Shown here: positions 1 to 64,000 of the stretch, piece after piece
How the letters are laid out: each line of letters starts with the position of its first letter
Numbering within the stretch: the stretch's first letter is position 1
Assembly: GCA_016213405.1 (NCBI GenBank)
Contig: JACRAM010000125.1
Span: 62,001-126,000 of the forward strand
DNA length: 64,000 nucleotides
Source of the DNA: Bacteroidota bacterium
GTDB lineage: Bacteria > Bacteroidota > Bacteroidia > Palsa-948
Reading direction: 5' to 3'
Position numbers and translations under genes: made by a program
Notes under the pieces: model-generated
Database searches by the model: none
Told to the model about the DNA's origin: nothing
The model's input: the letters and a program-made list of their open reading frames with translations, nothing else

Positions 1-274
1 CTAAGTTTGATTTAAGATTCGGATTAGGGCTTTCATACGTTTTTGTCCAAAGGCTGTCACCTATAAAATCTGTTTTCATAATAAAATTTTGTATAATGAT
101 GGGAGGCACCATAATGCCTCCGCTCATAATATACCCTCCATCAGGAGTAGGAGGGCCTCCCACACCATCATACGCTGAAGTTCCGAATGTTTTTTGAAAT
201 TTTATTTGTTGGGAATAAGCATGAAGATAAAAAGATAGAAATAGAAAAAATAATATTTTATTTATTGCTTTCAT
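1..274 (-). CDS. Secreted repeat protein, N-terminal fragment (runs off window)
   Basis: An open frame reads leftward from an ATG at 274 to the window edge, giving about 91 residues. Residues 1-20 form a signal peptide (LFFLFLSFYLHAYSQ). The mature part begins QIKFQKTFGTSAYDG and continues with PDGGYIMSGG, which resembles the repeat start of the protein at 45674 (ITFQKAYGGTAYD, then DSGFIITGG). It is therefore probably a paralogue made of the same roughly 58-residue beta-propeller-like repeats and, by analogy, a T9SS cargo. The C-terminus is outside the window, so the sorting domain cannot be confirmed. Confidence 0.7.
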   Translation of the reverse strand, partial: MKAINKILFFLFLSFYLHAYSQQIKFQKTFGTSAYDGVGGPPTPDGGYIMSGGIMVPPIIIQNFIMKTDFIGDSLWTKTYESPNPNLKSNL

Positions 275-307
275 TTTTATTTGATAATAAGATATGATAA
301 AGATAAT

Positions 308-349
308 ACAAAGCGAGGCAATTTTATTTTTGAAATTGCCTCGCTTTGT
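308..349 (-). terminator. Long perfect hairpin between two leftward genes
   Basis: acaaagcgaggcaattt at 308-324 is the exact reverse complement of 333-349, a 17-bp perfect stem with an 8-nt loop. It lies 7 bp past the stop of the gene at 357-1115 and before the next leftward gene. The T tract on the minus strand is weak, so it may act as a terminator or as an mRNA 3' end stabiliser. Confidence 0.6.
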
Positions 350-356
350 AAATACT

Positions 357-1115
357 TTATTGAACAATTATTTTTTTGTAAAACAGAACTTTTTCATTGC
401 TTTTCATTTCAAGATAATAAACACCTTTGCTCTCTTTTGAAATGTCAATGATTTGTTTGGTTTCCACATTAGTTTCGCCCCATACTGATTCACCCTGCAT
501 ATTGTAAACATGAATTGTCATATTCGGCAATATATCTTCTACTTCAAGAGTAAAAACCCCGGGATTAGGGTTCGGATAGAGTTTTGTTTTTACATCGTTT
601 ATTTCCGGCTGCCTGTCGGGATTTAGGCGCGCGCAGCAAGTCTGAGTACTTTTAGTTACTTTTACTACATCTGTTCTGTTTTGTGTTCCGGAACAATAGG
701 GTGATGTGGTACAGGTGCTGCCGCTGCATCCATCAAGGCAACAATCGTAGGGTCCTCCAGCACCCGGACAAGTACTAACATGACCGCAGGTATAAGTTAC
801 AGTTAAAGTATAATTTGTTGTTGCAGAAGGTGTAGCAGTTGGATTGCAAATATTCGGATTGCTTAATCCTGTAGTAGGCAGCCATGAATAACTTATCTGA
901 CAGGGTCCGCATGCCTGGTTGCCCCCAGCGCAGCCAAGTGATGTTGTTCCGCCAATTGTAGGAGGCGTGCAGCAAGGGCCTGTTGAGTAAACTTTATCCG
1001 GTCCGGCATCCGCACCTGCTGTTGCACTACACGAACCTTGTCCAAATATAAAATTCGTGTTTAGCGTCATCGCCACTATGACAACAACCGCTTTTGTTAA
1101 AATAATTGTTTTCAT
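357..1115 (-). CDS. Cys-rich secreted protein with T9SS sorting domain
   Basis: 252 residues. Residues 1-26 are a signal peptide ending NFIFGQ. The middle (about 30-150) is rich in cysteine (CC, CGPC and CC pairs) and contains YSWLPTTGLSNPNICNPTA followed by TTNYTLTVTY, a pattern common in PKD/SprB-like Ig-fold modules of Bacteroidota surface proteins. From about 180 to the end lies a T9SS type A sorting domain: KLYPNPNPGVFTLEVED, IHVYNMQGESV, KGVYYLEM and the terminal FYKKIIVQ. The protein is likely exported across the outer membrane and attached or released. Its specific function is unknown. Confidence 0.8.
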   Translation of the reverse strand: MKTIILTKAVVVIVAMTLNTNFIFGQGSCSATAGADAGPDKVYSTGPCCTPPTIGGTTSLGCAGGNQACGPCQISYSWLPTTGLSNPNICNPTATPSATTNYTLTVTYTCGHVSTCPGAGGPYDCCLDGCSGSTCTTSPYCSGTQNRTDVVKVTKSTQTCCARLNPDRQPEINDVKTKLYPNPNPGVFTLEVEDILPNMTIHVYNMQGESVWGETNVETKQIIDISKESKGVYYLEMKSNEKVLFYKKIIVQ

Positions 1116-1267
1116 TTTCGATTTGTATTACGAAGTTAAACATAAAAGGTTACATTCTGCCTGTATAATAACCTTGTTATTTACAGGGCGGTGTTAGTTT
1201 TGTTTTTTTTGGTTGTTTTGGTTTTAGTTGTGTTTATTGTTACTATATTTTAATTTGAAAAAATATT

Positions 1268-1774
1268 TTAATCAGCGAGATGAAATCTTGTTTTTACCTC
1301 ATTATAATTACTCCAATCTAAATCAGGATTTGCTTTTCTTGCTCCTGCTGAAACACAAACAACTTTAAACATAGCAGTTACTCCATATACTGTATTAGGG
1401 TCAGAACCCGAGGATAGCGAAGAACTATATGTCCATGTGGGTTGAACATTGCCAACAGAAGTATTATAACCCCAATAATAATCGCTAGTTCCAATATATT
1501 GTGTAAAAGGCAACGCTCGCCATGTTGTTCCTCCATTAGAGCTGAAAAACAAATCAACCGTACCTGAATTTTGAACAGTAGAAGTTATATCTGCATCGGA
1601 ATAATTAGCATAATAAGAAGGTGAAGAATACGCCCAGCTTGTTACTGAAAAAGTTTGAGCTTTTACATTCGCATCCTTTCCCGCTGCTCCTGCGGGTCCT
1701 TCTTTTTTTTTGCATCCGATGGATGTTACTAGTGCTGTAATTATAGTAAACACAAAAAGTAGTTTTGATTTCAT
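1268..1774 (-). CDS. Lipoprotein with short collagen-like segment
   Basis: 168 residues. The N-terminus has a lipoprotein signal with lipobox Cys at 21 (VTSIGC), followed by KKKEGPAGAAGKD, a short collagen-like Gly-X-Y stretch often seen just after the lipid anchor of Bacteroidota lipoproteins. The rest is rich in Ser, Tyr and Thr with YYANYSDADI and SSNGGTTWRALPF, which suggests a beta-sandwich domain. I do not recognise a family. It probably lies in the periplasm or on the cell surface. Confidence 0.7.
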   Translation of the reverse strand: MKSKLLFVFTIITALVTSIGCKKKEGPAGAAGKDANVKAQTFSVTSWAYSSPSYYANYSDADITSTVQNSGTVDLFFSSNGGTTWRALPFTQYIGTSDYYWGYNTSVGNVQPTWTYSSSLSSGSDPNTVYGVTAMFKVVCVSAGARKANPDLDWSNYNEVKTRFHLAD

Positions 1775-1806
1775 TGTTGCGGTTTTAGTTGATATTGTTT
1801 TTTGAT

Positions 1807-1992
1807 TTATTTATTTCGAACTGTTACACCGCCATGTGTAGGAGGTGTAATTGTCGGATCGTTACAGGATTTAATTATAAATCCTCCTCCAAATAGAATT
1901 GCAAAGGCTATGGTCGCTGCTTTGACACCAGCGTAATTACCCATCGCTTGCCAAAAGCTATCGAAGAAGTTGCTTTTCTTTTTTGCTGTCAT
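1807..1992 (-). CDS. Small predicted membrane protein
   Basis: 61 residues with a basic N-terminus (MTAKKKSNFF) and one hydrophobic segment at about 23-43 (AATIAFAILFGGGFIIKSC). The tail contains PTITPPTHGG. Six bases separate it from the next gene upstream (1999-2271), so it is likely the last member of a small-protein operon. Its function is unknown. Confidence 0.5.
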   Translation of the reverse strand: MTAKKKSNFFDSFWQAMGNYAGVKAATIAFAILFGGGFIIKSCNDPTITPPTHGGVTVRNK

Positions 1993-1998
1993 GGCTTT

Positions 1999-2271
1999 TT
2001 ATTTTTTACTTGATGGTTTTATCACTTCAGATTTTTTTACAGTTAAAGTATCGTGGTGATGTTGCTCTTTTATTTCTTCTAACATTTGCTTGCCCATTTC
2101 ACCTTGCGTTTTTATATATGTCTCGGCAAGATTTGCTATTCGATTGCCATCAATGGACGGAACTATTTTTGAAAGAGCGAGAATTATTATTATTCCTGCC
2201 GATGCTTTGCCAAGCGCATCAAACAATGCAGAGAAAAATTTTTCTTTATGTTCGTGCCAAAGTTTTTTCAT
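1999..2271 (-). CDS. Small single-span membrane protein of unknown function
   Basis: 90 residues: an amphipathic, Lys/His-rich N-terminus (MKKLWHEHKEKFFSALFDAL), one hydrophobic segment at about 24-40 (SAGIIIILALSKIVPSI), then a charged helix and a His/Lys-rich tail (EQHHHDT). Its start codon overlaps the stop of the gene at 2268-2570 by 4 bp, indicating translational coupling. Together with the 61-residue membrane protein that follows, it could form a membrane pair. No family is recognised. Confidence 0.55.
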   Translation of the reverse strand: MKKLWHEHKEKFFSALFDALGKASAGIIIILALSKIVPSIDGNRIANLAETYIKTQGEMGKQMLEEIKEQHHHDTLTVKKSEVIKPSSKK

Positions 2272-2570
2272 ATATGCTTTTTAATTAGTTTTTGAATTTC
2301 AGAATCTGCATTTAATAAGTCATTAGGCAAGACAAACCAAACAGGATACCCATGTGAAGAAGGCATTCCCACACACATTTTTTTTCCATTCTGTTTTTCT
2401 AAATCATCCCATTCGCGTCTTGCCACATTCCATCTTATAGCAAAACATTCTGTTCCTTCCCAAATAATCTTTGCCAAAGAAAAAGAGTCCTTTCCTCCAT
2501 CATAAATCACTTGGACATTTTCAACATAGTCACTTGGACTTGTTACTTTATCTGGTTTAAAATATTTCAT
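2268..2570 (-). CDS. Conserved-looking small soluble protein, unknown function
   Basis: 100 residues and no signal peptide. It contains several features typical of a folded domain: WEGTECFAIRWNVARREW, then GKKMCVGMPSSHGYPVWFV. The many Trp residues and the GxPSSxGYPxWFVLP segment suggest a compact beta-rich fold. It lies 11 bp downstream of the 70-residue gene and overlaps the next gene by 4 bp, which supports an operon. I cannot assign a function. Confidence 0.6.
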   Translation of the reverse strand: MKYFKPDKVTSPSDYVENVQVIYDGGKDSFSLAKIIWEGTECFAIRWNVARREWDDLEKQNGKKMCVGMPSSHGYPVWFVLPNDLLNADSEIQKLIKKHI

Positions 2571-2581
2571 AGATTAAATTA

Positions 2582-2794
2582 TTAGCGACAAGTTTCTATT
2601 TTGTCTTTTACTACATGGAGAGTTTCACGAACATCAATAAAATCTTTGTCCCATAAATGCACTCTTATAACACTAATATTTCCTGAAGTATAGGGACCTG
2701 TTAATTCTCTTATTTGATCAACATTAATTGTTCGTTTTCCTCCTGGTCTGTTAGCCATAATATCATAATGGTCTAATTCAATAAATTTTGCCAT
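2582..2794 (-). CDS. Small hypothetical protein, possibly beta-hairpin/FlbD-like
   Basis: 70 residues (MAKFIELDHYDIM, GKRTINVDQIRELTGPY, ISVIRVHLWDKDFIDVRET). The pattern of an initial strand, 'INVDQI' and a second strand ending in a short helix is loosely like FlbD-type small proteins, but the resemblance is weak. It is the first of four closely packed minus-strand genes ending at 1807. Confidence 0.5.
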   Translation of the reverse strand: MAKFIELDHYDIMANRPGGKRTINVDQIRELTGPYTSGNISVIRVHLWDKDFIDVRETLHVVKDKIETCR

Positions 2795-2887
2795 AACTTT
2801 TATTTTTATTTTGCCTACTCTCTTTTGGCTTTTCGGCTTCCGCCATTTTTTTATTTTAAATCCTTTATCCTATCTTCTACATTCGTT

Positions 2888-3094
2888 TCATCCTGTATTA
2901 CATTCTCTCGAACAGTAATAACAGCCGTTGCTTTGTGCAAATATTTTTTTTGCTTCGCGCACTGCATCCTGACAGTTTAAAAAATCTCCCAGATATCTCT
3001 TATGATTTTCATGCGGCATCCAGGCGCATCCTTCTTTATGCACTTCATGGTCTCCATTGGCTTGCGCGTGTGTGTTTACATAATATTTGCTCAT
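2888..3094 (-). CDS. Small Cys/His-rich protein (putative metal-binding)
   Basis: 68 residues: MSKYYVNTHAQANGDHEVHK, then a Cys/His array EGCAW, ENHKRY, FLNCQDAVREA and the C-terminal GCYYCSRECNTG. The spacing of His and Cys, with a final CYYC pair, suggests one bound metal ion. Similar small 'YYVNxxAQxxGDHEVH' proteins are, to my knowledge, frequent in Bacteroidota, but no function is known to me. It is 93 bp upstream of the small-protein operon. Confidence 0.65.
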   Translation of the reverse strand: MSKYYVNTHAQANGDHEVHKEGCAWMPHENHKRYLGDFLNCQDAVREAKKIFAQSNGCYYCSRECNTG

Positions 3095-3731
3095 GGTCTT
3101 TTCTTTTTTAAAAGTTTCTTTATTACTTTTCCTATCAACTCAAACCCCGTACCCGCGAAGGTCTTTCCTTCGTGGGAAAGTAATTCGTAAGCTCTGCTTA
3201 TGATTTTTCACCCTTCCTTCCCGGCAATGTCTCTCCGCTTTGGGAACATACTGATGAATATTGCACAGTTTCCCTCACCTGCCAGCCGATAGTCACCGCC
3301 TGAACGCCTTGTGTTCATTCAGTAAAGTCGTAATCCCATTCCGTAATACCTAAACCCGGCATATGAACGTATTGAGCCGGCATCTGAAATCCGAAATCCC
3401 ATATCTGAACACCGAAATCCAGCAGCGTAAAGCCGCAATCCCGCATCGTAATACCCAAATCCCATTCTGTAAAGCCGCAATATGGCACCGTAACACCGAA
3501 ATCCTATAGTGTAAAGCCGAAATCCTATACCGTAACGCAAAGCATAGTAAAATTTTCTCCCTTTAGGGTTCGGGCATCTTGTTTTCCCTTAATAATTTTT
3601 TCTGGCACACTCTTTGCAATACCATACACCAACAGACAATAATCAATAATAAACAATCAATAGAAAACATGACATAACAACTACTCTTTTTTTAAAGTTC
3701 ATTTAACACTAACAATTAAAAAAGAAAAGTT
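3095..3731. other. Gene-free stretch of about 640 bp
   Basis: No convincing gene is seen here. The interval contains a short hairpin (cgaaggtctttccttcg near 3158), the 21-bp tandem array at 3322-3531 and an AT-rich segment leading to the gene at 3732. Open frames through the array are side effects of its 21-bp period. Confidence 0.6.
3322..3531. repeat. Ten tandem copies of a degenerate 21-bp unit
   Basis: Exactly ten 21-bp units (3322, 3343, 3364, 3385, 3406, 3427, 3448, 3469, 3490, 3511). Typical units are gtaaagc|cgaaatc|ctatacc and gtaatac|ccaaatc|ccattct. Each unit divides into three related heptamers of the type nnnAATC, so the array can be read as 30 heptanucleotides. On the minus strand it is stop-free because 21 is a multiple of 3 and would encode heptapeptide repeats (GFRxYxx). 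I treat that as a by-product, not a gene. Confidence 0.85.
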
Positions 3732-4670
3732 ATGTCAAACCAAAACTACCACTGCAAGCAGTTAGAACTGTACGCAGCAGCCAGGTTCTCCTGGAGAAAA
3801 TTCATCGCCTTCATTTCACAATTTAACGCGTTCAAAGGGTTTTACAATGTACCCTACGCAAACGCGCGCCTCGCTGAAATAGATGCAGCACAGGCGATCC
3901 CCGATGAGCAGGTGCGGGGCGAAGCCGCAGAAACCCTTCACATCACCCTCAATCAAAAAGCGGAAACTGCCCTCAACCGCTGGCAAGATTTAAAAAGATA
4001 CATTGCCGATGCCTTCACCGAAGAACTGCAGATTACAAAACTTCAGGCAGCCGGTTCCGAGTTATACGAACCCGCCCGTCAGCACGATTGGGAATCTCTT
4101 CAGGGATTAATGAATGATGGATTAACTTTCATTGCAAACCATTTTGCCGACCTCACCGCAGGCAACAATATGCCTCCCGCATTTCAAACAACATTCAATA
4201 CCGCAAAAACTAATTTCGAACTTACTTACAATCAATTTCTCGATGCCGAAACCGATGAGCCTGTTTCAACTCAGGCAAAAGTAGATGCAAACAATAACGT
4301 GTTTGACAAACTCATGAAAATGCTCCTCGATGGTCAGCAAATCTTCCGTACAAACGATGCAGTCAAAAACCACTTCACGTTCACTCACACTCTCGGCATC
4401 ATCAGCGCCCCCGGTGATTGCACTCTCAAAGGCAGATGCGTTAAAGGCATTGCCCAGACTCCTGAAGAAGGTGTTCGCGTAACCATTCCCGAACTCGGCC
4501 AAACCGTTTTCACCGATGCAGAAGGCAAATACAACATCTCCGGATTTGCCAGCGGAAACTATTCCGCCATCCTTGAAAAAAATACTCTGCAAACACAAAC
4601 ATTCACCGATCTCAGTTTTGACCCCGGAACGTCCATCACCCGAAATGCAACTATGATTCCAAATGCATAA
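3732..4670 (+). CDS. Unknown protein with C-terminal carboxypeptidase-regulatory-like domain
   Basis: 312 residues and no signal peptide. Residues 1-220 are mostly helical (for example RWQDLKRYIADAF and FDKLMKMLLDGQQ) and unrecognised. Residues about 232-310 form a CarboxypepD_reg-like/Ig fold: LKGRCVKGIAQTPEEGVRVT, FTDAEGKYNISGFASGNY, then a final strand. Such domains are common in Bacteroidota, usually in exported proteins, so a cytosolic-looking N-terminus is unusual. Codon use is more GC-rich than in the neighbouring small genes. It is followed by a hairpin element and a terminator. Confidence 0.7.
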   Translation: MSNQNYHCKQLELYAAARFSWRKFIAFISQFNAFKGFYNVPYANARLAEIDAAQAIPDEQVRGEAAETLHITLNQKAETALNRWQDLKRYIADAFTEELQITKLQAAGSELYEPARQHDWESLQGLMNDGLTFIANHFADLTAGNNMPPAFQTTFNTAKTNFELTYNQFLDAETDEPVSTQAKVDANNNVFDKLMKMLLDGQQIFRTNDAVKNHFTFTHTLGIISAPGDCTLKGRCVKGIAQTPEEGVRVTIPELGQTVFTDAEGKYNISGFASGNYSAILEKNTLQTQTFTDLSFDPGTSITRNATMIPNA

Positions 4671-4673
4671 AAA

Positions 4674-4710
4674 CTCCCCTCCTTTTTTTAAGGAGGGGAC
4701 ACAGGGGTGG
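4674..4710. repeat. Half copy of paired-hairpin MITE-like element
   Basis: Stem cccctcctt (4676-4684), a T5 loop and aaggagggg (4690-4698), followed by the arm acaggggtgg. The layout (GC-rich hairpin plus G-rich arm) matches the halves of the paired elements at 11777, 34838, 37348, 39038 and 49382. Confidence 0.6.
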
Positions 4711-4715
4711 TAATT

Positions 4716-4757
4716 ACAAAAGCCAACTAATCGAGTTGGTCGGCTTTTGTATTTTTG
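4716..4757 (+). terminator. Hairpin with T run before rnpA
   Basis: acaaaagcc (4716-4724) pairs with ggcttttgt (4742-4750), enclosing a second short stem (caact/agttg), and is followed by atttttg. It fits a factor-independent terminator for the gene at 3732. The T run coincides with the proposed rnpA -7 box. Confidence 0.6.
4750..4757 (+). promoter_or_regulatory. Bacteroidota-type -7 box directly before rnpA start
   Basis: tatttttg matches TAnnTTTG and ends 1 nt before the ATG at 4759. No TTTG is seen at the usual upstream distance, so the assignment rests on the -7 motif only. If used, the transcript would have almost no leader. Confidence 0.35.
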
Positions 4758-4758
4758 C

Positions 4759-5280
4759 ATGATGCCCCGCCACACCTTCAAAAAAGCAGAACGCCTCACA
4801 AACAAAAAAACGTTTGACCAACTCTTCAAATCAGGCAAAAGCATAGTGGTTCCTCCCTTCAGATGGGTGTGGATAGAAATAGCAAGCCCCAAGCATCAAG
4901 TCCAAAGTCCAAAGTCCAAAGAAGCAGCCAGTATCGGCTGTTCCCTTGGAATTTGGAGCTTGGAATTTGAAACTTGGAATTTGAAACTCGGCATCTCCGT
5001 TCCCAAAAAATCATTCTCAAAAGCCGTTCAGCGCAACCGGATTAAAAGAAGAATCCGCGAAGCGTACCGAAAAAACAAGCACCTGCTTTACCCCGAGGGA
5101 CAAAAAAAAATGTCCAACGGGGTTTATGAAGTATTATACCGAAGGTATGGAAACCCACAAAAAAAGAATCTATCTATTGCGCTGATGATTATTTACACTG
5201 AAAAAACGGAGCTGCCCTACAGCGAGATAGAAAAGAAAATGCTTGTATCTTTACAAAAACTGGTTGAGTCAATAAAATAA
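4759..5280 (+). CDS. rnpA: Ribonuclease P protein component, with repeat-derived insertion
   Basis: RnpA is the protein subunit of RNase P, which matures tRNA 5' ends. Family signatures are present: HTFKKAERLTNKKTFDQLF at the start and the RNR-type motif KAVQRNRIKRRIREAYR. I chose the ATG at 4759 (MMPRHTF) over an upstream TTG at 4747, giving 173 residues, longer than usual. The excess lies between VWIEI and ISVPKKSFSKA, about residues 43-76, and is encoded by the heptanucleotide element at 4887-4987. The insertion keeps the frame and falls between conserved blocks, so the protein is probably functional. yidD follows, the usual pairing. Confidence 0.93.
   Translation: MMPRHTFKKAERLTNKKTFDQLFKSGKSIVVPPFRWVWIEIASPKHQVQSPKSKEAASIGCSLGIWSLEFETWNLKLGISVPKKSFSKAVQRNRIKRRIREAYRKNKHLLYPEGQKKMSNGVYEVLYRRYGNPQKKNLSIALMIIYTEKTELPYSEIEKKMLVSLQKLVESIK
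4887..4987. repeat. Heptanucleotide inverted-arm element inside rnpA
   Basis: Arm 1 is ccccaag catcaag tccaaag tccaaag tccaaag (4887-4921). Arm 2 is ttggaat ttggagc ttggaat ttgaaac ttggaat ttgaaac (4946-4987), roughly the reverse complement of arm 1. The 24-bp centre holds a small palindrome (cagcc agtat cggctg). The same architecture recurs at 47350-47417 and 55191-55285. Confidence 0.85.
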
Positions 5281-5313
5281 TTTCATCCTGCATCGTTAAC
5301 ATAAATTAACAGA

Positions 5314-5535
5314 GTGAGCAAGATAATCGGCACAATAATGGTTACCTTTATTAAGTTGTATAAAATAACTTTATCACCCTTCATCGGAAATTCATGCAGA
5401 TACCAGCCCACTTGTTCGCAATACGGAATGGAAGCCATACAAAAACATGGCGGCTTCAAAGGAAGCTGGCTCACCATGAAAAGAGTTTGCTCCTGCCATC
5501 CCTGGGGCGGACACGGATATGATCCTGTTCCCTAA
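5314..5535 (+). CDS. yidD: Membrane protein insertion efficiency factor YidD
   Basis: 73 residues from a GTG start. YidD is a small membrane-associated protein that supports YidC-dependent insertion of inner-membrane proteins. Family motifs are complete: [20 protein letters not shown] and CSQYGMEAI, then a Cys/Gly-rich end ([15 protein letters not shown]). It lies 33 bp after rnpA, the usual rnpA-yidD order. Its stop codon is the first triplet of the heptanucleotide repeat at 5533. Confidence 0.95.
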
Positions 5536-5560
5536 TGACCAATGACTAATGACTAATGAC
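5533..5560. repeat. Four heptamers between yidD stop and the S41 protease start
   Basis: taatgac caatgac taatgac taatgac runs from 5533 to 5560. It begins at the yidD stop codon and ends 9 nt before the ATG at 5570. It is another member of the window's heptanucleotide repeat class. Confidence 0.8.
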
Positions 5561-5569
5561 TAATAAAAT

Positions 5570-7393
5570 ATGAAACTCACACAAACACTTCTGAAACGCG
5601 CAAGGAAATTTGTCCTCATTGTTTCTGTTTCCTGCGCAACTATTTTCTCCTTCGGATTCGTTGACAATTATTTTGAACTGTCAAAGAACCTCGACATCTT
5701 CGCCACGCTGCTGCGCGAACTCAACACCTATTATGTAGATGACATCAAGCCGGGCGACCTCATCAAAAAAGGAATTGATGAAATGCTCAACACGCTTGAC
5801 CCGTACACTGAATTTTATGCCGAGTCCGATATTGAAGATTATAAAATGATGGTGACCGGTCAGTATGGCGGCATCGGTTCGCTCATCCGTCAGAAAGGAG
5901 ATTACGTTATGATTGGAGAACCGTATGAAGGTTTCCCCGCACAAAAAGCAGGGCTGATGTCGGGCGATGTGATAACGGAAATTGACGGCAAGCCCATCAA
6001 AGGAAAAAATACTGCTGAGGTGAGCAAACTGCTGAAAGGACAGGCAGCCACCTCCGTAAAAGTTTTAATTGAGCGCGAAGGAGAGAAAAAGCCCTTTGAA
6101 GTAACGCTCGTGAGAGAAGATATTAAAATCAAAAACGTTCCTTATTACGGAGTGGTGGGTGATGGAACTGTTGGATATATCAAACTCACCGGCTTCACTG
6201 AAAATGCGGCAAAGGAAGTTAAAACCGCCTTTCTGGAACTGAAAGAAAAAAATCACATCAAAGCATTGATTTTTGATCTGCGCGATAACGGGGGCGGACT
6301 CCTGAAAGAATCGGTTGACATTGTAAATACGTTCGTAAATAAAGACCAGACCATTGTTGAGCAAAAAGGGAAAGTGAAAGAAATGAACCGCAGCCACAAA
6401 GCCATGTATGCCCCCGTTGACACTGCCATGCCGATGGTGATGCTCGTTAATAAAAATTCTGCTTCCGCTTCTGAAATTGTAAGCGGCTCCATTCAGGATT
6501 TAGACAGAGGCGTGATTCTCGGGCAGCGCTCATTCGGAAAGGGATTAGTGCAACAAACCATCCAGCTTTCTTACGGAACACAAATGAAAGTTACCACTGC
6601 AAAATACTACACGCCCAGCGGCAGGTGCATTCAGGAACTGGATTACTTTCATAAAAATAATTTAGGAAAAGCCGAGCACGTTCCCGACTCGCTCATCCGT
6701 GAATTCAAAACTAAAAACGGCAGAAGCGTTTATGATGGAAGCGGAATTTTTCCTGATGTAAAACTTGAGCCAAGGTCCTATGCCCTCATAACAGGAGCCA
6801 TCATTTCTAAAAATCATGTTTTCGATTACGCTACAAAATACCGTTTGGCTCATACTTCTATTGCAGCATCAAAAGATTTTTCTCTTACGGAAGTTGAATA
6901 CAATGATTTTATCAAATACCTCTCGGATAAAACCTATGAGTATACCACCAAGAGCGAAAAATCTCTTGACGAACTGAAGAAAAACACGGAAACCGAAAAG
7001 TATTTTGAAAGCATCAAAGTTGAATATGACAACCTGAAGGATAAAATAAAAGCAAACAAAAAAGAAGACCTCGCAAAGTATAAGCCCGAAATAAAAGATT
7101 TTCTGGAAGAAGAAATTGCTTCGCGTTATTACTACCAGCGCGGGCGCCTCGAATCTTCGCTGCGCGATGACAATGAATTGAAAGAAGCGGTAAAACTGCT
7201 GAATGATAAATCTCTTTATGAGTCCATACTCTCCGGCAAAGGTCAGTACAAAGTGATTGGAAAACCGGGCGATGTGCAGGCAAAAGCAAATCCTCCTGAT
7301 GATGAAGATGAGTTTGGAGGAGCAAATGTAGTGGAACCTAAAAAAGATTCCAAAGACGAAAAGAAACCGGAGGATAGCAAATCTCCTAAGTAA
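5570..7393 (+). CDS. C-terminal processing peptidase, S41 family (tail-specific protease)
   Basis: 607 residues with an N-terminal membrane anchor or signal at about 13-31. Next come the S41 N-terminal helices, a PDZ domain at about 95-190 (GSLIRQKGDYVMIGEPYEG, AGLMSGDVITEIDG) and the S41 catalytic domain at about 200-400. The nucleophile motif NSASASE lies at about 296-302, and the catalytic Lys at about 324 (RSFGKGLVQ). The C-terminal 200 residues are charged and coiled. It acts in the periplasm and probably trims or degrades exported proteins by recognising their C-termini. It ends at a strong terminator (7432-7469). Confidence 0.93.
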   Translation: MKLTQTLLKRARKFVLIVSVSCATIFSFGFVDNYFELSKNLDIFATLLRELNTYYVDDIKPGDLIKKGIDEMLNTLDPYTEFYAESDIEDYKMMVTGQYGGIGSLIRQKGDYVMIGEPYEGFPAQKAGLMSGDVITEIDGKPIKGKNTAEVSKLLKGQAATSVKVLIEREGEKKPFEVTLVREDIKIKNVPYYGVVGDGTVGYIKLTGFTENAAKEVKTAFLELKEKNHIKALIFDLRDNGGGLLKESVDIVNTFVNKDQTIVEQKGKVKEMNRSHKAMYAPVDTAMPMVMLVNKNSASASEIVSGSIQDLDRGVILGQRSFGKGLVQQTIQLSYGTQMKVTTAKYYTPSGRCIQELDYFHKNNLGKAEHVPDSLIREFKTKNGRSVYDGSGIFPDVKLEPRSYALITGAIISKNHVFDYATKYRLAHTSIAASKDFSLTEVEYNDFIKYLSDKTYEYTTKSEKSLDELKKNTETEKYFESIKVEYDNLKDKIKANKKEDLAKYKPEIKDFLEEEIASRYYYQRGRLESSLRDDNELKEAVKLLNDKSLYESILSGKGQYKVIGKPGDVQAKANPPDDEDEFGGANVVEPKKDSKDEKKPEDSKSPK

Positions 7394-7431
7394 AAAGGCG
7401 AATAGCACCGTATTTGCTGAAAACATTTTCA

Positions 7432-7469
7432 TCCCTCTCTGAAGTATCAGAGGGGGATTTTTTATTTTT
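7432..7469 (+). terminator. Strong factor-independent terminator after the S41 protease
   Basis: tccctctctga (7432-7442) pairs with tcagaggggga (7447-7457) through 11 pairs including one G-T wobble, with loop agta, followed by ttttttattttt. Confidence 0.85.
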
Positions 7470-7521
7470 ACACAAATAATCTGAACCTCTTTGCGTTCAG
7501 AAAGCATCCCGGTTAATCCCT

Positions 7522-9099
7522 ATGTATAAAACTTCCCTGAAAAAATATTCTTCCTACGCCTATTTATTCGGAGTTTTTCTTCTTGCTGTTTCTCTTCCCT
7601 GGTCAAAGTTTTTAATGAGCAACGCTCAGATTATTTTACTCGCCTCCTGGTTATTGGGAGGAGACCTGCCCTCCAAACTGATACGGTTCCTGAAAAATAA
7701 AACCGCCCTGGTTCTCAGTTCTGTTTTTATTCTTCACGTGATTGGGCTTTCCTATACAACCGATTTTACATACGGATTAGAAGATGTGCAAAAGAAAATT
7801 CCGCTCCTGCTGCTGCCACTCATTTTTTCAACCTCTGCTCCGCTCTCAAAGAAAATGCTTGAAAATGTTTTATCGTTTTTTGTCCTTTCTGTAATTACTG
7901 CATCGCTGGTTTGTTTTTATGTTTTACTTGGATATACGCACAAACAAATTCTTCAGCCGCAGCAGGCATCCGTTTTTATTTCTCATATACGGTTTGGGTT
8001 ATTGATAAGCTTGTCCATTTTTATTCTTGCCTATTTTTTCTTTACGAAAAAAATTCTGATTCTCAAAATAATTATTCCTGCGCTGATGGTCTGGTTAATT
8101 CTGTTTCTTCTGATGATGGAATCGGCCACCGGATTAGTCTGCACTGCAGTAATTTCAGTTCTGCTTATTCTTTATTTCATTTTTACTTCGAAAAAAATCG
8201 TTGTTAAACTTGCCTTAATTGCAATTTTAATTCTGCCTGCCGCTTATTTCGGAAACAGTTATTTATCTGCTTCAAAAGATGTTTCAAAATCTCTTAGTGA
8301 AACAAAACAGCTTCCTCTTCTTACAAAAAACGGAAATTCATATTCACATGACACCATCAGCAAAGAAACCGAAAACGGAAATTATGTATGGCTGAATGTT
8401 TGCGAGAAAGAACTTGCTGATGAATGGAATAAAAAAAGCAGGATTGGTTATGGCGAAAAAGATTTGCAGAGAAATGAAATCAAATACACGCTCATCCGCT
8501 TTCTCGCATCGAAAGGGTTGGCAAAAGATTCAGAAGGAGTGAACACTCTTTCTGAAAAAGAAATTCAATCCATTGAAAAAGGAATTCCGAATGTCAATTA
8601 CATAGGACTATTTAATCCTAAAGCAAGGGTTGAAAAAATAATCTGGGAGTTTAATATATTCTTAAAAGGAGGAAACCCAAGCGGTCATTCAGTCATTCAG
8701 CGCTTTGAATTCTGGAAAGCATCCATCGGAATCATAAAGAAAAATATTTTATTTGGTGTCGGAACAGGAGATGCGGATATTGCGTTTGCAGATCAATATA
8801 ACAAAATGAATTCTCCCTTAACAAAAGAATGGCGCTTGCGTTCTCACAACCAGTTTCTTGCCATCGGTGTTGCTTTCGGCATTATTGGAATAATGTGGTT
8901 TTTGATTTCTTTATTTTATCCGCTTATTAAAGAAAGAAATTACAAAGATTATCTCTATGTTACATTTTTCATAATTGCTTTTCTTTCGATGCTGACAGAA
9001 GATACGCTGGAAAGCCAGGCAGGAGCCACCTTCTTCGCTTTTTTCAATTCGCTATTTCTGTTCTGCCGTGAAAAGACAGTAGTTAATCCGGAATCTTAA
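7522..9099 (+). CDS. O-antigen ligase / polymerase family membrane protein
   Basis: 525 residues with about ten or more hydrophobic segments and a large central soluble loop (about 255-390). After the loop comes VIQRFEFWKASIGIIKKNIL, GVGTGD and WRLRSHNQFLAIGVAFGIIG, which match the Wzy_C/WaaL-type signature with its periplasmic loop and the conserved RxHNQ. The family joins or polymerises lipid-linked surface glycans at the periplasmic face. It is followed by a GT-C-like protein and a family 2 glycosyltransferase. I cannot tell ligase from polymerase. Confidence 0.8.
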   Translation: MYKTSLKKYSSYAYLFGVFLLAVSLPWSKFLMSNAQIILLASWLLGGDLPSKLIRFLKNKTALVLSSVFILHVIGLSYTTDFTYGLEDVQKKIPLLLLPLIFSTSAPLSKKMLENVLSFFVLSVITASLVCFYVLLGYTHKQILQPQQASVFISHIRFGLLISLSIFILAYFFFTKKILILKIIIPALMVWLILFLLMMESATGLVCTAVISVLLILYFIFTSKKIVVKLALIAILILPAAYFGNSYLSASKDVSKSLSETKQLPLLTKNGNSYSHDTISKETENGNYVWLNVCEKELADEWNKKSRIGYGEKDLQRNEIKYTLIRFLASKGLAKDSEGVNTLSEKEIQSIEKGIPNVNYIGLFNPKARVEKIIWEFNIFLKGGNPSGHSVIQRFEFWKASIGIIKKNILFGVGTGDADIAFADQYNKMNSPLTKEWRLRSHNQFLAIGVAFGIIGIMWFLISLFYPLIKERNYKDYLYVTFFIIAFLSMLTEDTLESQAGATFFAFFNSLFLFCREKTVVNPES

Positions 9100-9131
9100 T
9101 ACAAATTAAAATGCAATAGCTTATTTCAACC

Positions 9132-10430
9132 ATGCAAAAAAGATTTATACTGGTTCTGCTCTTGCTTTTTATTCTACGCACTATGTATGGTTTGTGCAAT
9201 GAATTTTGGTTTGAAGACGAGTTGCAGATTTATCTTATTGGCTTAAAATATTATACAACAGGAGCCTGGCCTTATTTTGGTCCTGATCTGGTTTATACCA
9301 ACACACAAATTCCGGGCGCCTTGCAAGCCTTGCTTGTTGCCATACCACTGTTCATTGTACATGAGCCTGAATCGCCAATTATTTTTCTGAACATCCTGTC
9401 ATTTTCCACTCTGTGTTTTCTGGCATGGTATATTTCTAAAAGGATAAAAATTGTTCCCTATTGGTTTATATGGATATGGGTATTGACAGCGCCATGGGTG
9501 ATGTGTTACAGCACAAGAGTGGTCAATCCATCTTATGTTCTGCCCTTTTCCATTCTATTCTTCATCGGCTTTTTTGAAATGTTTCCTGTTTATAAAAGCA
9601 GACTGCTTCACCTTAATCTCTGTGCATTCTTAATGGGATTAACCACAACCTGTATCATGCAATTACATTTATCATGGGTATTGTTATTGCCTCTGACTGC
9701 TGCTGCGTTTTATTTTAGAATGAAAGAAGATAAATTCAGGATATTAAATCGTTGTGGATTTTATTGTTTAGGTTTTATTCTCGGATTGCTAACACTTCTT
9801 CCTACTTTAATGAATCATACTGTTGCTGCAAGCGGTGGAACAGAAAAAAATATTGTCTTTAATCTGGATAATATCAAAAATATCATCACCATTATTACAA
9901 GATATTTATCTTTTGCAGCTTATGAAGTTCCCTATATGCTAGGCGGAAACACTCCTGCAAGATTAGAGGTTATCAAATCCGAAATATGGATGAGCCCGTT
10001 TGCACTGTTTCTTCTTGTAATTGGCTGGTTACAGGTAATATTTTTCATCACCTGTTTCTTTTTAAAAAACAAATCGGAAGGATGGAAAGCGATTAAATGG
10101 ATCAATGCACTTACCTGCCTGCTTCTTTTCCTGAGTTTCTTTTTCTCCATCAAAGGTCCGTCCTCACATACATTCTATCTGCTGCTGCCTTTAGTTATGT
10201 TATATTCTTTTTATTGTTATGAATGGCTGCTAGAGCGCAAACCGGAAATGAAAAAATTATTGCTGACCATCCTTATTGCAGGATTTTTATTTCATATTGG
10301 TTTAGCTTTGAATAATTATACTATCAGGTCATTATACATAAACAGAAAATTAGTTAAAGAAGCCTTTGACAAAAAAGATTATAAAATTCTCGGTAAACGC
10401 AGAGCCGATGATTGGGGCTATGGGTATTGA
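9132..10430 (+). CDS. Polytopic GT-C-like glycosyltransferase (ArnT/PMT-type)
   Basis: 432 residues, polytopic. The first periplasmic loop contains EFWFEDELQIYLIG, an acidic pair after TM1 as expected for GT-C enzymes that use lipid-phosphate sugars. Many further transmembrane segments follow, and a short basic C-terminus (KILGKRRADDWGYGY). It lies 32 bp after the O-antigen ligase-like gene. The donor and acceptor are unknown. Confidence 0.65.
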   Translation: MQKRFILVLLLLFILRTMYGLCNEFWFEDELQIYLIGLKYYTTGAWPYFGPDLVYTNTQIPGALQALLVAIPLFIVHEPESPIIFLNILSFSTLCFLAWYISKRIKIVPYWFIWIWVLTAPWVMCYSTRVVNPSYVLPFSILFFIGFFEMFPVYKSRLLHLNLCAFLMGLTTTCIMQLHLSWVLLLPLTAAAFYFRMKEDKFRILNRCGFYCLGFILGLLTLLPTLMNHTVAASGGTEKNIVFNLDNIKNIITIITRYLSFAAYEVPYMLGGNTPARLEVIKSEIWMSPFALFLLVIGWLQVIFFITCFFLKNKSEGWKAIKWINALTCLLLFLSFFFSIKGPSSHTFYLLLPLVMLYSFYCYEWLLERKPEMKKLLLTILIAGFLFHIGLALNNYTIRSLYINRKLVKEAFDKKDYKILGKRRADDWGYGY

Positions 10431-10437
10431 AACAATA

Positions 10438-11193
10438 TCACTTATTATTAAGACTATAAAGCTTTGAGTACTTCAGGTAAGTCTCCCATGCAGTAAGCCT
10501 GCAAATAATATATCCATATCTGCCATCGAGGAATCCAAGGTTTAATATATAATTTCTGAAAAACTTGAATGCCGATTTAAGATAAATCATAGGAAATAAT
10601 ATTTTCATGCCTTGCTTTTTCAGTTCATTCGCAGAAATATCCGCAAACTTTTCTGCTTGCCTGTAATGTTCTTCAACAGAATAATAACTGTAATGTAAAA
10701 TATCTCCTTTCAGCATTCCGACAGATTTATCACCATCAATCAATTCATATTTATCATGTGGGTTCACTCCACCCCATTTTCCTCTTCGCAAATCAAACAA
10801 GCGAAGTTTTTTGTCAGGATACCAGCCACAGTGATGAATCCATTGTCCGCAATAGTTGGTGAGACGATTGGTATAATAACCATCATATTTCCAATTTTGC
10901 TTTGCTTCAAGAATAGATTTTTTCAATTCATCCGAAAGCGCTTCATCAGCATCAAGGGAAAGTACGTAAGGGAATTTTGCCTGAGTGATTGCCCAATTCT
11001 TTTGTTCAATATATCCTTCAAATTTATGCTGGACAAAACGTGCTCCTTTTGATTTACAGATTTCTTCCGTTCTGTCTGTAGAAAAAGAATCAACAACTAT
11101 AATGTCATCCGAAATATCTTTCACAGAATCCAGACAACGATTGATGTTTTTTTCTTCGTTGAATGTGATTATGACAACAGAGAGCTGAATCAT
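10438..11193 (-). CDS. Family 2 glycosyltransferase (LPS core type, WaaE/KdtX-like)
   Basis: 251 residues. It has a GT2 N-terminus (LSVVIITFNEEKNINRCLDS), the nucleotide-sugar site DIIVVDSFSTDRTEE and the metal-binding VLSLDADEALSDEL. Later motifs are WIHHCGWYPDKKLRLF and GGVNPHDKYEL, typical of WaaE-like beta-glycosyltransferases. It is likely a cytosolic, membrane-associated enzyme adding a hexose to LPS core. It converges on the GT-C gene with 7 bp between stops. Confidence 0.88.
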   Translation of the reverse strand: MIQLSVVIITFNEEKNINRCLDSVKDISDDIIVVDSFSTDRTEEICKSKGARFVQHKFEGYIEQKNWAITQAKFPYVLSLDADEALSDELKKSILEAKQNWKYDGYYTNRLTNYCGQWIHHCGWYPDKKLRLFDLRRGKWGGVNPHDKYELIDGDKSVGMLKGDILHYSYYSVEEHYRQAEKFADISANELKKQGMKILFPMIYLKSAFKFFRNYILNLGFLDGRYGYIICRLTAWETYLKYSKLYSLNNK

Positions 11194-11354
11194 GGGGCAA
11201 AGTTACAATTCTCATCCTTTGGCTGTTCTCTGCGCTCTTTGTGTGTCTTTCCTCTGCGACCTTTGCGGTTAAGGATGTTAAATACATTAACCGCAAAGAA
11301 CACGAAGATACAGCCCGCAAAGTCCACCATGAACCACAATGACGAACAATTATT

Positions 11355-11362
11355 TACCTTTG
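11355..11362 (+). promoter_or_regulatory. -7 box immediately before meaB
   Basis: tacctttg matches TAnnTTTG and ends 3 nt before the ATG at 11366. A -33 TTTG is not evident. The position favours the ATG at 11366 over the upstream ATG at 11339 and implies a very short leader. Confidence 0.4.
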
Positions 11363-11365
11363 AAT

Positions 11366-12337
11366 ATGTCCGAAACGAAAGACATCCTAAAGAAATTTGA
11401 ATCAGGCGATATAAAAGCGCTTGCACGAATTATTTCCATTGTTGAGAATGAAACGGACGGCTACGAAGAAATATTATCCTCGCTGAAAATAAAAAATGTT
11501 CCTGTTGTTGGAATTACCGGACCTCCGGGTGCAGGCAAAAGCACGCTCATCAATGCAATTCTCAAAAAACTTACAGATAAAGGAAAAAGAATCGGGGTGA
11601 TTGCCATTGACCCGACTTCTCCTTTCAATTACGGCTCTTTGCTTTGCGACAGGTTAAGAATGGCTGAGCATTTCACGAATGAAAAAGTATTCATTCGCTC
11701 GCTGGCTACACGCGGTTCGCTGGGCGGACTTTCAGCAAAAACAATTGAGGTGATAGATGTCCTGAGAGCGTTCGGTAGCCCATCCCTAACCCTTCCCCAA
11801 GGGAAGGGAGTTGCACGCGCAAGTTCTCCCCCTTGGGGGGAGTTAGAGGGGGCATTTGATTATGTATTTATAGAAACCGTTGGGGTTGGACAAAGCGAAG
11901 TAGAAATTGCAGGGCTTGCCGATACCACCGTTCTGGTTCTCGTGCCCGGCTATGGAGATGAAGTGCAAACGCTGAAATCAGGCATTATGGAGATAGGGGA
12001 TATTTTTGTGATTAACAAAAGCGACCAGCCGAATGCGGAAGGGTTTGCAAAAAATGTGGAGCAGTTAGTTCACAGCAGAGAAAAAAGTAACTGGACAACT
12101 CCTGTAATAAAAGCAGTAGCAACCGAAGAAAAGGGAATTGAAGAAATTATAAATAAGATTGACGAACACGCCAGCCACAGCAACGACAAAAAATTATTTC
12201 TCGTGACAGAAAAAGCATTTAAACTAATACGGAACAAGCGAATGAAAGATGTGGACAAGAAAAAATTGCAGAAAGAGATTGAAAAGGAAATGAAGAAGAA
12301 GGATTTTAATCTATACAAATTTGTTGTGAAATATTAA
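11366..12337 (+). CDS. meaB: Methylmalonyl-CoA mutase-associated GTPase MeaB, with in-frame MITE
   Basis: 323 residues from the ATG at 11366 (an ATG at 11339 would add nine). MeaB is a G3E-type P-loop GTPase that protects and reloads the B12-dependent methylmalonyl-CoA mutase. Walker A is GITGPPGAGKSTLINA (about 49-64). Later motifs are VIAIDPTSPF, GGLSAKTIEVID and FIETVGVGQSEVEIA, with the NKSD specificity motif. Between VLRAFG and FDYVFIETV are about 26 extra residues (138-163, including SPSLTLPQGKG and SSPPWGELEG) encoded by the paired-hairpin element at 11777-11853. The frame is preserved. No mutase gene is in the window. Confidence 0.92.
   Translation: MSETKDILKKFESGDIKALARIISIVENETDGYEEILSSLKIKNVPVVGITGPPGAGKSTLINAILKKLTDKGKRIGVIAIDPTSPFNYGSLLCDRLRMAEHFTNEKVFIRSLATRGSLGGLSAKTIEVIDVLRAFGSPSLTLPQGKGVARASSPPWGELEGAFDYVFIETVGVGQSEVEIAGLADTTVLVLVPGYGDEVQTLKSGIMEIGDIFVINKSDQPNAEGFAKNVEQLVHSREKSNWTTPVIKAVATEEKGIEEIINKIDEHASHSNDKKLFLVTEKAFKLIRNKRMKDVDKKKLQKEIEKEMKKKDFNLYKFVVKY
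11777..11853. repeat. Complete paired-hairpin MITE-like element inside meaB
   Basis: Left half: agcccatccctaaccc, then hairpin ttcccc-aa-gggaa. A 12-nt spacer follows. Right half: hairpin ctccccctt-ggggggag, then ttagagggggc. The halves are inverted relative to each other, as at 34838, 37348, 39038 and 49382. With about one flanking base the length is a multiple of three, keeping meaB in frame. Confidence 0.85.
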
Positions 12338-12339
12338 TT

Positions 12340-12537
12340 ATGAGATTAGTTTGGGTCATAGTAGTAATCTATTTAGTTTATTCAGTATTGATAGTTCTTA
12401 TTCCCTTCTTTTGGGGAATAATAGTTTCATATGTTATTAAAACATCTGAAAAAGGATGTGTTGACCGCCAAGATGAGATAAATAAGGAACGAAATATTAA
12501 ATATTATGAAAGCAATAAAGGCATATGGCCAGGATAA
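12340..12537 (+). CDS. Small predicted membrane protein after meaB
   Basis: 65 residues. Residues 2-34 are strongly hydrophobic (VWVIVVIYLVYSVLIVLI and FFWGIIVSYVI), enough for one or two spans. The tail is charged (CVDRQDEINKERNIKYY). The ATG lies 2 nt after the meaB stop, which supports translational coupling. The function is unknown, and the coding status rests on position and composition only. Confidence 0.5.
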   Translation: MRLVWVIVVIYLVYSVLIVLIPFFWGIIVSYVIKTSEKGCVDRQDEINKERNIKYYESNKGIWPG

Positions 12538-12543
12538 TATCAA

Positions 12544-12756
12544 TTGGCTGTTTGCGTGAGGGGTAAACTAATCACATGTCACTCCTACGGAGTTTTAATT
12601 TCTATTTATCTGTGCTTCTATAAATAGTTCACCCCTTTGGGGTTCAATACAAAAATATTTTTCAATTCAAGTTAACCCCGAAGGGGTGGTCTGATTATAG
12701 AAAAAAGTTTCATCATCATTCTAACTCCGTAGGAGTGACATGTTGGCTGTTTGCGT
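12544..12756. repeat. REP-doublet (BIME-like) element with perfect 21-bp terminal inverted repeats
   Basis: The 21 bases at 12574-12594 (core actcctacggagtt) are exactly repeated in inverse at 12723-12743. Inside are two further hairpins, acccctttggggtt and aaccccgaaggggtg, in inverted positions. Each half reads hairpin, about 27 nt AT-rich spacer, ctataaatagtt-like box, hairpin. That is the same order as the ends of the IS200-like element at 15479-16085, which also carries ataaatagttc. The unit is bracketed by the 14-bp direct repeat ttggctgtttgcgt (12544-12557 and 12743-12756). Confidence 0.8.
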
Positions 12757-12840
12757 TAGCGATTGCAGTGAAAATCCTTTTTTGCGCTTCGCAAAAAAGA
12801 TTGGAACGGAAAGCGCGACCGCGCTTCGCGGGAACGCCCA
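12757..12840. repeat. Dispersed hairpin repeat, copy 1
   Basis: gattgcagtgaaaatcc is followed by the hairpin cttttttgcgc-ttcg-caaaaaag and then attggaacggaaagcgcg and a second hairpin (cgaccgcgcttcgcgg). The same order of blocks occurs at 19748-19875. The A/T tracts on both sides of the stem would suit a bidirectional terminator between convergent genes. Confidence 0.7.
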
Positions 12841-12940
12841 AATAAAAATACAATGGGGTACAGATAACGGATACTTTTCAGATTTTCAGATAACAGCCAT
12901 TTGTAAATCTGTATAAATCTGTTATCTGTACAACAAATAT

Positions 12941-15460
12941 TTACTCGTGAAAATAAACGCGCTTCACTCTTCGTGAAATTCCGGTGAACACTTCGTAGGG
13001 GATTGTGTCCATATCTTTTGCGATGAGCGAGATGGGATTTTGCTCACCGAAAACAATTACTTCATCTCCCTCGGAGCATTGAATGGCGGAAATATCGAGC
13101 ATGCACATGTCCATGCAAACATTTCCGGTAATGGGCGCGGGCTTGCCTGTCCGAATGGATCCCTTCGGGACGATAATCATTTTTCCTTTTCCGTTGCTGA
13201 GGCGCCTGCTGAGCCCGTCTGCGTAGCCGATGGGAACGGTGGCGATGCGCATTTCTTTTTTCGCTATGAATTTCCGGCTGTAACCCACCGATTCTCCTGC
13301 GGGAATATTTTTTATCTGCGAAATGGTTGTCTTAAGCGTGGAAACATTTTTCAGTTGCGCCTGCTCGGTTTCGTTGGCACCAATTCCGTATAAACCGATT
13401 CCGAGCCGAACCATTTCAAATTGCGCGCCCGGAAAGCGTACTATGCCTGCAGAATTTAATATGTGACGAAGAATGGGGTAATCAAACCGCGAACGAATCA
13501 CTTCGCTCATCTCTCCGAATTTTTTTATTTGCTGACGCGTGAATTCATCGTGTGCGGATTCATCGCTTCCTGCGAGATGAGAAAATACCGAGCGCACTTC
13601 CAGAAATTTGCTGTTGCCGATTCTCACTGCGAGTTCGTTCACTTCTTTTTCTTCGAAGCCGAGGCGGTGCATTCCTGTGTCTAATTTCAAATGTATCGGG
13701 TACGGAGAATCTTTTCTTCCTGAACGGCTTACTGCGTCTTCAAAAAGTTTCAGCACGCGAAAAGAAAAAATTTCAGGCTCCAAATCATTTTTAATCATTG
13801 CGTCATAACTCGCTTCTTCGGGATTCATCACCATAATCGGCACGGTGATTCCTGCTTTGTGAAGTTCAATTCCTTCATCGGCATATGCCACCGCGAGATA
13901 ATCCACATGATGGTGCTGAAGAATATTCGCAATCTCAAAACCTCCGCTTCCATAGGAGAATGCCTTCACCATCGCCATCATCTGCGTTCCGGGCGCGAGT
14001 TTGGAGCGATAATAATTCAGGTTGTGAATGAGTGCGTTGAGATTTATTTCAAGAACGGTTTCGTGCGCTTTCTGCTGAAGAACCTGCGATATCTTTTCGA
14101 AACTAAATGCTCGTGCGCCTTTTAGCAGAATAGTTTCGTTGGAAAATAAATTTCCGCTGTACTGTGAAAGAAATTCATCCGTTGTTTTGAAAAATATTTT
14201 CTCTGTTTCAAATTGTTTTTGCTGTCGGGAAATTGCTTCACCGATTCCGAAAATCTTATTGATACCTTTTTCTTTTACAAGTTGCGCTACTTCTTTGTAA
14301 AGTTCATCTTCATTTTTTCCGCTTTGAAAAATATCCGATAGAATTAAAGTGCGCTTGGGATATTGCTTTTGCTGATTCAGAAAATCCAGTGCAATAGCAA
14401 GCGAACCTAAATCAGAATTGTAGCTGTCGTTGATGACAGAACAATTATTAATTCCTTCTTTCAGTTCCAGTCGCATTGCAACGGGACTCAGGCGAGTCAT
14501 TCGTTCGGCAATAATTTTATTCTGATAGCCAAGAAGCAGCATCACCGCCCAGCAATGAATGGCATTCTCAATGCTGGCTTCATCCGTAAAAGGAATTCTG
14601 ATCCGGATGAACTCATTGTTATAAACACCCTGAAGTTCGGTTTCACTTCCATCTTTGGTAACTTTTCCTACCTGAAGATTCGCTTTTGATTTTCTGGACC
14701 ATGTAAAGAGATTTATTTTTTTGATGACAGGGTTGGAAATAATTTCTTCGTTGAGCTCGAGATTGTCACGGTTATAAATCAAAGTATTTGAGTGCACAAA
14801 CAGTTTCAGCTTCTCGCGAATTTTTTGTTTCGGATTCAGAAAATTTTCATCGTGCGCCTGCCCGATATTTGTTAAGAGCCCGACAGTTGGAGAGATTATC
14901 GGCTCCAGGTTTTCCATTTCATCAGGCTTGGAAATTCCCGCTTCAAAGAGGGCGATGTTGTGTTCCTCGCTCGTAAGCCAGACCGAAAGCGGAACTCCTA
15001 CCTGGGAATTATAACTTTTCGGGCTTCGCACCACGCTTTTATCTTCCTGCAAAAGATGATAAAGCCATTCCTTGACAATCGTTTTTCCGTTGCTTCCGGT
15101 AATTCCGATAACTGGAATGTTAAATTTCTTTCGATGATTTGCCGACAAATGCTGAAGCGCGGATAAAGTATCTTTTACAAGAATGAAATTCGCTTCCGGA
15201 TAGACCTCATCCCCTCGCTCTTCTCCTACAGGAGAAGGGAGCGAAGCCACAACAAAGTTCCGAACTCGTTTCTTGTAGGCGTCACCAATAAATTTATGTC
15301 CGTCATTGCGCTCGCTTTTTAGCGCGAAGAAGAGGGAAGTTTCAGGAGAGGAAATGCTCCGGCTGTCAATCAGCAAATGACGAATCTGTGCATCAGGATT
15401 TCCATTTCCGCTGAACGTTCCTCCAAGAATTCTTGCTATATCTTTTGCGAAGTAATACAA
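12941..15460 (-). CDS. murF-alr: Bifunctional MurF ligase / alanine racemase
   Basis: The N-terminal half adds D-Ala-D-Ala to UDP-MurNAc-tripeptide. The C-terminal half makes D-Ala from L-Ala. This fusion is known in Bacteroidota. MurF: GITGSNGKTIVKEWL at about 119-133. Alr: PLP Lys at about 499 (MVKAFSYGSGG), and the catalytic Tyr region MVRLGIGLYGIG. I place the start at TTG 15460 (M-YYFAKDIARILGG), giving 839 residues. An ATG at 15535 would add 25 residues translated from IS/REP sequence. Residues about 73-86 (PSPVGEERGDEVYP) are an insertion encoded by a repeat at 15202-15244. Both active sites look intact. Confidence 0.93.
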   Translation of the reverse strand: MYYFAKDIARILGGTFSGNGNPDAQIRHLLIDSRSISSPETSLFFALKSERNDGHKFIGDAYKKRVRNFVVASLPSPVGEERGDEVYPEANFILVKDTLSALQHLSANHRKKFNIPVIGITGSNGKTIVKEWLYHLLQEDKSVVRSPKSYNSQVGVPLSVWLTSEEHNIALFEAGISKPDEMENLEPIISPTVGLLTNIGQAHDENFLNPKQKIREKLKLFVHSNTLIYNRDNLELNEEIISNPVIKKINLFTWSRKSKANLQVGKVTKDGSETELQGVYNNEFIRIRIPFTDEASIENAIHCWAVMLLLGYQNKIIAERMTRLSPVAMRLELKEGINNCSVINDSYNSDLGSLAIALDFLNQQKQYPKRTLILSDIFQSGKNEDELYKEVAQLVKEKGINKIFGIGEAISRQQKQFETEKIFFKTTDEFLSQYSGNLFSNETILLKGARAFSFEKISQVLQQKAHETVLEINLNALIHNLNYYRSKLAPGTQMMAMVKAFSYGSGGFEIANILQHHHVDYLAVAYADEGIELHKAGITVPIMVMNPEEASYDAMIKNDLEPEIFSFRVLKLFEDAVSRSGRKDSPYPIHLKLDTGMHRLGFEEKEVNELAVRIGNSKFLEVRSVFSHLAGSDESAHDEFTRQQIKKFGEMSEVIRSRFDYPILRHILNSAGIVRFPGAQFEMVRLGIGLYGIGANETEQAQLKNVSTLKTTISQIKNIPAGESVGYSRKFIAKKEMRIATVPIGYADGLSRRLSNGKGKMIIVPKGSIRTGKPAPITGNVCMDMCMLDISAIQCSEGDEVIVFGEQNPISLIAKDMDTIPYEVFTGISRRVKRVYFHE
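15202..15244. repeat. Half paired-hairpin element inside murF-alr
   Basis: The arm acctcatcccctcgctc is followed by the hairpin ttctcc-taca-ggagaa and then gggagcga. The arrangement matches half elements elsewhere in the window. It falls in a poorly conserved part of the MurF N-terminal domain and keeps the frame. Confidence 0.65.
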
Positions 15461-15478
15461 GTTTTTATTTTTTCGTTT

Positions 15479-16085
15479 CGTCCCATAGGGACGAACTGTT
15501 TGTAGAAAAACGAATGTATCCAATTGGAGTCCCATCGGGACGACCTGTTGTTATTCTATCCATTCAAATAAATATTTATCATCATATTTCACATCATTGT
15601 TGTTCAGCATTTCCAAATATTCTTCCTTAAATGATTTCGCTCCATGATGTTCTTTCTGATTGCGAATATACTTCACAACAGAATCAATCTGAGAATGTGA
15701 ATGAGAAAAAGCTCCATAACCTTCCTGCCAGTTGAATTTGCCTTTAATCCATCTTTTATCATTGATAAATTTTGAAGACACTGCTTTTATTTCACGAACC
15801 AAATCCGAAATGCTCATCACGGGTTTAAATCCTACAAAAATATGAATGTGGTCGGGCATGCAATAAATGGCAATTAATTTTTGTTCACGGTTCTGAACTA
15901 TTCCTGTAATATATTTCTGCAATTCCTCTCGATGAGATTCTGAAATCAGGTTTTGTCTTCCCTGAACTGTAAAAACAATGTGAATATAAATTTGCGTGTA
16001 TGTGTTCGGCATTTTACAGGTCGTCCATACGGGACTACATTTTCTTTTGAATTCCTTTTTTATAAATAGTTCGTTCCTACGGAGC
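15479..16085 (-). mobile_element. IS200/IS605-like (RAYT-type) element with REP-like hairpin ends
   Basis: Left end: hairpins cgtccc-ata-gggacg (15479-15493) and gtccc-atc-gggac (15529-15541), separated by a stretch with gaactgtttgtag. Right end: gtccatacgggac (16023-16035) and gttcctacggagc (16073-16085), separated by a stretch with ataaatagttc. Inside is one Y1 transposase gene. Single-strand hairpins instead of true terminal inverted repeats are the hallmark of this family. It splits tdk from murF-alr, and its right hairpin supplies the tdk stop. Confidence 0.8.
15551..16012 (-). CDS. tnpA: Y1 (HUH) transposase, REP-associated / IS200-like
   Basis: 153 residues from ATG 16012 (MPNTYTQIYIHIVFTVQGR). 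The HUH metal site is CMPDHIHIFVG. The catalytic Tyr is probably the one in VVKYIRNQKEHH, followed by the expected Gln. The C-terminal FKEEYLEMLNNN matches IS200-like enzymes found with REP hairpins. It nicks and joins single-stranded hairpin ends. The length is normal and no frameshift is seen, so it may be active. An in-frame extension to 16144 would run through tdk and is not used. Confidence 0.9.
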   Translation of the reverse strand: MPNTYTQIYIHIVFTVQGRQNLISESHREELQKYITGIVQNREQKLIAIYCMPDHIHIFVGFKPVMSISDLVREIKAVSSKFINDKRWIKGKFNWQEGYGAFSHSHSQIDSVVKYIRNQKEHHGAKSFKEEYLEMLNNNDVKYDDKYLFEWIE

Positions 16086-16646
16086 TGATTTATTAAAACA
16101 TTCCCGGCACAACGGCTCGTAATTATTTTTTTCTCCGAGCACAATCAACGAATCATCTTCTGAAATGCGATGAGAAAAATTCGCGAGCGCACCGCAACGC
16201 ATGCATACTGCGTGAACTTTCGTCACGTATTCCGCACTCGCCATCAGCGCGGGCATCGGTCCGAAAGGTTTTCCCAGATAATCTTTATCAAGCCCTGCTG
16301 TGATAACACGAATTCCTTTATTCGCCAGCGTAACGCAGACATCCACAACACCTAAATCAAAAAACTGAACTTCGTCAATCGCAATCACATCTGCATCTTT
16401 CATTCGTTTCAAAATTTCTGAAGAAGAAGCAACCGGCACGGAATGAATTTCATTGGCATCGTGCGACACCACTTTTTCTTTTGAGTATCGATTATCGATA
16501 ATAGGTTTGTAGATCTCTACTTTCTGTTTCGCAATCTGCGCGCGCCTGATTCTGCGGATGAGTTCTTCCGTCTTGCCGGAAAACATACTTCCGCTGATGA
16601 CCTCAATCCATCCTTTGCGCGGGTTGGTATGATTTTCAGGAAACAT
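16077..16646 (-). CDS. tdk: Thymidine kinase
   Basis: 189 residues. Phosphorylates thymidine for salvage dTMP. P-loop [14 protein letters not shown] at about 18-31. The DE motif lies in [10 protein letters not shown]. The lasso and zinc site use CMRCG and CRECF. The type II (zinc) thymidine kinase is complete. The last residues and stop (KSAP then TAG) come from the REP hairpin gctccgtagg, so the insertion has set the C-terminus. The REP element then separates it from murF-alr. Confidence 0.95.
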
Positions 16647-16730
16647 GATGGGAGAAAGAAGAATTTATTGGATTAAACTTTATCGTATTTTTATCACAAC
16701 AAATCTAAACAAAAAGCGTTCACACTTTAA

Positions 16731-17327
16731 ATGGAAAGAGAGCACCTCATAAAAGAAATTCAAGATCTTGCCGAACGCATACGAACCAACACTTCTGACG
16801 CTGATTCTTTGCTGACGGATGTCTCACATCTCTATGAAATGGTGATTCTGCTTAAACACTTGCCCGAAGAAGTGAAAACGAATGGAGAAATAAAGGAGAC
16901 AAAGGAAGTGGTTGTGGCTGAGGATAAAACTGAAAAAGAAAATACAGAACCTCTTGATTTATTTTCATCTACGTTGCCTGCAGAACCAGAAAAAATTGAA
17001 ACTGCCCCGCCTGCTCCAAAAATCGAAACTCCAAAGGTCACCACAGCGAAGAAAAAAATTGATGAAAGCGTTGTAGAGAAACTCCAGCACAATAAAATTA
17101 CTGACCTCAAATCAGTGATCGGAATCAATGAAAAGTTTCAGTTCATCAATGAATTGTTTGACGGCAACATGAAAGAATATACTGTAGCCGTTGACCAGAT
17201 AAATAGTTTCTCTTCCAACACTGAAGCCGAATTCTACATTGCCAACCTGAAAGAAATCTATAAGTGGAAACCCGATAACCACATTGCGGATAATTTTAAG
17301 GAGCTGGTTGAAAGGCGCTTTGCTTAA
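16731..17327 (+). CDS. Conserved Bacteroidota protein of unknown function (coiled N-terminus)
   Basis: 198 residues. The N-terminal helix (EREHLIKEIQDLAERIRTN, then LLTDVSHLYEMVILLKHL) is followed by an acidic/Pro linker (about 60-105). The C-terminal helical domain has IGINEKFQFINELFDGNMKE and LKEIYKWKPDNHIADNF, a signature I associate with uncharacterised Bacteroidota proteins. There is no signal peptide, so it is probably cytosolic. It ends 17 bp before the M28 peptidase. Confidence 0.75.
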   Translation: MEREHLIKEIQDLAERIRTNTSDADSLLTDVSHLYEMVILLKHLPEEVKTNGEIKETKEVVVAEDKTEKENTEPLDLFSSTLPAEPEKIETAPPAPKIETPKVTTAKKKIDESVVEKLQHNKITDLKSVIGINEKFQFINELFDGNMKEYTVAVDQINSFSSNTEAEFYIANLKEIYKWKPDNHIADNFKELVERRFA

Positions 17328-17344
17328 TCCCTAAAAAATACGAA

Positions 17345-18589
17345 ATGAAAAATCGTATTCTGCCATTTGTCTTCAGTATTTTAATTTCTCACTTTACTTT
17401 TTCTCAATCAGAAGTTCTCAAGTACGCTCATCAAATAGTTGATACTCTTGCTTCTCCCACCATGCATGGTCGCGGTTATGTGAACAAAGGAGACAGCATT
17501 GCAGCCGATTACATCAAAAAAGAATTTGAAAAGTTTGGATTGAAACCGATTGGGAAAGAGTTTGAGCAGAGGTTTTCTTTTCCGATGTATACATTTCCAG
17601 GAAATATGGAAGTTAAACTTGATAAGCAAATATTAATTCCAGGAAAAGATTTTATCGTAAAGTCTATAGGCAAAAGCCCTTACTTAACTAGAAAGATAAT
17701 TTATTTAAATAAGGGTGATAGTTATTGGGATAAAGTAGGTAAGAAATCACAAAATAAATTAGAGAAAAAATTTGCTTTTATTGTTGATTCCGGTGCAGTA
17801 CATGAAGTTGATTCTCGTGTTATTTTGGATATAAAAACAAAATTAACTTGGGGTTTTGAATATATGAAAGAAAATAGCGAAAGAGATTGGACAATCTTTG
17901 AAATAAAAAAAGATGTAATAAAAAACACTCCTAGAAAAATTTCAATTAAAATAGATTATAAGTATTACCCCAACTACCAATCCCAAAACATTCTCGGCTA
18001 TATCAAAGGCATCCAATATCCCGATTCATTTATTGTCTTCTCTGCGCATTATGACCATCTCGGACAAATGGGAAAAGATGTGTACTTCCCCGGAGCAAAT
18101 GACAACGCCAGCGGTTGTGCCATGCTGCTCAATCTTGCAAAATATTATTCACAGCATCCGCCAAAATATTCTGTTGCGTTCATGGCATTTGGAGGAGAGG
18201 AAGTCGGTTTGCTCGGCTCAAAATATTATGTTGAGCACCCGCTGTTTCCGCTCAAGCAGATAAAATTCCTCGTGAACATGGATATCATGGGCACGGGCGA
18301 TGAAGGCATTAAAGTGGTGAACGCCACTGAGCATAAAAAAGAATTTGATGAACTCGTAAAAATAAATTCGGAGAAAAATCTATTACCTGTTGTTTCTCCT
18401 CGTGGCAAAGCTGCGAATAGCGACCATTATTTTTTCGAGGAAGCAGGCGTGAAGACTTTTTTTATCTACACGCTCGGAGGCATCAAAGCGTATCACGATA
18501 TTTATGACAGACCGGAAACTCTTCCTTTGACTAAGTTTGAAGAAGTATATAATTTACTTTTGCAGTTCACAGATTATTTGCAGAAATGA
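17345..18589 (+). CDS. Secreted M28-family zinc aminopeptidase
   Basis: 414 residues with a signal peptide (about 1-20, ending HFTFSQ). The catalytic part (about 215-414) has the M28 metal ligands in order: FSAHYDHLG, GANDNASGCAML, AFGGEEVGLLGS, NMDIMGTGD and a final His in AYHDIYD. It probably removes amino acids from peptides in the periplasm or outside. The region at 17630-17950 is more AT-rich than the flanks and encodes a less conserved domain. Confidence 0.9.
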   Translation: MKNRILPFVFSILISHFTFSQSEVLKYAHQIVDTLASPTMHGRGYVNKGDSIAADYIKKEFEKFGLKPIGKEFEQRFSFPMYTFPGNMEVKLDKQILIPGKDFIVKSIGKSPYLTRKIIYLNKGDSYWDKVGKKSQNKLEKKFAFIVDSGAVHEVDSRVILDIKTKLTWGFEYMKENSERDWTIFEIKKDVIKNTPRKISIKIDYKYYPNYQSQNILGYIKGIQYPDSFIVFSAHYDHLGQMGKDVYFPGANDNASGCAMLLNLAKYYSQHPPKYSVAFMAFGGEEVGLLGSKYYVEHPLFPLKQIKFLVNMDIMGTGDEGIKVVNATEHKKEFDELVKINSEKNLLPVVSPRGKAANSDHYFFEEAGVKTFFIYTLGGIKAYHDIYDRPETLPLTKFEEVYNLLLQFTDYLQK

Positions 18590-18592
18590 ATT

Positions 18593-19061
18593 TCCCCCTT
18601 ATAAAGGGGGCGCACACGAAGTGGCGGGGGATTCTGGACTCAAATGAAAGCAAAAAAGAAAATAGGTTACATTGAATATGATAAAGACCACAAATTACTT
18701 TCCAGAGAACTTAGAAACAACAGCACTCTCGGAGAAATTCTTCTCTGGAATCAACTTAAAGCAGGAAAAATGCTTGGCCACAAATTCAACCGACAAAAAC
18801 CTTTGGGAGATTATATCGTTGACTTCTACTGTAAAAAATTAAATTTGGTGATTGAAGTGGACGGATATAGTCATCAGTTTAAAACAAAAAAAGATTTGAA
18901 ACGAGATAAAGACTTAAATGAAATGGGATTGAGTGTTTTGAGATTCATTGAACAGCAATGCAAAAAAGATATGTTGAATGTGGTGAGAGCAATTGAAACT
19001 TGGATTGAGGAAAATCAAAATACAAATCCCCCTGCTTCGCTTCCCCCTTTATAAGGGGGAG
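18593..19061. mobile_element. Candidate DUF559 cassette bounded by inverted hairpin elements
   Basis: Left boundary: palindrome cccccttataaaggggg (18594-18610) plus arm cgcacacgaagtggcggggg. Right boundary: atccccctgcttcgct followed by ccccctttataaggggg (19043-19059), which is the exact reverse complement of the left palindrome. The two copies thus form an inverted pair around a single gene. The left arm, read in reverse, shares 26 bp with a gene-less pair at 45552-45642. Confidence 0.65.
18644..19054 (+). CDS. DUF559 protein, Vsr-like PD-(D/E)XK endonuclease fold
   Basis: 136 residues. Motifs of the DUF559/Vsr-like family: LRNNSTLGEILLWNQLKAG, GHKFNRQKPLGDYIVDFYC and LVIEVDGYSHQ with the acidic residues of a PD-(D/E)XK core, then GLSVLRFIEQQ. 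It is likely a DNA nuclease or repair-like enzyme. The biological role is unknown. The last 11 residues (NTNPPASLPPL) and the stop are encoded by the flanking hairpin element, so gene and repeat are physically joined. Confidence 0.85.
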   Translation: MKAKKKIGYIEYDKDHKLLSRELRNNSTLGEILLWNQLKAGKMLGHKFNRQKPLGDYIVDFYCKKLNLVIEVDGYSHQFKTKKDLKRDKDLNEMGLSVLRFIEQQCKKDMLNVVRAIETWIEENQNTNPPASLPPL

Positions 19062-19069
19062 AAATCCAA

Positions 19070-19738
19070 ATGAGCAAACTCTTCATAGTCCCAACCCCCA
19101 TCGGCAACCTCGAAGACATCACCATTCGTGCGCTCCGCATTTTGAAAGAAGTGAAAGTTATTTTGGCAGAAGACACACGCAACACGGGAAATTTACTGAA
19201 ACATTTTTCGATTGAAAATAAATTACAGTCGCACCATTTGCACAACGAACATAAAATGGTTAAGCAGATTGTGGAGCAAATTAAAAACGGAGAAACCGTT
19301 GCTCTTGTGAGTGATGCTGGTACACCATCCATCTCTGACCCCGGCTTTTTGCTCGTGCGCGAGTGCATCAAAAATGGAATTGAAGTGGACTGTCTGCCGG
19401 GCGCGACAGCTTTTGTACCCGCGCTGGTAAACAGCGGATTGCCAAGCGACTCATTTGTGTTCAATGGCTTTCTCCCTCAGAAAAAAGGACGTAAGACAAA
19501 ACTTGAATCACTGAAAGAAGAAGAGCGCACGATGATATTTTATGAATCCCCTTTTAGATTAGTAAAAGCATTAGAAGAATTCGCGGAGGTTTTTGGTGGC
19601 GAACGCAGAGCCAGCGTTTCGCGCGAACTCAGCAAAATGTTTGAAGAAACCAAACGCGGAACGCTTGCTGAACTGAAAGAATATTTTTCCGGCAAAACCG
19701 TGAAGGGAGAGATTGTGATTGTGGTGGAAGGGAAATAA
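19070..19738 (+). CDS. rsmI: 16S rRNA (cytidine1402-2'-O)-methyltransferase RsmI
   Basis: 222 residues. Methylates the ribose of C1402 in 16S rRNA using SAM. Tetrapyrrole-methylase fold: LFIVPTPIGNLEDITIRAL, AEDTRNTGNLLKHF, ALVSDAGTPSISDPG, DCLPGATAFVPALVNSGLP and FYESPFRLVKALEE. The length is slightly below that of enzymes carrying a C-terminal HTH extension, as is usual in Bacteroidota. It starts 8 bp after the DUF559 cassette boundary. Confidence 0.96.
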   Translation: MSKLFIVPTPIGNLEDITIRALRILKEVKVILAEDTRNTGNLLKHFSIENKLQSHHLHNEHKMVKQIVEQIKNGETVALVSDAGTPSISDPGFLLVRECIKNGIEVDCLPGATAFVPALVNSGLPSDSFVFNGFLPQKKGRKTKLESLKEEERTMIFYESPFRLVKALEEFAEVFGGERRASVSRELSKMFEETKRGTLAELKEYFSGKTVKGEIVIVVEGK

Positions 19739-19747
19739 TTTTCTTTT

Positions 19748-19875
19748 GCGCGAGGGATAGTAGCGGAAATCCTTTTTGCGCCAGAGTTCTCGATACGCTT
19801 CGCTACTCGAACTGACAAAGGCGCAAAAAGATTGTAGCGGATAGCCCGACAGCGCGCCTCGCGGTGGCGCGCCCA
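19748..19875. repeat. Dispersed hairpin repeat, copy 2 with nested insert
   Basis: cgagggatagtagcggaaat, cctttttgcgcc and later ggcgcaaaaagattgtagcg, then gatagcccg and a second hairpin (gcgcgcc/ggcgcgc). The order matches 12757-12840. Here the loop carries an extra roughly 31 bp (gttctcgatacgcttcgcta, ctcgaactgac), itself a partial palindrome. Confidence 0.7.
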
Positions 19876-19936
19876 AACTAAATTAACAATTATCAGTTCG
19901 CAACTCATTGCTGAACTTTTCATTTTCATTTTCTTC

Positions 19937-19967
19937 ATTCGTACATTCGTAAAAATTCGTATTCGTA
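19937..19967. repeat. TTCGTA repeat directly before corA
   Basis: attcgta, cattcgta, aaaattcgta and ttcgtag end 1 nt before the corA ATG. The same motif class sits before nadD (26134-26166), around the yicC/ltaE divergence (27640-27665), and before the GxxExxY gene and lipA. Confidence 0.6.
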
Positions 19968-19968
19968 G

Positions 19969-21036
19969 ATGTCCCCCGCTATTGACACAATCGGTCTTCC
20001 CCCCGGCACCGTGGTTTACTCAGGCGATGAGCAAACCGCCAAAGTAAAAATCACGCTCATGCAGTTCAACGAAAAAGAGTTGTTTGAAAAAGAATTTTAC
20101 GATGTGGACGAATGCCTTTCGCAAACGGTTGCGGATAAAGTTTCGTGGATAAATGTGGACGGCATTCACAACACCGAACTCATTCAGAAGATTGGCGAAA
20201 AGTTCGGCATTCACTCCCTCACGCTCGAAGACATTGCCAGCCATGAACAGCGCCCCAAGTTTGAAGATTATGAAACCTACCTCGCCAGCATCATGAAAAT
20301 GATTTCGTACACAGGCGAAATTCATTCCGAGCAGTTGTCCGTCATTCTTCTCGACAACAATTCCGTTCTCTCTTTTCAGGAAGCCGATGGCGGAGACGCG
20401 TTCGACATCATCCGCACACGCATTCGTCAGGGGAAAGGGAGAGTACGGAAAATGGGAGCTGATTATCTCGCCTATTGTTTGATTGACGCAGTGGTAGATT
20501 TATATTTTGTAATCCTCGAAAAAATTGGCGACCGCATCGAAGTACTCGAAGAAGAACTCATCCGCGACCCATCCAAAAAAACCATGAAGCACCTGCACGC
20601 CATGAAGCGCGAAATGATTTTCCTCCGCAAAGCCGTGTGGCCCATGCGCGAACTCATCAACAACTTCGAGCGCTGCGAAAGCAAGCTCATCAAAAAAGCC
20701 ACGCGCCTTTTTCTGCGCGACCTTTACGACCACACCATCCGCGTGATAGACACCGTAGAAACCTTTCGCGACCTGCTCTCCGGCATGATGGATATTTACC
20801 TCTCCAGCGTGAGCAACCGCATGAACGAAATCATGAAAGTGCTCACCATCATCACCACCATCTTCATTCCGCTCAGCTTCATCGTTGGAGTTTACGGCAT
20901 GAACTTCAACACCCAAATATCTCCCTACAACATGCCCGAACTCCACACCCGTTACGGTTACATCATCCTCTGGGCAGTCATGATCGGCATTGCCGTAGGA
21001 ATGGTTTTCTATTTCAAGAAACGAAAGTGGTTGTGA
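19969..21036 (+). CDS. corA: CorA family magnesium/divalent cation transporter
   Basis: 355 residues. Large cytosolic N-terminal domain (LTLEDIASHEQRPKFEDY), a long stalk helix, then two transmembrane segments at about 296-318 and 331-350. The selectivity signature YGMNF follows TM1. It probably takes up Mg2+ as a pentamer in the inner membrane. Local GC is higher than in the neighbours, giving long spurious frames on both strands. Confidence 0.95.
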   Translation: MSPAIDTIGLPPGTVVYSGDEQTAKVKITLMQFNEKELFEKEFYDVDECLSQTVADKVSWINVDGIHNTELIQKIGEKFGIHSLTLEDIASHEQRPKFEDYETYLASIMKMISYTGEIHSEQLSVILLDNNSVLSFQEADGGDAFDIIRTRIRQGKGRVRKMGADYLAYCLIDAVVDLYFVILEKIGDRIEVLEEELIRDPSKKTMKHLHAMKREMIFLRKAVWPMRELINNFERCESKLIKKATRLFLRDLYDHTIRVIDTVETFRDLLSGMMDIYLSSVSNRMNEIMKVLTIITTIFIPLSFIVGVYGMNFNTQISPYNMPELHTRYGYIILWAVMIGIAVGMVFYFKKRKWL

Positions 21037-21095
21037 TGAATTAGTGCGTGTAAAACTTCTTGCTTAAACTCGTGTCTTTACGAGAAATACATTTC

Positions 21096-21103
21096 TAAAT
21101 TTG
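21096..21103 (+). promoter_or_regulatory. Putative -7 box for purD
   Basis: taaatttg matches TAnnTTTG and lies 18 nt before the purD ATG. A weak -33 (ttta at 21077-21080) is 15 nt upstream, so only the -7 element is convincing. Confidence 0.4.
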
Positions 21104-21121
21104 AATCCAAAATAATTTTAT

Positions 21122-22408
21122 ATGAACGTTTTCTTATTAGGATCAGGCGGACGCGAACACGCCCTTGCATGGAAAATGGCACAAAGTGAAAAACTGGGCT
21201 CTCTCTTTATTGCACCCGGCAACGCAGGCACTTCTGATTACGGAGAAAATGTAAACATTTCCCCTGCTGATTTTCCTTCCATCAAAAAATTTGTTCTTGA
21301 GAATAAAATAAATATGGTAGTTGTCGGTCCCGAAGAACCGCTGGTGAAAGGCATTCACGATTTTTTTCTTGCGGATGATGAATTGAAAAACATTCCTGTC
21401 ATTGGTCCTCAAAAAGATGGCGCGCAACTTGAAGGAAGCAAAGATTTCTCCAAACAGTTCATGATAAAGTACGGAATTCCCACTGCTAAATATCAAACCT
21501 TCACCAAAGAAACTATTTCGGAAGCTTTTTCTTTTCTTGAAACACTTTCCCCACCTTACGTTCTCAAAGCAGACGGACTTGCAGCCGGAAAAGGCGTGGT
21601 TATTCCAAGCACTATTGAAGAAGCAAAAAAAGAACTCGAAGAAATGTTAGGAGGGAGATTTGGTGCTTCAAGTGCCAAAGTCGTGATTGAAGAATTTCTG
21701 AAAGGCATTGAGCTTTCAGTTTTTGTCCTTTCAGATGGAAAGAGTTATAAAATTCTTCCCGAAGCAAAAGATTACAAACGTATAGGAGAAGGCGATACAG
21801 GTTTGAACACAGGTGGCATGGGCGCAGTTTCTCCTGTTCCCTTTGCCGATGAGGTCTTTATGAAAAAAGTGGAAGAGCAAATCATCATTCCAACTGTTGA
21901 AGGTCTGAAAAAAGAAAATATAGTTTACAAGGGCTTCATTTTCATCGGGCTAATTAAAGTTGGTGATGAACCTTTCGTAATCGAATACAACTGTCGCATG
22001 GGCGATCCTGAAACAGAAGTGGTTCTTCCAAGAATTAAATCTGACATCTTAAATTTGTTTGAAGCAGTCGCTAATCAAACTTTAGACAAAATGAAAATTG
22101 AATTTGACGAACGCACTGCCGTAACAGTAATGCTTGTCTCAGGCGGTTATCCTGGAGATTATGAAAAAGGAAAAGTAATTATCGGATTAGAATCAGTAAA
22201 AGATTCCATTCCCTTTCACGCAGGCACATCCGAACTCCCAACTCCCAACTCCCAACCCCAAATTGTAACAAACGGGGGAAGAGTAATTGCAATTACTTCT
22301 TACGGAAACACAATGGAAGAAGCATTACAAAAAAGTTTTGCAAATGCCGAAGCAATAAACTATGAAGGAAAGTACTATCGCAAGGATATTGGAAAGGATT
22401 TGATTTAA
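21122..22408 (+). CDS. purD: Phosphoribosylamine-glycine ligase
   Basis: 428 residues. Second step after PRPP amidation in purine synthesis: PRA + Gly + ATP to GAR. N-terminal [20 protein letters not shown]-grasp: [29 protein letters not shown] and [16 protein letters not shown]. Near the C-terminus, [21 protein letters not shown] contains about 9-10 extra residues encoded by heptamers (22234-22261). The frame is intact. purQ lies further downstream, separated by a DUF6427-type gene. Confidence 0.96.
22234..22261. repeat. Heptamer repeat inside purD
   Basis: actccca actccca actccca accccaa: four heptamers, 28 bp, encoding the extra residues between HAGT and IVTNGG. Confidence 0.8.
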
Positions 22409-22442
22409 AGTCCTTCCCTTTGGGAAGGATTTAGGATGGGCT
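22409..22442. repeat. Half paired-hairpin element after purD
   Basis: agtccttccctttgggaagg followed by atttaggatgggct. It begins at the base after the purD stop and may serve as its terminator. Confidence 0.65.
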
Positions 22443-22450
22443 TGAGTTCT

Positions 22451-22645
22451 TTATTTAATAGTTCCGTTCTGCTCTGCTTCTTGATTGTACTTAGTTTGCC
22501 GGGTAAGCCAGTAAATAGCGCCAATTGCTCCTATGACGATGAAACAAATATTCATGTTGCGGTTCGGACCATCCATCATGCGAAATGACCACTCAAAACA
22601 ATGTTGAAATTTTGTCATCAAACCAGTCCATGTAAATAGTAACAT
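22451..22645 (-). CDS. Small conserved membrane protein
   Basis: 64 residues from ATG 22645 (MLLFTWTGLMTKFQHCFEW). It has one hydrophobic span (MNICFIVIGAIGAIYWL) and a basic tail ending EAEQNGTIK. I recall similar short Bacteroidota proteins with 'FEWSF' and 'KYNxEAExNGT' ends. Function unknown, probably in the inner membrane. It is divergent from the gene at 22689. A longer reading from 22714 would overlap that gene and lacks support. Confidence 0.65.
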   Translation of the reverse strand: MLLFTWTGLMTKFQHCFEWSFRMMDGPNRNMNICFIVIGAIGAIYWLTRQTKYNQEAEQNGTIK

Positions 22646-22688
22646 AGTAATAGGATTAGATGAACAAATGTAAAAAGATTCCTGAAAC

Positions 22689-23675
22689 ATGCTAATAGGA
22701 TTTATAAAACACAACCGATCCCTTTCTGTAGTCGTCCTCCCGATTGCACTGATTGCGCTGTGGGCTTACGGATTTTTTCATCCTGTGGTTCCACTCACAG
22801 AACATTCTGCACCGCTCTACAAACTAATCATCACAGGAATTGAAGGATTTCCTTTTCTCATCACGCTGATTTCATTCATACTCATTTTTTGCGAAGCTCT
22901 TCTCATCAACTACATTATTCAGAAAAACGAAATTATAAATTCCAATTCTTTTCTTCCAGCACTGGTTTATATGGTACTCATGAGTCTTCAGCCCGAGATG
23001 TTTTCTCTTCACCCAATTGTCATTACAAATCTTTTCATGCTCTTTGCACTTCACACACTGATGCAGTCGTATAAAAAAGAAACTTCCTATGCGCAGGCAT
23101 TTGACACGGGATTATTCATTTCTCTTAGCGCTATGTTTTACATTCCTTCTATTGTTTTTATCCTTCTTCTCTGGATTGGACTCCTCCTCCTACGCCCTTT
23201 CATTTGGCGCGAATGGGTGATTTCATTTATAGGATTAATCGTTCCATGGATTTTTATTTTCTTCTATTATTTCTGGAACGGCAAACTGGATGCGCTTGAA
23301 TATGATGCGGTATACTATACACTGATTACTCCTAAAAAATCTTTCAACTCTTTGAATTTTTCTTATGCGGAATATACGCAGATAGGAATTCTTCTTCTTG
23401 CTTTATTTTTTTCATCAGGCAGATTCCTTTCCGATCTCAGCAAAGGAACGGTGCGCACGCGAAGCAATCTTTTTCTGTTGATGTATTTTTTCCTACTTGC
23501 ATTTGTTTCCATTTTTATTGCACCCGCCTATTCAATCGCCTATCTTTCCTTTCTTTCTGTTCCGTTCACGGTTTTCTTTTCAAGTTTTCTTTTGTTTGTC
23601 AAGAAACAATGGATGGCTGATTTACTTTTTTTATTGTTAATTATTTCTGTATTTCTCAACCAGTTTATTAATTAA
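22689..23675 (+). CDS. DUF6427-like polytopic membrane protein
   Basis: 328 residues with eight to ten hydrophobic segments. MLIGFIKHNRSLSVVVLPIA starts the first span. Later come IIQKNEIINSNSFLPALVY and LRPFIWREWVISFIGLIVPW, a signature of an uncharacterised Bacteroidota membrane family. It lies 8 bp before purQ, so the two may be co-transcribed. The role is unknown. Confidence 0.75.
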   Translation: MLIGFIKHNRSLSVVVLPIALIALWAYGFFHPVVPLTEHSAPLYKLIITGIEGFPFLITLISFILIFCEALLINYIIQKNEIINSNSFLPALVYMVLMSLQPEMFSLHPIVITNLFMLFALHTLMQSYKKETSYAQAFDTGLFISLSAMFYIPSIVFILLLWIGLLLLRPFIWREWVISFIGLIVPWIFIFFYYFWNGKLDALEYDAVYYTLITPKKSFNSLNFSYAEYTQIGILLLALFFSSGRFLSDLSKGTVRTRSNLFLLMYFFLLAFVSIFIAPAYSIAYLSFLSVPFTVFFSSFLLFVKKQWMADLLFLLLIISVFLNQFIN

Positions 23676-23683
23676 ATTTGTCT

Positions 23684-24376
23684 ATGAAATTTGGCGTTGT
23701 AATATTCCCGGGTTCTAACTGCGATCAGGATATGATTTATGTCTTGCGGAAAATCATGAGGCAGGATGTAGTTGAACTCTGGCACAAAGAAACAAACCTT
23801 CAGAACTGCGATATGGTGATTCTTCCGGGCGGATTCTCTTACGGAGATTATTTGCGCTCGGGAGCGATAGCTCGTTTTTCTCCTATTATGGAGAAGGTGC
23901 AGGAGTTTGCCGATAAAGGCGGATATGTATTTGGCGTGTGCAACGGTTTCCAGATTTTATGTGAAGCGAGATTGCTTCCAGGCGCACTTCTTCATAACTC
24001 AGACAGAAAATTTCATTGCAAAAATGTTTTCATTAAAGCACAGAACACCGATACACTTGTTACTTCTTCCATTCCAAAAGACAAAGCCCTGAAAATTCCT
24101 ATCGCGCACGGTGAAGGGAATTATTTCAACGACACTGAATCACTGAAAAAGATGAATGCAAGTGGACAAATTCTTTTTCGATACTGCGATGAGCAAGGAA
24201 ATATTACCGATGAATCCAATCCCAATGGCTCAATAGAAAATATCGCAGGCGTTTGTAACGAAAAGAAAAATGTTTTCGGCATGATGCCTCATCCCGAGCG
24301 CGCCTCAGACATTGAACTTGGAAATACTGACGGAAAATTTTTGTTTGAATCTATACTGAGCTTGGTGCAGGCGTAA
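23684..24376 (+). CDS. purQ: Phosphoribosylformylglycinamidine synthase, glutaminase subunit
   Basis: 230 residues from ATG 23684 (a TTG six bases earlier is possible). It supplies ammonia from glutamine to PurL in FGAM synthesis. Motifs: VVIFPGSNCDQDMIYVL, ILPGGFSYGDYLRSGAIA, the nucleophile Cys in VFGVCNGFQILCEA, and the His/Glu pair in MMPHPERASD. The small type of PurQ needs PurS and the small PurL, which are not in the window. Confidence 0.95.
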   Translation: MKFGVVIFPGSNCDQDMIYVLRKIMRQDVVELWHKETNLQNCDMVILPGGFSYGDYLRSGAIARFSPIMEKVQEFADKGGYVFGVCNGFQILCEARLLPGALLHNSDRKFHCKNVFIKAQNTDTLVTSSIPKDKALKIPIAHGEGNYFNDTESLKKMNASGQILFRYCDEQGNITDESNPNGSIENIAGVCNEKKNVFGMMPHPERASDIELGNTDGKFLFESILSLVQA

Positions 24377-24393
24377 TGTTAATTTTTTTTAGA

Positions 24394-25581
24394 ATGAAAC
24401 TCAAATATTTTTTGATTCTATTGACTTGTTCTCTTTCCACATTACACTCTCAAGATTTTTCAAAAGTTGATAAGCTTGCTCTGCAAATTCCCGATTCACT
24501 TACTCAATCTTCCCAAGGAATTGCCAACTATATCAATTCAAAATTCACCAACAATAAAGATAAATCAAGGGCAATTTTTATTTGGATTGCAAAGAACATA
24601 CAATATGATATTGATAATATGTTTGCTATTAATTTTTACCAAAGCAAAAGTGAAATAATTAATAATATTTTAAAAAACAAAAAAGGAATTTGCATGCATT
24701 ATGCAGAACTGTTTAATGATATTGCAAATAAAACAAACATCAAATCATTCGTAATAACTGGTTACACAAAACAAAATGGATTCGTTGGATTCATTCCTCA
24801 TGCATGGTGTGGCGCACAAATTGATTCTGCCTGGTTTTTCTTTGACCCTACATGGGGCTCTGGTTATGTTGAGAATGGAAAATTTATTAAGCAAGTCAAT
24901 AATTATTATTACAAAACAAAACCCGAACAACTAATAAAATCTCACATGCCATTTGACCCACTATGGCAATTTCTAAACTCTCCAGTTACTCATCAGAATT
25001 TCTATGATGGAAAAACACAGGTTGATAACAAAAAATCATCTTTTAATTTCACTGACACCTTAAAATTGTATGAAAGCCAAAGTGAGATTGAGCGATATGT
25101 TTCCGAAAGCAATCGAATAGAAAAAAATGAGGTAAAAAATTCTTTATTATTTGACAGACTTCAACACATAAAAAGAGAAATTGAATATTATAATAATAAG
25201 AAGCATACAGAAGAACAAAATGCAAAAGTAAAAGATTACAATTCAGCTACTGTCTCTTACAACGAAGGGATTAATTTATTGAATGCTTTTATTCAGTATA
25301 GGAATACTCAATTTAAACCAAAAAAATCTGATGAAGAAATAAAGAATATGATTCCACCTGCTGAAGAAAAATTAATTGAATCAAAATTAATTCTTGATGG
25401 AATAAAAGAACCTGAAGTAACTATTTTAGGGCTTATTAAAGCACTAAATAAGTCTACAGATGATGCGATTAATAACTTAAATGAACAAAAAACTTTTTTA
25501 AAAAAATACTTCAATACTGCAAAGCCATTTAGAAAGTCTTTGTTTTACAAATACACTTGGATGGGAATTCCAATTAACTGA
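24394..25581 (+). CDS. Secreted transglutaminase-like (papain-fold) protein
   Basis: 395 residues from ATG 24394 (an ATG at 24376 overlaps the purQ stop). Signal peptide MKLKYFLILLTCSLSTLHS. The transglutaminase-like core has the catalytic Cys in NKKGICMHYAELFNDIA, His in GFIPHAWCGAQID and Asp in FFFDPTWGSGY. The C-terminal half is helical and charged (about 230-390). It may be a periplasmic protease-like or protein-modifying enzyme. The substrate is unknown. Confidence 0.8.
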   Translation: MKLKYFLILLTCSLSTLHSQDFSKVDKLALQIPDSLTQSSQGIANYINSKFTNNKDKSRAIFIWIAKNIQYDIDNMFAINFYQSKSEIINNILKNKKGICMHYAELFNDIANKTNIKSFVITGYTKQNGFVGFIPHAWCGAQIDSAWFFFDPTWGSGYVENGKFIKQVNNYYYKTKPEQLIKSHMPFDPLWQFLNSPVTHQNFYDGKTQVDNKKSSFNFTDTLKLYESQSEIERYVSESNRIEKNEVKNSLLFDRLQHIKREIEYYNNKKHTEEQNAKVKDYNSATVSYNEGINLLNAFIQYRNTQFKPKKSDEEIKNMIPPAEEKLIESKLILDGIKEPEVTILGLIKALNKSTDDAINNLNEQKTFLKKYFNTAKPFRKSLFYKYTWMGIPIN

Positions 25582-25589
25582 AAACACAA

Positions 25590-26132
25590 TCATCCTAATA
25601 ATTTCTTCACATTCTTTCTTCTCATCATCTGCTCACGGATAAAAGTGGAGGAAACATCAATAAGGGGAGCATTAAAAAATGTGACATTCGGATATTTCCA
25701 CAATCGGCTCAGAATATTTTTATTAAAGGAAGTTTTCCTAGGATAAACATACACCTCGAATTTTTTTAGAATTTTTTTATAGTCCTTCCACTTGTGAAAA
25801 GAAATCAGGTTATCCAATCCGATGATAAGCGTGAATTTTTTTTTTGAATATTTTTTGTTCAGAAACTCAAGCGTATGGATTGTATAAGAAGGCTGAGGAA
25901 GTCCAAACTCAATATCACTTACTTTGATTTTCGGATTCCTGCCAATTGATTTTCTTACTTGAGTTAATCTTTTTTTTGCGTCCGCTAATGATTTTTTTTC
26001 TTTCAAAGGATTGTGAGGTGAAACCACAAGCCAGACTTGCCCTAAATCGGTATTCTCAGCCATATACTTGGCAATAGCAATGTGACCAATATGAATAGGA
26101 TTAAAAGAACCAAACAACAAACCAACTTTCAT
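25590..26132 (-). CDS. nadD: Nicotinate-nucleotide adenylyltransferase
   Basis: 180 residues. Forms deamido-NAD from nicotinate mononucleotide and ATP. Nucleotidyltransferase motif GSFNPIHIGHIAIAKYM and the late block DVSSTFIREQ. It is the last gene of the yicC-gmk-nadD group on the minus strand. The TTCGTA-type repeat at 26134-26166 lies directly upstream of its ATG. Confidence 0.95.
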   Translation of the reverse strand: MKVGLLFGSFNPIHIGHIAIAKYMAENTDLGQVWLVVSPHNPLKEKKSLADAKKRLTQVRKSIGRNPKIKVSDIEFGLPQPSYTIHTLEFLNKKYSKKKFTLIIGLDNLISFHKWKDYKKILKKFEVYVYPRKTSFNKNILSRLWKYPNVTFFNAPLIDVSSTFIREQMMRRKNVKKLLG

Positions 26133-26169
26133 GATTCGTAAATTCGTAACGATTCGTTTTTCGTAGATT

Positions 26170-26742
26170 TCATTTTTTTAGAAATTCAGAAACTAACTTC
26201 TCTGCGTCAGCACATGCCTTATCCAGGTTTTCATTCACAAGAATTTTATCAAACTGATCAGCGACATGAATTTCTTCTTTTGCTTTTGTAATTCTCTTTG
26301 CCAGACTTTCAGGAGTTTCTGTTTGCCGCTGCTTGAGGCGCAGTTCGAGTATTTCTACAGAAGGAGGCATTACAAAAATTGCATACGCCTGCCTGCCGGA
26401 TTTTCTTTTCAGGTTAATACCCCCCTGTACATCTAAATCAAAAATTACATGCTTGCCTGAATTCCAGATCCGTTCTATTTCCGATTTCAATGTTCCATAA
26501 AATTGTCCTGTATAAACTTCTTCCCATTCTACAAACTCATTCTTTTTTATTTTTTGTTTGAACTCTTCAGTAGACATGAAATGATAATCCTTTCCGTCAA
26601 TTTCATTTGGACGCATTGTGCGAGTACATGCAGAAATAGAAAATTCCAACTGGTCAGCAAACTTTTTCAGCACATGATGGACGATGGTGGTTTTGCCTGC
26701 GCCAGAGGGCGCGGAGAAAATTATAAGTTTTCCAGCACTCAT
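26170..26742 (-). CDS. gmk: Guanylate kinase
   Basis: 190 residues. Converts GMP to GDP. P-loop SAPSGAGKTTIVHHV at about 10-24, GMP-binding ACTRTMRPNEIDGKDYHF and VIFDLDVQGGINLK. Its start overlaps the yicC stop by 4 bp (ATGA), a typical yicC-gmk coupling. Confidence 0.96.
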   Translation of the reverse strand: MSAGKLIIFSAPSGAGKTTIVHHVLKKFADQLEFSISACTRTMRPNEIDGKDYHFMSTEEFKQKIKKNEFVEWEEVYTGQFYGTLKSEIERIWNSGKHVIFDLDVQGGINLKRKSGRQAYAIFVMPPSVEILELRLKQRQTETPESLAKRITKAKEEIHVADQFDKILVNENLDKACADAEKLVSEFLKK

Positions 26743-27602
26743 AGAACATTATTGAGTTGCTCTTTTATTTTTTCCAGTTCGTCTTTCATTTGCACAACTA
26801 TCTTTTGCATTTCTGCGTCATTTGCTTTTGAACCGATAGTGTTTATTTCCCTACCGATTTCCTGAGAAATGAAATTTAATTTTCTTCCGCACTCATTTTC
26901 ACTCATAGTTTTTAGAAAATAATCACAATGTGTTTTCAATCGGACTTTTTCTTCTGTAATGTCAAGTTTCTCAGAATAAAAAATTATTTCCTGCTCAAAT
27001 CGGTTTTGGTCAATTTTATCGGTGAGTTCGGCAACTTGTTTCCTTATTTTTTCTTTTATAAAAGGAATTCTTTCTTTATCTAATTTCTCAACAAACCCAA
27101 GAAGTTCTGCAATTATTCCTAGTCGATTTCTCAAATCCTTTTCAAGTGATTTTCCCTCTGTAGTTCTGAACTTGTCCAACTCGTTCACTGCTTTTCCGAT
27201 TCCTGAAAGAATCTGCTTCCAATCCTTTTCGTTCAACTCTTCCTTTCCCGTTTTGAAAACATCAGGCATGCGTAGAATGGCCAGAAGCATCTCTGCGTCA
27301 TCCAGCTTTAACTCTTTGCAAAGTGATTTCAGTTCTTTGTAATGCGACTTTGCGACAGTTTTATTCAGAAGAACTGTTTTTATTTCGGAAGAATTATCAG
27401 ACGAAATAGAAATATCAACTTTCCCTCTTTTCAATTTATCCGACAAAAAATTTCTGAGTTCGGTTTCTTTTTCGCGGTAGATATTCGGTAAACGGAAATT
27501 CGTATCCAATCCTTTGCTGTTCACTGAACGCGCTTCAATAGATATTTTTTTACCTCTCAGCGATACATTCGCTTTTCCAAAGCCTGTCATTGATTTAATC
27601 AT
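26739..27602 (-). CDS. yicC: YicC family endoribonuclease-like protein
   Basis: 287 residues from ATG 27602, where the family's usual start MIKSMTGFGKA occurs. An upstream in-frame ATG at 27725 would overlap ltaE. N-terminal KSMTGFGKANVSLRGKKISI, and C-terminal DUF1732 block EARSVNSKGLD, HCDYFLKTMSE and KLNFISQEIGREINTIGSKA. The family includes RNA endonucleases. It is coupled to gmk. Confidence 0.92.
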   Translation of the reverse strand: MIKSMTGFGKANVSLRGKKISIEARSVNSKGLDTNFRLPNIYREKETELRNFLSDKLKRGKVDISISSDNSSEIKTVLLNKTVAKSHYKELKSLCKELKLDDAEMLLAILRMPDVFKTGKEELNEKDWKQILSGIGKAVNELDKFRTTEGKSLEKDLRNRLGIIAELLGFVEKLDKERIPFIKEKIRKQVAELTDKIDQNRFEQEIIFYSEKLDITEEKVRLKTHCDYFLKTMSENECGRKLNFISQEIGREINTIGSKANDAEMQKIVVQMKDELEKIKEQLNNVL

Positions 27603-27675
27603 AAAGCGAATATACGAATGGATTTCTATGTGAATGTAATTTGTAAATTCGTATTCATTCGTAATTAGTAAGCGC

Positions 27676-28701
27676 ATGCAAAATTTTATTGACCTCCGAA
27701 GTGATACTGTCACCCGCCCTTCCAAAGGAATGCTTGAAGCGATGATGAACGCTCAAGTCGGTGACGATGTTTTCAAGGAAGATCCAAGTGTGAATTTGCT
27801 TGAAGAGCGCACTGCAAAACTTTTCGGGAAGGAAGCCGGAGTTTATTGCCCTTCTGGAACAATGACAAATCAAGTTGCCATTAAATCGCACACTCAGCCG
27901 GGCGATGAACTGATTTGCGATACGCACGCACATATATATATAAATGAAGCGGGCGGAATTGCTTTTAACTCAGGCGTGCAGGTAAGATTAGTGCCGGGAG
28001 ATCAGGGAAGACTTTCTGCGCAACAGGTTGCTGAAAATATTAATGCTCCTTTTGACTGGCTCCCAAGAACGACTTTGGTTTGTCTTGAGAATACTGTAAA
28101 TCGAGCTGGCGGAAGTTATTATTCCTTGAATTCGATAAAAGAAATTTCTGAAGTCTGTAAGAAAAATAATCTCAAACTTCATCTGGATGGCGCAAGAATT
28201 TTTAATGCTCTGGCAGAAACAGGAGATTCTCCTGCTGAAACGGCAAAATACTTTGATTCTGTTTCCATTTGTTTTTCAAAAGGATTGGGTTGCCCAGTGG
28301 GTTCAGTTTTAGTTGGAAACAAAGAGTTTATTCAGAAAGCCAGAAGAGTGAGAAAAGTTTTCGGTGGAGGAATGCGTCAGGCAGGATTTATAGCAAGTGC
28401 CGGACTTTATGCACTGGACAATAACATCAAACGCTTGAAAGAAGATCACATGCGCGCAAAACAAATTGCTGATGTATTGAAAAGCGCTCCGTATGTTGAT
28501 TCGCTTCTTCCCGTTACGACCAACATCATCATCTTCACAGTGAAAGAACCAATGACTTCACCCGAGTTAATAGCAAAACTTGCGGAGAAGGGCGTGAAAG
28601 GAATTGCGTTCGGAAAAAAGATGGTTCGTTTTGTCACTCACCTTGACTTTGACGATAAACAATTAGAAGTAACTCTTAATGCGCTGAAGCAATTATTCTA
28701 A
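27676..28701 (+). CDS. ltaE: Low-specificity L-threonine aldolase
   Basis: 341 residues. PLP enzyme cleaving L-threonine to glycine and acetaldehyde. N-terminal DLRSDTVTRPSKGMLEAM, GVYCPSGTMTNQVAI, HLDGARIFNA, and the PLP Lys in SICFSKGLGCPVGS. Complete. Divergent from yicC, with TTCGTA-like repeats between them. Its stop overlaps the stop of the next minus-strand gene by 4 bp. Confidence 0.95.
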   Translation: MQNFIDLRSDTVTRPSKGMLEAMMNAQVGDDVFKEDPSVNLLEERTAKLFGKEAGVYCPSGTMTNQVAIKSHTQPGDELICDTHAHIYINEAGGIAFNSGVQVRLVPGDQGRLSAQQVAENINAPFDWLPRTTLVCLENTVNRAGGSYYSLNSIKEISEVCKKNNLKLHLDGARIFNALAETGDSPAETAKYFDSVSICFSKGLGCPVGSVLVGNKEFIQKARRVRKVFGGGMRQAGFIASAGLYALDNNIKRLKEDHMRAKQIADVLKSAPYVDSLLPVTTNIIIFTVKEPMTSPELIAKLAEKGVKGIAFGKKMVRFVTHLDFDDKQLEVTLNALKQLF

Positions 28702-29090
28702 GCAATCTCTTTTTGCATTTGCTCAAGCCATGCAAGCGCTGCAATTTTTGTTCCGAAAATATTAAGCGGATGTTTAGGTTTTGAAAAGTTCATGAAAAAC
28801 TTTATTGCGATTCGGAATGCAGCCGACCTGATGACGTAAGCAGTGGCTCTGACATGTTTCTGATTTTCCGGTTTCCTTGCTTCAGCCATGGCATCATCGC
28901 TCATCGGAATGTATCCTTTAAAAGAAACGAGTGCAAAGACACCTTTTCCATCCCCGCCCCTTCGGAAACAATCATACATCTGCGCAACATCAGAAGAAGT
29001 TAGTTTCTTTATCCTCTTCATTTCAATGTGAATAAAATTATCTTGAATCCGGGAGGCGGTGAAAGCAGGAAAGTCGCACGTATTTTTCAT
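28698..29090 (-). CDS. SpoIIAA/STAS-like small protein, paralogue A
   Basis: 130 residues with no signal peptide. HIEMKRIKKLTSSDVAQMYD, then FALVSFKGYIPMSDDAMAEA, RATAYVIRSAAFRIAIKFFM and FGTKIAALAWLEQM. The same order of elements is found in the neighbour at 29131 (IVHFEMKDVEDYTVEIL, AVVVDSLASRLRSNFYLIFF, SKEEAIKWLKKY). The pattern fits the STAS/SpoIIAA-like alpha/beta fold. Function unknown. Confidence 0.65.
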   Translation of the reverse strand: MKNTCDFPAFTASRIQDNFIHIEMKRIKKLTSSDVAQMYDCFRRGGDGKGVFALVSFKGYIPMSDDAMAEARKPENQKHVRATAYVIRSAAFRIAIKFFMNFSKPKHPLNIFGTKIAALAWLEQMQKEIA

Positions 29091-29130
29091 TTGATGGTTT
29101 TTTGTAAAATAAAATACTATCGAACAAAAA

Positions 29131-29538
29131 TCACAAATATTTTTTCAACCATTTGATGGCTTCTTCTTTCGAATTAAAAAGTTTTGTAGGTGTTTCAGGT
29201 CTAAAAAAAATTAAATAAAAATTGCTTCTAAGTCGTGATGCGAGAGAATCCACAACCACTGCAATAGCTTTTGCATATTTTAAATTTCCTTCTTTAGCAG
29301 CGTATTTCATACTTTCCTCATTCGGTCCATGATAAGAGGCAAATGTCAGCATCAAGGGAAATTTCTTTCCCTTGCTCTTCTCTGATAAAAATTGAATTTG
29401 TTCTTTGAGAATTTCCACTGTGTAGTCTTCAACATCCTTCATCTCAAAATGGACTATACCATCACTCCGGAAAAAAGCAGTGTAAGAAGGATGCTCTTTC
29501 GTTTCAAGTATAGAAATTTCTTTTGGCATTTTTTTCAT
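29131..29538 (-). CDS. SpoIIAA/STAS-like small protein, paralogue B
   Basis: 135 residues, divergent paralogue of the gene at 28698. Shared layout: an initial strand 'HFEMKDVED', a central strand after GKKFPLMLTFASYHGPNEE, 'AIAVVVDSLASRLRSNFYL' and a final helix 'SKEEAIKWLKKYL'. The two lie in tandem (41 bp apart), suggesting a local duplication. Function unknown. Confidence 0.65.
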   Translation of the reverse strand: MKKMPKEISILETKEHPSYTAFFRSDGIVHFEMKDVEDYTVEILKEQIQFLSEKSKGKKFPLMLTFASYHGPNEESMKYAAKEGNLKYAKAIAVVVDSLASRLRSNFYLIFFRPETPTKLFNSKEEAIKWLKKYL

Positions 29539-29580
29539 AAAATAATTTTATAAAGATAATTGTTTTTCGGAAAGGGAAAT

Positions 29581-30009
29581 CTATTTCTGCCTTCTCATCC
29601 AGTATAACTCATCTTCATTTTCCTTTTCCTGATTCCAGTAAGCGATAGAAGCCGGTTTTCCTTCTTGCGTGTAAAATGAACGTTCGTAAATAGCAAGCAT
29701 AGGGTGAAAAGAAATAGTTGTAACGCCTACTGTAAAAGTATTTGGTGGAGTGCGAGTCGCACCTAAATCCTCCCCGTTGGGAAGGACTTGAGTTTTTTTC
29801 TCCTCCCCTAATGGAGGAGGCTGGGAGGGGGCAACAGGTTTTTTTGCCGGAGGCGGAGGAGTAGGAGAAATCATTACAGTGAACCCATTATGCTCCAAAA
29901 GTTTTTTCAGAAACCCAACACGCTCAGGAGAAACATTTTTTTCCACGATGGAACAGCGAATGTCATTCAACTCTTCCACAATATGTCCTTCTTTGTTCAA
30001 TTTGTTCAT
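29581..30009 (-). CDS. Conserved small protein after nuoN, with in-frame MITE
   Basis: 142 residues. The N-terminal part (SPERVGFLKKLLEHNGFTVM) and the C-terminal part (FTVGVTTISFHPMLAIYERS, SIAYWNQEKENEDELYW) look like one conserved protein. I recall Bacteroidota relatives beside nuoN. Between them, SQPPPLGEEKKTQVLPNGED is encoded by the paired-hairpin element at 29759-29832. Its ATG overlaps the nuoN stop by 4 bp. No function is known. Confidence 0.75.
   Translation of the reverse strand: MNKLNKEGHIVEELNDIRCSIVEKNVSPERVGFLKKLLEHNGFTVMISPTPPPPAKKPVAPSQPPPLGEEKKTQVLPNGEDLGATRTPPNTFTVGVTTISFHPMLAIYERSFYTQEGKPASIAYWNQEKENEDELYWMRRQK
29759..29832. repeat. Paired-hairpin element inside the gene after nuoN
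   Basis: gcacctaaatcctccccgtt and gggaaggact form the left half. A T-rich spacer is followed by ctcctccccta-atggaggag and gctgggagggggc. Same inverted layout as the element in meaB, here in frame in the opposite strand. Confidence 0.8.
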
Positions 30010-31421
30010 AATCCAAAACTAAGTGAGTGGATATATTCAAAAATAAAACTGATAAACCCGGTAACAAGAATTCCTGCCACGCAAATTACCAAAGCAATTT
30101 TTGCCGGAGTATCGCTGATGAATTTTTCTATCGGAGTTTCATTTTTGTCTACAAACATTGCTTTCGCGATTCTCAGATAATAGTAAAGTGAAATAATCAT
30201 ATTCAATGAAGCAATGATGATGAGCGTTATTAATCCGGCAGACGCACCGGAAGTGAGTAAAAATAATTTTCCGAAAAATCCTGCCGTGGGAGGAATTCCT
30301 GCCAGAGAAAACACAGCGAGAAGCAACGCAACGCTCAGAAGAGGATTCGTTTTATAAAGTCCTTTATAATCATCTATATTTTCTTTGCCTGTCCTGTTCG
30401 AAATCAAAGCCACAACCGTGAACGCACCAATATTCGAGAAAGCGTAAATGAGCAGAAAATAAATCACCGAAGCCATTGACAGCGCGGAAGCAGAAGCAAC
30501 GCCAATGAGAATATATCCTGCCTGTGTGATAGATGAAAATGCGAGAAAGCGTTTGATGTTTGTTTGACGGATGGCGAAAAGATTTCCGATCGTCATCGTA
30601 ATGACAGAAAGTAAAACAAGAATGTGAACCCACGTTTCCTGAGCCAATGGAAAAACTTTATAAAGAATGGTCATGAAAATAAATACCGAAGCTCCTTTTG
30701 AAACGACAGACAAAAACGAAGTAATAGCAACGGGTGAACCTTCATAGACATCGGCTGTCCATAGGTGAAATGGCACTATAGAAATTTTAAAAGCAAAGCC
30801 AACGAAAATAAAAACGAGTGAGAACATCATCAATGGAGAAGAAGAAAAATTCATTGCCACTTCTGCAAAACTTAGTGAGCCAGTCATTCCGTACAGTAAC
30901 GACAAACCAAAAAGCAATATCGCTGATGAAAACGCAGAGGATAAAATCATTTTGCCTGCACTTTCTGCCGAACGTATTCGGTTGAAATCAAAAGCAACGA
31001 GCGCAGTAAGAGGAATAGTCGCCATTTCAAGGCCAAGATAGAACATCAAAAAGTTTCCCGATGAAATCATGAAATACATTCCGTTGAGAATGGAAAACAG
31101 CAAAAGATAAAACTCTACATAACTCTCGTGCTTCTTCAGCCAGTTGTGTGCTTGTAAAGAAATAAGCAGAGTTGCGAATGTAATAATTGATTTTTCAAGC
31201 ATTAGTGTGCCGTCATCCAAAAACATTCCTCCGAATGCGCTTCCATGAGGATGACCAATAAATCCGGACGCAACAATAACAAGCAGGCAGAAATTTACAA
31301 ATCCAAGAATCAATGACACATTCAGTTTCTCTGAGAAAATTTTCATAAGCAAAAGCAATATGATCACACCGAGCGAAGCAACTTCAAAACGCATCAATGA
31401 TATGTAATTCAATAAACTCAT
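30006..31421 (-). CDS. nuoN: NADH-quinone oxidoreductase subunit N
   Basis: 471 residues from ATG 31421, which overlaps the nuoM stop by 4 bp. Antiporter-like subunit of complex I in the inner membrane. It has many spans and the conserved KMILSSAFSSAILLFG, FKISIVPFHLWTADVYEGSP and KRFLAFSSITQAGYILIGVA motifs, with the Lys of TM7/8. Last of the complex I genes. Confidence 0.96.
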   Translation of the reverse strand: MSLLNYISLMRFEVASLGVIILLLLMKIFSEKLNVSLILGFVNFCLLVIVASGFIGHPHGSAFGGMFLDDGTLMLEKSIITFATLLISLQAHNWLKKHESYVEFYLLLFSILNGMYFMISSGNFLMFYLGLEMATIPLTALVAFDFNRIRSAESAGKMILSSAFSSAILLFGLSLLYGMTGSLSFAEVAMNFSSSPLMMFSLVFIFVGFAFKISIVPFHLWTADVYEGSPVAITSFLSVVSKGASVFIFMTILYKVFPLAQETWVHILVLLSVITMTIGNLFAIRQTNIKRFLAFSSITQAGYILIGVASASALSMASVIYFLLIYAFSNIGAFTVVALISNRTGKENIDDYKGLYKTNPLLSVALLLAVFSLAGIPPTAGFFGKLFLLTSGASAGLITLIIIASLNMIISLYYYLRIAKAMFVDKNETPIEKFISDTPAKIALVICVAGILVTGFISFIFEYIHSLSFGL

Positions 31422-32902
31422 TTTATCACAGTTCCAAATAAAGTTTCTGTTGTTTTTGAAATTAAATCCGACAGCCACAACGGCATCGTTCCCATAATTA
31501 CAATTGATACAACTAAAATTCCTGAAGCTAATTTTTCATTCCAAGCAGCATCTGAAAGTTTTTCAAATTCTTTTTTCGTGATTGGTCCCCAAAGAGAAAT
31601 TCCAACAGCACGCAAAATATAAACTGCCGTTACAACAATGGAAGCAGTCGCAATAATTGTTGCCGAGCGATGAAAAAAATCCGCCACTTGCCATGAACCG
31701 ACAAACACAGTTGCTTCGGCAACGAACCCGCTGAAACCGGGAAGCCCGAGAGAAGTTAATCCTGCAATGATAAATACAGTTCCGAGAAACGGCATTACCC
31801 TGAGCAGTCCGCCCATTTCATCTCCCATGCGCGTATGCGAACGCTCGTAGATCATGCCGATGACAGCGAAGAAAAGAGCCGTCATCACTCCGTGAGAAAC
31901 CATTTGCAAAACTGCACCGGTCATCGCGGTTTTTGTGAGCATACCAATGCCAAGCAAAACAAATCCGCAGTGGCTCACCGAAGAATATGCATTCATCAGT
32001 TTTATGTCACGCTGTTTCAGTGTAACGAATGCTCCGTATAAAATTCCTATGCAGGCGAGAATAATAATGTAAGTGGAATATTCTCTTGCAGCATCGGGAA
32101 GAAGAACTGTCGCAACACGCAAACATCCGTATCCGCCCAGCTTCATAGAAATTCCCGCGAGGAACATGGAAGCAGCAGTAGGCGCAGAAGAATGTCCGTC
32201 AGGTGCCCAAGTGTGAAACGGGAACAATGCGCTCAACACACCAAATCCGATAAATAAAAATGGAAAGACAAATATTTGTTTTTCCGGAGACAAGCCAAGT
32301 TTAGAAATTTCCATTAAAGAAAAAGTCGGGGTTCCCGCTTGAACTGAGAAATAATACAAACTCAAAATTCCAATCAGCACGAGCGCAGAGCCACCCATCA
32401 GCATCAGCACCAATTTCATAGCGGAATATTCTTTTTTGCCGCTTCCCCAAATAGCGATGAGAAGATATTTTGGGACGACCGCCAATTCAAAAAAGAAAAA
32501 CTGCGTGAATAAATCTACAGAAATAAAAAAACCAAAAGCACCCATCGCAAGCATAACGAGAAGAAAGAAAAATTCTCTCGGCTGATATTCAATATTCCAT
32601 GAAACAAGAACGCCTGCGAAAAGAACAACCGATGTAAGTAAGATCATCGCGATAGAAATGCCGTCAATGCCGATGTGATAATTAATATTCCATTGAGAAA
32701 ACCAGACATGATTTGATTCAAAGAGAAGCGCAGAAACATTTCCAATTTTTCTTTCATTCATATAAGAGAGCAAAAGAAAAAGAGAAAGTCCTAATTGTAA
32801 CAACGAACCAACAAACGCGACAATGCGCACGTCTTTTCTTTTGACAAGAAACATTCCAGCCAGTGTGAGAGCAGGGATTAATATGAGTAATGACAAAATC
32901 AT
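31418..32902 (-). CDS. nuoM: NADH-quinone oxidoreductase subunit M
   Basis: 494 residues from ATG 32902 (an ATG at 32914 is inside nuoL). Antiporter-like complex I subunit. FFFFELAVVPKYLLIAIWG carries the conserved Glu of TM5. LFPFHTWAPDGHSSAPTAAS and KLMNAYSSVSHCGFVLLGIG follow. Overlaps nuoN and begins just before the nuoL stop. Confidence 0.96.
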   Translation of the reverse strand: MILSLLILIPALTLAGMFLVKRKDVRIVAFVGSLLQLGLSLFLLLSYMNERKIGNVSALLFESNHVWFSQWNINYHIGIDGISIAMILLTSVVLFAGVLVSWNIEYQPREFFFLLVMLAMGAFGFFISVDLFTQFFFFELAVVPKYLLIAIWGSGKKEYSAMKLVLMLMGGSALVLIGILSLYYFSVQAGTPTFSLMEISKLGLSPEKQIFVFPFLFIGFGVLSALFPFHTWAPDGHSSAPTAASMFLAGISMKLGGYGCLRVATVLLPDAAREYSTYIIILACIGILYGAFVTLKQRDIKLMNAYSSVSHCGFVLLGIGMLTKTAMTGAVLQMVSHGVMTALFFAVIGMIYERSHTRMGDEMGGLLRVMPFLGTVFIIAGLTSLGLPGFSGFVAEATVFVGSWQVADFFHRSATIIATASIVVTAVYILRAVGISLWGPITKKEFEKLSDAAWNEKLASGILVVSIVIMGTMPLWLSDLISKTTETLFGTVIK

Positions 32903-32903
32903 C

Positions 32904-34835
32904 TTACCATGCAAAAATTACTAACGCTGATAATAAAATTGCTCCTGCAAAAAACCACATCACATAATCTGCAATCTTTCCAGACTGCACTTCTTTTATT
33001 CCATCAGAAATATTTTCTGTCGTCACAGAAAGCAAATTCATAAATCCATCCACAATATTTTTATCAATCCAAGCAGCAGGAGCAGCAACAAATTTGAAAA
33101 TTATTTTTTTAGTAACGAATAAATACAATTCATCTACATAGAATTTCCTATAGATAGAATGGTAAATACTTCCCAGTGCAGATGAAATTTTTTCCGACTT
33201 GTCGTTTTGCTTTGCATAAAGAATGATTGCAGTAAAAATTCCAATCAGCCCAGCAGTCACAGCAATAATGGCAGGAGTTAAATGAAATTCGGATTCAAAG
33301 GAAGTTCCGTCTGCAGAAATATATTTGCTGAAAGGGATGAAACCTGCAATAAGAGTCGCTATGGCGAGAATCAATAGCGGAAATTTCATAGTGAAAGGGG
33401 CTTCGCTTTTGTGTGAATCATGTTCGTGTTCTTGATACGGCTTATTCCAGAAAATGCTCAGATACAAACGGAACATGTAAAATGCCGTGAGACAAGCAGT
33501 AGCCAGTCCAGCCAGATAAATTATTTTATTGTGATGAAATGCAGCAGTGAGAATTTCTTCTTTGGAAAAAAATCCTGAAAGAGGCGGCACGCCAGAAATA
33601 GCAAGACATGCTATGAGAAACACAGCATTCGTCACCGGCATTTTCTTTCTGAGACAGCCCATATCTTCCATTTCGTTAGAGTGAACATAATGAATCACTG
33701 CGCCAACTCCAAGAAAAAGTAATGCCTTGAACATCGCATGCGTGAACAAATGAAACATGGAAGCAGAAAATCCAAGTCCGTGTTCGCCCCAATATCCGGA
33801 AACTCCAAGCGCGAACATCATGTAACCTATTTGCGAAATAGTTGAATAGGCGAGCACGCGTTTTATATCTGTTTGTGTGCAGGCGATAGCCGCTGCGAAG
33901 AACGCGGAGAACGCTCCCACATACATCACCACATCAAGCGCTGCAGGAATTTGCGAATAGACCGGAAATAATCTTGCTACAAGAAAAACACCCGCCACTA
34001 CCATCGTTGCTGCGTGGATGAGTGCTGAAACAGGAGTGGGTCCTTCCATCGCATCCGGAAGCCAGATATGTAGCGGGAACATCGCGGATTTGCCTGCACC
34101 ACCTATGAAAATCAAACACAGCGCCCAAGTGAGCGCTGAAATTCCCATGAAGGAAGCTGCGTTCGCATTCAGGAAGATAGTTCCGTTGTAATCCATCATG
34201 CGGTGAATGATAGTTTGAAAATCCAACGACTCGCTGTAATAGGAAAGAATTAAAATTCCAGCGAGAAATCCTAAATCAGCAAAGCGCGTGACGATGAATG
34301 CTTTTTTCGCTGCTGCGACTGCGGAAGGTTTGGTGAAATAAAATCCTACGAGCAAGAAAGATGAAACTCCTACAAGTTCCCAGAACATATACATCTGGAA
34401 AATATTTGTTGAAACTACTAATCCAAGCATCGAAAAACTGAAAAGAGAAAGAAACGCATAGTAAGTTGAATATCTTTCTTCTCCATGCATGTAACCAATG
34501 CTATAGAGATGAACCATCAGGGAAACCGTAGTGACTACCACAAGCATCATGGCAGAAATCGGGTCAAGCATGATTCCAAAATCAATGCTGAGGGTTGGAG
34601 AAAAATTTAACCAGGTTTGTTTGAATGCGATAATGGTCGGGTAAATTCCATCTACTCTTTCACCAGCAATGAAATATTGGTATGCGGCAAAATAAGAAAG
34701 TCCAGCGGCAGCCAACATTCCAACTGTTCCAAGAATTCCGGATAACTGCTGAAATTTTTTCCCGAATAATCCCGTGATAAGAAATACCACCAAAGGTATA
34801 ATCAAGACAAATGATATGTAAGAAAAATTTACCAT
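32904..34835 (-). CDS. nuoL: NADH-quinone oxidoreductase subunit L
   Basis: 643 residues from ATG 34835 (MVNFSYISFVLIIPLVVF). An in-frame ATG at 34844 lies inside the neighbouring hairpin element. Largest antiporter-like subunit: MYMFWELVGVSSFLLVGFYF, SAMFPLHIWLPDAMEGPTPV, KRVLAYSTISQIGYMMFALG, plus the C-terminal amphipathic helix region ending VMWFFAGAILLSALVIFAW. Confidence 0.95.
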   Translation of the reverse strand: MVNFSYISFVLIIPLVVFLITGLFGKKFQQLSGILGTVGMLAAAGLSYFAAYQYFIAGERVDGIYPTIIAFKQTWLNFSPTLSIDFGIMLDPISAMMLVVVTTVSLMVHLYSIGYMHGEERYSTYYAFLSLFSFSMLGLVVSTNIFQMYMFWELVGVSSFLLVGFYFTKPSAVAAAKKAFIVTRFADLGFLAGILILSYYSESLDFQTIIHRMMDYNGTIFLNANAASFMGISALTWALCLIFIGGAGKSAMFPLHIWLPDAMEGPTPVSALIHAATMVVAGVFLVARLFPVYSQIPAALDVVMYVGAFSAFFAAAIACTQTDIKRVLAYSTISQIGYMMFALGVSGYWGEHGLGFSASMFHLFTHAMFKALLFLGVGAVIHYVHSNEMEDMGCLRKKMPVTNAVFLIACLAISGVPPLSGFFSKEEILTAAFHHNKIIYLAGLATACLTAFYMFRLYLSIFWNKPYQEHEHDSHKSEAPFTMKFPLLILAIATLIAGFIPFSKYISADGTSFESEFHLTPAIIAVTAGLIGIFTAIILYAKQNDKSEKISSALGSIYHSIYRKFYVDELYLFVTKKIIFKFVAAPAAWIDKNIVDGFMNLLSVTTENISDGIKEVQSGKIADYVMWFFAGAILLSALVIFAW

Positions 34836-34837
34836 CG

Positions 34838-34953
34838 AGCCCATCCTAAATCCTTCCCCAAGGGAAGGACTTTTTATTTTTATGGTTATTGTTGTTCATT
34901 TGTTTTTGCCTTCTTCTTGTTCTCTCCCCTTGGGGGAGAGTTAGAGAGGGGCT
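34838..34953. repeat. Paired-hairpin element between nuoK and nuoL
   Basis: Left half: agcccatcctaaatccttcc and ccaagggaagga. A roughly 60-bp AT-rich spacer. Right half: tctctccccttgggggagag and ttagagaggggct. The halves are inverted. It spans the nuoK-nuoL gap, 2 bp from the nuoK stop and 2 bp from the nuoL ATG, so it replaces any native intergenic sequence. Confidence 0.85.
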
Positions 34954-34955
34954 TT

Positions 34956-35267
34956 TTACCATTTCAAAGTATCAATATCGTCTTCGTCAATTGATTTAAA
35001 TTTTCTGTACAGGTTAATAATTATTGCAATTGCCACAGCTGCTTCAGCAGCAGCAATGGTGATAATAAAAATCGTAAAGAAGAGTCCGTCTAATTTATCA
35101 GCAAACAAATATTTATTGAACACTACAAAATTTATATTCACGGCATTGAGCATAAGTTCCACCGCCATAAGCATAGTGATCATATTTCTACGCGTAAGAA
35201 ATCCATACGCTCCAATGAAAAAGAGTGCGAAACTTACGAGCAATATGAATTTCATTTCATTCATCAA
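34956..35267 (-). CDS. nuoK: NADH-quinone oxidoreductase subunit K
   Basis: 103 residues, three spans. GFLTRRNMITMLMAVELMLN holds the conserved Glu of TM2. FTIFIITIAAAEAAVAIAII is TM3 with the second Glu. Start possibly at one of three Met codons within the first five residues. The start overlaps nuoJ by 4 bp. Confidence 0.95.
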   Translation of the reverse strand: MMNEMKFILLVSFALFFIGAYGFLTRRNMITMLMAVELMLNAVNINFVVFNKYLFADKLDGLFFTIFIITIAAAEAAVAIAIIINLYRKFKSIDEDDIDTLKW

Positions 35268-35773
35268 GCTTTTGGTTTTGTTTTCATAGCAATTGCAATA
35301 CTTCCAACTAATGCAGCTAACAATAAAATACTTACCACTTCAAATGGCAAAACAAATCCGCCTTCACCGTAATTCAGCATTGCTTTACCTATTGAATGCA
35401 TGCTTATTGATGAACCAATTATTGCTGTTTCAGAAAATTCATGCGCGAGTAGCAGAAAATATGCAAACCCGAATCCAAACAATACAGCGAGAAACGTAAA
35501 AAACATTTTCAAATAAGAAGGAGCAGGAAGATCTGAACCCACGCGGTGTGTAAGGAAAAGTGAAAATATTATCAGCACAACAATTCCGCCTACGTAAACC
35601 ACAATCTGAACAGCAGCAATAAATTCATACTGAAGATAAAAATACAACGCTGCCACATTAATAAGCGCGAACAGTAAATAAATCGCTGCGCGGAATATCT
35701 TATGAGAAGTCACAGTAAGTACTCCAAACACAAGAATCATTACAGATATAAGATATAGAAAAAAATGGCTCAT
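35264..35773 (-). CDS. nuoJ: NADH-quinone oxidoreductase subunit J
   Basis: 169 residues with five spans. VTSHKIFRAAIYLLFALINV and the TM3 block FIAAVQIVVYVGGIVVLIIF with its pi-bulge-type sequence are typical. Between nuoI (5 bp) and nuoK (overlap). Confidence 0.95.
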   Translation of the reverse strand: MSHFFLYLISVMILVFGVLTVTSHKIFRAAIYLLFALINVAALYFYLQYEFIAAVQIVVYVGGIVVLIIFSLFLTHRVGSDLPAPSYLKMFFTFLAVLFGFGFAYFLLLAHEFSETAIIGSSISMHSIGKAMLNYGEGGFVLPFEVVSILLLAALVGSIAIAMKTKPKA

Positions 35774-35778
35774 ATTAT

Positions 35779-36264
35779 TTATTCTTCAACGCCTTTCATC
35801 AATTTAGAACCGGGTTTATTTAAAATTTTATTTAACGGCTTTCTATCGTATGTGCTATGTTCAAAATCATGTGACATAACAATCGCATCGGTCGGACAGG
35901 CGATAATGCAGAGATTGCAGAACGTACACATGCCCAGATGATAGACAAACTCATCAATAGCTTTTTTCTTTTTCTGAGTTTCAGGGACAATTTCAAACTT
36001 GCTGATGATTCTGATTGTGCCATTCGGACACGCTATCTCGCAGGCGGAACAACCTGTGCAGCGGTGCTCGTTGTTTGCATCGTGGGTAAGAATAACTTCT
36101 CCTCGAAAACGTTCACCGATAAACATTTCTTTTCTGTTCTCGGGATATTGTTGTGTAACTATGTTTTTGTGATGTGTAAAATAATATCCGGTCAGTTTCA
36201 TGCCTTTGCGCAGCGAGTTGAGCGCCCGAAAAATTGATCCTATGTATGTTACTAAGTATTGCAT
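35779..36264 (-). CDS. nuoI: NADH-quinone oxidoreductase subunit I (2x[4Fe-4S])
   Basis: 161 residues. Two ferredoxin-type clusters N6a/N6b: CTGCSACEIACPNGTIRI and CTFCNLCIIACPTDAIVM. N-terminal amphipathic part (IGSIFRALNSLRKGMKLTGY). One base separates it from nuoH. Confidence 0.96.
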   Translation of the reverse strand: MQYLVTYIGSIFRALNSLRKGMKLTGYYFTHHKNIVTQQYPENRKEMFIGERFRGEVILTHDANNEHRCTGCSACEIACPNGTIRIISKFEIVPETQKKKKAIDEFVYHLGMCTFCNLCIIACPTDAIVMSHDFEHSTYDRKPLNKILNKPGSKLMKGVEE

Positions 36265-36265
36265 A

Positions 36266-37345
36266 TTAAAAATGCCAGCCCATAATTACTATTAGTGCAA
36301 CTAAAATCATATTCACCAGACTTACCGGCATCAAATACTTCCATTCAAGCGTTAGAAGCTGGTCTATTCGCAAACGCGGAAAAGTCCACCTGAACCACAT
36401 GATGACGAATATTAGAAAAAAAGTTTTTCCGAAGAACCAAACGATAGGTGGAACAAAATCCATAATGTGATTAAATGTTTCCAAATGCCCGACATGAAAT
36501 GGCATCCATCCGCCAAGAAATAAAGTTGCGCCAATTGCACATACCGTAAACATGTTCACATATTCTGCCATAAAGAACATGGCGAAACGCATTCCGGTAT
36601 ATTCTGTATGAAATCCCGCAGTAAGTTCAGATTCTGCTTCTGCCATATCGAAAGGCGCGCGGTTAAGTTCGGCAGTTCCTGCTATGATAAAAATTACGAA
36701 AGCAATGATGGCAGGAACATGTCCTTTGAATATCCACCAACCTGTACGCTGGCTCTCAACAATATCGTTCAAGCTCATGCTTCCTGCAAGCGCCACAATA
36801 ATGATGATAGAAAGTCCCGCAGATAATTCATAACTGACAATCTGCGCACCACTTCTCATAGCACCGAGCAAAGAATATTTACTGTTACTCGCCCAGCCTG
36901 CCATGAGAATTCCAATCACAGAAATAGATGAAACAGCAGAAATATAAAACACTCCAATGTTGATGTCATACATCTGCAATCCTTTTGCAAAAGGAATGGG
37001 AGCAAGGGCAAGCATGGCTACTGTTATTACGATAAAAGGCGCGAAGTTGAATAAAAATTTATCAGAAGTTCTGGGAGAAAATCCTTCCTTCAGTACAAGT
37101 TTAAGAACATCCGCAACTGCCTGAAATATTCCTTTGGGTCCAACGCGATTGGGACCAAGACGAATTTGCATGAACGCGGCAACTTTCCGTTCCATATAAA
37201 CAAATAGTATTGCCAGCAAAACACAAATGCCAAGTACGCACACTCCAACAATAATAAACTCCAGCATCATTGTCCAGAAAGGACTGCAATGAGCAAAAAG
37301 CCAGTTGTGGATTTTAGCTGTGAGATATGTGAAGTCGTATAACAT
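36266..37345 (-). CDS. nuoH: NADH-quinone oxidoreductase subunit H
   Basis: 359 residues, eight or more spans. VYMERKVAAFMQIRLGPNRV and PKGIFQAVADVLKLVLKE, then AGTAELNRAPFDMAEAESEL with the acidic E-channel residues. FRWTFPRLRIDQLLTLEWKY near the end. Forms part of the quinone chamber. Confidence 0.96.
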   Translation of the reverse strand: MLYDFTYLTAKIHNWLFAHCSPFWTMMLEFIIVGVCVLGICVLLAILFVYMERKVAAFMQIRLGPNRVGPKGIFQAVADVLKLVLKEGFSPRTSDKFLFNFAPFIVITVAMLALAPIPFAKGLQMYDINIGVFYISAVSSISVIGILMAGWASNSKYSLLGAMRSGAQIVSYELSAGLSIIIIVALAGSMSLNDIVESQRTGWWIFKGHVPAIIAFVIFIIAGTAELNRAPFDMAEAESELTAGFHTEYTGMRFAMFFMAEYVNMFTVCAIGATLFLGGWMPFHVGHLETFNHIMDFVPPIVWFFGKTFFLIFVIMWFRWTFPRLRIDQLLTLEWKYLMPVSLVNMILVALIVIMGWHF

Positions 37346-37347
37346 AG

Positions 37348-37457
37348 AGCCCCTCTCTAACTCTCCCCCAAGGGGAGAGAATTTATTTTATTTGTATTTG
37401 TTTTCATTTTGTTTCTTGCTCATCTCCCTTCCCTTGGGGAAGGGTTGGGGATGGGCT
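37348..37457. repeat. Paired-hairpin element between nuoD and nuoH
   Basis: agcccctctctaactctccc and cccaaggggagag form one half. An AT-rich spacer is followed by ctcccttcccttggggaagg and gttggggatgggct. It fills the nuoD-nuoH gap to within 2 bp on each side, at the place where nuoE, nuoF and nuoG lie in 14-gene operons. Confidence 0.85.
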
Positions 37458-37459
37458 TT

Positions 37460-38590
37460 TTATCTATCTATATCCGGAATTACCAAATCCAATGTTGCCA
37501 TTATTGCAACCAAGTCGCCAATCTTCCCACCAACCGCCATATTCTTGAGCGCAGAGAGGTTTGAAAAATTCGGTGAACGAAATTTTATTCTGTACGGTTT
37601 CATGCTTCCATCGCTGACGATGTACACACCCAATTCTCCGCGCGCAGTTTCCACACGCGAATAAAATTCTCCCTTCGGAAGTTTGAGCACCGCTTTTGTC
37701 TTTGCCTGAAAATCTCCATCGGGAATATTATTTATTACCTGCTCAATAATTTTTACTGACTCTCTCATTTCTCTCATACGAACTTTATATCTTGAATAGC
37801 AATCTCCACCTGTTTCAAGAATTTCTTCAAACTGAACTCCTTCGTATCCATCGTATGGAAACCATTTGCGAATATCAGAACTCACGCCTGAACCGCGGGC
37901 AACAGGACCAGTACATCCGTATGAAATTGCATCTTCAGGCGAAAGATAGCCAACTCCTTTTGTTCTGTTTTCAAAAATTACATTTCCCGTGAGCAACTGA
38001 TCATATTCCGGAAGATGTTTTTTGAAATTAGCAAGGAACGTGAGAACGCGTTTTTGAAAGTTCGGATGAATATCGTACATCACACCACCCGGCACACTGT
38101 AATTCATCGTGAGACGCGCTCCGCAGGTCTCTTCAAAAATATCCATGATCTCTTCGCGGTCGCGAAAACTGATGAAGAAAGGAGTAGTTGCGCCAAGATC
38201 CAATCCAAGCGCTCCCCACCAAAGCGTATGCGAAGCAATACGGGTAAGTTCAGACATCAAAAGACGAATCGCTTTTGCACGCGCAGGAATTTCGAGAACC
38301 ATTCCTTTTTCCACCGCCATCGCGCATGCCTGATTGTTCATGTGCGCAGATAGATAATCCATCCGGCTCGTGAGGTAAATAAAATTCCGGTAGGTGCTCG
38401 CCTCGCACATTTTCTCAATCGAGCGGTGAATGTAACCCAAATGCGGCACAACATCCAGCACCGTTTCTCCCTGCAGCTTCACTTTCAAATGCAACACGCC
38501 ATGCGTTGATGGATGCTGCGGACCAATATTTACAATGAAATCCTCTTCTTTGGATTCCAGCAGTTCGTGTATGTCTTCGTTCTGCTTCAA
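37460..38590 (-). CDS. nuoD: NADH-quinone oxidoreductase subunit D
   Basis: 376 residues. Quinone-site 49-kDa-type subunit related to NiFe hydrogenase large subunits. NIGPQHPSTHGVLHLKVKLQ, PHLGYIHRSIEKMCEASTYR, PGGVMYDIHPNF, and the C-terminal KIGDLVAIMATLDLVIPDID. Overlaps nuoC by 4 bp. Separate C and D genes, not fused. Confidence 0.97.
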   Translation of the reverse strand: MKQNEDIHELLESKEEDFIVNIGPQHPSTHGVLHLKVKLQGETVLDVVPHLGYIHRSIEKMCEASTYRNFIYLTSRMDYLSAHMNNQACAMAVEKGMVLEIPARAKAIRLLMSELTRIASHTLWWGALGLDLGATTPFFISFRDREEIMDIFEETCGARLTMNYSVPGGVMYDIHPNFQKRVLTFLANFKKHLPEYDQLLTGNVIFENRTKGVGYLSPEDAISYGCTGPVARGSGVSSDIRKWFPYDGYEGVQFEEILETGGDCYSRYKVRMREMRESVKIIEQVINNIPDGDFQAKTKAVLKLPKGEFYSRVETARGELGVYIVSDGSMKPYRIKFRSPNFSNLSALKNMAVGGKIGDLVAIMATLDLVIPDIDR

Positions 38591-39030
38591 AGCTGTACAA
38601 TCGTTACATCATCCACATAATCTTTTCGCAGCGGAAATCCCCATGTATCATCGAGGAATAATCTTCTAAGATCAGGATGATTATTAAATTTTATTCCGAA
38701 CAAATCAAATACTTCACGTTCGTGAAGTTCTGCTGTTCTCCATATATCACAAACGGTATCTACAGATGGATTTACTCTGTCAGCAATTTTTGCTTTCAAA
38801 ACAAAAACATGTTTTGTTTTTCTGCATTGTAAATGATACGCAACAATAAAATGATCTTTCCAGTCAATTCCTGTAATACAAATCAAATAATCGTAATCAG
38901 CATTGCGAAGATGTTTCGCAAGTGCATAAAATTTTTCTGCAGGAACAATTACATTGAGGTATTGCGTCTCTTCAAAGACAGCTTCAGAAGTGTGAGCGGT
39001 AATGAATGCTTTTAATTCTTCGTTTGTCAT
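38587..39030 (-). CDS. nuoC: NADH-quinone oxidoreductase subunit C
   Basis: 147 residues, 30-kDa-type subunit. ICITGIDWKDHFIVAYHLQC, VDTVCDIWRTAELHEREVFD and FNNHPDLRRLFLDDTWGFPL. Downstream overlap with nuoD. Separated from nuoB by a hairpin element. Confidence 0.95.
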   Translation of the reverse strand: MTNEELKAFITAHTSEAVFEETQYLNVIVPAEKFYALAKHLRNADYDYLICITGIDWKDHFIVAYHLQCRKTKHVFVLKAKIADRVNPSVDTVCDIWRTAELHEREVFDLFGIKFNNHPDLRRLFLDDTWGFPLRKDYVDDVTIVQL

Positions 39031-39037
39031 AATACAA

Positions 39038-39159
39038 AGCTCCTCCTAAATCCTCCCAATCGGGGAGGACTTGTGATGATTATTATTTTTGTTGCAATTC
39101 ATTTTTGTCTTTTTGCCTTTACCTTCTTCCTCCCTAACGGGGAGGGTTGGGGTGGGGCT
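39038..39159. repeat. Paired-hairpin element between nuoB and nuoC
   Basis: agctcctcctaaatcctccc and aatcggggagga, an AT-rich spacer, then tcctccctaacggggagggt and tggggtggggct. Inverted halves. It directly abuts the nuoB stop codon. Confidence 0.85.
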
Positions 39160-39696
39160 TCAGATATTTATTTTTTCTCTCGGTCCGCCACCGCGAATTT
39201 TTTCCTGCAAAGTAATCAGCGCGTGTAACAGCGCTTCCGGTCTCGGAGGACAACCCGCTATGTAAACATCCACAGGAATCACATGATCAACTCCGCGCAC
39301 CACCGAATAAGAATTATAGAAGAACGGTCCGCCAGAAATAGTACAAGCGCCCATGGCAATTACATATTTCGGATCCGCCATCTGATCATACAATCTTTTG
39401 AGAACGGGAGCCATTTTGTAAACGATTGTTCCAGCGCAAATAATTAAATCCGCCTGACGAGGAGTTGCGCGTGCCACTTCAAAACCAAAACGTGACCAGT
39501 CATGTCTTGCAGAAGCAGCAGACATCATTTCAATCGCACAGCAGCTTGTTCCGAACACAAGCGGCCAAAGCGAATTGGAGCGAGACCAGTTTGCAACGCC
39601 TTCTATTGTTGACATCACAATGTTTCCTCCACCTGGCAGGTTGTGAACCTGTCCCGGGAAATTTTTTATTGCTTCTTGTGTTTTCTCTTCTGTCAT
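39160..39696 (-). CDS. nuoB: NADH-quinone oxidoreductase subunit B
   Basis: 178 residues. Carries cluster N2. [20 protein letters not shown] provides the tandem Cys pair. [15 protein letters not shown] and [20 protein letters not shown] provide the other two ligands. Second gene of the nuo operon. Confidence 0.97.
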
Positions 39697-39745
39697 TTTG
39701 TATTTCTTGCCAATTGTCTACTGCTTACTGCCAACTTGCTGTTCA

Positions 39746-40096
39746 TTATTCCCATTTAAGAGCGCCTTTCTTCCATGCATATAATAACCCGAGAAAAAGT
39801 ATGAAAACAAAAACCAATATCTCAACAAATGCTACCGTTCCTACTTCGCGCAGTACTACTGCCCATGGAAATAGAAAAACTATTTCCACATCAAAAATCA
39901 AAAAGATAAGCGCGAACAAATAATATCCAACATTATATTGTACCCATGAACCGCTTTCGGCAGGAACACCACACTCGTAAGCTTCGAGTTTTGAAGCATT
40001 CTTAGAAGTCGGAGCAACCCACTTGGATATCAAAATACCCATTGCACAGAAACCTGCTCCACAAACGGCAAGAAGAATAAGTGATGCGATTCCCAT
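39746..40096 (-). CDS. nuoA: NADH-quinone oxidoreductase subunit A
   Basis: 116 residues, three spans. KLEAYECGVPAESGSWVQY contains the conserved Cys loop. YYLFALIFLIFDVEIVFLFP is the acidic TM2. First gene of the nuo operon. A heptamer-type repeat (tgtctac tgcttac tgccaac) lies in the gap to nuoB at 39716-39736. Confidence 0.96.
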   Translation of the reverse strand: MGIASLILLAVCGAGFCAMGILISKWVAPTSKNASKLEAYECGVPAESGSWVQYNVGYYLFALIFLIFDVEIVFLFPWAVVLREVGTVAFVEILVFVFILFLGLLYAWKKGALKWE

Positions 40097-40212
40097 AATG
40101 AATTTTGGTGGGTAAACTTAATGAAAATTTGACGTTAAGTGCTTTGAGATATTAACAAATTTGAAAAACTCTTTTGTCATAATTCATTTCTTATTTTCGC
40201 TGATAGTTGACT

Positions 40213-42108
40213 ATGGCGAAGCAAAAAACGAAACCAGAAAAAAATATTTCTTCTCCGAGCAAAGTTACGGAGTCCGTCATTTTGCGGATTGGGAAGAAAA
40301 CTGATAAATGGTTTTCGTTTGTCATTTTTATTTTCGCTTTCCTCCTCTATTCTAACACGCTTCATCACGGATTTGTGATGGACGATGGCGCAGTTATTTC
40401 CAATCACGAAACTGTGAAGAAAGGATTTGCAGGAATTAAAGAATTGTTCGGACAATCCTCCGTTTACGGAAGCACAAAAGAAAATTTCGGAACATATCGT
40501 CCATTAACGATGACTTTATTTGCAATTGAATGGAGCTTTTTCAAAGACAATTCTTCTGCCTATCATTTTGTTCAGATTTTACTCTATGCTATTCTGTGCG
40601 TTGTGATTTTTATTTTACTGAAGAAACTCCTGAAAGATTATCACCCCCTTCTTCCTTTTATTACTGTTTTGCTTTTTGCTGCGCACCCGATTCATACGGA
40701 AGTTACTGCCAACATCAAAAGCGCTGATGAAATTCTGAGCTTGCTGTTTTGTTCGCTTGGACTTTTGTTCTCGATAAAATTCTCAGAGACATCATCCAAC
40801 AAATTTTTAGTAATTTCTTTTCTATTTTTTCTGTGTGCCCTTTTTTCCAAAGAAAGTGCTGCGACATTTATTTTAATAATTCCGCTTGCACTTTACTTTT
40901 TTACTTTATCATCACGGAAAAACATTTTAATACTCTTAGGAGTTTATGTTTTTGCCATTGCAATTTATTTCCTTGCCAGAAATTCCGCGCTGGATAAATC
41001 ACCTGAAGGAGTTGCGCTCATCAACAATGCTCTTGCTGGCGCGCAATCTCTTGATGAGCGATATGCAACCATCTCAGTTACTCTACTTAACTATCTGAAA
41101 CTTCTTTTCTTGCCTCATCCGCTTTGCTGGGATTATGGCTACAATCAGATCCCTCTTGTTGGATTTGGAAACCCAATGGCGATTGTTTCTGTTTTGATTT
41201 ATGTTGCACTCGGAATATTCGCAGTTGCAGTATTATTCAAAAGAAAAATAGCAATACTCACTGCTCACTACTCACTACTGTTTTCCTTCTGCATTTTGTT
41301 TTATTTAATTGGATTATCCGTCAGCTCAAACATTTTTGTTCTCATCGGTTCCACAATGGCAGAACGGTTTTTATTTACTCCGTCATTAGCATTCTGCATT
41401 ATGCTGGCATTTGCTTTGATAAAACTTCTGAAGATTGAATCCTTCAGCATAAGAACTATTCCTCTTGCAATTATTCTTGTTTTATTTTCTTACAAAACTT
41501 TTTCACGCACCAAAGATTGGAAAAACAATTTGACTCTCTTCGCAAAAGGAGTTGAAGATTGCCCGAACTCGTACCGCACCAACACAACTTTCGCATGGGA
41601 AAGTGTTCTTGCCGGTGAAAAAGAAACCGACAAAGAGAAAAAGAATATTCATTTGCAGAATGCAGTCATCTATTATCAGAAAGGACTTGCCATATATGAT
41701 AAGGTAGAAGCCGACTGGTATAATTACGGAGTTTCACTGAGCAATCTCGGAAAAGTGGATGAAGCGGTGAAAGCATACCAGCGCGCGTTAGAAATAAATC
41801 CCAAGCACAGAAATTCTCTTTACAATCTCGCTACGGTTTATCTCTCACGAAAAGATTATCAGAACGCGCTCAGCTATTTTTTACGCATGTATGAAACCGA
41901 ACCTGATTTTATGGATGTAAGTTTCAAAACAGGTTTGATTTATCATATGGGCGGGAACCCTCAGAAAGCCATTCCTTATTATGAGAGGTATTTAAAAAAC
42001 AATCCGAATAACAAAGATGTCATAAACAATCTCTCCATGGCTTACAATGCAGTCGGAGAAAAAGAAAAAGCAAATCAACTTATGTTGCGCCTTCAGCAAC
42101 TGAAGTAA
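40213..42108 (+). CDS. TMTC-like GT-C glycosyltransferase with C-terminal TPRs
   Basis: 631 residues from ATG 40213. N-terminal membrane domain with a lumenal acidic motif (HGFVMDDGAVISNHETVK). HPIHTEVTANIKSADEILSL is typical of TMTC-type proteins. About ten spans. From about 475 there are TPR repeats (ADWYNYGVSLSNLGKVDEAV, NSLYNLATVYLSRKDYQNAL). Probably transfers a sugar to secreted proteins at the periplasmic face. Heptamers at 41256-41276 encode ILTAHYS within a hydrophobic stretch. Confidence 0.8.
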   Translation: MAKQKTKPEKNISSPSKVTESVILRIGKKTDKWFSFVIFIFAFLLYSNTLHHGFVMDDGAVISNHETVKKGFAGIKELFGQSSVYGSTKENFGTYRPLTMTLFAIEWSFFKDNSSAYHFVQILLYAILCVVIFILLKKLLKDYHPLLPFITVLLFAAHPIHTEVTANIKSADEILSLLFCSLGLLFSIKFSETSSNKFLVISFLFFLCALFSKESAATFILIIPLALYFFTLSSRKNILILLGVYVFAIAIYFLARNSALDKSPEGVALINNALAGAQSLDERYATISVTLLNYLKLLFLPHPLCWDYGYNQIPLVGFGNPMAIVSVLIYVALGIFAVAVLFKRKIAILTAHYSLLFSFCILFYLIGLSVSSNIFVLIGSTMAERFLFTPSLAFCIMLAFALIKLLKIESFSIRTIPLAIILVLFSYKTFSRTKDWKNNLTLFAKGVEDCPNSYRTNTTFAWESVLAGEKETDKEKKNIHLQNAVIYYQKGLAIYDKVEADWYNYGVSLSNLGKVDEAVKAYQRALEINPKHRNSLYNLATVYLSRKDYQNALSYFLRMYETEPDFMDVSFKTGLIYHMGGNPQKAIPYYERYLKNNPNNKDVINNLSMAYNAVGEKEKANQLMLRLQQLK

Positions 42109-42113
42109 TAAAA

Positions 42114-42150
42114 AGCCCGTCCCTAACCCAACCCTTCCCGAAGGGAAAGG
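42114..42150. repeat. Half paired-hairpin element
   Basis: agcccgtccctaacccaacc followed by cttcccgaagggaaagg. It lies in the gap between the TPR glycosyltransferase and the amidohydrolase and may act as a terminator. Confidence 0.65.
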
Positions 42151-42206
42151 AATAAATAAAACCACACTCAACATAATTTTTACTTTTACAATCTTATTAT
42201 ATTCCT

Positions 42207-45200
42207 ATGAAAAAAATTCTTCTCCTCCTTTTTGTCATGCTGAGCACATTTTCTTTCGCTCAAACAAAGTTAACTCCCAAAGACACCACCAAAAAGAAAG
42301 ACGATAAAAAATGGGATGTACTCAATCCTCCCGGAACTTTCAAGGAAGTGGAGTTCACCACCACCGAAGGAACATGGATGAGCTTAGATGTTTCTCCCGA
42401 TGGAAAAGAAATTGTTTTTGATATGCTCGGTGATATTTATTCCATGCCGATTACAGGCGGAGAAGCAAAACTTTTGCGCGGAGATCATTCAATGGATGTA
42501 CAGCCGAGATATTCTCCTGACGGAAAGAAAATTTCTTTCGGAAGCGATGCAGCGGGCGGAGACAATATCTGGATGATGAATCGCGATGGCTCTGAGCCAA
42601 AACAAATTACCAAAGAAAATTTCCGTCTGACAAATAATGCAGTGTGGATGCCTGATGCCCGCCTGAATGGCGAAGTCGGGCAGGGGAATTATCTCATCGT
42701 AAAAAAACATTTCACCTCTACCCGTTCGTTGGGTGCAGGAGAATTGTGGATGTATCATTACACAGGCGGAGAAGGAATTCAGATTACAAAAAGAAAAAAT
42801 GACCAGCAGGATGTTGGTGAGCCCTGCGTTTCTCCCGATGGAAAATATGTTTACTACAGCGAGGACATGTATCCGGGCGGAATGTTTCAGTACAACAAAG
42901 ACCCGAACAATCAGATATACGTTATCAAGCGATACAATTTTGAAAAAGGAGAAACAGAAACTGTTACGGGAGGCCCGGGCAGTGCGATGCGTCCGCAGAT
43001 TTCTAAAGACGGAAAAACACTTGCGTTTGTAAGAAGAGTTCACGAGAAAACAGTTTTGTATCTGAGAAATTTAGAAACAGGAGAAGAATATCCAGTCTAT
43101 GACAAACTCAGCAAAGACCAGTCGGAAGCGTGGGCGATCTTTGGTCCATACACCGGTTTTCAGTGGCTTGACAATTCCAATATCATTATCTGGGCACAAG
43201 GAAAAATCTGGAAACTGACTTTAGGAGCAGCTTACAATCCTGCTACCGCTACTGAAATCCCATTTTCTGTTAAAGTGAAACAGAAAATTTATGACGCGCT
43301 TCATTTTGAAAATCTCGTTGCGCCTGATAAGTTCACTGTGAAAACCATCCGCAATTGCGTTACTTCTCCTGATGAAAAATATATTTTGTTCAACGCAGTC
43401 GGAAGTATCTGGAAAAAAGAATTACCAAATGGAGATCTTTATCAACTTACAGGAGCTGTTGTCAACACAAATAGCTCACCAAAAACAAAAGATTTTGAAT
43501 TCGAACCTTACTTCTCCCCCGATGGAAAAGAAGTTGTTTATGTAACATGGAGCGATGAAGGAAGCGGAGCGATTATGAAAATGTCTATCCTAGACAAGAA
43601 GACAACAAAACTCTCCATCGAAAAAGGAATTTTCCGTACGCCACGCTATTCTCCCGATGGAAAATGGATTGCCTATCAAAAAGAAGAAGGCAACAACCAG
43701 CAGGGAAATACTTTCTGCGTGAATCCGGGAATTTATATTATGCCAAGTTCCGGAGGAAAACCAATCCTCGTCATTAAAGAAGGAAGCGATCCTCGTTTTT
43801 CTAAAGACGGAAAAAGGATTTTCTTTCAGTCAAACGGAGAAGGCAAGGATGAAAACTTTGCTTTAAAGAGCTGTGACCTCAATGGAAAGGATGTACGCAC
43901 ACATTTCACTTCCAAATACACTAACAACTTTGTGGTAAGTCCTGATAACAACTGGATTGCCTATTGCGAACTTTTCAAAGTGTATATCGCGTCCATGCCA
44001 CAGGTTGGAAAAACACAGGATATCTCTGCTAAAATGGAATCTGTTCCTGTAACACAAATTGCAAAAGATGCAGGCATCAACATTCACTGGAGCGCGAACG
44101 GAATGAAAGTTCACTGGACATTGGGAGAAGAATATTTTACCACTGATTTAAGCAACCGTTTCGGTTTCATCAGAGGATTGCCCGACAGCGTTCTTCACAT
44201 GGATACAACAGGAATAAAAGTAAATCTCGTTCTCGACTCTGACAAGCCGAAAGGAACCACCGCATTTAAAGGAGCACGTATTATCACGATGAACAACGGA
44301 AGCGATGTGATTGAGAATGGAACCATCATCGTGACAGAAAATAAAATCACTGACATTGGCGCTTCTGACAAAGTTCAGATTCCCCCGGGAGCAAAGGTTA
44401 TGGACATGACAGGAAAAACAATCATGCCAGGAATGATTGATGTGCACGCGCACTTGTGGACTTTCCGGCAAGGACTTTCTCCTCAGAAAGAATGGACATA
44501 CTTTTCCAATCTCGCTTACGGAGTAACAACAACGCATGATCCTTCTTCCAACACCGAAATGGTTTTCTCTCAGAGCGAAATGGTGAAAGCAGGAATCATG
44601 ACTGGACCAAGAATTTTTTCAACCGGAACTATTCTCTATGGCGCTGACGGAGATTTTAAAGCGGTGATAAATTCTCTGGAAAATGCAAAATCCGCCATCG
44701 TGAGGACAAAAGCTTTCGGTGCGTTCTCTGTAAAAAGTTACAATCAGCCGAGAAGAGAACAACGACAACAAGTTATAACAGCGGCAAAGCAATTAGGAAT
44801 ACAGGTTGTTCCCGAAGGCGGCTCAACATATTTTTACAACCTCACGCACATTCTGGACGGGCACACGGGCGTGGAACACAATCTTCCCATCGCTACCTTA
44901 TATAATGATGTGGTGCAACTCTGGAGCAAAAGCAAAACTCAGTACACGCCCACGCTCATCGTTTGCTATGGAGCCATGAGCGGAGAAACGTATTGGTATC
45001 AGCACACGAACATCTGGGAAAAAGAACGCCAGTTGAAATTCACTCCTAGAAATGTGATTGACACGAAAGCACGCCACCGCACTATGATTCCCGAAGAAGA
45101 ATATAAAAATGGTTACATGCTTGTTTCACAATCGTGCAAAAAACTGGCTGATGCGGGAGTTAAAATAAATTTAGGCGCGCACGGACAACTTAACGGAATT

Positions 45201-45542
45201 GGCGCGCACTGGGAACTTTGGAATTTACAGCAGGGAGGAATGACAAACATGCAGGCGCTGCAATGCGCCACTATCAACGGAGCAATTTATCTCGGCATGG
45301 AAAAAGAAATCGGCTCGCTGGAGAAAGGAAAACTTGCCGACTTAATTATCCTTGACAAGAATCCGCTGGATGATATCAAGAATTCTGAAAGCGTAAAATA
45401 TACTATGGTGAACGGAAGATTATATGACTGCGACACCATGAACGAGATCGGCAATTACGACAAGAAGCGCGGAAAGTTCTTCTGGGAGATTCCGGGATAC
45501 AATACAAACTTTCCGTGGCATGAATTGACGGATGGGGATTGA
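42207..45542 (+). CDS. Large secreted amidohydrolase with TolB-like beta-propeller
   Basis: 1111 residues. Signal peptide 1-19 (FVMLSTFSFAQ). Residues about 50-620 hold many PD40/TolB-type repeats (SPDGKEIVFDMLGDIYSM, YSPDGKKISFGSDAAGGDN and others). Residues about 690-1100 form an amidohydrolase domain: MPGMIDVHAHLW (two metal His), then EGGSTYFYNLTHILDGHTGV and ARHRTMI, and LEKGKLADLIILDKNPLDDI near the end. It is probably a periplasmic or secreted hydrolase of peptide-like or cyclic amides. The substrate is unknown. Confidence 0.88.
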   Translation: MKKILLLLFVMLSTFSFAQTKLTPKDTTKKKDDKKWDVLNPPGTFKEVEFTTTEGTWMSLDVSPDGKEIVFDMLGDIYSMPITGGEAKLLRGDHSMDVQPRYSPDGKKISFGSDAAGGDNIWMMNRDGSEPKQITKENFRLTNNAVWMPDARLNGEVGQGNYLIVKKHFTSTRSLGAGELWMYHYTGGEGIQITKRKNDQQDVGEPCVSPDGKYVYYSEDMYPGGMFQYNKDPNNQIYVIKRYNFEKGETETVTGGPGSAMRPQISKDGKTLAFVRRVHEKTVLYLRNLETGEEYPVYDKLSKDQSEAWAIFGPYTGFQWLDNSNIIIWAQGKIWKLTLGAAYNPATATEIPFSVKVKQKIYDALHFENLVAPDKFTVKTIRNCVTSPDEKYILFNAVGSIWKKELPNGDLYQLTGAVVNTNSSPKTKDFEFEPYFSPDGKEVVYVTWSDEGSGAIMKMSILDKKTTKLSIEKGIFRTPRYSPDGKWIAYQKEEGNNQQGNTFCVNPGIYIMPSSGGKPILVIKEGSDPRFSKDGKRIFFQSNGEGKDENFALKSCDLNGKDVRTHFTSKYTNNFVVSPDNNWIAYCELFKVYIASMPQVGKTQDISAKMESVPVTQIAKDAGINIHWSANGMKVHWTLGEEYFTTDLSNRFGFIRGLPDSVLHMDTTGIKVNLVLDSDKPKGTTAFKGARIITMNNGSDVIENGTIIVTENKITDIGASDKVQIPPGAKVMDMTGKTIMPGMIDVHAHLWTFRQGLSPQKEWTYFSNLAYGVTTTHDPSSNTEMVFSQSEMVKAGIMTGPRIFSTGTILYGADGDFKAVINSLENAKSAIVRTKAFGAFSVKSYNQPRREQRQQVITAAKQLGIQVVPEGGSTYFYNLTHILDGHTGVEHNLPIATLYNDVVQLWSKSKTQYTPTLIVCYGAMSGETYWYQHTNIWEKERQLKFTPRNVIDTKARHRTMIPEEEYKNGYMLVSQSCKKLADAGVKINLGAHGQLNGIGAHWELWNLQQGGMTNMQALQCATINGAIYLGMEKEIGSLEKGKLADLIILDKNPLDDIKNSESVKYTMVNGRLYDCDTMNEIGNYDKKRGKFFWEIPGYNTNFPWHELTDGD

Positions 45543-45551
45543 TGGCTGTTT

Positions 45552-45642
45552 ATCCCCCTTTGGAGGGGGCAGGGGGAGGATAGAGTATTCAATCACTAAC
45601 TCCTCCCCCGCCACTTCGTGTGCGCCCCCTCCAGAGGGGGAC
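45552..45642. repeat. Gene-less inverted pair of the DUF559-linked hairpin element
   Basis: Left half: hairpin ccccctttggaggggg plus cagggggagga. A 20-bp spacer. Right half: tcctcccccgccacttcgtg, tgcg and hairpin ccccctccagaggggg. The right arm shares 26 bp with the reverse complement of the element to the left of the DUF559 gene (18605-18630). It looks like the same inverted pair without a gene between. Confidence 0.75.
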
Positions 45643-45673
45643 AGGTGCGCGGATTTTTCCTTACATTTGGTTA

Positions 45674-47266
45674 ATGAAAAAAATCTTTTTCATATTCCTT
45701 GCCACGCTGAGCGTAGCGAAGCATTCTCAAGCGCAAATTACTTTTCAGAAAGCATATGGAGGAACTGCTTATGATGTTGGATATTCCGCTCAAGAAACTA
45801 ATGATAGTGGATTTATTATTACTGGAGGGATACGTAGTTTTGGAGCAGGCAATGAAGATGTCTATTTGATAAAGATCTCCTCCGATGGTACATTGCAATG
45901 GACAAAAACTTTTGGTGGAACAAATAATGACGATGGGTATTCCATTCAACAAACCAATGATGAAGGATTTATTATTGCTGGAACTACGACTAGTTTCGGA
46001 GCAGGAAATAATGATTTTTATCTTTTAAAGGTCGCTTCTGACGGAACTCCACAATGGACAAAAACTTTTGGCGGAGCAGGGGATGATTTTTGCTCCTCCG
46101 TTCAGAAAACCAATGATGGAGGTTTTATTCTTATTGGAACAACAAAAAGTTTTGGATTAATAAATGAAGATATTTATATTATAAAGACTTCTTCTAATGG
46201 TTCATTAGAATGGGCGAAAACTTTTGGCGGAACATATCCTGACTATGGATATTCTGTTTCTCAAACTAATGATGGAGGATTTATTGCAAGCGGAGAAACA
46301 GTAAGTTATGGAATCGGATATGGTGATGCCTATCTTATAAAGATGACTTCAGACGGCAATTTGCAATGGTCGAAAACTTTTGGAGAATCTTCTACTAATG
46401 ATCTTGGAAATTCCATTCAGCAAACCAACGATGGAGGATTTATTATTGGCGGTACTACTTCTCCGCCTTCTTCAGGAAATGGTGATGTCTATCTGATAAA
46501 AACCGATTCAGATGGAACTTTACAATGGTCAAAAACATTTGGAGGAACCAAACCTGATTATGGAAAATCAATTCTGCAAGCCAATGATGGAGGATTTTTT
46601 ATTGGTGGCTATACTTCTAGTTTTGGGGGAGGTCCTCATAATTTTTATCTTGTAAAAACAATTTCTGATGGCACTTTATCTTGGTCAAAGACTTTTGGAG
46701 GTTCAGTTGATGATGAAGGCTTTTCCTTTCAGAAAACGAATGATGGGGGATTGGTTATTACAGGTTGGACTAATAGTTTTGGAGTTGGGAGTTATGATCT
46801 TTACTTAATCAAAACAGATTCAAATGGAAACAGTGGATGTAATGAAACTAATCCTAATACCATCACAACTACTCCAACAATTTTAACTACCAATCCTGCC
46901 ACACAAGTTTCATCAGGTGGAATAATTGGAAATCTTGCTGCGCAAACAGGAAGCGGAGGAATTGAAACAACACTTTGCTTTACAAATGGAGTAAATGATT
47001 TCCAAAACTCAAAATCTGAAATAAATATTTTTCCAAATCCCTTCAGCACAGAAGCCACTATTGAAGTCTCAAGTTTCAAGTCCCAAGTTCCAAGTTCCAA
47101 GTTAGAGTTTAAACTGTATGATGTATTCGGGAGAGAAGTCAGACGTTTACTGTTTACCGATAACCGTTTACTGATTACGCGAGGAAACCTCGCGAGCGGG
47201 ATTTATTTTTATAAGTTTTCCGACTCAACAGAAGTTATCGGCACGGGAAAAATTATTATTGAATAA
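45674..47266 (+). CDS. T9SS-exported repeat protein (beta-propeller-like)
   Basis: 530 residues from ATG 45674. Signal peptide FIFLATLSVAKHSQAQ, whose DNA contains cacgctgagcgtagcgaagc, a sequence type known as a dispersed repeat. There are seven repeats of about 58 residues beginning AYGG/TFGG (for example TNDGGFIIGGTTS, DVYLIKTDSDGTLQWSKTFG). The linker (420-460) is Thr-rich. The T9SS domain starts INIFPNPFSTEATIEV and ends TGKIIIE. The sorting domain has heptamer-encoded inserts (SFKSQVPSSK and RLLFTDNRLLITR). It is probably a cell-surface protein. Confidence 0.85.
   Translation: MKKIFFIFLATLSVAKHSQAQITFQKAYGGTAYDVGYSAQETNDSGFIITGGIRSFGAGNEDVYLIKISSDGTLQWTKTFGGTNNDDGYSIQQTNDEGFIIAGTTTSFGAGNNDFYLLKVASDGTPQWTKTFGGAGDDFCSSVQKTNDGGFILIGTTKSFGLINEDIYIIKTSSNGSLEWAKTFGGTYPDYGYSVSQTNDGGFIASGETVSYGIGYGDAYLIKMTSDGNLQWSKTFGESSTNDLGNSIQQTNDGGFIIGGTTSPPSSGNGDVYLIKTDSDGTLQWSKTFGGTKPDYGKSILQANDGGFFIGGYTSSFGGGPHNFYLVKTISDGTLSWSKTFGGSVDDEGFSFQKTNDGGLVITGWTNSFGVGSYDLYLIKTDSNGNSGCNETNPNTITTTPTILTTNPATQVSSGGIIGNLAAQTGSGGIETTLCFTNGVNDFQNSKSEINIFPNPFSTEATIEVSSFKSQVPSSKLEFKLYDVFGREVRRLLFTDNRLLITRGNLASGIYFYKFSDSTEVIGTGKIIIE
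47065..47106. repeat. Heptamer repeat in the sorting domain
   Basis: agtctca agtttca agtccca agttcca agttcca agttaga: six heptamers. A second run, gtttact gtttacc gataacc gtttact gattacg (47145-47179), lies in the same domain. Both are in frame. Confidence 0.8.
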
Positions 47267-47281
47267 TATTATAAATAAAGT

Positions 47282-48277
47282 ATGTCAACAAGAAAAGAAT
47301 TTCTCATTAAGTCATCGCTTGCGGTGGGTGCGGGAGCATTGTTCAATTTAGGATTTAGGAATAAGGATTCAGGATTTAAAATCCCAAATCCCAATTCCCA
47401 AATCCTTAATCCGCAATTTCCTCTCGTGATTGCGACTTGGAATAATTTAGGCGCGACAGAAGCAGCGTGGCAATCCATTCAGAAAGACGGAACCGCGCTT
47501 GACGGAGTGGAAGCAGGCGTGCATGTTCCTGAAGCGGACCCTGAAAACAACAGCGTTGGTCTTGGCGGTTTGCCCGACCGTGACGGGCATGTTACGCTGG
47601 ATGCCTGCATCATGGATAAAAGCGGAAACGCTGGCTCTGTATGCTTTCTGGAAAACATCATGCATCCGATTTCCGTTGCGAGAAAAGTGATGGAGAAAAC
47701 TCCGCATGTGATGCTGAGCGGTGAAGGCGCATTCAAGTTCGCGATTGATAACGGATTCAAAAAAGAAAATCTTCTCACAGAAAAATCAAAACAGGCATGG
47801 GAGGAATGGAAAAAAACTTCCAAGTACGAACCGATTGTGAATTTTGAAAATCACGATACCATCGGTATGCTTGCGCTGGATAAGGATAATAATGTTTCGG
47901 GCGCCTGCACCACCAGCGGGCTTTCCTACAAAATGCACGGACGCGTTGGAGATTCTCCTATCATTGGTGCGGGAATGTTTTGCGATAATGAAGTGGGAGG
48001 TGCCTGCGCCACAGGAGTAGGCGAGTTCGTGATGAAAACGCTCGGCTCGTTTCTAGTAGTTGAATTAATGCGTCAGGGAAAAACTCCGCAACAAGCTTGT
48101 GAAGAAGCCATTCAGCGCATAACGAAGAAATATGATTACAAAAAATTTCAGGTGGGCTATCTTGCGGTGAATAAGAACGGAGAAGTTGGCTCCTATTCCA
48201 TTCAGAAGGGATTTACATATTCCCTATATGTAAATAACGAGAACAAAATTTTTGATTCGGATTATTTTGTGCGTTAA
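47282..48277 (+). CDS. N4-(beta-N-acetylglucosaminyl)-L-asparaginase (Ntn hydrolase)
   Basis: 331 residues with a Tat/Sec-like leader (STRKEFLIKSSLAVGAGALF). Core PLVIATWNNLG, then AGVHVPEADPENNSVGLGG. The autocleavage site and nucleophile Thr is in ENHDTIGMLALD, followed by SGACTTSGLSYKMHGRVGDS and GACATGVGEFVMK. Removes GlcNAc-Asn from glycopeptides after self-cleavage. Residues about 23-46 (GFRNKDSGFKIPNPNSQ) are encoded by the heptamer element at 47350-47417, which therefore lies between leader and enzyme. Confidence 0.9.
   Translation: MSTRKEFLIKSSLAVGAGALFNLGFRNKDSGFKIPNPNSQILNPQFPLVIATWNNLGATEAAWQSIQKDGTALDGVEAGVHVPEADPENNSVGLGGLPDRDGHVTLDACIMDKSGNAGSVCFLENIMHPISVARKVMEKTPHVMLSGEGAFKFAIDNGFKKENLLTEKSKQAWEEWKKTSKYEPIVNFENHDTIGMLALDKDNNVSGACTTSGLSYKMHGRVGDSPIIGAGMFCDNEVGGACATGVGEFVMKTLGSFLVVELMRQGKTPQQACEEAIQRITKKYDYKKFQVGYLAVNKNGEVGSYSIQKGFTYSLYVNNENKIFDSDYFVR
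47350..47417. repeat. Heptamer inverted-arm element in the asparaginase
   Basis: Arm 1: aggattt aggaata aggattc aggattt (47350-47377). Arm 2: cccaaat cccaatt cccaaat ccttaat ccgcaat (47383-47417). The arms are approximately reverse complementary. Same architecture as at 4887 and 55191. Confidence 0.85.
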
Positions 48278-48299
48278 TAGGAGGGAAGATTGGAAGGAT

Positions 48300-48358
48300 G
48301 GAATGATGGAAGAATGAGTTTTGTATTTCAATCCAACATTCCATTCTTCCATCATTCC
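48300..48358. repeat. Perfect 17-bp inverted repeat between genes
   Basis: ggaatgatggaagaatg (48300-48316) is exactly inverted at 48342-48358. The arms can be read as heptamer-like gga-rich units, so it may belong to the same class as the other heptamer hairpins. It could also terminate the asparaginase transcript. It is 41 bp before the isomerase ATG. Confidence 0.7.
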
Positions 48359-48398
48359 GTTTCTTTTGTTTGTATATTCGCATTCCATTTTATTACGG

Positions 48399-49379
48399 AT
48401 GAAAACACTGATTAAAAAATTTCCTAACCAGCTCCGCGAAGCGATTCATTTTGGAGAAGAAGCGAAACTTTCCAAACCTAAAAAGATTTCTAATGTTTTT
48501 ATTGCAGGACTTGGCGGATCGGGAATCGGAGGAACAATTGTAAGCGAGTTAGTAGCGATGGAAGCCACTGTTCCCATTACAGTGGGAAAAGGATATTTCA
48601 TTCCGAAGTTTGTTAATCAAAATACGCTTGTGATTATTTCTTCCTACAGCGGAGATACGGAAGAAACTTTAAACTGCCTGCATCTCGCTCTGAAAAGAAA
48701 AGCAAAAATTATTTGTATTACTTCAGGCGGAAAGGTTGCTGAAATTGCAAAGAAGAAAAAACTTGATTTAATTTTGATTCCCGGAGGAAATCCTCCGCGT
48801 GCTTGTCTGGGTTATTCGCTCACACAGCAGTTTTTTATCCTCTCGCATTTCGGAATCATCTCGAACAAATTCAAAGCGCAGTTAAAGTCCGCTATTGAAC
48901 TGATTGAAACTGAAAAAGCAAATATTATTTCAGAAGCAAAGCAAGTCGCGGAAAAAATTCATGGCAAAACCCCCATCGTTTATACCACCACTTATTTTGA
49001 AGGTGTTGCCATCCGTTTCCGCCAGCAATTGAACGAGAACTCGAAAATCCTGTGCGGGCATCATGTGATTCCTGAAATGAATCATAACGAACTGGTAGGC
49101 TGGGCAAGCGGCAGCGAACGGGTTTCAGTGATTATTCTTCGCGATAAGGATGAGTACGCACGAAACAACGTGCGCATAGAGATAAATAAAGAAGTAATTA
49201 AAAAATATACGCCCTATATAACTGAAGTCTGGTCAAAAGGAAAATCGCAGATTGAAAAAGCGATTTACTTCATTCACCTGATTGACTGGGCGTCTGTCCT
49301 TCTTTCTGAAATAAAAGGAGTGGACGCCATGGAAATAAAAGTGATCGAGCATCTCAAGGGACATCTTTCCAAAATATAA
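48399..49379 (+). CDS. Bifunctional phosphoglucose/phosphomannose isomerase
   Basis: 326 residues from ATG 48399 (MKTLIKKFPNQLREAIHFGE). An upstream TTG would run through the inverted repeat. SIS domain: FIAGLGGSGIGGTIVSELV, IISSYSGDTEETLNCLHLA, PPRACLGYSLTQQFFIL and QLNENSKILCGHHVIPEMNH, ELVGWASG. Interconverts glucose-6-P or mannose-6-P with fructose-6-P. Confidence 0.9.
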   Translation: MKTLIKKFPNQLREAIHFGEEAKLSKPKKISNVFIAGLGGSGIGGTIVSELVAMEATVPITVGKGYFIPKFVNQNTLVIISSYSGDTEETLNCLHLALKRKAKIICITSGGKVAEIAKKKKLDLILIPGGNPPRACLGYSLTQQFFILSHFGIISNKFKAQLKSAIELIETEKANIISEAKQVAEKIHGKTPIVYTTTYFEGVAIRFRQQLNENSKILCGHHVIPEMNHNELVGWASGSERVSVIILRDKDEYARNNVRIEINKEVIKKYTPYITEVWSKGKSQIEKAIYFIHLIDWASVLLSEIKGVDAMEIKVIEHLKGHLSKI

Positions 49380-49381
49380 GA

Positions 49382-49485
49382 AGCTCATCCCCAACCCTTC
49401 CCTAAGGGAAGGGAGAAAAATGAATACAACGGATACAACAAACTCGGTTTACTCTCTCCCCTTGGGGGAGAGGCGGAGAGGGGCT
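49382..49485. repeat. Paired-hairpin element supplying the lipB start
   Basis: Left half: agctcatccccaaccc, then ttccctaagggaaggga. Spacer 49415-49451. Right half: ctctctccccttgggggaga, then ggcggagaggggct. The lipB ATG at 49420 lies in the spacer and the right half is translated as lipB residues about 10-22. Confidence 0.85.
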
Positions 49486-50181
49486 CAGGTTCTCTTCCGT
49501 GATTTAGGTTTGATTGACTACAAAGAATGCTGGGATTATCAGGAAAAACTTCTTACTGAAACCATTTCTATAAAATCACAGAACAGAATTCTTTCTCCCG
49601 ACTCCCAGCTCCTGACTCCCAACTATTTTCTTTTCTGCGAACATCCCCACGTATACACACTCGGAAAAAGCGGAGATGAAAAAAATTTATTGCTGAATGA
49701 AACTCAGCTGAAAAATAAAAACGCGACTTACTACAAAATAAACCGCGGAGGAGATATTACCTATCACGGTCCCGGACAAATTGTAGGTTATCCCATTTTA
49801 GATCTGGATAATTTTTTTACAGACATTCACAAATACCTCCGCTATTTAGAAGAAACAATCATTCTCACACTGAAGGATTACGGAATTGAATCAGGAAGGA
49901 TTGAAGGACTCACAGGTGTTTGGCTTGACTGGAAAAATCCAGCGAAGGCAAGAAAAATCTGTGCGCTGGGTGTACGCACTTCAAGATGGGTAACCATGCA
50001 CGGATTTGCTTTCAACGTGAATTCTGATTTAAGTTATTTCAATAACATTATCCCCTGTGGAATACAAGACAAAGCAGTTACTTCCATGCAAAAAGAACTC
50101 GGCAGAGAAATAAATATGAAAGAAGTGAAGGAAAAAGTAAAAAAATATTTCGCTCAGGTATTTGAATGTGAAATTGTGTAA
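49420..50181 (+). CDS. lipB: Octanoyl-[acyl-carrier-protein]:protein N-octanoyltransferase LipB
   Basis: 253 residues. Transfers octanoate from ACP to lipoyl domains. Family core from VLFRDLGLIDYKECWDYQEK, CEHPHVYTLGKSGDEKNLL, NRGGDITYHGPGQIVGYPIL, the nucleophile Cys in IIPCGIQDKAVTSMQKELGR with its Lys. The first 22 residues are MITE-encoded and replace the usual short N-terminus. Residues about 61-67 (SPDSQLL) come from heptamers at 49601-49621. lipA lies at 54253. Confidence 0.95.
   Translation: MNTTDTTNSVYSLPLGERRRGAQVLFRDLGLIDYKECWDYQEKLLTETISIKSQNRILSPDSQLLTPNYFLFCEHPHVYTLGKSGDEKNLLLNETQLKNKNATYYKINRGGDITYHGPGQIVGYPILDLDNFFTDIHKYLRYLEETIILTLKDYGIESGRIEGLTGVWLDWKNPAKARKICALGVRTSRWVTMHGFAFNVNSDLSYFNNIIPCGIQDKAVTSMQKELGREINMKEVKEKVKKYFAQVFECEIV
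49601..49621. repeat. Three heptamers inside lipB
   Basis: actccca gctcctg actccca: exactly 21 bp, hence seven residues without frame change. Confidence 0.7.
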
Positions 50182-50193
50182 ATCTCTGTAATC

Positions 50194-50307
50194 ATGGGAA
50201 ATTTGTTTTTTAAATATGATACAGATGTTAAGATGTTTGTGCTAATTATTATCTTCGTTATTGTTGTTGTGTATTTAATTTGGAAAGAAAGAAAAATGAA
50301 TAAGTAA
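50194..50307 (+). CDS. Very small single-span membrane protein
   Basis: 37 residues: MGNLFFKYDTDVKMF, VLIIIFVIVVVYLIW and a basic end KERKMNK. It starts 12 bp after lipB and stops 1 bp before the next ATG, which supports co-transcription. Size and topology (hydrophobic span, basic C-terminus) resemble small accessory membrane proteins, but nothing specific can be assigned. Confidence 0.45.
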   Translation: MGNLFFKYDTDVKMFVLIIIFVIVVVYLIWKERKMNK

Positions 50308-50308
50308 A

Positions 50309-51484
50309 ATGAAACGTTTCCTCAAAATCCTAAAAAAGTTTTTCAAATGGCTTCTGATTTCTCTTGTGATTTTAATTGCTATTCTGGTGATATGGAAACC
50401 CTATCTTATCAAAGGATTCAGCAACACGTATCTGAAAGGCAGAGTCACAGCAGGCATTGATGAGTACAAAATTTTTGATAATCGAACTGTAAAAGCAGGA
50501 ACAACTCACGAATGGGCGCTGGGCAAAGATTATAACACATCAAAAATCCCTTCGCAATACTTAAGCGACATGGAGCGGATGAAAACCATCGCCTACCTTG
50601 TTATTAAAGATGATTCCATCCGGCATGAGGAATACTGGGACGGCTACAGCGATACTTCCCACACCAGTTCATTTTCCATGGCGAAAACTTTTATCAGCAT
50701 TCTGGTCGGCATTGCGATAGAAGAAGGGAAAATAAAATCGCTGGATGAAGCTGTCGGAGATTTTCTCCCTGAATACAAAGAAGGAGGCAAAAGCAAAATC
50801 ACGCTTCGGCATTTGGTCACAATGAGTTCAGGAATTAATTTTGACGAAAGTTATATCAACCCTATCGGCTTTGCAGCGGAAGCTTATTACGGAGATGATT
50901 TGCGGAAGTTAATTTTCAAATATGATGCTGTAGGCGAACCCGGAAAACAGCTTGAATACCTCAGCGGCAACACACAATTGCTCGGTTTTGTTCTCAGCAA
51001 AGCGGTTGGAATGAGCGTAAGCGATTACGCTTCTGAAAAATTATGGAAGCCCGTTGAAGCGGAATACGATGCTTACTGGAGTTTAGACCACAAAGACGGA
51101 GATGAAAAAGCATTTTGCTGTTTCAATTCCAACGCGCGTGATTTTGCACGAATCGGTAAATTATATCTCGACAGCGGAAGATGGGATACAACCCAAGTTG
51201 TTCCTGAAAAATATGTTCTGGAATCCATTCAGCCCGCGCCAACATTGGATGGAAATGAAAAGAACAATCGATACGGTTATTCCTGGTGGCTCATGCCGGA
51301 ATATAAAGGACATACTATTTTTTACGCACGCGGAATCCTTGGTCAATACATTATTATGATTCCTGATGAGAATATGATAATTGTCCGTCTGGGAAAGATG
51401 CGTGAACTAACCAGTATAAATAACCATCCTAAAGATTTATACTGGTATATTGATGCAGCACTGGAAATGTGCGGAAAGAAATAG
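50309..51484 (+). CDS. Beta-lactamase-fold serine hydrolase (class C-like)
   Basis: 391 residues. N-terminal membrane anchor (about 13-33). SxxK motif in SSFSMAKTFISILVGIAIE at about residue 130. Tyr motif in QLEYLSGNTQLLG. C-terminal YGYSWWLMPEYKGHTIFYAR and GILGQYIIMIPDENMIIV. Probably an esterase, peptidase or DD-peptidase-like periplasmic enzyme. I cannot claim antibiotic hydrolysis. Confidence 0.85.
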   Translation: MKRFLKILKKFFKWLLISLVILIAILVIWKPYLIKGFSNTYLKGRVTAGIDEYKIFDNRTVKAGTTHEWALGKDYNTSKIPSQYLSDMERMKTIAYLVIKDDSIRHEEYWDGYSDTSHTSSFSMAKTFISILVGIAIEEGKIKSLDEAVGDFLPEYKEGGKSKITLRHLVTMSSGINFDESYINPIGFAAEAYYGDDLRKLIFKYDAVGEPGKQLEYLSGNTQLLGFVLSKAVGMSVSDYASEKLWKPVEAEYDAYWSLDHKDGDEKAFCCFNSNARDFARIGKLYLDSGRWDTTQVVPEKYVLESIQPAPTLDGNEKNNRYGYSWWLMPEYKGHTIFYARGILGQYIIMIPDENMIIVRLGKMRELTSINNHPKDLYWYIDAALEMCGKK

Positions 51485-51485
51485 T

Positions 51486-52175
51486 TTATTCTATTCTCCA
51501 GTCAATCTCTTCCAATCCTTCCTTTTTTAGCAATTCATTTGTCTTTGAAAAATGCTTACAGCCGAAAAATCCTGAATGAACTGAAAAAGGAGAAGGATGC
51601 GGAGCTTTCAGAATATGATGTTTCGACTGATCTATCAATATTTCTTTTGCTTGCGCGAATTTCCCCCATAAAATAAATACAAGCCCTTTTCTTTTGTCCG
51701 ACAATGCACGAATCACCGCATCTGTAAAATTTTCCCATCCCTGTTTTTGATGAGAGCCCGCCTGATTTGCCCGAACAGTTAATGTTGCGTTAAGGAGCAA
51801 TACTCCTTGCTTTGCCCAAGGTTCAAGATTGCCTGATTTCGGTATCGGGATACTCAAATCCGCATTGATTTCTTTGAAAATATTCTGTAAAGAGGGAGGT
51901 TGTTGGATTCCATTGCTTACAGAAAAGCACAATCCATTAGCCTGTTTTTCACCATGATAAGGGTCTTGTCCTATGATTACGACTTTCACTTTACCAAAAG
52001 GAGTATAGTTAAAAGAAGCAAAAATTCGGGAAGCAGGGGGATAGATAATGTATTGCTTTCGCTCTTCAATAATGAACTCTTTAAGTGCTTTGAAATAATC
52101 ACTTTGAAACTCTGTTGAAAGAATTTCTTTCCAACTCTCATCAATTGTTGGATTTATTGTAACCTTTTCATTCAT
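51486..52175 (-). CDS. ung: Uracil-DNA glycosylase
   Basis: 229 residues. Removes uracil from DNA (base excision repair). VVIIGQDPYHGEKQANGLCF carries the water-activating Asp. Later LLLNATLTVRANQAGSH and HPSPFSVHSGFFGCKHF carry the conserved Asn and the HPSP loop. Complete family-1 enzyme. Its stop is 1 bp from the stop of the serine hydrolase. Confidence 0.97.
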   Translation of the reverse strand: MNEKVTINPTIDESWKEILSTEFQSDYFKALKEFIIEERKQYIIYPPASRIFASFNYTPFGKVKVVIIGQDPYHGEKQANGLCFSVSNGIQQPPSLQNIFKEINADLSIPIPKSGNLEPWAKQGVLLLNATLTVRANQAGSHQKQGWENFTDAVIRALSDKRKGLVFILWGKFAQAKEILIDQSKHHILKAPHPSPFSVHSGFFGCKHFSKTNELLKKEGLEEIDWRIE

Positions 52176-52192
52176 GCTGTCGTAATAGAGCG

Positions 52193-52200
52193 CAAAACTA
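52193..52200 (-). promoter_or_regulatory. -7 box of the ung promoter
   Basis: On the minus strand, tagttttg matches TAnnTTTG and lies 17 nt before the ung ATG. No clear -33 box is present. Confidence 0.4.
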
Positions 52201-52241
52201 ACAAGTCTGCATTTCTGTTAATAAAAATGGAAACAAAAAAT

Positions 52242-52272
52242 TTTGCTCATTTTCAGAAAAACACTACTTTTG
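52242..52272 (+). promoter_or_regulatory. Bacteroidota sigma-ABfr-type promoter for a small lipoprotein gene
   Basis: tttg at 52242-52245, 19 nt spacer and tacttttg at 52265-52272. Both boxes and spacing match the TTTG-N(17-23)-TAnnTTTG consensus. Best promoter in the window. Confidence 0.75.
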
Positions 52273-52352
52273 CTTTCAAGTTAAGATTTGGTACGAAGAT
52301 TGCAATTACACAATTAATCAAAATCAAAACATTAAACAACACTAAGTAAACC

Positions 52353-52484
52353 ATGAAGAAAGTCCTCGCATTCATCGCCACCATCGCTCTTTTCGCATTA
52401 ATCCTCTCTTCCTGCAAAAGCCATGAACTGTGTCCGGCTTATGGAAAGGCAGATACCAATGCAAAGACTGAAAAATCTGTTTAA
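52353..52484 (+). CDS. Small lipoprotein
   Basis: 43 residues. MKKVLAFIATIALFALILSS, then lipobox Cys at 21 and a short tail KSHELCPAYGKADTNAKTEK. It has its own promoter (52242-52272) with a roughly 80-nt leader and its own terminator (52504-52534), so it is a separate transcription unit. Similar CPAYG lipoproteins are, I believe, widespread in Bacteroidota. Function unknown. Confidence 0.8.
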   Translation: MKKVLAFIATIALFALILSSCKSHELCPAYGKADTNAKTEKSV

Positions 52485-52503
52485 TTCTTTCTAATACTAT
52501 TTT

Positions 52504-52534
52504 ACCCGCTTTCAGTAATGAAAGCGGGTTTTTT
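52504..52534 (+). terminator. Perfect terminator after the small lipoprotein gene
   Basis: acccgctttc (52504-52513), loop agtaat, gaaagcgggt (52520-52529), then tttttg. The 10-bp stem is perfect. It overlaps the 3' end of the convergent osmC-like gene. Confidence 0.9.
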
Positions 52535-52916
52535 GTTTTATATCAGAATGTAAACTTTTTGCAACCGGGCAGGTAATTGCTGCATGTTCCAGCAAATCTT
52601 TTTCTTTTGTTGTAAAGTTATTGGTTGGAAAAAACATATCGACACAGATTTCTGAAACCCTCCTTGGATTTTCTGCCATCACCTTCAGGATTTCAACTTT
52701 GGTTTGATCCATATTGATATTATGTCTTCTGGCAACAATTCCCATAACCGTGAGCATGCAGGTGCCAAGCGATGTAGCCAGCAAGTCGGTTGGAGAAAAT
52801 GCTTCGCCTTTGCCGTTATTATCAGCAGGGGCATCCGTAATTATCTGCTGTCCTGATTTTATATGAGTGCAAATGGTGCGGAGTTCACCTTTGTAAAGAA
52901 CTTCTGATGTATGCAT
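52512..52916 (-). CDS. OsmC family protein
   Basis: 134 residues from ATG 52916 (MHTSEVLYKGELRTIC). A longer frame to 53078 would overlap the divergent gene. GKGEAFSPTDLLATSLGTCM has the first catalytic Cys. HAAITCPVAKSLHSD has the second. The two Cys reduce organic hydroperoxides in OsmC/Ohr proteins. An OsmC-like peroxiredoxin role is likely. Confidence 0.9.
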   Translation of the reverse strand: MHTSEVLYKGELRTICTHIKSGQQIITDAPADNNGKGEAFSPTDLLATSLGTCMLTVMGIVARRHNINMDQTKVEILKVMAENPRRVSEICVDMFFPTNNFTTKEKDLLEHAAITCPVAKSLHSDIKQKTRFHY

Positions 52917-52937
52917 GGTGGATTGATTTTTGCCGGA

Positions 52938-52974
52938 CAAATGTATTATTAATCCATATGGTTTTGTACATTTG
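52938..52974. promoter_or_regulatory. Divergent -7 boxes forming a dyad
   Basis: tacatttg at 52967-52974 faces right (towards 52990) and its exact inverse caaatgta at 52938-52945 faces left (towards osmC). Both match TAnnTTTG. The symmetry could also be an operator. Confidence 0.45.
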
Positions 52975-52989
52975 CTAAGAAGTTTTGAA

Positions 52990-53766
52990 ATGAAAAACCT
53001 TTCGCTCATATTTCTTTTTTTTCTTTTTGCCTGCACCCTTTCCGCCCAGGAAATCGCCACAGGAATTACTCCAACCACAAAACAGAACGATGATGTTCAA
53101 TTGCTCTATCGCAATGAGCAGGAATTTGGTGCACTCCTCCACTCTGCCGGATGGGGCATAAATTATCGCAGATGCAAACACATTACAGGATACAAAAAAC
53201 GGATTCTGGAGGCAGAAATCGTGAGCATGAGGCATCCAAAAGAAATAAAAATTGAAGTGCCTGACATCGGAACCAAGGGATATTTTTACGGAAAACAATT
53301 TGCCGTAACTGTTTTACGCGGAGGATATGGCTATCATAAAGTGATTACAGGAAAAAGCGACAGGCGCGGAGTGGAACTGAGATTACTGACACTTGTTGGT
53401 CATTCCATTGCTTTAGCAAAACCTGTTTATCTGAATATATGGCATCAAGACCTTGTTAATCCGCCTTTTGGAAATATCACCACGGAGAGGTATGATCCTA
53501 CGAATCCCCTGCATACACCTAATTATATTATTGGACGTGCAGGATATTTTCATGGGTTTAGTGAAATGAATTTTTTTCCCGGTGGATTTTTTAAACTCGG
53601 ATTAAGTTTTGAGCATTCCAATTTAGATGATGACATAAAGCTTCTTGAATTAGGAATGACGGTGGATGCTTTTTACAAAACAATTCCCATCATGGCGAAT
53701 GCGAAGAACAATCAGGTATTTGTAAATGTGTACCTGAACATCATGTTCGGTAAGAAATGGTTTTAA
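52990..53766 (+). CDS. Predicted outer-membrane beta-barrel protein
   Basis: 258 residues from ATG 52990. Signal peptide KNLSLIFLFFLFACTLSAQ. Mature part with alternating strands and aromatic ends (GWGINYRRC, KGYFYGKQFAVTVLRGGYGY, INYIIGRAGYF-like segments, final VFVNVYLNIMFGKKWF). The terminal Phe fits a beta-barrel. I recall similar unnamed Bacteroidota proteins. It is unlinked to osmC except for the shared divergent promoter region. Confidence 0.75.
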   Translation: MKNLSLIFLFFLFACTLSAQEIATGITPTTKQNDDVQLLYRNEQEFGALLHSAGWGINYRRCKHITGYKKRILEAEIVSMRHPKEIKIEVPDIGTKGYFYGKQFAVTVLRGGYGYHKVITGKSDRRGVELRLLTLVGHSIALAKPVYLNIWHQDLVNPPFGNITTERYDPTNPLHTPNYIIGRAGYFHGFSEMNFFPGGFFKLGLSFEHSNLDDDIKLLELGMTVDAFYKTIPIMANAKNNQVFVNVYLNIMFGKKWF

Positions 53767-53771
53767 CCCAC

Positions 53772-54252
53772 CGAAGTACGAATCATTTACGAACCTACGA
53801 AGTACGAACAATAGATGAAACCGCCTGTAAGAAGAGATGATTTAGTTTTTCCTGAGTTGAGTTATCAGATTGTAGGATGTGCGTATGAAGTATTTGACGA
53901 ATTAGGTCCTGGTCATTTGGAGAAAATATATCAAAGAGCATTTGCGATTTCCCTTAAAAGAAAGGAAATAAAATATGCTGAACAAGTTGGCTATTTATTA
54001 AAGTTCAAAGATGAAATTGTAGGAAAGGGAATTCTTGACTTTTGTGTTGACGATAAAGTGATAGTAGAATTAAAGAAAGATGGTAATTTTTCTAAAACCC
54101 ATATTGAGCAGGTTTTAAATTATCTCAAACTTTCCGACTTGAAGTTAAGCATACTCATTAATTTTACCAAAGAGGGAGTTAAGTTCAAAAGAATAGTAAA
54201 TATCAATAAATAGTTTTCGTAGTTTGTAACTTCGTATTTTATTCGTACTTCG
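53772..54252. mobile_element. Candidate GxxExxY cassette flanked by inverted TACGAA repeats
   Basis: cgaagtacgaa occurs at 53772-53782 and again at 53798-53808. Its exact inverse ttcgtacttcg ends at 54252, one base before the lipA ATG. The only gene between is the GxxExxY protein. Related TTCGTA repeats without a gene precede corA and nadD and lie between yicC and ltaE. Confidence 0.55.
53815..54213 (+). CDS. GxxExxY family protein (predicted PD-(D/E)XK nuclease fold)
   Basis: 132 residues. DLVFPELSYQIVGCAYEVFD, LGPGHLEKIYQRAFAISLKR (the G-x-x-E-x-x-Y motif), GILDFCVDDKVIVELKKDGN and HIEQVLNYLKLSDLKLSILI. The D...(x)ExK pattern suggests a nuclease-like core. The biological role of the family is not established to my knowledge. 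It sits alone between an outer-membrane gene and lipA. Confidence 0.9.
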   Translation: MKPPVRRDDLVFPELSYQIVGCAYEVFDELGPGHLEKIYQRAFAISLKRKEIKYAEQVGYLLKFKDEIVGKGILDFCVDDKVIVELKKDGNFSKTHIEQVLNYLKLSDLKLSILINFTKEGVKFKRIVNINK

Positions 54253-55113
54253 ATGGAATCAACAGCCGAACCCCGCCTGAAGAAACCCGACTGGCTCAGA
54301 GTTAAACTTCCCGCAGGAGAAAATTATTTGCACGTTCGCAAGTTAGTTGACACGCACAAGCTTCATACGATATGTGAAAGCGGCAACTGCCCGAACATGG
54401 GCGAATGCTGGAGTGCGGGCACTGCCACCTTTATGATTCTTGGAAATGTGTGCACGCGCTCTTGCGGATTCTGTGCAGTGGCAACCGGCAAACCTGGCGC
54501 AGTGGACAAAGAAGAACCCATGCGTGTTGCAAACTCTGTGAAGCTGATGAACGTAAAACATTGCGTCATCACTTCGGTGGACAGAGATGATCTGACCGAT
54601 GGAGGTTCTTTCATCTGGGCTGAAACCATCCGCGCTGTAAGAAGAATTTCTCCGCAGACAAAATTCGAAACCCTTATTCCTGATTTCAAAGGGATAAAAG
54701 AAAATATGGAGAGGGTTTTTGTTGAACGCCCGGAAATTCTTTCTCACAACATTGAAACGGTGAGAAGACTGACCAAGCAAGTGCGCGTTCAGGCGAAGTA
54801 TGACAGAAGTCTGGATGTTCTGCGCGCGGCAAAAGAATTTGGATTGAGAACAAAATCCGGAATCATGCTTGGCTTGGGAGAAACCGAAGAAGAGGTTCTG
54901 GAATCAATGATTGATTTGCGGAATGCGAAAGCGGATGTGCTCACGCTGGGGCAATACCTGCAACCCAGCAAACAGCATTTGCCTGTGGCAGAATTTATTC
55001 ATCCTGATAAATTTGCAACGTATAAAGAGATTGGTTTAAAGATGGGATTCCTGTTTGTTGAAAGCAATCCCTTAGTGCGCTCTTCGTATCATGCCGAGAA
55101 GCATGTGCTGTAA
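54253..55113 (+). CDS. lipA: Lipoyl synthase
   Basis: 286 residues. Radical-SAM enzyme inserting sulfur at C6 and C8 of octanoyl groups made by LipB. The auxiliary cluster Cys are in [12 protein letters not shown]. The SAM cluster is CTRSCGFC. The C-terminal Arg-Ser-Ser motif is in [10 protein letters not shown]. Complete. The start directly follows the TTCGTA repeat. Confidence 0.97.
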
Positions 55114-55190
55114 CGCTCAGCACCACAGTTCATGTTAGCAAATGCGCCCCACGTTTTGTTTGTCCGTGCGAAGTTGTCGACTCCAAAACC

Positions 55191-55285
55191 CCAAATTCCA
55201 AGTCCCAAGTCCAAAGTCCCAAGAAATACAACATCCGCTGTTTCTTGGTACTTGCTGCTTGAGACTTTGGTCTTGTTACTTGGTT
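55191..55285. repeat. Intergenic heptamer inverted-arm element
   Basis: Arm 1: ccaaatt ccaagtc ccaagtc caaagtc ccaagaa (55191-55225). 18-bp centre. Arm 2: cttggta cttgctg cttgaga ctttggt cttgtta cttggtt (55244-55285). Closely related to the rnpA copy in unit sequence and layout. The 283-bp gap between lipA and the next gene contains nothing else I can identify. Confidence 0.85.
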
Positions 55286-55396
55286 CATATTTCTTCCCCA
55301 GCTTCTGGAAATAAATTCAGAATTAATACAGAATATAGTAGTACTATTGTTTAGTTTTAATGCTTTTGAAACCATTATTCAACAAAAACACTTATC

Positions 55397-55744
55397 ATGA
55401 AAAAACTATTAATCATTTCAGTTGCTGTCCTGCTTTTTGCTTCCTGCGAAAAGTTAGGCATGGGCAAAAAACACAAAACCTGTGCAACCGTTTCTGCCGA
55501 TGCAGTTCCTGCTGCGGTTACCAAAGCATTTTCTGACAAACATCCAGGCATTGCTGTAACCAACTGGTTCAACAAAGATGACAAGGGATATGCCGCCAGG
55601 TTCAACAGCAGAGGAAAAGACGCGCTGGATTTTTTCGACAACAATGGAAACTTTCAGAAAGAAGAAGTGGATGAAGACAACCAGCAAGGCAACCATCAGG
55701 ATGGTGATGACGATGACGGATGCGAGTGTGAAACGGGAGATTAA
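55397..55744 (+). CDS. Lipoprotein with PepSY-like repeat and acidic tail
   Basis: 115 residues. Lipobox Cys at 17 (LLFASC). Mature part includes VPAAVTKAFSDKHPGIAVTN and WFNKDDKGYAARFNSRGKDA, a putative PepSY-like/BLIP-like strand-helix unit. The tail is very acidic with His and Cys (GNHQDGDDDDGCECETGD). It could bind divalent metal ions, but this is inference. Confidence 0.7.
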   Translation: MKKLLIISVAVLLFASCEKLGMGKKHKTCATVSADAVPAAVTKAFSDKHPGIAVTNWFNKDDKGYAARFNSRGKDALDFFDNNGNFQKEEVDEDNQQGNHQDGDDDDGCECETGD

Positions 55745-55844
55745 TTAATCAGATTTTAATATGGTTCAACAGCTTCATGGCTGTTGGGCAGTGTTTTTTA
55801 TTGATATTATAGTCAGGAAAACAGTAACTTTAGTAAAATTTTTT

Positions 55845-57515
55845 ATGAAAAAAATTCTTTTCTCTTCTATTGCTGTTTCAAGTATAACGATGAATTCTTT
55901 TTCTCAATGGAATTTCAGTTCAGCCATTAATACTCCTGTCTGCATTTCCGCAAACGATCAGAAAAATATCAGCATGACATCTGATTCAAAAGGAGGTGCG
56001 ATTATTACATGGGTTGATTTCAGAAACAATCTCATTCGTTCTGATATATTTTCGCAGCGGATAGATGCTTCAGGATTTGTGAAATGGACATCCAACGGTA
56101 CATCCATCTGCACTACCGCTGCAGATCAAACCAATCCATCAACTGTTGAAGATGGAATAGGCGGAGTAATTATTGCATGGGATGATTCCACCAACGGCAA
56201 CAAAGATATTTTCGCACAGCGGATTGATTCATCCGGAAATATAAAATGGGCTGTGAACGGAGTTCCGGTCATAGTGAAAGCCGGTCAGCAGAAAAATGTT
56301 AAGATAACAACAGACGGATCAGGAGGAGCGATTGTGGTGTGGGAAGATTCTATTGGCGGAACCTGGGATATTTACGCACAGCATATTAACGGAAATGGTG
56401 CAACCACATGGACAGCCGGAGGGGTTGCCATCTGCACAGCAGCGTTCACACAAAAAGGCGCTCGATTGATTCCTGATGGATCAGGTGGAGCCATCATTAT
56501 CTGGCAGGATAAACGAGGCGGTTTTGATTATGATGTTTATGCACAAAGAATAAATTCTTCCGGAGTTTTTCAATGGGCGGCAAACGGAATAGTTATTTCT
56601 GCCCTCACCGGAAACCAGCGCAATGGCAAAATAGTTTCTGACGGTGCAGGCGGTGCAATCATTGTTTGGGAAGATAAACGTGGCGCACTGGCGTATGATG
56701 TGTATGCACAACGTGTAAATGCTTCAGGAGTTGTTCAATGGGCAGCAAACGGAACAGCCGTTTGCACGGCAGACAGTTCTCAAACATCCATTGATGTAAC
56801 TTCAGATAATATAAGCGGAGCTATTGCAACATGGAGAGACAAACGCAGTGGACTTTATCATGATGTATATGCACAGAAAATAAATTCAACCGGAACAATG
56901 GCATGGGCTGCAAACGGAATTGCCATTTCAAATGCTGTTAATGCTCAAACCAGTCCGAACGTCTGTGCTGACGGTGTTGGCGGAGCCATAATTGCATGGG
57001 AAGATTCCTGCTGCAACAATAGCTGGGATATAAAATCGCAGCGGGTGGATGCAAACGGAACAGCGCAGTGGGCGGCAGGAGGAGTGCTTATCGGCTCTGC
57101 TGCTAATACCCAAAACAACGTGAAAAATATTTCAGATGGCGGAGGTGGAAGTATTTATGCTTTTCAGGATTTCAGAAGCGGAACAAACTATGATATTTAT
57201 GCGCATCGCATACTTTCAAACGGAACAGCGGCTTCTGTGGATGAACTCGATGTTCAAAGTTCAATGTTTCAGGTTTTTCCGAATCCGAACAACGGGCAGT
57301 TTACAGTTTACAGTTTACAGTTTACAGTTTACAGTTTAGAAATCTATAACCTATTTGGAGAAATTGTTTTCCTACAAACCGTAGACCGTAAACAGGAAAC
57401 CATAAACATTTCTGATGTCCCCAGCGGACTTTACTTTTATCAAATAACTGCTGACGACAAACAGCTTTCGACAAACCATGTTATTTCAACCGGCAAGTTC
57501 ATGATCACTAAATAA
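55845..57515 (+). CDS. T9SS-exported repeat protein
   Basis: 556 residues from ATG 55845 (MKKILFSSIAVSSITMNSFS). About nine repeats of about 48 residues of the type DGSGGAIIIWQDKRGG and DVYAQRINSSGVFQWAANG, likely a beta-propeller. The C-terminal T9SS domain begins FQVFPNPNNGQF and ends STGKFMITK. Within it, heptamers at 57297-57338 encode the heptapeptide repeats TVYSLQF. First of three large secreted proteins in a row. Confidence 0.85.
   Translation: MKKILFSSIAVSSITMNSFSQWNFSSAINTPVCISANDQKNISMTSDSKGGAIITWVDFRNNLIRSDIFSQRIDASGFVKWTSNGTSICTTAADQTNPSTVEDGIGGVIIAWDDSTNGNKDIFAQRIDSSGNIKWAVNGVPVIVKAGQQKNVKITTDGSGGAIVVWEDSIGGTWDIYAQHINGNGATTWTAGGVAICTAAFTQKGARLIPDGSGGAIIIWQDKRGGFDYDVYAQRINSSGVFQWAANGIVISALTGNQRNGKIVSDGAGGAIIVWEDKRGALAYDVYAQRVNASGVVQWAANGTAVCTADSSQTSIDVTSDNISGAIATWRDKRSGLYHDVYAQKINSTGTMAWAANGIAISNAVNAQTSPNVCADGVGGAIIAWEDSCCNNSWDIKSQRVDANGTAQWAAGGVLIGSAANTQNNVKNISDGGGGSIYAFQDFRSGTNYDIYAHRILSNGTAASVDELDVQSSMFQVFPNPNNGQFTVYSLQFTVYSLEIYNLFGEIVFLQTVDRKQETINISDVPSGLYFYQITADDKQLSTNHVISTGKFMITK
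57297..57338. repeat. Six exact heptamers in the sorting domain
   Basis: cagttta repeated six times (42 bp = 14 codons). About 40 bp further, an arm of accgtag accgtaa acaggaa accataa (57379-57406) is roughly complementary. Confidence 0.9.
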
Positions 57516-57611
57516 TCTTTCTTAAATTTACGTTCTCTGTAACAGATGGATATGGGTATGCGTCTAATGTAAACCAAGATTACTTTAATCACAGTATAAA
57601 CCTGATACTTG

Positions 57612-59162
57612 ATGAATAGATTCTTTACTCTTCTTTTATGCGTGAATTTCTCGTTTGCTTTTTCTCAGCCCTCGCTGAACAGCAGTAATTTTCCGCTTGC
57701 AGGAGTTTCATACAACCGTTTTATTTCAATCGGAGGTTTTGTTGGCAATGCTGGAGCCAGCCAGTTTTACGATTTTACAAATACGTTTATCTGGATGAAT
57801 GACACCGTGCGCTATATCAGTCCGTCTGCAACACCTTATGCTTCATTTCATCCCGGAGCAAGTGTGGCATCAGTGCAGCCTGGCGCAATCACACAAATCA
57901 CCTATTACTCTTCCGATGCAAATGCTTTTTGGGCAAGTGGCGCTACTCTCATTGGGGACTTTGGAATGGGTTTCACTATTACTCATGCCAATTATCCGCT
58001 GCCTTATACCGATACCCTTGTGTCAAACCAATATACGTACGGTCATATTGAAACAGAAATTTCAGGAATACGGTTTGTGAATATTTATCCCGGAATAGAT
58101 TATCAAACCATTTCAGGAAAATATATTGTTTGCGATGGCTACGGAACTCTTTATGCCCCGCTTGATACATTCACTAACGTGCTTCGTGTAAAATATGTTG
58201 AGTATAAATATGACACCGCATATTCAAACAATGTTCCGATTGATGCAAAAACGGATACATTATATTATTACAAATATTTTGCGCAGAATATCCGTCACCC
58301 CGTTCTGATTGCTCACACAGATAAATTTGATCAGGTGCAGTATATTGAAGCGCTGGTGATGCCTGATGTTTTGAATGGCTGTACCGATAGTTTAGCACAA
58401 AATTTTAACCCGATTGCAAATCAGAATGACGGTTCCTGTATTTATTGTAATCAGATAAGTTATTCCATTTCTGCTGATACTAGTATTTGTGCTGGTGATA
58501 CAATTACGCTGAATGCAACTGGCGCTACCAATTTTTTGTGGTCAACAAGCGATACGGTTTCTCCCATTCTTGTAAGCCCTGATTCAACGCAGACGTTCAG
58601 CGTATATATGAACTATCAATCGTATTGCTGGCAAATTGGAGCAGTAACTGTTTCTGTTTATGATGATGCACTGGCGGGGTTTTGGGCTGATATGACAAAT
58701 CCAATTGACGGAGACACCATTTTATTTGTAAACACATCCACAAATGCAACAAATTATTTCTGGGACTTTGGCGATTCCACCACCAGTACAGAAGAAAACC
58801 CGCGCCATCTTTACGCAAGCGCAGGAACAAAAACAATTACGCTCATTGCTTCCAATGCCTGTTCATCCGATACGTTGATTATGACGATTGTTTTTTCCGG
58901 TGTGGAAGATTTTCTGTCTTCAGATTTCATGCTTCAGGTTTATCCGAACCCGTCAAACGGCAAGTTTACAGTTTACAGTTTACAGTTTACAGTTGGCGAA
59001 CATTATCAATTAGAAATCTATAATCTACTCGGAGAACTTGTTTTACAACAAACCGTAAACCATAAACAGGAAACCGTAAACCTGAGCGGAGCGAACGGAA
59101 TTTATTTTGTCCGGATGAAAGCCGGTGATGTGTTCTATCAGAAGAAAATTGTAAAAATGTAA
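57612..59162 (+). CDS. T9SS-exported protein with PKD domain
   Basis: 516 residues from ATG 57612. Signal peptide ends NFSFAFSQ. Residues about 30-250 are an unrecognised beta-rich domain. A C-S-D-rich linker (GCTDSLAQNFNPIANQNDGS) resembles Bacteroidota calcium-binding/Ig linkers. Then a PKD domain about 355-430 (FWDFGDSTTSTEENPRHLYA). The T9SS domain (LQVYPNPSNGKF to KKIVKM) contains heptamers (58963-58990). Secreted or surface-bound. Function unknown. Confidence 0.82.
   Translation: MNRFFTLLLCVNFSFAFSQPSLNSSNFPLAGVSYNRFISIGGFVGNAGASQFYDFTNTFIWMNDTVRYISPSATPYASFHPGASVASVQPGAITQITYYSSDANAFWASGATLIGDFGMGFTITHANYPLPYTDTLVSNQYTYGHIETEISGIRFVNIYPGIDYQTISGKYIVCDGYGTLYAPLDTFTNVLRVKYVEYKYDTAYSNNVPIDAKTDTLYYYKYFAQNIRHPVLIAHTDKFDQVQYIEALVMPDVLNGCTDSLAQNFNPIANQNDGSCIYCNQISYSISADTSICAGDTITLNATGATNFLWSTSDTVSPILVSPDSTQTFSVYMNYQSYCWQIGAVTVSVYDDALAGFWADMTNPIDGDTILFVNTSTNATNYFWDFGDSTTSTEENPRHLYASAGTKTITLIASNACSSDTLIMTIVFSGVEDFLSSDFMLQVYPNPSNGKFTVYSLQFTVGEHYQLEIYNLLGELVLQQTVNHKQETVNLSGANGIYFVRMKAGDVFYQKKIVKM
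58963..58990. repeat. Four exact heptamers in the sorting domain
   Basis: agtttac repeated four times, then agttggcg. The later arm accgtaa accataa acaggaa accgtaa (59050-59077) is its approximate complement. Same place in the domain as the repeat at 57297. Confidence 0.9.
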
Positions 59163-59169
59163 ACAGAAA

Positions 59170-62100
59170 ATGAAAAAAATAATCTGTGTAATCTTCTTTA
59201 TTAATCTGTGTAATCTGTGTTTCTCCCAAATCGTCATCAATGAAGTTTGTTCTAAAAACAATTCTATTATCAAAGATGAAGACGGTGATTTTTCCGACTG
59301 GCTTGAGTTATTTAATTCCGGTGCAACTGCGATAAATCTGAACGGATATTATCTCAGCGATGATTTCGCCAATCTTTCTCAATGGCAGTTTCCCGCAATA
59401 ACCATTCAGCCCCAGAAATATCTTGTAGTTTTTGCTTCGGGGAAAAACCGTAAAACGGTTATTGACCATTGGGAAACACCGGTAAATGCAAACGATTTTT
59501 GGAGATATATCATTCCTGTTGTTCAACCGGTTTCTAGCTGGAATACGGTTGGCTTTAATGATACCGGATGGAATCTGGGGATTGGCGGTTTCGGTTATGG
59601 CGATGGCGATGACAACACGCTTCTCACTCCTCCTCTCTGGTCAGTGTTTACGCGCAAAACTTTTACGGTGAGTGATACTTCAAAGATCACTGCTGCAATA
59701 TTAACAATGGATTATGATGATGCTTTTGTTGCCTATGTGAATGGTGTTGAGATAGCCCGTTCTAACATTGGTGTTACCGGTACCCCACCGCCTTTCAATA
59801 TGGCAGCATTTAAAGAACACGAAGCTCTTTTATATCAGGGGCAACTCCCTGAAAATTTTCAGATTGATATGAGTTTGCTGAAATCAGTTTTAGTGAACGG
59901 AACGAATGTGCTCTCCATTCAAACTCATAATAATAACAATAACTCTTCTGATTTATCTTCCATTCCATTTCTTTCATTCGGGATAAAAGATGCTTCTGTG
60001 TTCTGGGGTCCTCCACCAGCGTGGATTTATCTTGGCAAGTCTACACTTCACACTAATTTCAAACTTAACGGAAACGGTGAAACAATTTATCTTTCCGATG
60101 CATCGCAAACAGTAGTTGATATGTTTAGTTTTCCATACTTGCAATTGGATAATTCTTACGGACGATTTCCGGATGCAAATCCTCTTCTTGTTTATTTCGG
60201 CACTCCCACTCCTGATTCTACCAATAATGGTTCAGTTACAAGCATCAGTTATGTAAGTGATCCGATTTTTTCATTGCCTGCCGGATTCTACAATGGCTCG
60301 CAAACACTGGCTCTTTCGTGCAATACAGTTGGAGCTGCAATTCGTTATACTACTGACGGAAGCACTCCGAAACAAACTTCCTCTCTGTATTCCTCGTTGA
60401 TTGCCATTGACTCAACCATGGTGATTCGCGCACACGCATTTATCGGCAGCGGACAACTTCCGAGTGAGACAGTTACCAACACTTATTTTATCAATGACAG
60501 CGCTTCGCTGCCTGTGATTTCACTCAGCACAGATCCGGGATATTTGTTTGACTGGAACAGCGGAATTTATGTTCTCGGTCCAAATGCCGACACGATGTCT
60601 CCTTTTTTCAATGCAAACTTCTGGCAGGATTGGGAAGTTCCAGCGAACATTGAATATTTTGACAAGCAGAATATTCAGGCGTTTGAACAAGGAGTCGGCA
60701 TCAGAATACAGGGAAATTATTCACGTGCGAATCCGCAAAAAAGTTTTAAAGTGGCAGCTCGTAGCGTATATGGAAAATCAAAGTTTGATTATCAGTTTTT
60801 TCCAGATAAGGAAATCACGGAATTCAATCAAATTATTTTGCGAAATGCTGGGAATGACTGGAATGGTTTGCATTTCAGAGATGCAGTCATTCACAAACTC
60901 TGTAATAAAAAAACAGACCTTGATGTTCAGGGATATCAGCCCTGCCTTGTTTTTATTAATGGTGAATACTGGGGGGTGTATAATATCCGCGAAAAAATAA
61001 ACAAGGATTACATTGCTGAAAATCATGGAGTAAATCCCGACAGCATTGATTTATTGCAGTACAACGGGTTAGTGATGGATGGCAATGTTTTCGATTTCTA
61101 CCAGTTTGCAACTTTTGTCCTTAATAATAATTTAGACGATACCGCCAATTACTCTGTGGTAAAATCCTGGCTTGACATTGATAATTTCATTGATTATTTT
61201 GTAGTGGAAACATATTCTGAAAATGGAGATTGGTTAACGAATAATGTACGATTCTGGCGCGAACAAAAAAATGGAGCTAAATGGCGGCATATACTTTGGG
61301 ACCTCGATTTTTTTGGTACATCATGGTGGAGTTTTACTGCTAGTTCACTGGATTCAAACCTGAATAAACCGTTTTCTTTTCAATCTATATTATTCAATAA
61401 ACTTGTTCAGAATATTGAATTCCGAAATCAATTTATTAATCGCAATGCTGATTTGCTTAACACGATTTTTACTCCTGATTATCTGAAAAATTATGTAGCT
61501 GCCGTGCATGATTCATTAGATCCCGAAATGAAGCGTCACTTTGCACGATGGGGCTTCGGAGTGAATGAACCTGCTTATGGTTTGGGAGGACAGGGCAACT
61601 ATAACGACTGGAAATACTTTAATCTTTCTCAATTAAATACCTTCATCAATTACCGCCCCACCACTGCCAGGAATCAAATTCAGAATACGGCTTCACTTAA
61701 AAAACAAGTTCCTGTTACTTTCAATGTATATCCTCCGGGTGCAGGCAGCATTGAGTTAAATACCATTGAACTTGATAGTTTCCCCTGGGCTGGAATTTAT
61801 TTTGACAGTGTACCCATCACCTTCAAAGCAGTTCCGAATCCCGGTTATCAATTCGCTTTCTGGCAGTCAACTATTTTAATTCCGAATCCGAATTTTAATC
61901 AGAGCATAAAGATAAATGTGGATACAAGCGATGTTTTCACTGCCTATTTTTTCGGTTCACCTGATACCAACCGAATTGTTCTCAGTGAAATAAATTATAA
62001 ATCCTCAACTGCCCTTGATGCCGGAGATTGGGTGGAATTGTATAATTACGGAACCGTGGATATTGATATTTCCGGATGGAAATTTAAAGACAGCGTGGTA

Positions 62101-62739
62101 GCAAACAGTTTTTTTATTCCTCAAAATACTATTCTTGCAAAGAACAATTATCTTGTTTTATGTCAGGACACGGCAAAATTCAAAGCTGCTTATCCGAATG
62201 TAAATAATTATGTTGGACCATTTAATTTTGGTTTAAGTTCTGGTGGAGATTATTTACGATTGTTTGATAAAAATGAAAATTTATTTTTATCTATGACATA
62301 CAGTAATACTTCTCCATGGCCAACCGGATCGAATGGCACGGGCAAAACATTGGAATTATTGGATGAAAACGGAAGCATGAATAATCCTTTTAATTGGTTC
62401 AGCGGATGTGTGGGTGGCTCACCGGGTGTTGCCTTTTTCCCTTGTCCACTTTCAGTTGATGAAGAAGGAATCGCTGACAACGGGTTAAACCTCTCAAACT
62501 TTCCGAATCCCTATAATAATTCAACTACAATTACATTTACATTGAAAGAATCCGGTCTTGTGCGGCTTATCGTTGTGGATGCTTATGGCAAACAAGTTTT
62601 CACTCTTTTAAACGAACAAATCTCAAGCGGAACTCATAATATTCCTTTCAATCCGGGGGCCGTTTCCTCTGGAATTTATTTTTATCAGGTGAGTACAGCC
62701 AAATTATCCGAAACGAAAATTATGCAGTTGATAAAATAA
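59170..62739 (+). CDS. Large T9SS-exported protein with lamin-tail and CotH-kinase-like domains
   Basis: 1189 residues. Signal peptide MKKIICVIFFINLCNLCFSQ, whose DNA is an aatctgtgt-type repeat. The first lamin tail domain lies at about 20-105 (IVINEVCSKNNSIIKDEDGD). A chitobiase/CotH-associated region with DGSTPKQTSSLYSS is at about 380-430. The CotH-like domain is at about 470-800 (NGEYWGVYNIREKINKDYI). The second lamin tail is at about 935-1060 (IVLSEINYKSSTALDAGDW). T9SS domain LSNFPNPYNNSTT to LSETKIMQLIK. CotH folds include protein kinases, but the substrate is unknown. Confidence 0.9.
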   Translation: MKKIICVIFFINLCNLCFSQIVINEVCSKNNSIIKDEDGDFSDWLELFNSGATAINLNGYYLSDDFANLSQWQFPAITIQPQKYLVVFASGKNRKTVIDHWETPVNANDFWRYIIPVVQPVSSWNTVGFNDTGWNLGIGGFGYGDGDDNTLLTPPLWSVFTRKTFTVSDTSKITAAILTMDYDDAFVAYVNGVEIARSNIGVTGTPPPFNMAAFKEHEALLYQGQLPENFQIDMSLLKSVLVNGTNVLSIQTHNNNNNSSDLSSIPFLSFGIKDASVFWGPPPAWIYLGKSTLHTNFKLNGNGETIYLSDASQTVVDMFSFPYLQLDNSYGRFPDANPLLVYFGTPTPDSTNNGSVTSISYVSDPIFSLPAGFYNGSQTLALSCNTVGAAIRYTTDGSTPKQTSSLYSSLIAIDSTMVIRAHAFIGSGQLPSETVTNTYFINDSASLPVISLSTDPGYLFDWNSGIYVLGPNADTMSPFFNANFWQDWEVPANIEYFDKQNIQAFEQGVGIRIQGNYSRANPQKSFKVAARSVYGKSKFDYQFFPDKEITEFNQIILRNAGNDWNGLHFRDAVIHKLCNKKTDLDVQGYQPCLVFINGEYWGVYNIREKINKDYIAENHGVNPDSIDLLQYNGLVMDGNVFDFYQFATFVLNNNLDDTANYSVVKSWLDIDNFIDYFVVETYSENGDWLTNNVRFWREQKNGAKWRHILWDLDFFGTSWWSFTASSLDSNLNKPFSFQSILFNKLVQNIEFRNQFINRNADLLNTIFTPDYLKNYVAAVHDSLDPEMKRHFARWGFGVNEPAYGLGGQGNYNDWKYFNLSQLNTFINYRPTTARNQIQNTASLKKQVPVTFNVYPPGAGSIELNTIELDSFPWAGIYFDSVPITFKAVPNPGYQFAFWQSTILIPNPNFNQSIKINVDTSDVFTAYFFGSPDTNRIVLSEINYKSSTALDAGDWVELYNYGTVDIDISGWKFKDSVVANSFFIPQNTILAKNNYLVLCQDTAKFKAAYPNVNNYVGPFNFGLSSGGDYLRLFDKNENLFLSMTYSNTSPWPTGSNGTGKTLELLDENGSMNNPFNWFSGCVGGSPGVAFFPCPLSVDEEGIADNGLNLSNFPNPYNNSTTITFTLKESGLVRLIVVDAYGKQVFTLLNEQISSGTHNIPFNPGAVSSGIYFYQVSTAKLSETKIMQLIK

Positions 62740-62870
62740 AAAAAACAAAAATTATTGACTACAAATAATGATTCTTAGATAAACCAAAAGTGTTTCCTTT
62801 TAATAAAATCAGAATGATTCATTATATTATATCAAAAGGAAAATTAATTTTGACAAACTAAAATTAGATT
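62740..62870. other. AT-rich intergenic gap
   Basis: 131 bp without a gene, repeat element or clear terminator. A promoter for the next lipoprotein gene is expected here, but no good TTTG/TAnnTTTG pair is seen. Confidence 0.4.
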
Positions 62871-63278
62871 ATGAAAAAATTTATTCCGCTTGTTTTTCTG
62901 ATTTTTCTTATTCCCATTGTTGTTTTCAACTCCTGCAAAAAAGGAGCAGGCGAAGGAGGCAGAGCAAGCATCAAGGGAAAAGTTTATACAGTTAACTATG
63001 ATGCCCAACTACTGGCAAAAAGAGATTCCGGATATCTCGGAGGTCAAAAAGTGTACATCATCTATGGCGATGAAACAGCCGTGGGCAGCAATCAGGATTC
63101 TAACAATGAAGGCGCTTATGAATTTACCTACCTCCGGAAAGGAAAATACAAAGTATATGTTTACACAAAAGTTGCCAATGGGCAGTTGGATTCAGCCGTG
63201 GTGCAGTCAGGAGAAATTACGGATAAGAAACAAACTTTAGAACTTCCCGATTTTAAAATCAAAACCAACAAGAATTAA
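62871..63278 (+). CDS. Lipoprotein with carboxypeptidase-regulatory-like fold
   Basis: 135 residues. Lipoprotein signal with Cys at 22 (VVFNSCKKGAGEG). SIKGKVYTVNYDAQ, then GGQKVYIIYGDETAV, EGAYEFTYLRKGKYKVYVYT and final strands. The pattern of GKV, EGxYxF and GKYxVYV suggests an Ig-like fold of the CarboxypepD_reg type. Probably periplasmic. It is followed in 7 bp by another exported protein gene. Confidence 0.75.
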   Translation: MKKFIPLVFLIFLIPIVVFNSCKKGAGEGGRASIKGKVYTVNYDAQLLAKRDSGYLGGQKVYIIYGDETAVGSNQDSNNEGAYEFTYLRKGKYKVYVYTKVANGQLDSAVVQSGEITDKKQTLELPDFKIKTNKN

Positions 63279-63285
63279 TTCTTTT

Positions 63286-63870
63286 ATGAAATATTTTTTT
63301 CTTGTTGGAATATTACTCGCTTCATTTTCTTTATTTGGTCAAAACAAAAAAGAAAAAAAAGCTATTAAAACCTACGGCATTAAATCCGTTATTGAAAATG
63401 TAACTGAAACAGTGAATGGCAAAGAAACAACAAGAAAAGATTCCTATACTGCTTATGACAAAAATGCCAACATTATTTTAAACGAAGAATATCGAAAGGA
63501 CGGAACGCTCAAACACAAGGAAACAGCCAAGTACGATTCGAAAGGAAATAAATTAGAAGAAACAGTTTTTGATGCAGCAGAAACTCAGCTCAATGCTGAA
63601 AAGAATGTAAAAAAAGTTTGCAAGTATGATTCGAATGATAACAAAACGGAAGAACTTGAATACGATGGCAGCGGAAAACTTGTAGCGAAAACACAAAGTT
63701 CTTTTAACAGCAATGGAGATAAAATTCTTGAAGTGGTGTATGACGCTACAGGCAAGCTTACAAAAAAAATTATTTATATCTACAACGCAAAAGGGTTGAA
63801 AGTTGAGAAAAAAGAATACGATGGTGCAAATATGCTCGTGTCAGACAGGAAATATACTTACGAATACTAA
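63286..63870 (+). CDS. Exported protein with YD-like (RHS-type) repeats
   Basis: 194 residues. Signal peptide FLVGILLASFSLFGQ. The mature part is a run of about 20-24-residue repeats such as YDSKGNKLEETVFDA, YDSNDNKTEELEYDGSGKL and YDATGKLTKKIIYIYNAKG, similar to YD-type repeats of RHS and toxin-associated proteins. There is no toxin domain in this short protein. Function unknown. Confidence 0.75.
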   Translation: MKYFFLVGILLASFSLFGQNKKEKKAIKTYGIKSVIENVTETVNGKETTRKDSYTAYDKNANIILNEEYRKDGTLKHKETAKYDSKGNKLEETVFDAAETQLNAEKNVKKVCKYDSNDNKTEELEYDGSGKLVAKTQSSFNSNGDKILEVVYDATGKLTKKIIYIYNAKGLKVEKKEYDGANMLVSDRKYTYEY

Positions 63871-63873
63871 ACA

Positions 63874-64000
63874 ATGCCTGAATTGAACGAAGTCATAAAC
63901 AAATTTGAACCCATCACGCTTGCTGAAATGGAGAGCGTGAAATTGATGGAGCGCGTGGATTCAAAATATGTTTTTCCATTTTTACAACTCCCGCGAATAT
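63874..64000 (+). CDS. VTC-domain polyphosphate polymerase-like protein, N-terminal fragment
   Basis: ATG at 63874, 42 residues to the window edge. ITLAEMESVKLMERVDSKYV resembles the start of VTC-domain proteins (…RxDxKY…), which polymerise phosphate or bind it. The coding region continues beyond the window, so the call is tentative. Confidence 0.55.
   Translation, partial: MPELNEVINKFEPITLAEMESVKLMERVDSKYVFPFLQLPRI

Follow-up and report, generated by a model that had tools for sequence, protein, structure and literature searches.

A probable homing-like, palindrome-bounded element built around a DUF559 nuclease gene in a Bacteroidota genome

The window, by which we mean the whole stretch of 64,000 nucleotides that was analysed, covers G000:C125:62001-126000 of a Bacteroidota genome (G000; 3.65 Mb in 127 contigs). 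It carries one gene for a DUF559 nuclease between the palindrome CCCCCTTATAAAGGGGG (18594-18610) and an exact inverse copy of it (19043-19059), as an earlier note on this DNA had described. Each of the two arms (18593-18610 and 19043-19060) is 18 nt long, and they are 100% complementary, with 432 nt between them. When up to three mismatches were allowed, matches in the window were confined to the two ends of the element (six overlapping matches), with 0.06 expected. The right palindromic end was also confirmed as the source of the last codons of the nuclease gene and of its stop codon TAA (19052-19054). The features of the element are as follows.

About 18590 to 19065, forward strand: whole element, consisting of the left palindromic end, the DUF559 gene and the right palindromic end (from the empty versus full orthologous junction)
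18590 to 18632, forward strand: left end ATTTCCCCCTTATAAAGGGGGCGCACACGAAGTGGCGGGGGATT, consisting of hairpin, linker and inner GGGGG arm (from repeat comparison)
18594 to 18610, no strand: left palindrome, 17 bp (from the inverted-repeat match)
18644 to 19054, forward strand: DUF559 nuclease gene, 136 aa, PD-(D/E)XK / EDxHD-type (from the PF04480 match)
19024 to 19065, reverse strand: right end, the inverted left end, carrying the final codons and stop of the nuclease (from repeat comparison)
19043 to 19059, no strand: right palindrome, 17 bp, exact inverse of the left (from the inverted-repeat match)

Rfam gave no match at 18000-19600, so that neither an intron nor a regulatory RNA family was recognised there, and a regulatory RNA was rejected as the identity of the element.

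The 136-aa open reading frame was assigned to DUF559 (PF04480) with E=3e-31 and 107.9 bits against a curated cut-off of 20.6. E31, D60, E71, D73 and H77, the putative catalytic residues, occupy invariant columns of the nuclease alignment and are all intact in the window protein. In a Foldseek search with the AF2 model of this protein (pLDDT 84.6), the nearest structures were those of a Neisseria DUF559 protein (3hrl) and of the homing endonuclease I-Bth0305I (catalytic domain, 3r3p), the latter being the second-best PDB entry by fold (E=4e-4). Both entries were also returned by the profile search, with the I-Bth0305I profile at E=1.5e-6, and an annotation paper equates DUF559 with the EDxHD homing nucleases (PMC9403480). 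The dN/dS of the nuclease between paired copies was 0.03-0.17, with several dS values near saturation; judged by these ratios, the nuclease is under strong purifying selection.

The neighbours of the element, an M28 peptidase gene and rsmI, are adjacent in congeners also. In G001 the junction is empty, with TAA ATTAAA alone between the two genes (6 bp after the stop), in G002 and G004 it holds ~100 bp of unrelated sequence, and in G003 an orthologous DUF559 element is present (L077). Since the orthologous junction is empty in G001 and full in G003, the element spans about 18590-19065. Empty sites in relatives, which the earlier note had proposed to look for, were found both at this junction in G001 and at a site in recG described below.

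Six gene-less inverted palindrome pairs were found in the 64-kb window, together with solo palindromes or ends.

11777 to 11860, no strand: gene-less palindrome pair inside the open frame 11333-12334, the gene apparently intact (from palindrome pairing)
15220 to 15237, no strand: solo palindrome inside the apparently intact MurF/alanine racemase-like gene 12941-15535, reverse strand (from ORF and palindrome scan)
22411 to 22443, no strand: solo end TCCTTCCCTTTGGGAAGGATTTAGGATGGGCTT, of the sequence type of the right end of in-frame elements (from repeat comparison)
34838 to 34958, no strand: gene-less paired-palindrome (MITE-like) derivative (from palindrome pairing)
37348 to 37462, no strand: gene-less paired-palindrome derivative (from palindrome pairing)
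39038 to 39164, no strand: gene-less paired-palindrome derivative (from palindrome pairing)
About 45550 to 45641, no strand: gene-less pair with the 25-bp inner segment of the left end, inverted at 45605-45629 (from repeat comparison)
49382 to 49490, no strand: gene-less paired-palindrome derivative (from palindrome pairing)

The copy at 45.6 kb had been described as a 26-bp recurrence of the left arm without the gene. A gene-less copy does lie there, but the palindrome is not repeated exactly over 26 bp: the two places have an identical segment of 25 bp in common (GGGGGCGCACACGAAGTGGCGGGGG; 18606-18630), and the hairpin loop differs between the left end and this copy. Other repeats were also present in the window. 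A Y1 (IS200-like/RAYT-type) transposase gene on the reverse strand (15551-16144) has its own, different hairpin, TTCGTCCCATAGGGACGAA, at 15477-15495, and a dispersed heptad-like repeat, AAGTCCAAAGTCC, occurs at 4884-4923, 22233-22272, 47064-47103 and 55186-55225. Imperfect repeat arrays of 156 nt (45690-46772) and 162-168 nt (55981-57005) resemble repeated protein domains, and a tandem repeat with a 21-nt period runs for eight copies at 3324-3535.

Every DUF559 gene of the genome was flanked by palindromes (7/7), which are of C/G type and vary in sequence by copy. The sample of relatives comprised 30 genomes, 21 of them with DUF559, and 71 copies with sufficient flank. Under a stringent, pyrimidine-arm definition, 80% of these genes had a palindrome in one flank or both, and 46% (33/71) had one in each flank, a layout shown by 0/138 of the other genes at those loci (Fisher, 6e-19). 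When the threshold was set at the 95th percentile of hairpins in random local windows, 61% of the 71 copies exceeded it on both sides. The inverted match between the two flanks of one gene had a median of 16.5, compared with 8.5 for swapped flanks and 8 for random windows. Palindrome abundance was expressed as the count of CCCC-N6..20-GGGG over the count of the reversed pattern, solo palindromes thus being counted by pattern and not mapped genome-wide. The median C/G palindrome excess was 2.6 in the 21 DUF559-positive and 1.0 in the 9 DUF559-negative genomes (p=9e-5; per genus p=4e-4), and the number of DUF559 genes correlated with the excess (rank correlation 0.76), with exceptions: G007 has 2 DUF559 genes without palindrome excess, and some DUF559-poor genomes are palindrome-rich. 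DUF559 genes without hairpins, and hairpins as frequent in genomes without the gene, had been named beforehand as findings that would refute a nuclease-driven repeat; the flanking in all seven genomic copies and in 80% of the 71 relatives' copies, and the 2.6-fold against 1.0-fold excess, were found instead.

GIY-YIG genes, used as the control family, were mostly unflanked. This control has a leak, since a few of the genes are flanked by other palindromes and one lies in frame in hsdR. The latter sits between CCTGTCTGC-type palindromes (L164 1440-1930; G005:C29:13199-13405), another GIY-YIG match was found in a 1187-aa frame (G011:C65:5754-5954), and two further genes (L160, L162) have matching palindromes on both sides. 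The palindrome-flanked GIY-YIG genes possibly represent an analogous element with another nuclease.

Similarity of the palindrome arms followed similarity of the nucleases (Mantel r=0.41-0.43; 0/500 permutations), with 0.41 being the value once same-genome and close pairs were removed. This covariation fits a specificity of the enzyme for its ends, while shared descent of gene and ends would give an equal signal. It also bears on the origin of the palindromes, as it argues against their being REP-like sequences moved in trans by a Y1 (RAYT/IS200-like) transposase, with DUF559 as a passenger between two of them. Such an origin has a precedent in the REP/RAYT systems, for which the spreading of palindromes is known (PMC2817692, PMC3116915), and Y1_Tnp genes were present in 12/13 genomes, the window itself holding one. 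However, 27 Y1 loci carry other hairpins of their own, e.g. CCACGACCTGAAGGTCGTGG, and in G001 a Y1_Tnp match was absent, yet DUF559 elements and palindrome excess were present. A RAYT/Y1 origin was rejected on these two observations, and we regard it as unlikely.

Related copies were found in frame within host genes. Among the 74 DUF559 copies of the analysed genome and its relatives, 30 (about 40%) lay in a long open frame, with hosts identified by NCBIfam as RecG, RecJ, MutS, LeuRS, TsaB, TsaC, TsaD, MetH, acetyl-CoA synthetase, IcmF, HsdR and SiaA-like phosphatases. One clade of 23 copies has every member inside a host frame, and the in-frame label changed 7 times on the nuclease tree versus 23.5 times when shuffled, on a tree of 108 columns with many inner forks unresolved. 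A phylum-wide draw of 118 genomes gave a lower in-frame share, with ~1/5 of the full-length matches in frames >250 aa. Two further hosts are a MnmE-like protein in Runella zeae (L215) and a UvrA-like protein in Emticicia (L219), both of which are cultured bacteria. No full-length match of a Y1_Tnp gene was found in a long frame. At RecG site 1 (LWKK|PHVLVMTATP), G001, G003, G007 and G008 are empty (12 nt), G029 is full (492 nt), and G000 (48 nt) and G005 (60 nt) have short solo right ends, all of these lengths being divisible by three. Of the genomes compared, G000 alone has an occupied RecG site 2. The LeuRS site is a variable turn before VFTTRPDT, which measures 42 nt when empty and 453-567 nt when full, always in frame, and occurs in both states across several lineages. 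In G000 this turn (L260) is filled in frame by an AAAGTTC repeat like AAGTCCAAAGTCC, where other genomes have DUF559 elements. The insert-bearing LeuRS is the sole LeuRS above cut-off in G011, G019, G020 and G029. As the RecG and LeuRS inserts are in frame and the carrier LeuRS is single, the host proteins have to function with the insert in place or in spite of it. When the editing region of LeuRS was modelled together with the insert, AF2 gave a pLDDT of 45, too low for use.

A nuclease serving its host, in Vsr-like mismatch repair or in defence, with the palindromes as terminators or regulatory hairpins, is made very unlikely by these positions, as insertion in frame inside unrelated essential genes (LeuRS, RecG, RecJ) largely refutes it, and inverted palindromes at both ends, empty sites and gene-less derivatives would not be expected of such a gene. 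It is favoured by the strong purifying selection, by a weak PADLOC match of the nuclease to a methyl-directed restriction enzyme (E=3.5e-4) and by the Caulobacter DUF559 protein VsrA, the partner of a solitary cytosine methyltransferase in DNA damage (PMC12907096).

The junctions of the in-frame copies are palindrome codons that are read through (LSPNPSPQGEG / VLPFGEDLGGA). No intein splice blocks were recognised at them, and no intein family was among the NCBIfam matches of the fused proteins. A reading of the in-frame copies as nuclease-containing inteins, or as inserts taken out of the mRNA or skipped by ribosome bypassing so that the host protein is restored, is slightly less probable still than a host-serving gene. 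The junctions, the stop-free inserts in multiples of three expected of translation into a loop, and the placement of the LeuRS insert in a variable turn all speak against it; in its favour, the hosts are conserved, partly essential single-copy genes, and homing nucleases of the I-Bth0305I-type fold occur in introns and inteins. All three alternatives are weaker than a nuclease-driven element because each fits fewer of the facts. Neither a fixed target sequence nor a target-site duplication was recognised at the M28/rsmI, RecG and LeuRS sites, where the empty sites are too diverged to exclude a duplication of 1-3 bp.

Transfer and decay differed among the copies. In the RecJ copies of G005 and G001, the nuclease had a synonymous difference of 0.28, compared with 0.64-0.70 in the host flanks, and the alignment contained a 92%-identical core within an 80%-identical gene. 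By this comparison, the RecJ nuclease moved between species at the same site more recently than the host gene diverged. Same-site phosphatase copies (G004/G029, G006/G013) had nucleases 73-78% identical in hosts 29-52% identical. Clear recent lateral transfer was confined to the one RecJ pair, several other same-site pairs looking vertical. Across all loci examined, a palindrome accompanied 94/106 copies with an intact active-site motif and 1/12 copies that had lost it. However, 11/12 of the motif-less copies form a single decayed LeuRS lineage of Flavobacteriaceae, and the association of dead nucleases with lost ends counts once because these fossils are one lineage. The LeuRS inserts of Tenacibaculum, Polaribacter and relatives (L240, L242, L244, L246-L253) have lost the E-x-D-G-x2-H motif and lack palindromes; judged from these losses, the Flavobacteriaceae LeuRS insert is a fixed fossil domain.

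The repeat unit consists of a pyrimidine-arm hairpin and an unpaired TTAGGGG-like arm, which points outward in the in-frame clade and inward in the clade of the window. The layout of the element recurs in Cyanobacteria, Chloroflexota, Alphaproteobacteria, Patescibacteria and others, with Microcoleus, Tychonema, Pseudanabaena, Deinococcus, Sinorhizobium, Novosphingobium, Sphingobium, Pirellulales, Chloroflexi and Peribacteria among the taxa. This presence in many phyla and the in-frame copies in conserved host genes were missed in the earlier note. As only 3/50,697 phage records carry DUF559 copies, phages are not the main vehicle.

The element shares its fold, related sequence and location of the gene in conserved hosts with the EDxHD / Vsr-like homing endonucleases (I-Bth0305I, PDB 3r3p), as well as nuclease transfer beyond host divergence, here in one pair. 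In contrast to these, it has no intron or intein, is bounded by inverted palindromes, and occurs at many unrelated sites with abundant gene-less and solo derivatives. Like REP/RAYT systems (REPtrons, REPINs), it combines small, often inversely paired palindromes, a large number of copies that lack the gene, a single nuclease gene between palindromes, and covariation of enzyme and palindrome; its outward and inward arms resemble the two kinds of inverted REP pairs. Unlike there, the gene is of PD-(D/E)XK-type and not a Y1 HUH transposase, many copies lie in host frames, and the palindromes are of the pyrimidine/purine-arm type with a TTAGGGG arm; the GTAG-tagged hairpin that marks REP/RAYT was absent from the ends compared. 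Rickettsia palindromic elements and CGTC-tagged REPs likewise place palindromes in frame in coding genes, with repair genes among the hosts and head-to-head pairs, and are described as lacking a dedicated transposase, their mobilising enzyme being open (PMC3733652). The autonomous copies here differ in carrying their own nuclease gene, and the flanks of DUF559 at the examined loci contained no CGTC tag beside an 8-9 bp stem that starts with AT. MITEs and their parent insertion sequences are similar in their terminal inverted repeats and internally deleted derivatives, whereas the autonomous copy here has no DDE, serine, tyrosine or Y1 transposase and no recognised target-site duplication. We place the element in neither the homing endonuclease nor the REP/RAYT family: its presumed action is like homing, and its anatomy is like that of REPs.

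As far as sequence comparison reaches, mobility over evolutionary time, linkage of the gene with its ends, selection on the nuclease and gene-less derivatives are established. The DUF559 gene between inverted units is, we are fairly confident, a short, autonomous, homing-like palindromic element driven by its nuclease. The earlier note's reading as a nuclease-driven mobile repeat thus gains support from flanking, abundance, covariation and empty sites, and we infer that the nuclease is probably the mover of the repeats. Its target for cutting or nicking may be an empty site, a sequence that resembles an end, or an extruded hairpin; the break would then be mended by the host with the element as template, as happens in homing. 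PD-(D/E)XK nucleases by themselves do not join strands, so that insertion at a new site depends on host repair or on a second enzyme. Gene-less pairs of ends would be either mobilised in trans or remnants of internal deletion. One large clade reads open through both ends and persists in loops of conserved genes that tolerate an insert of 130-150 aa; the window copy is a member of a sister clade that sits between genes. Upon death of the nuclease, the ends would erode until the fossil domain alone remains.

Palindromic repeats, palindromes in frame and the fold of the nuclease have each been described before, but no paper searched reported their union in one element. No paper linking DUF559 with repeats was found in the open journal literature searched. 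Taken jointly, and with slightly less than even confidence, DUF559 may represent a phylum-spanning class of mobile elements without transposase, intron or intein, in which one PD-(D/E)XK-type nuclease works on ends that are palindromes, one branch is specialised for life in frame inside essential proteins, and gene-less ends make up a large share of those dispersed C/G palindromes of bacterial genomes that so far lack a known enzyme.

Small palindromes that lack a known mobilising enzyme occur in many bacterial genomes, some of them in frame within genes. One nuclease family is here tied to such palindromes by position, covariation, genome-wide abundance and polymorphic insertion, which offers a possible function for DUF559, a widespread domain of unknown function. 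It would also explain odd inserts of 130-150 aa in LeuRS, RecG, RecJ, MutS and TsaD, which annotators may take for real domains.
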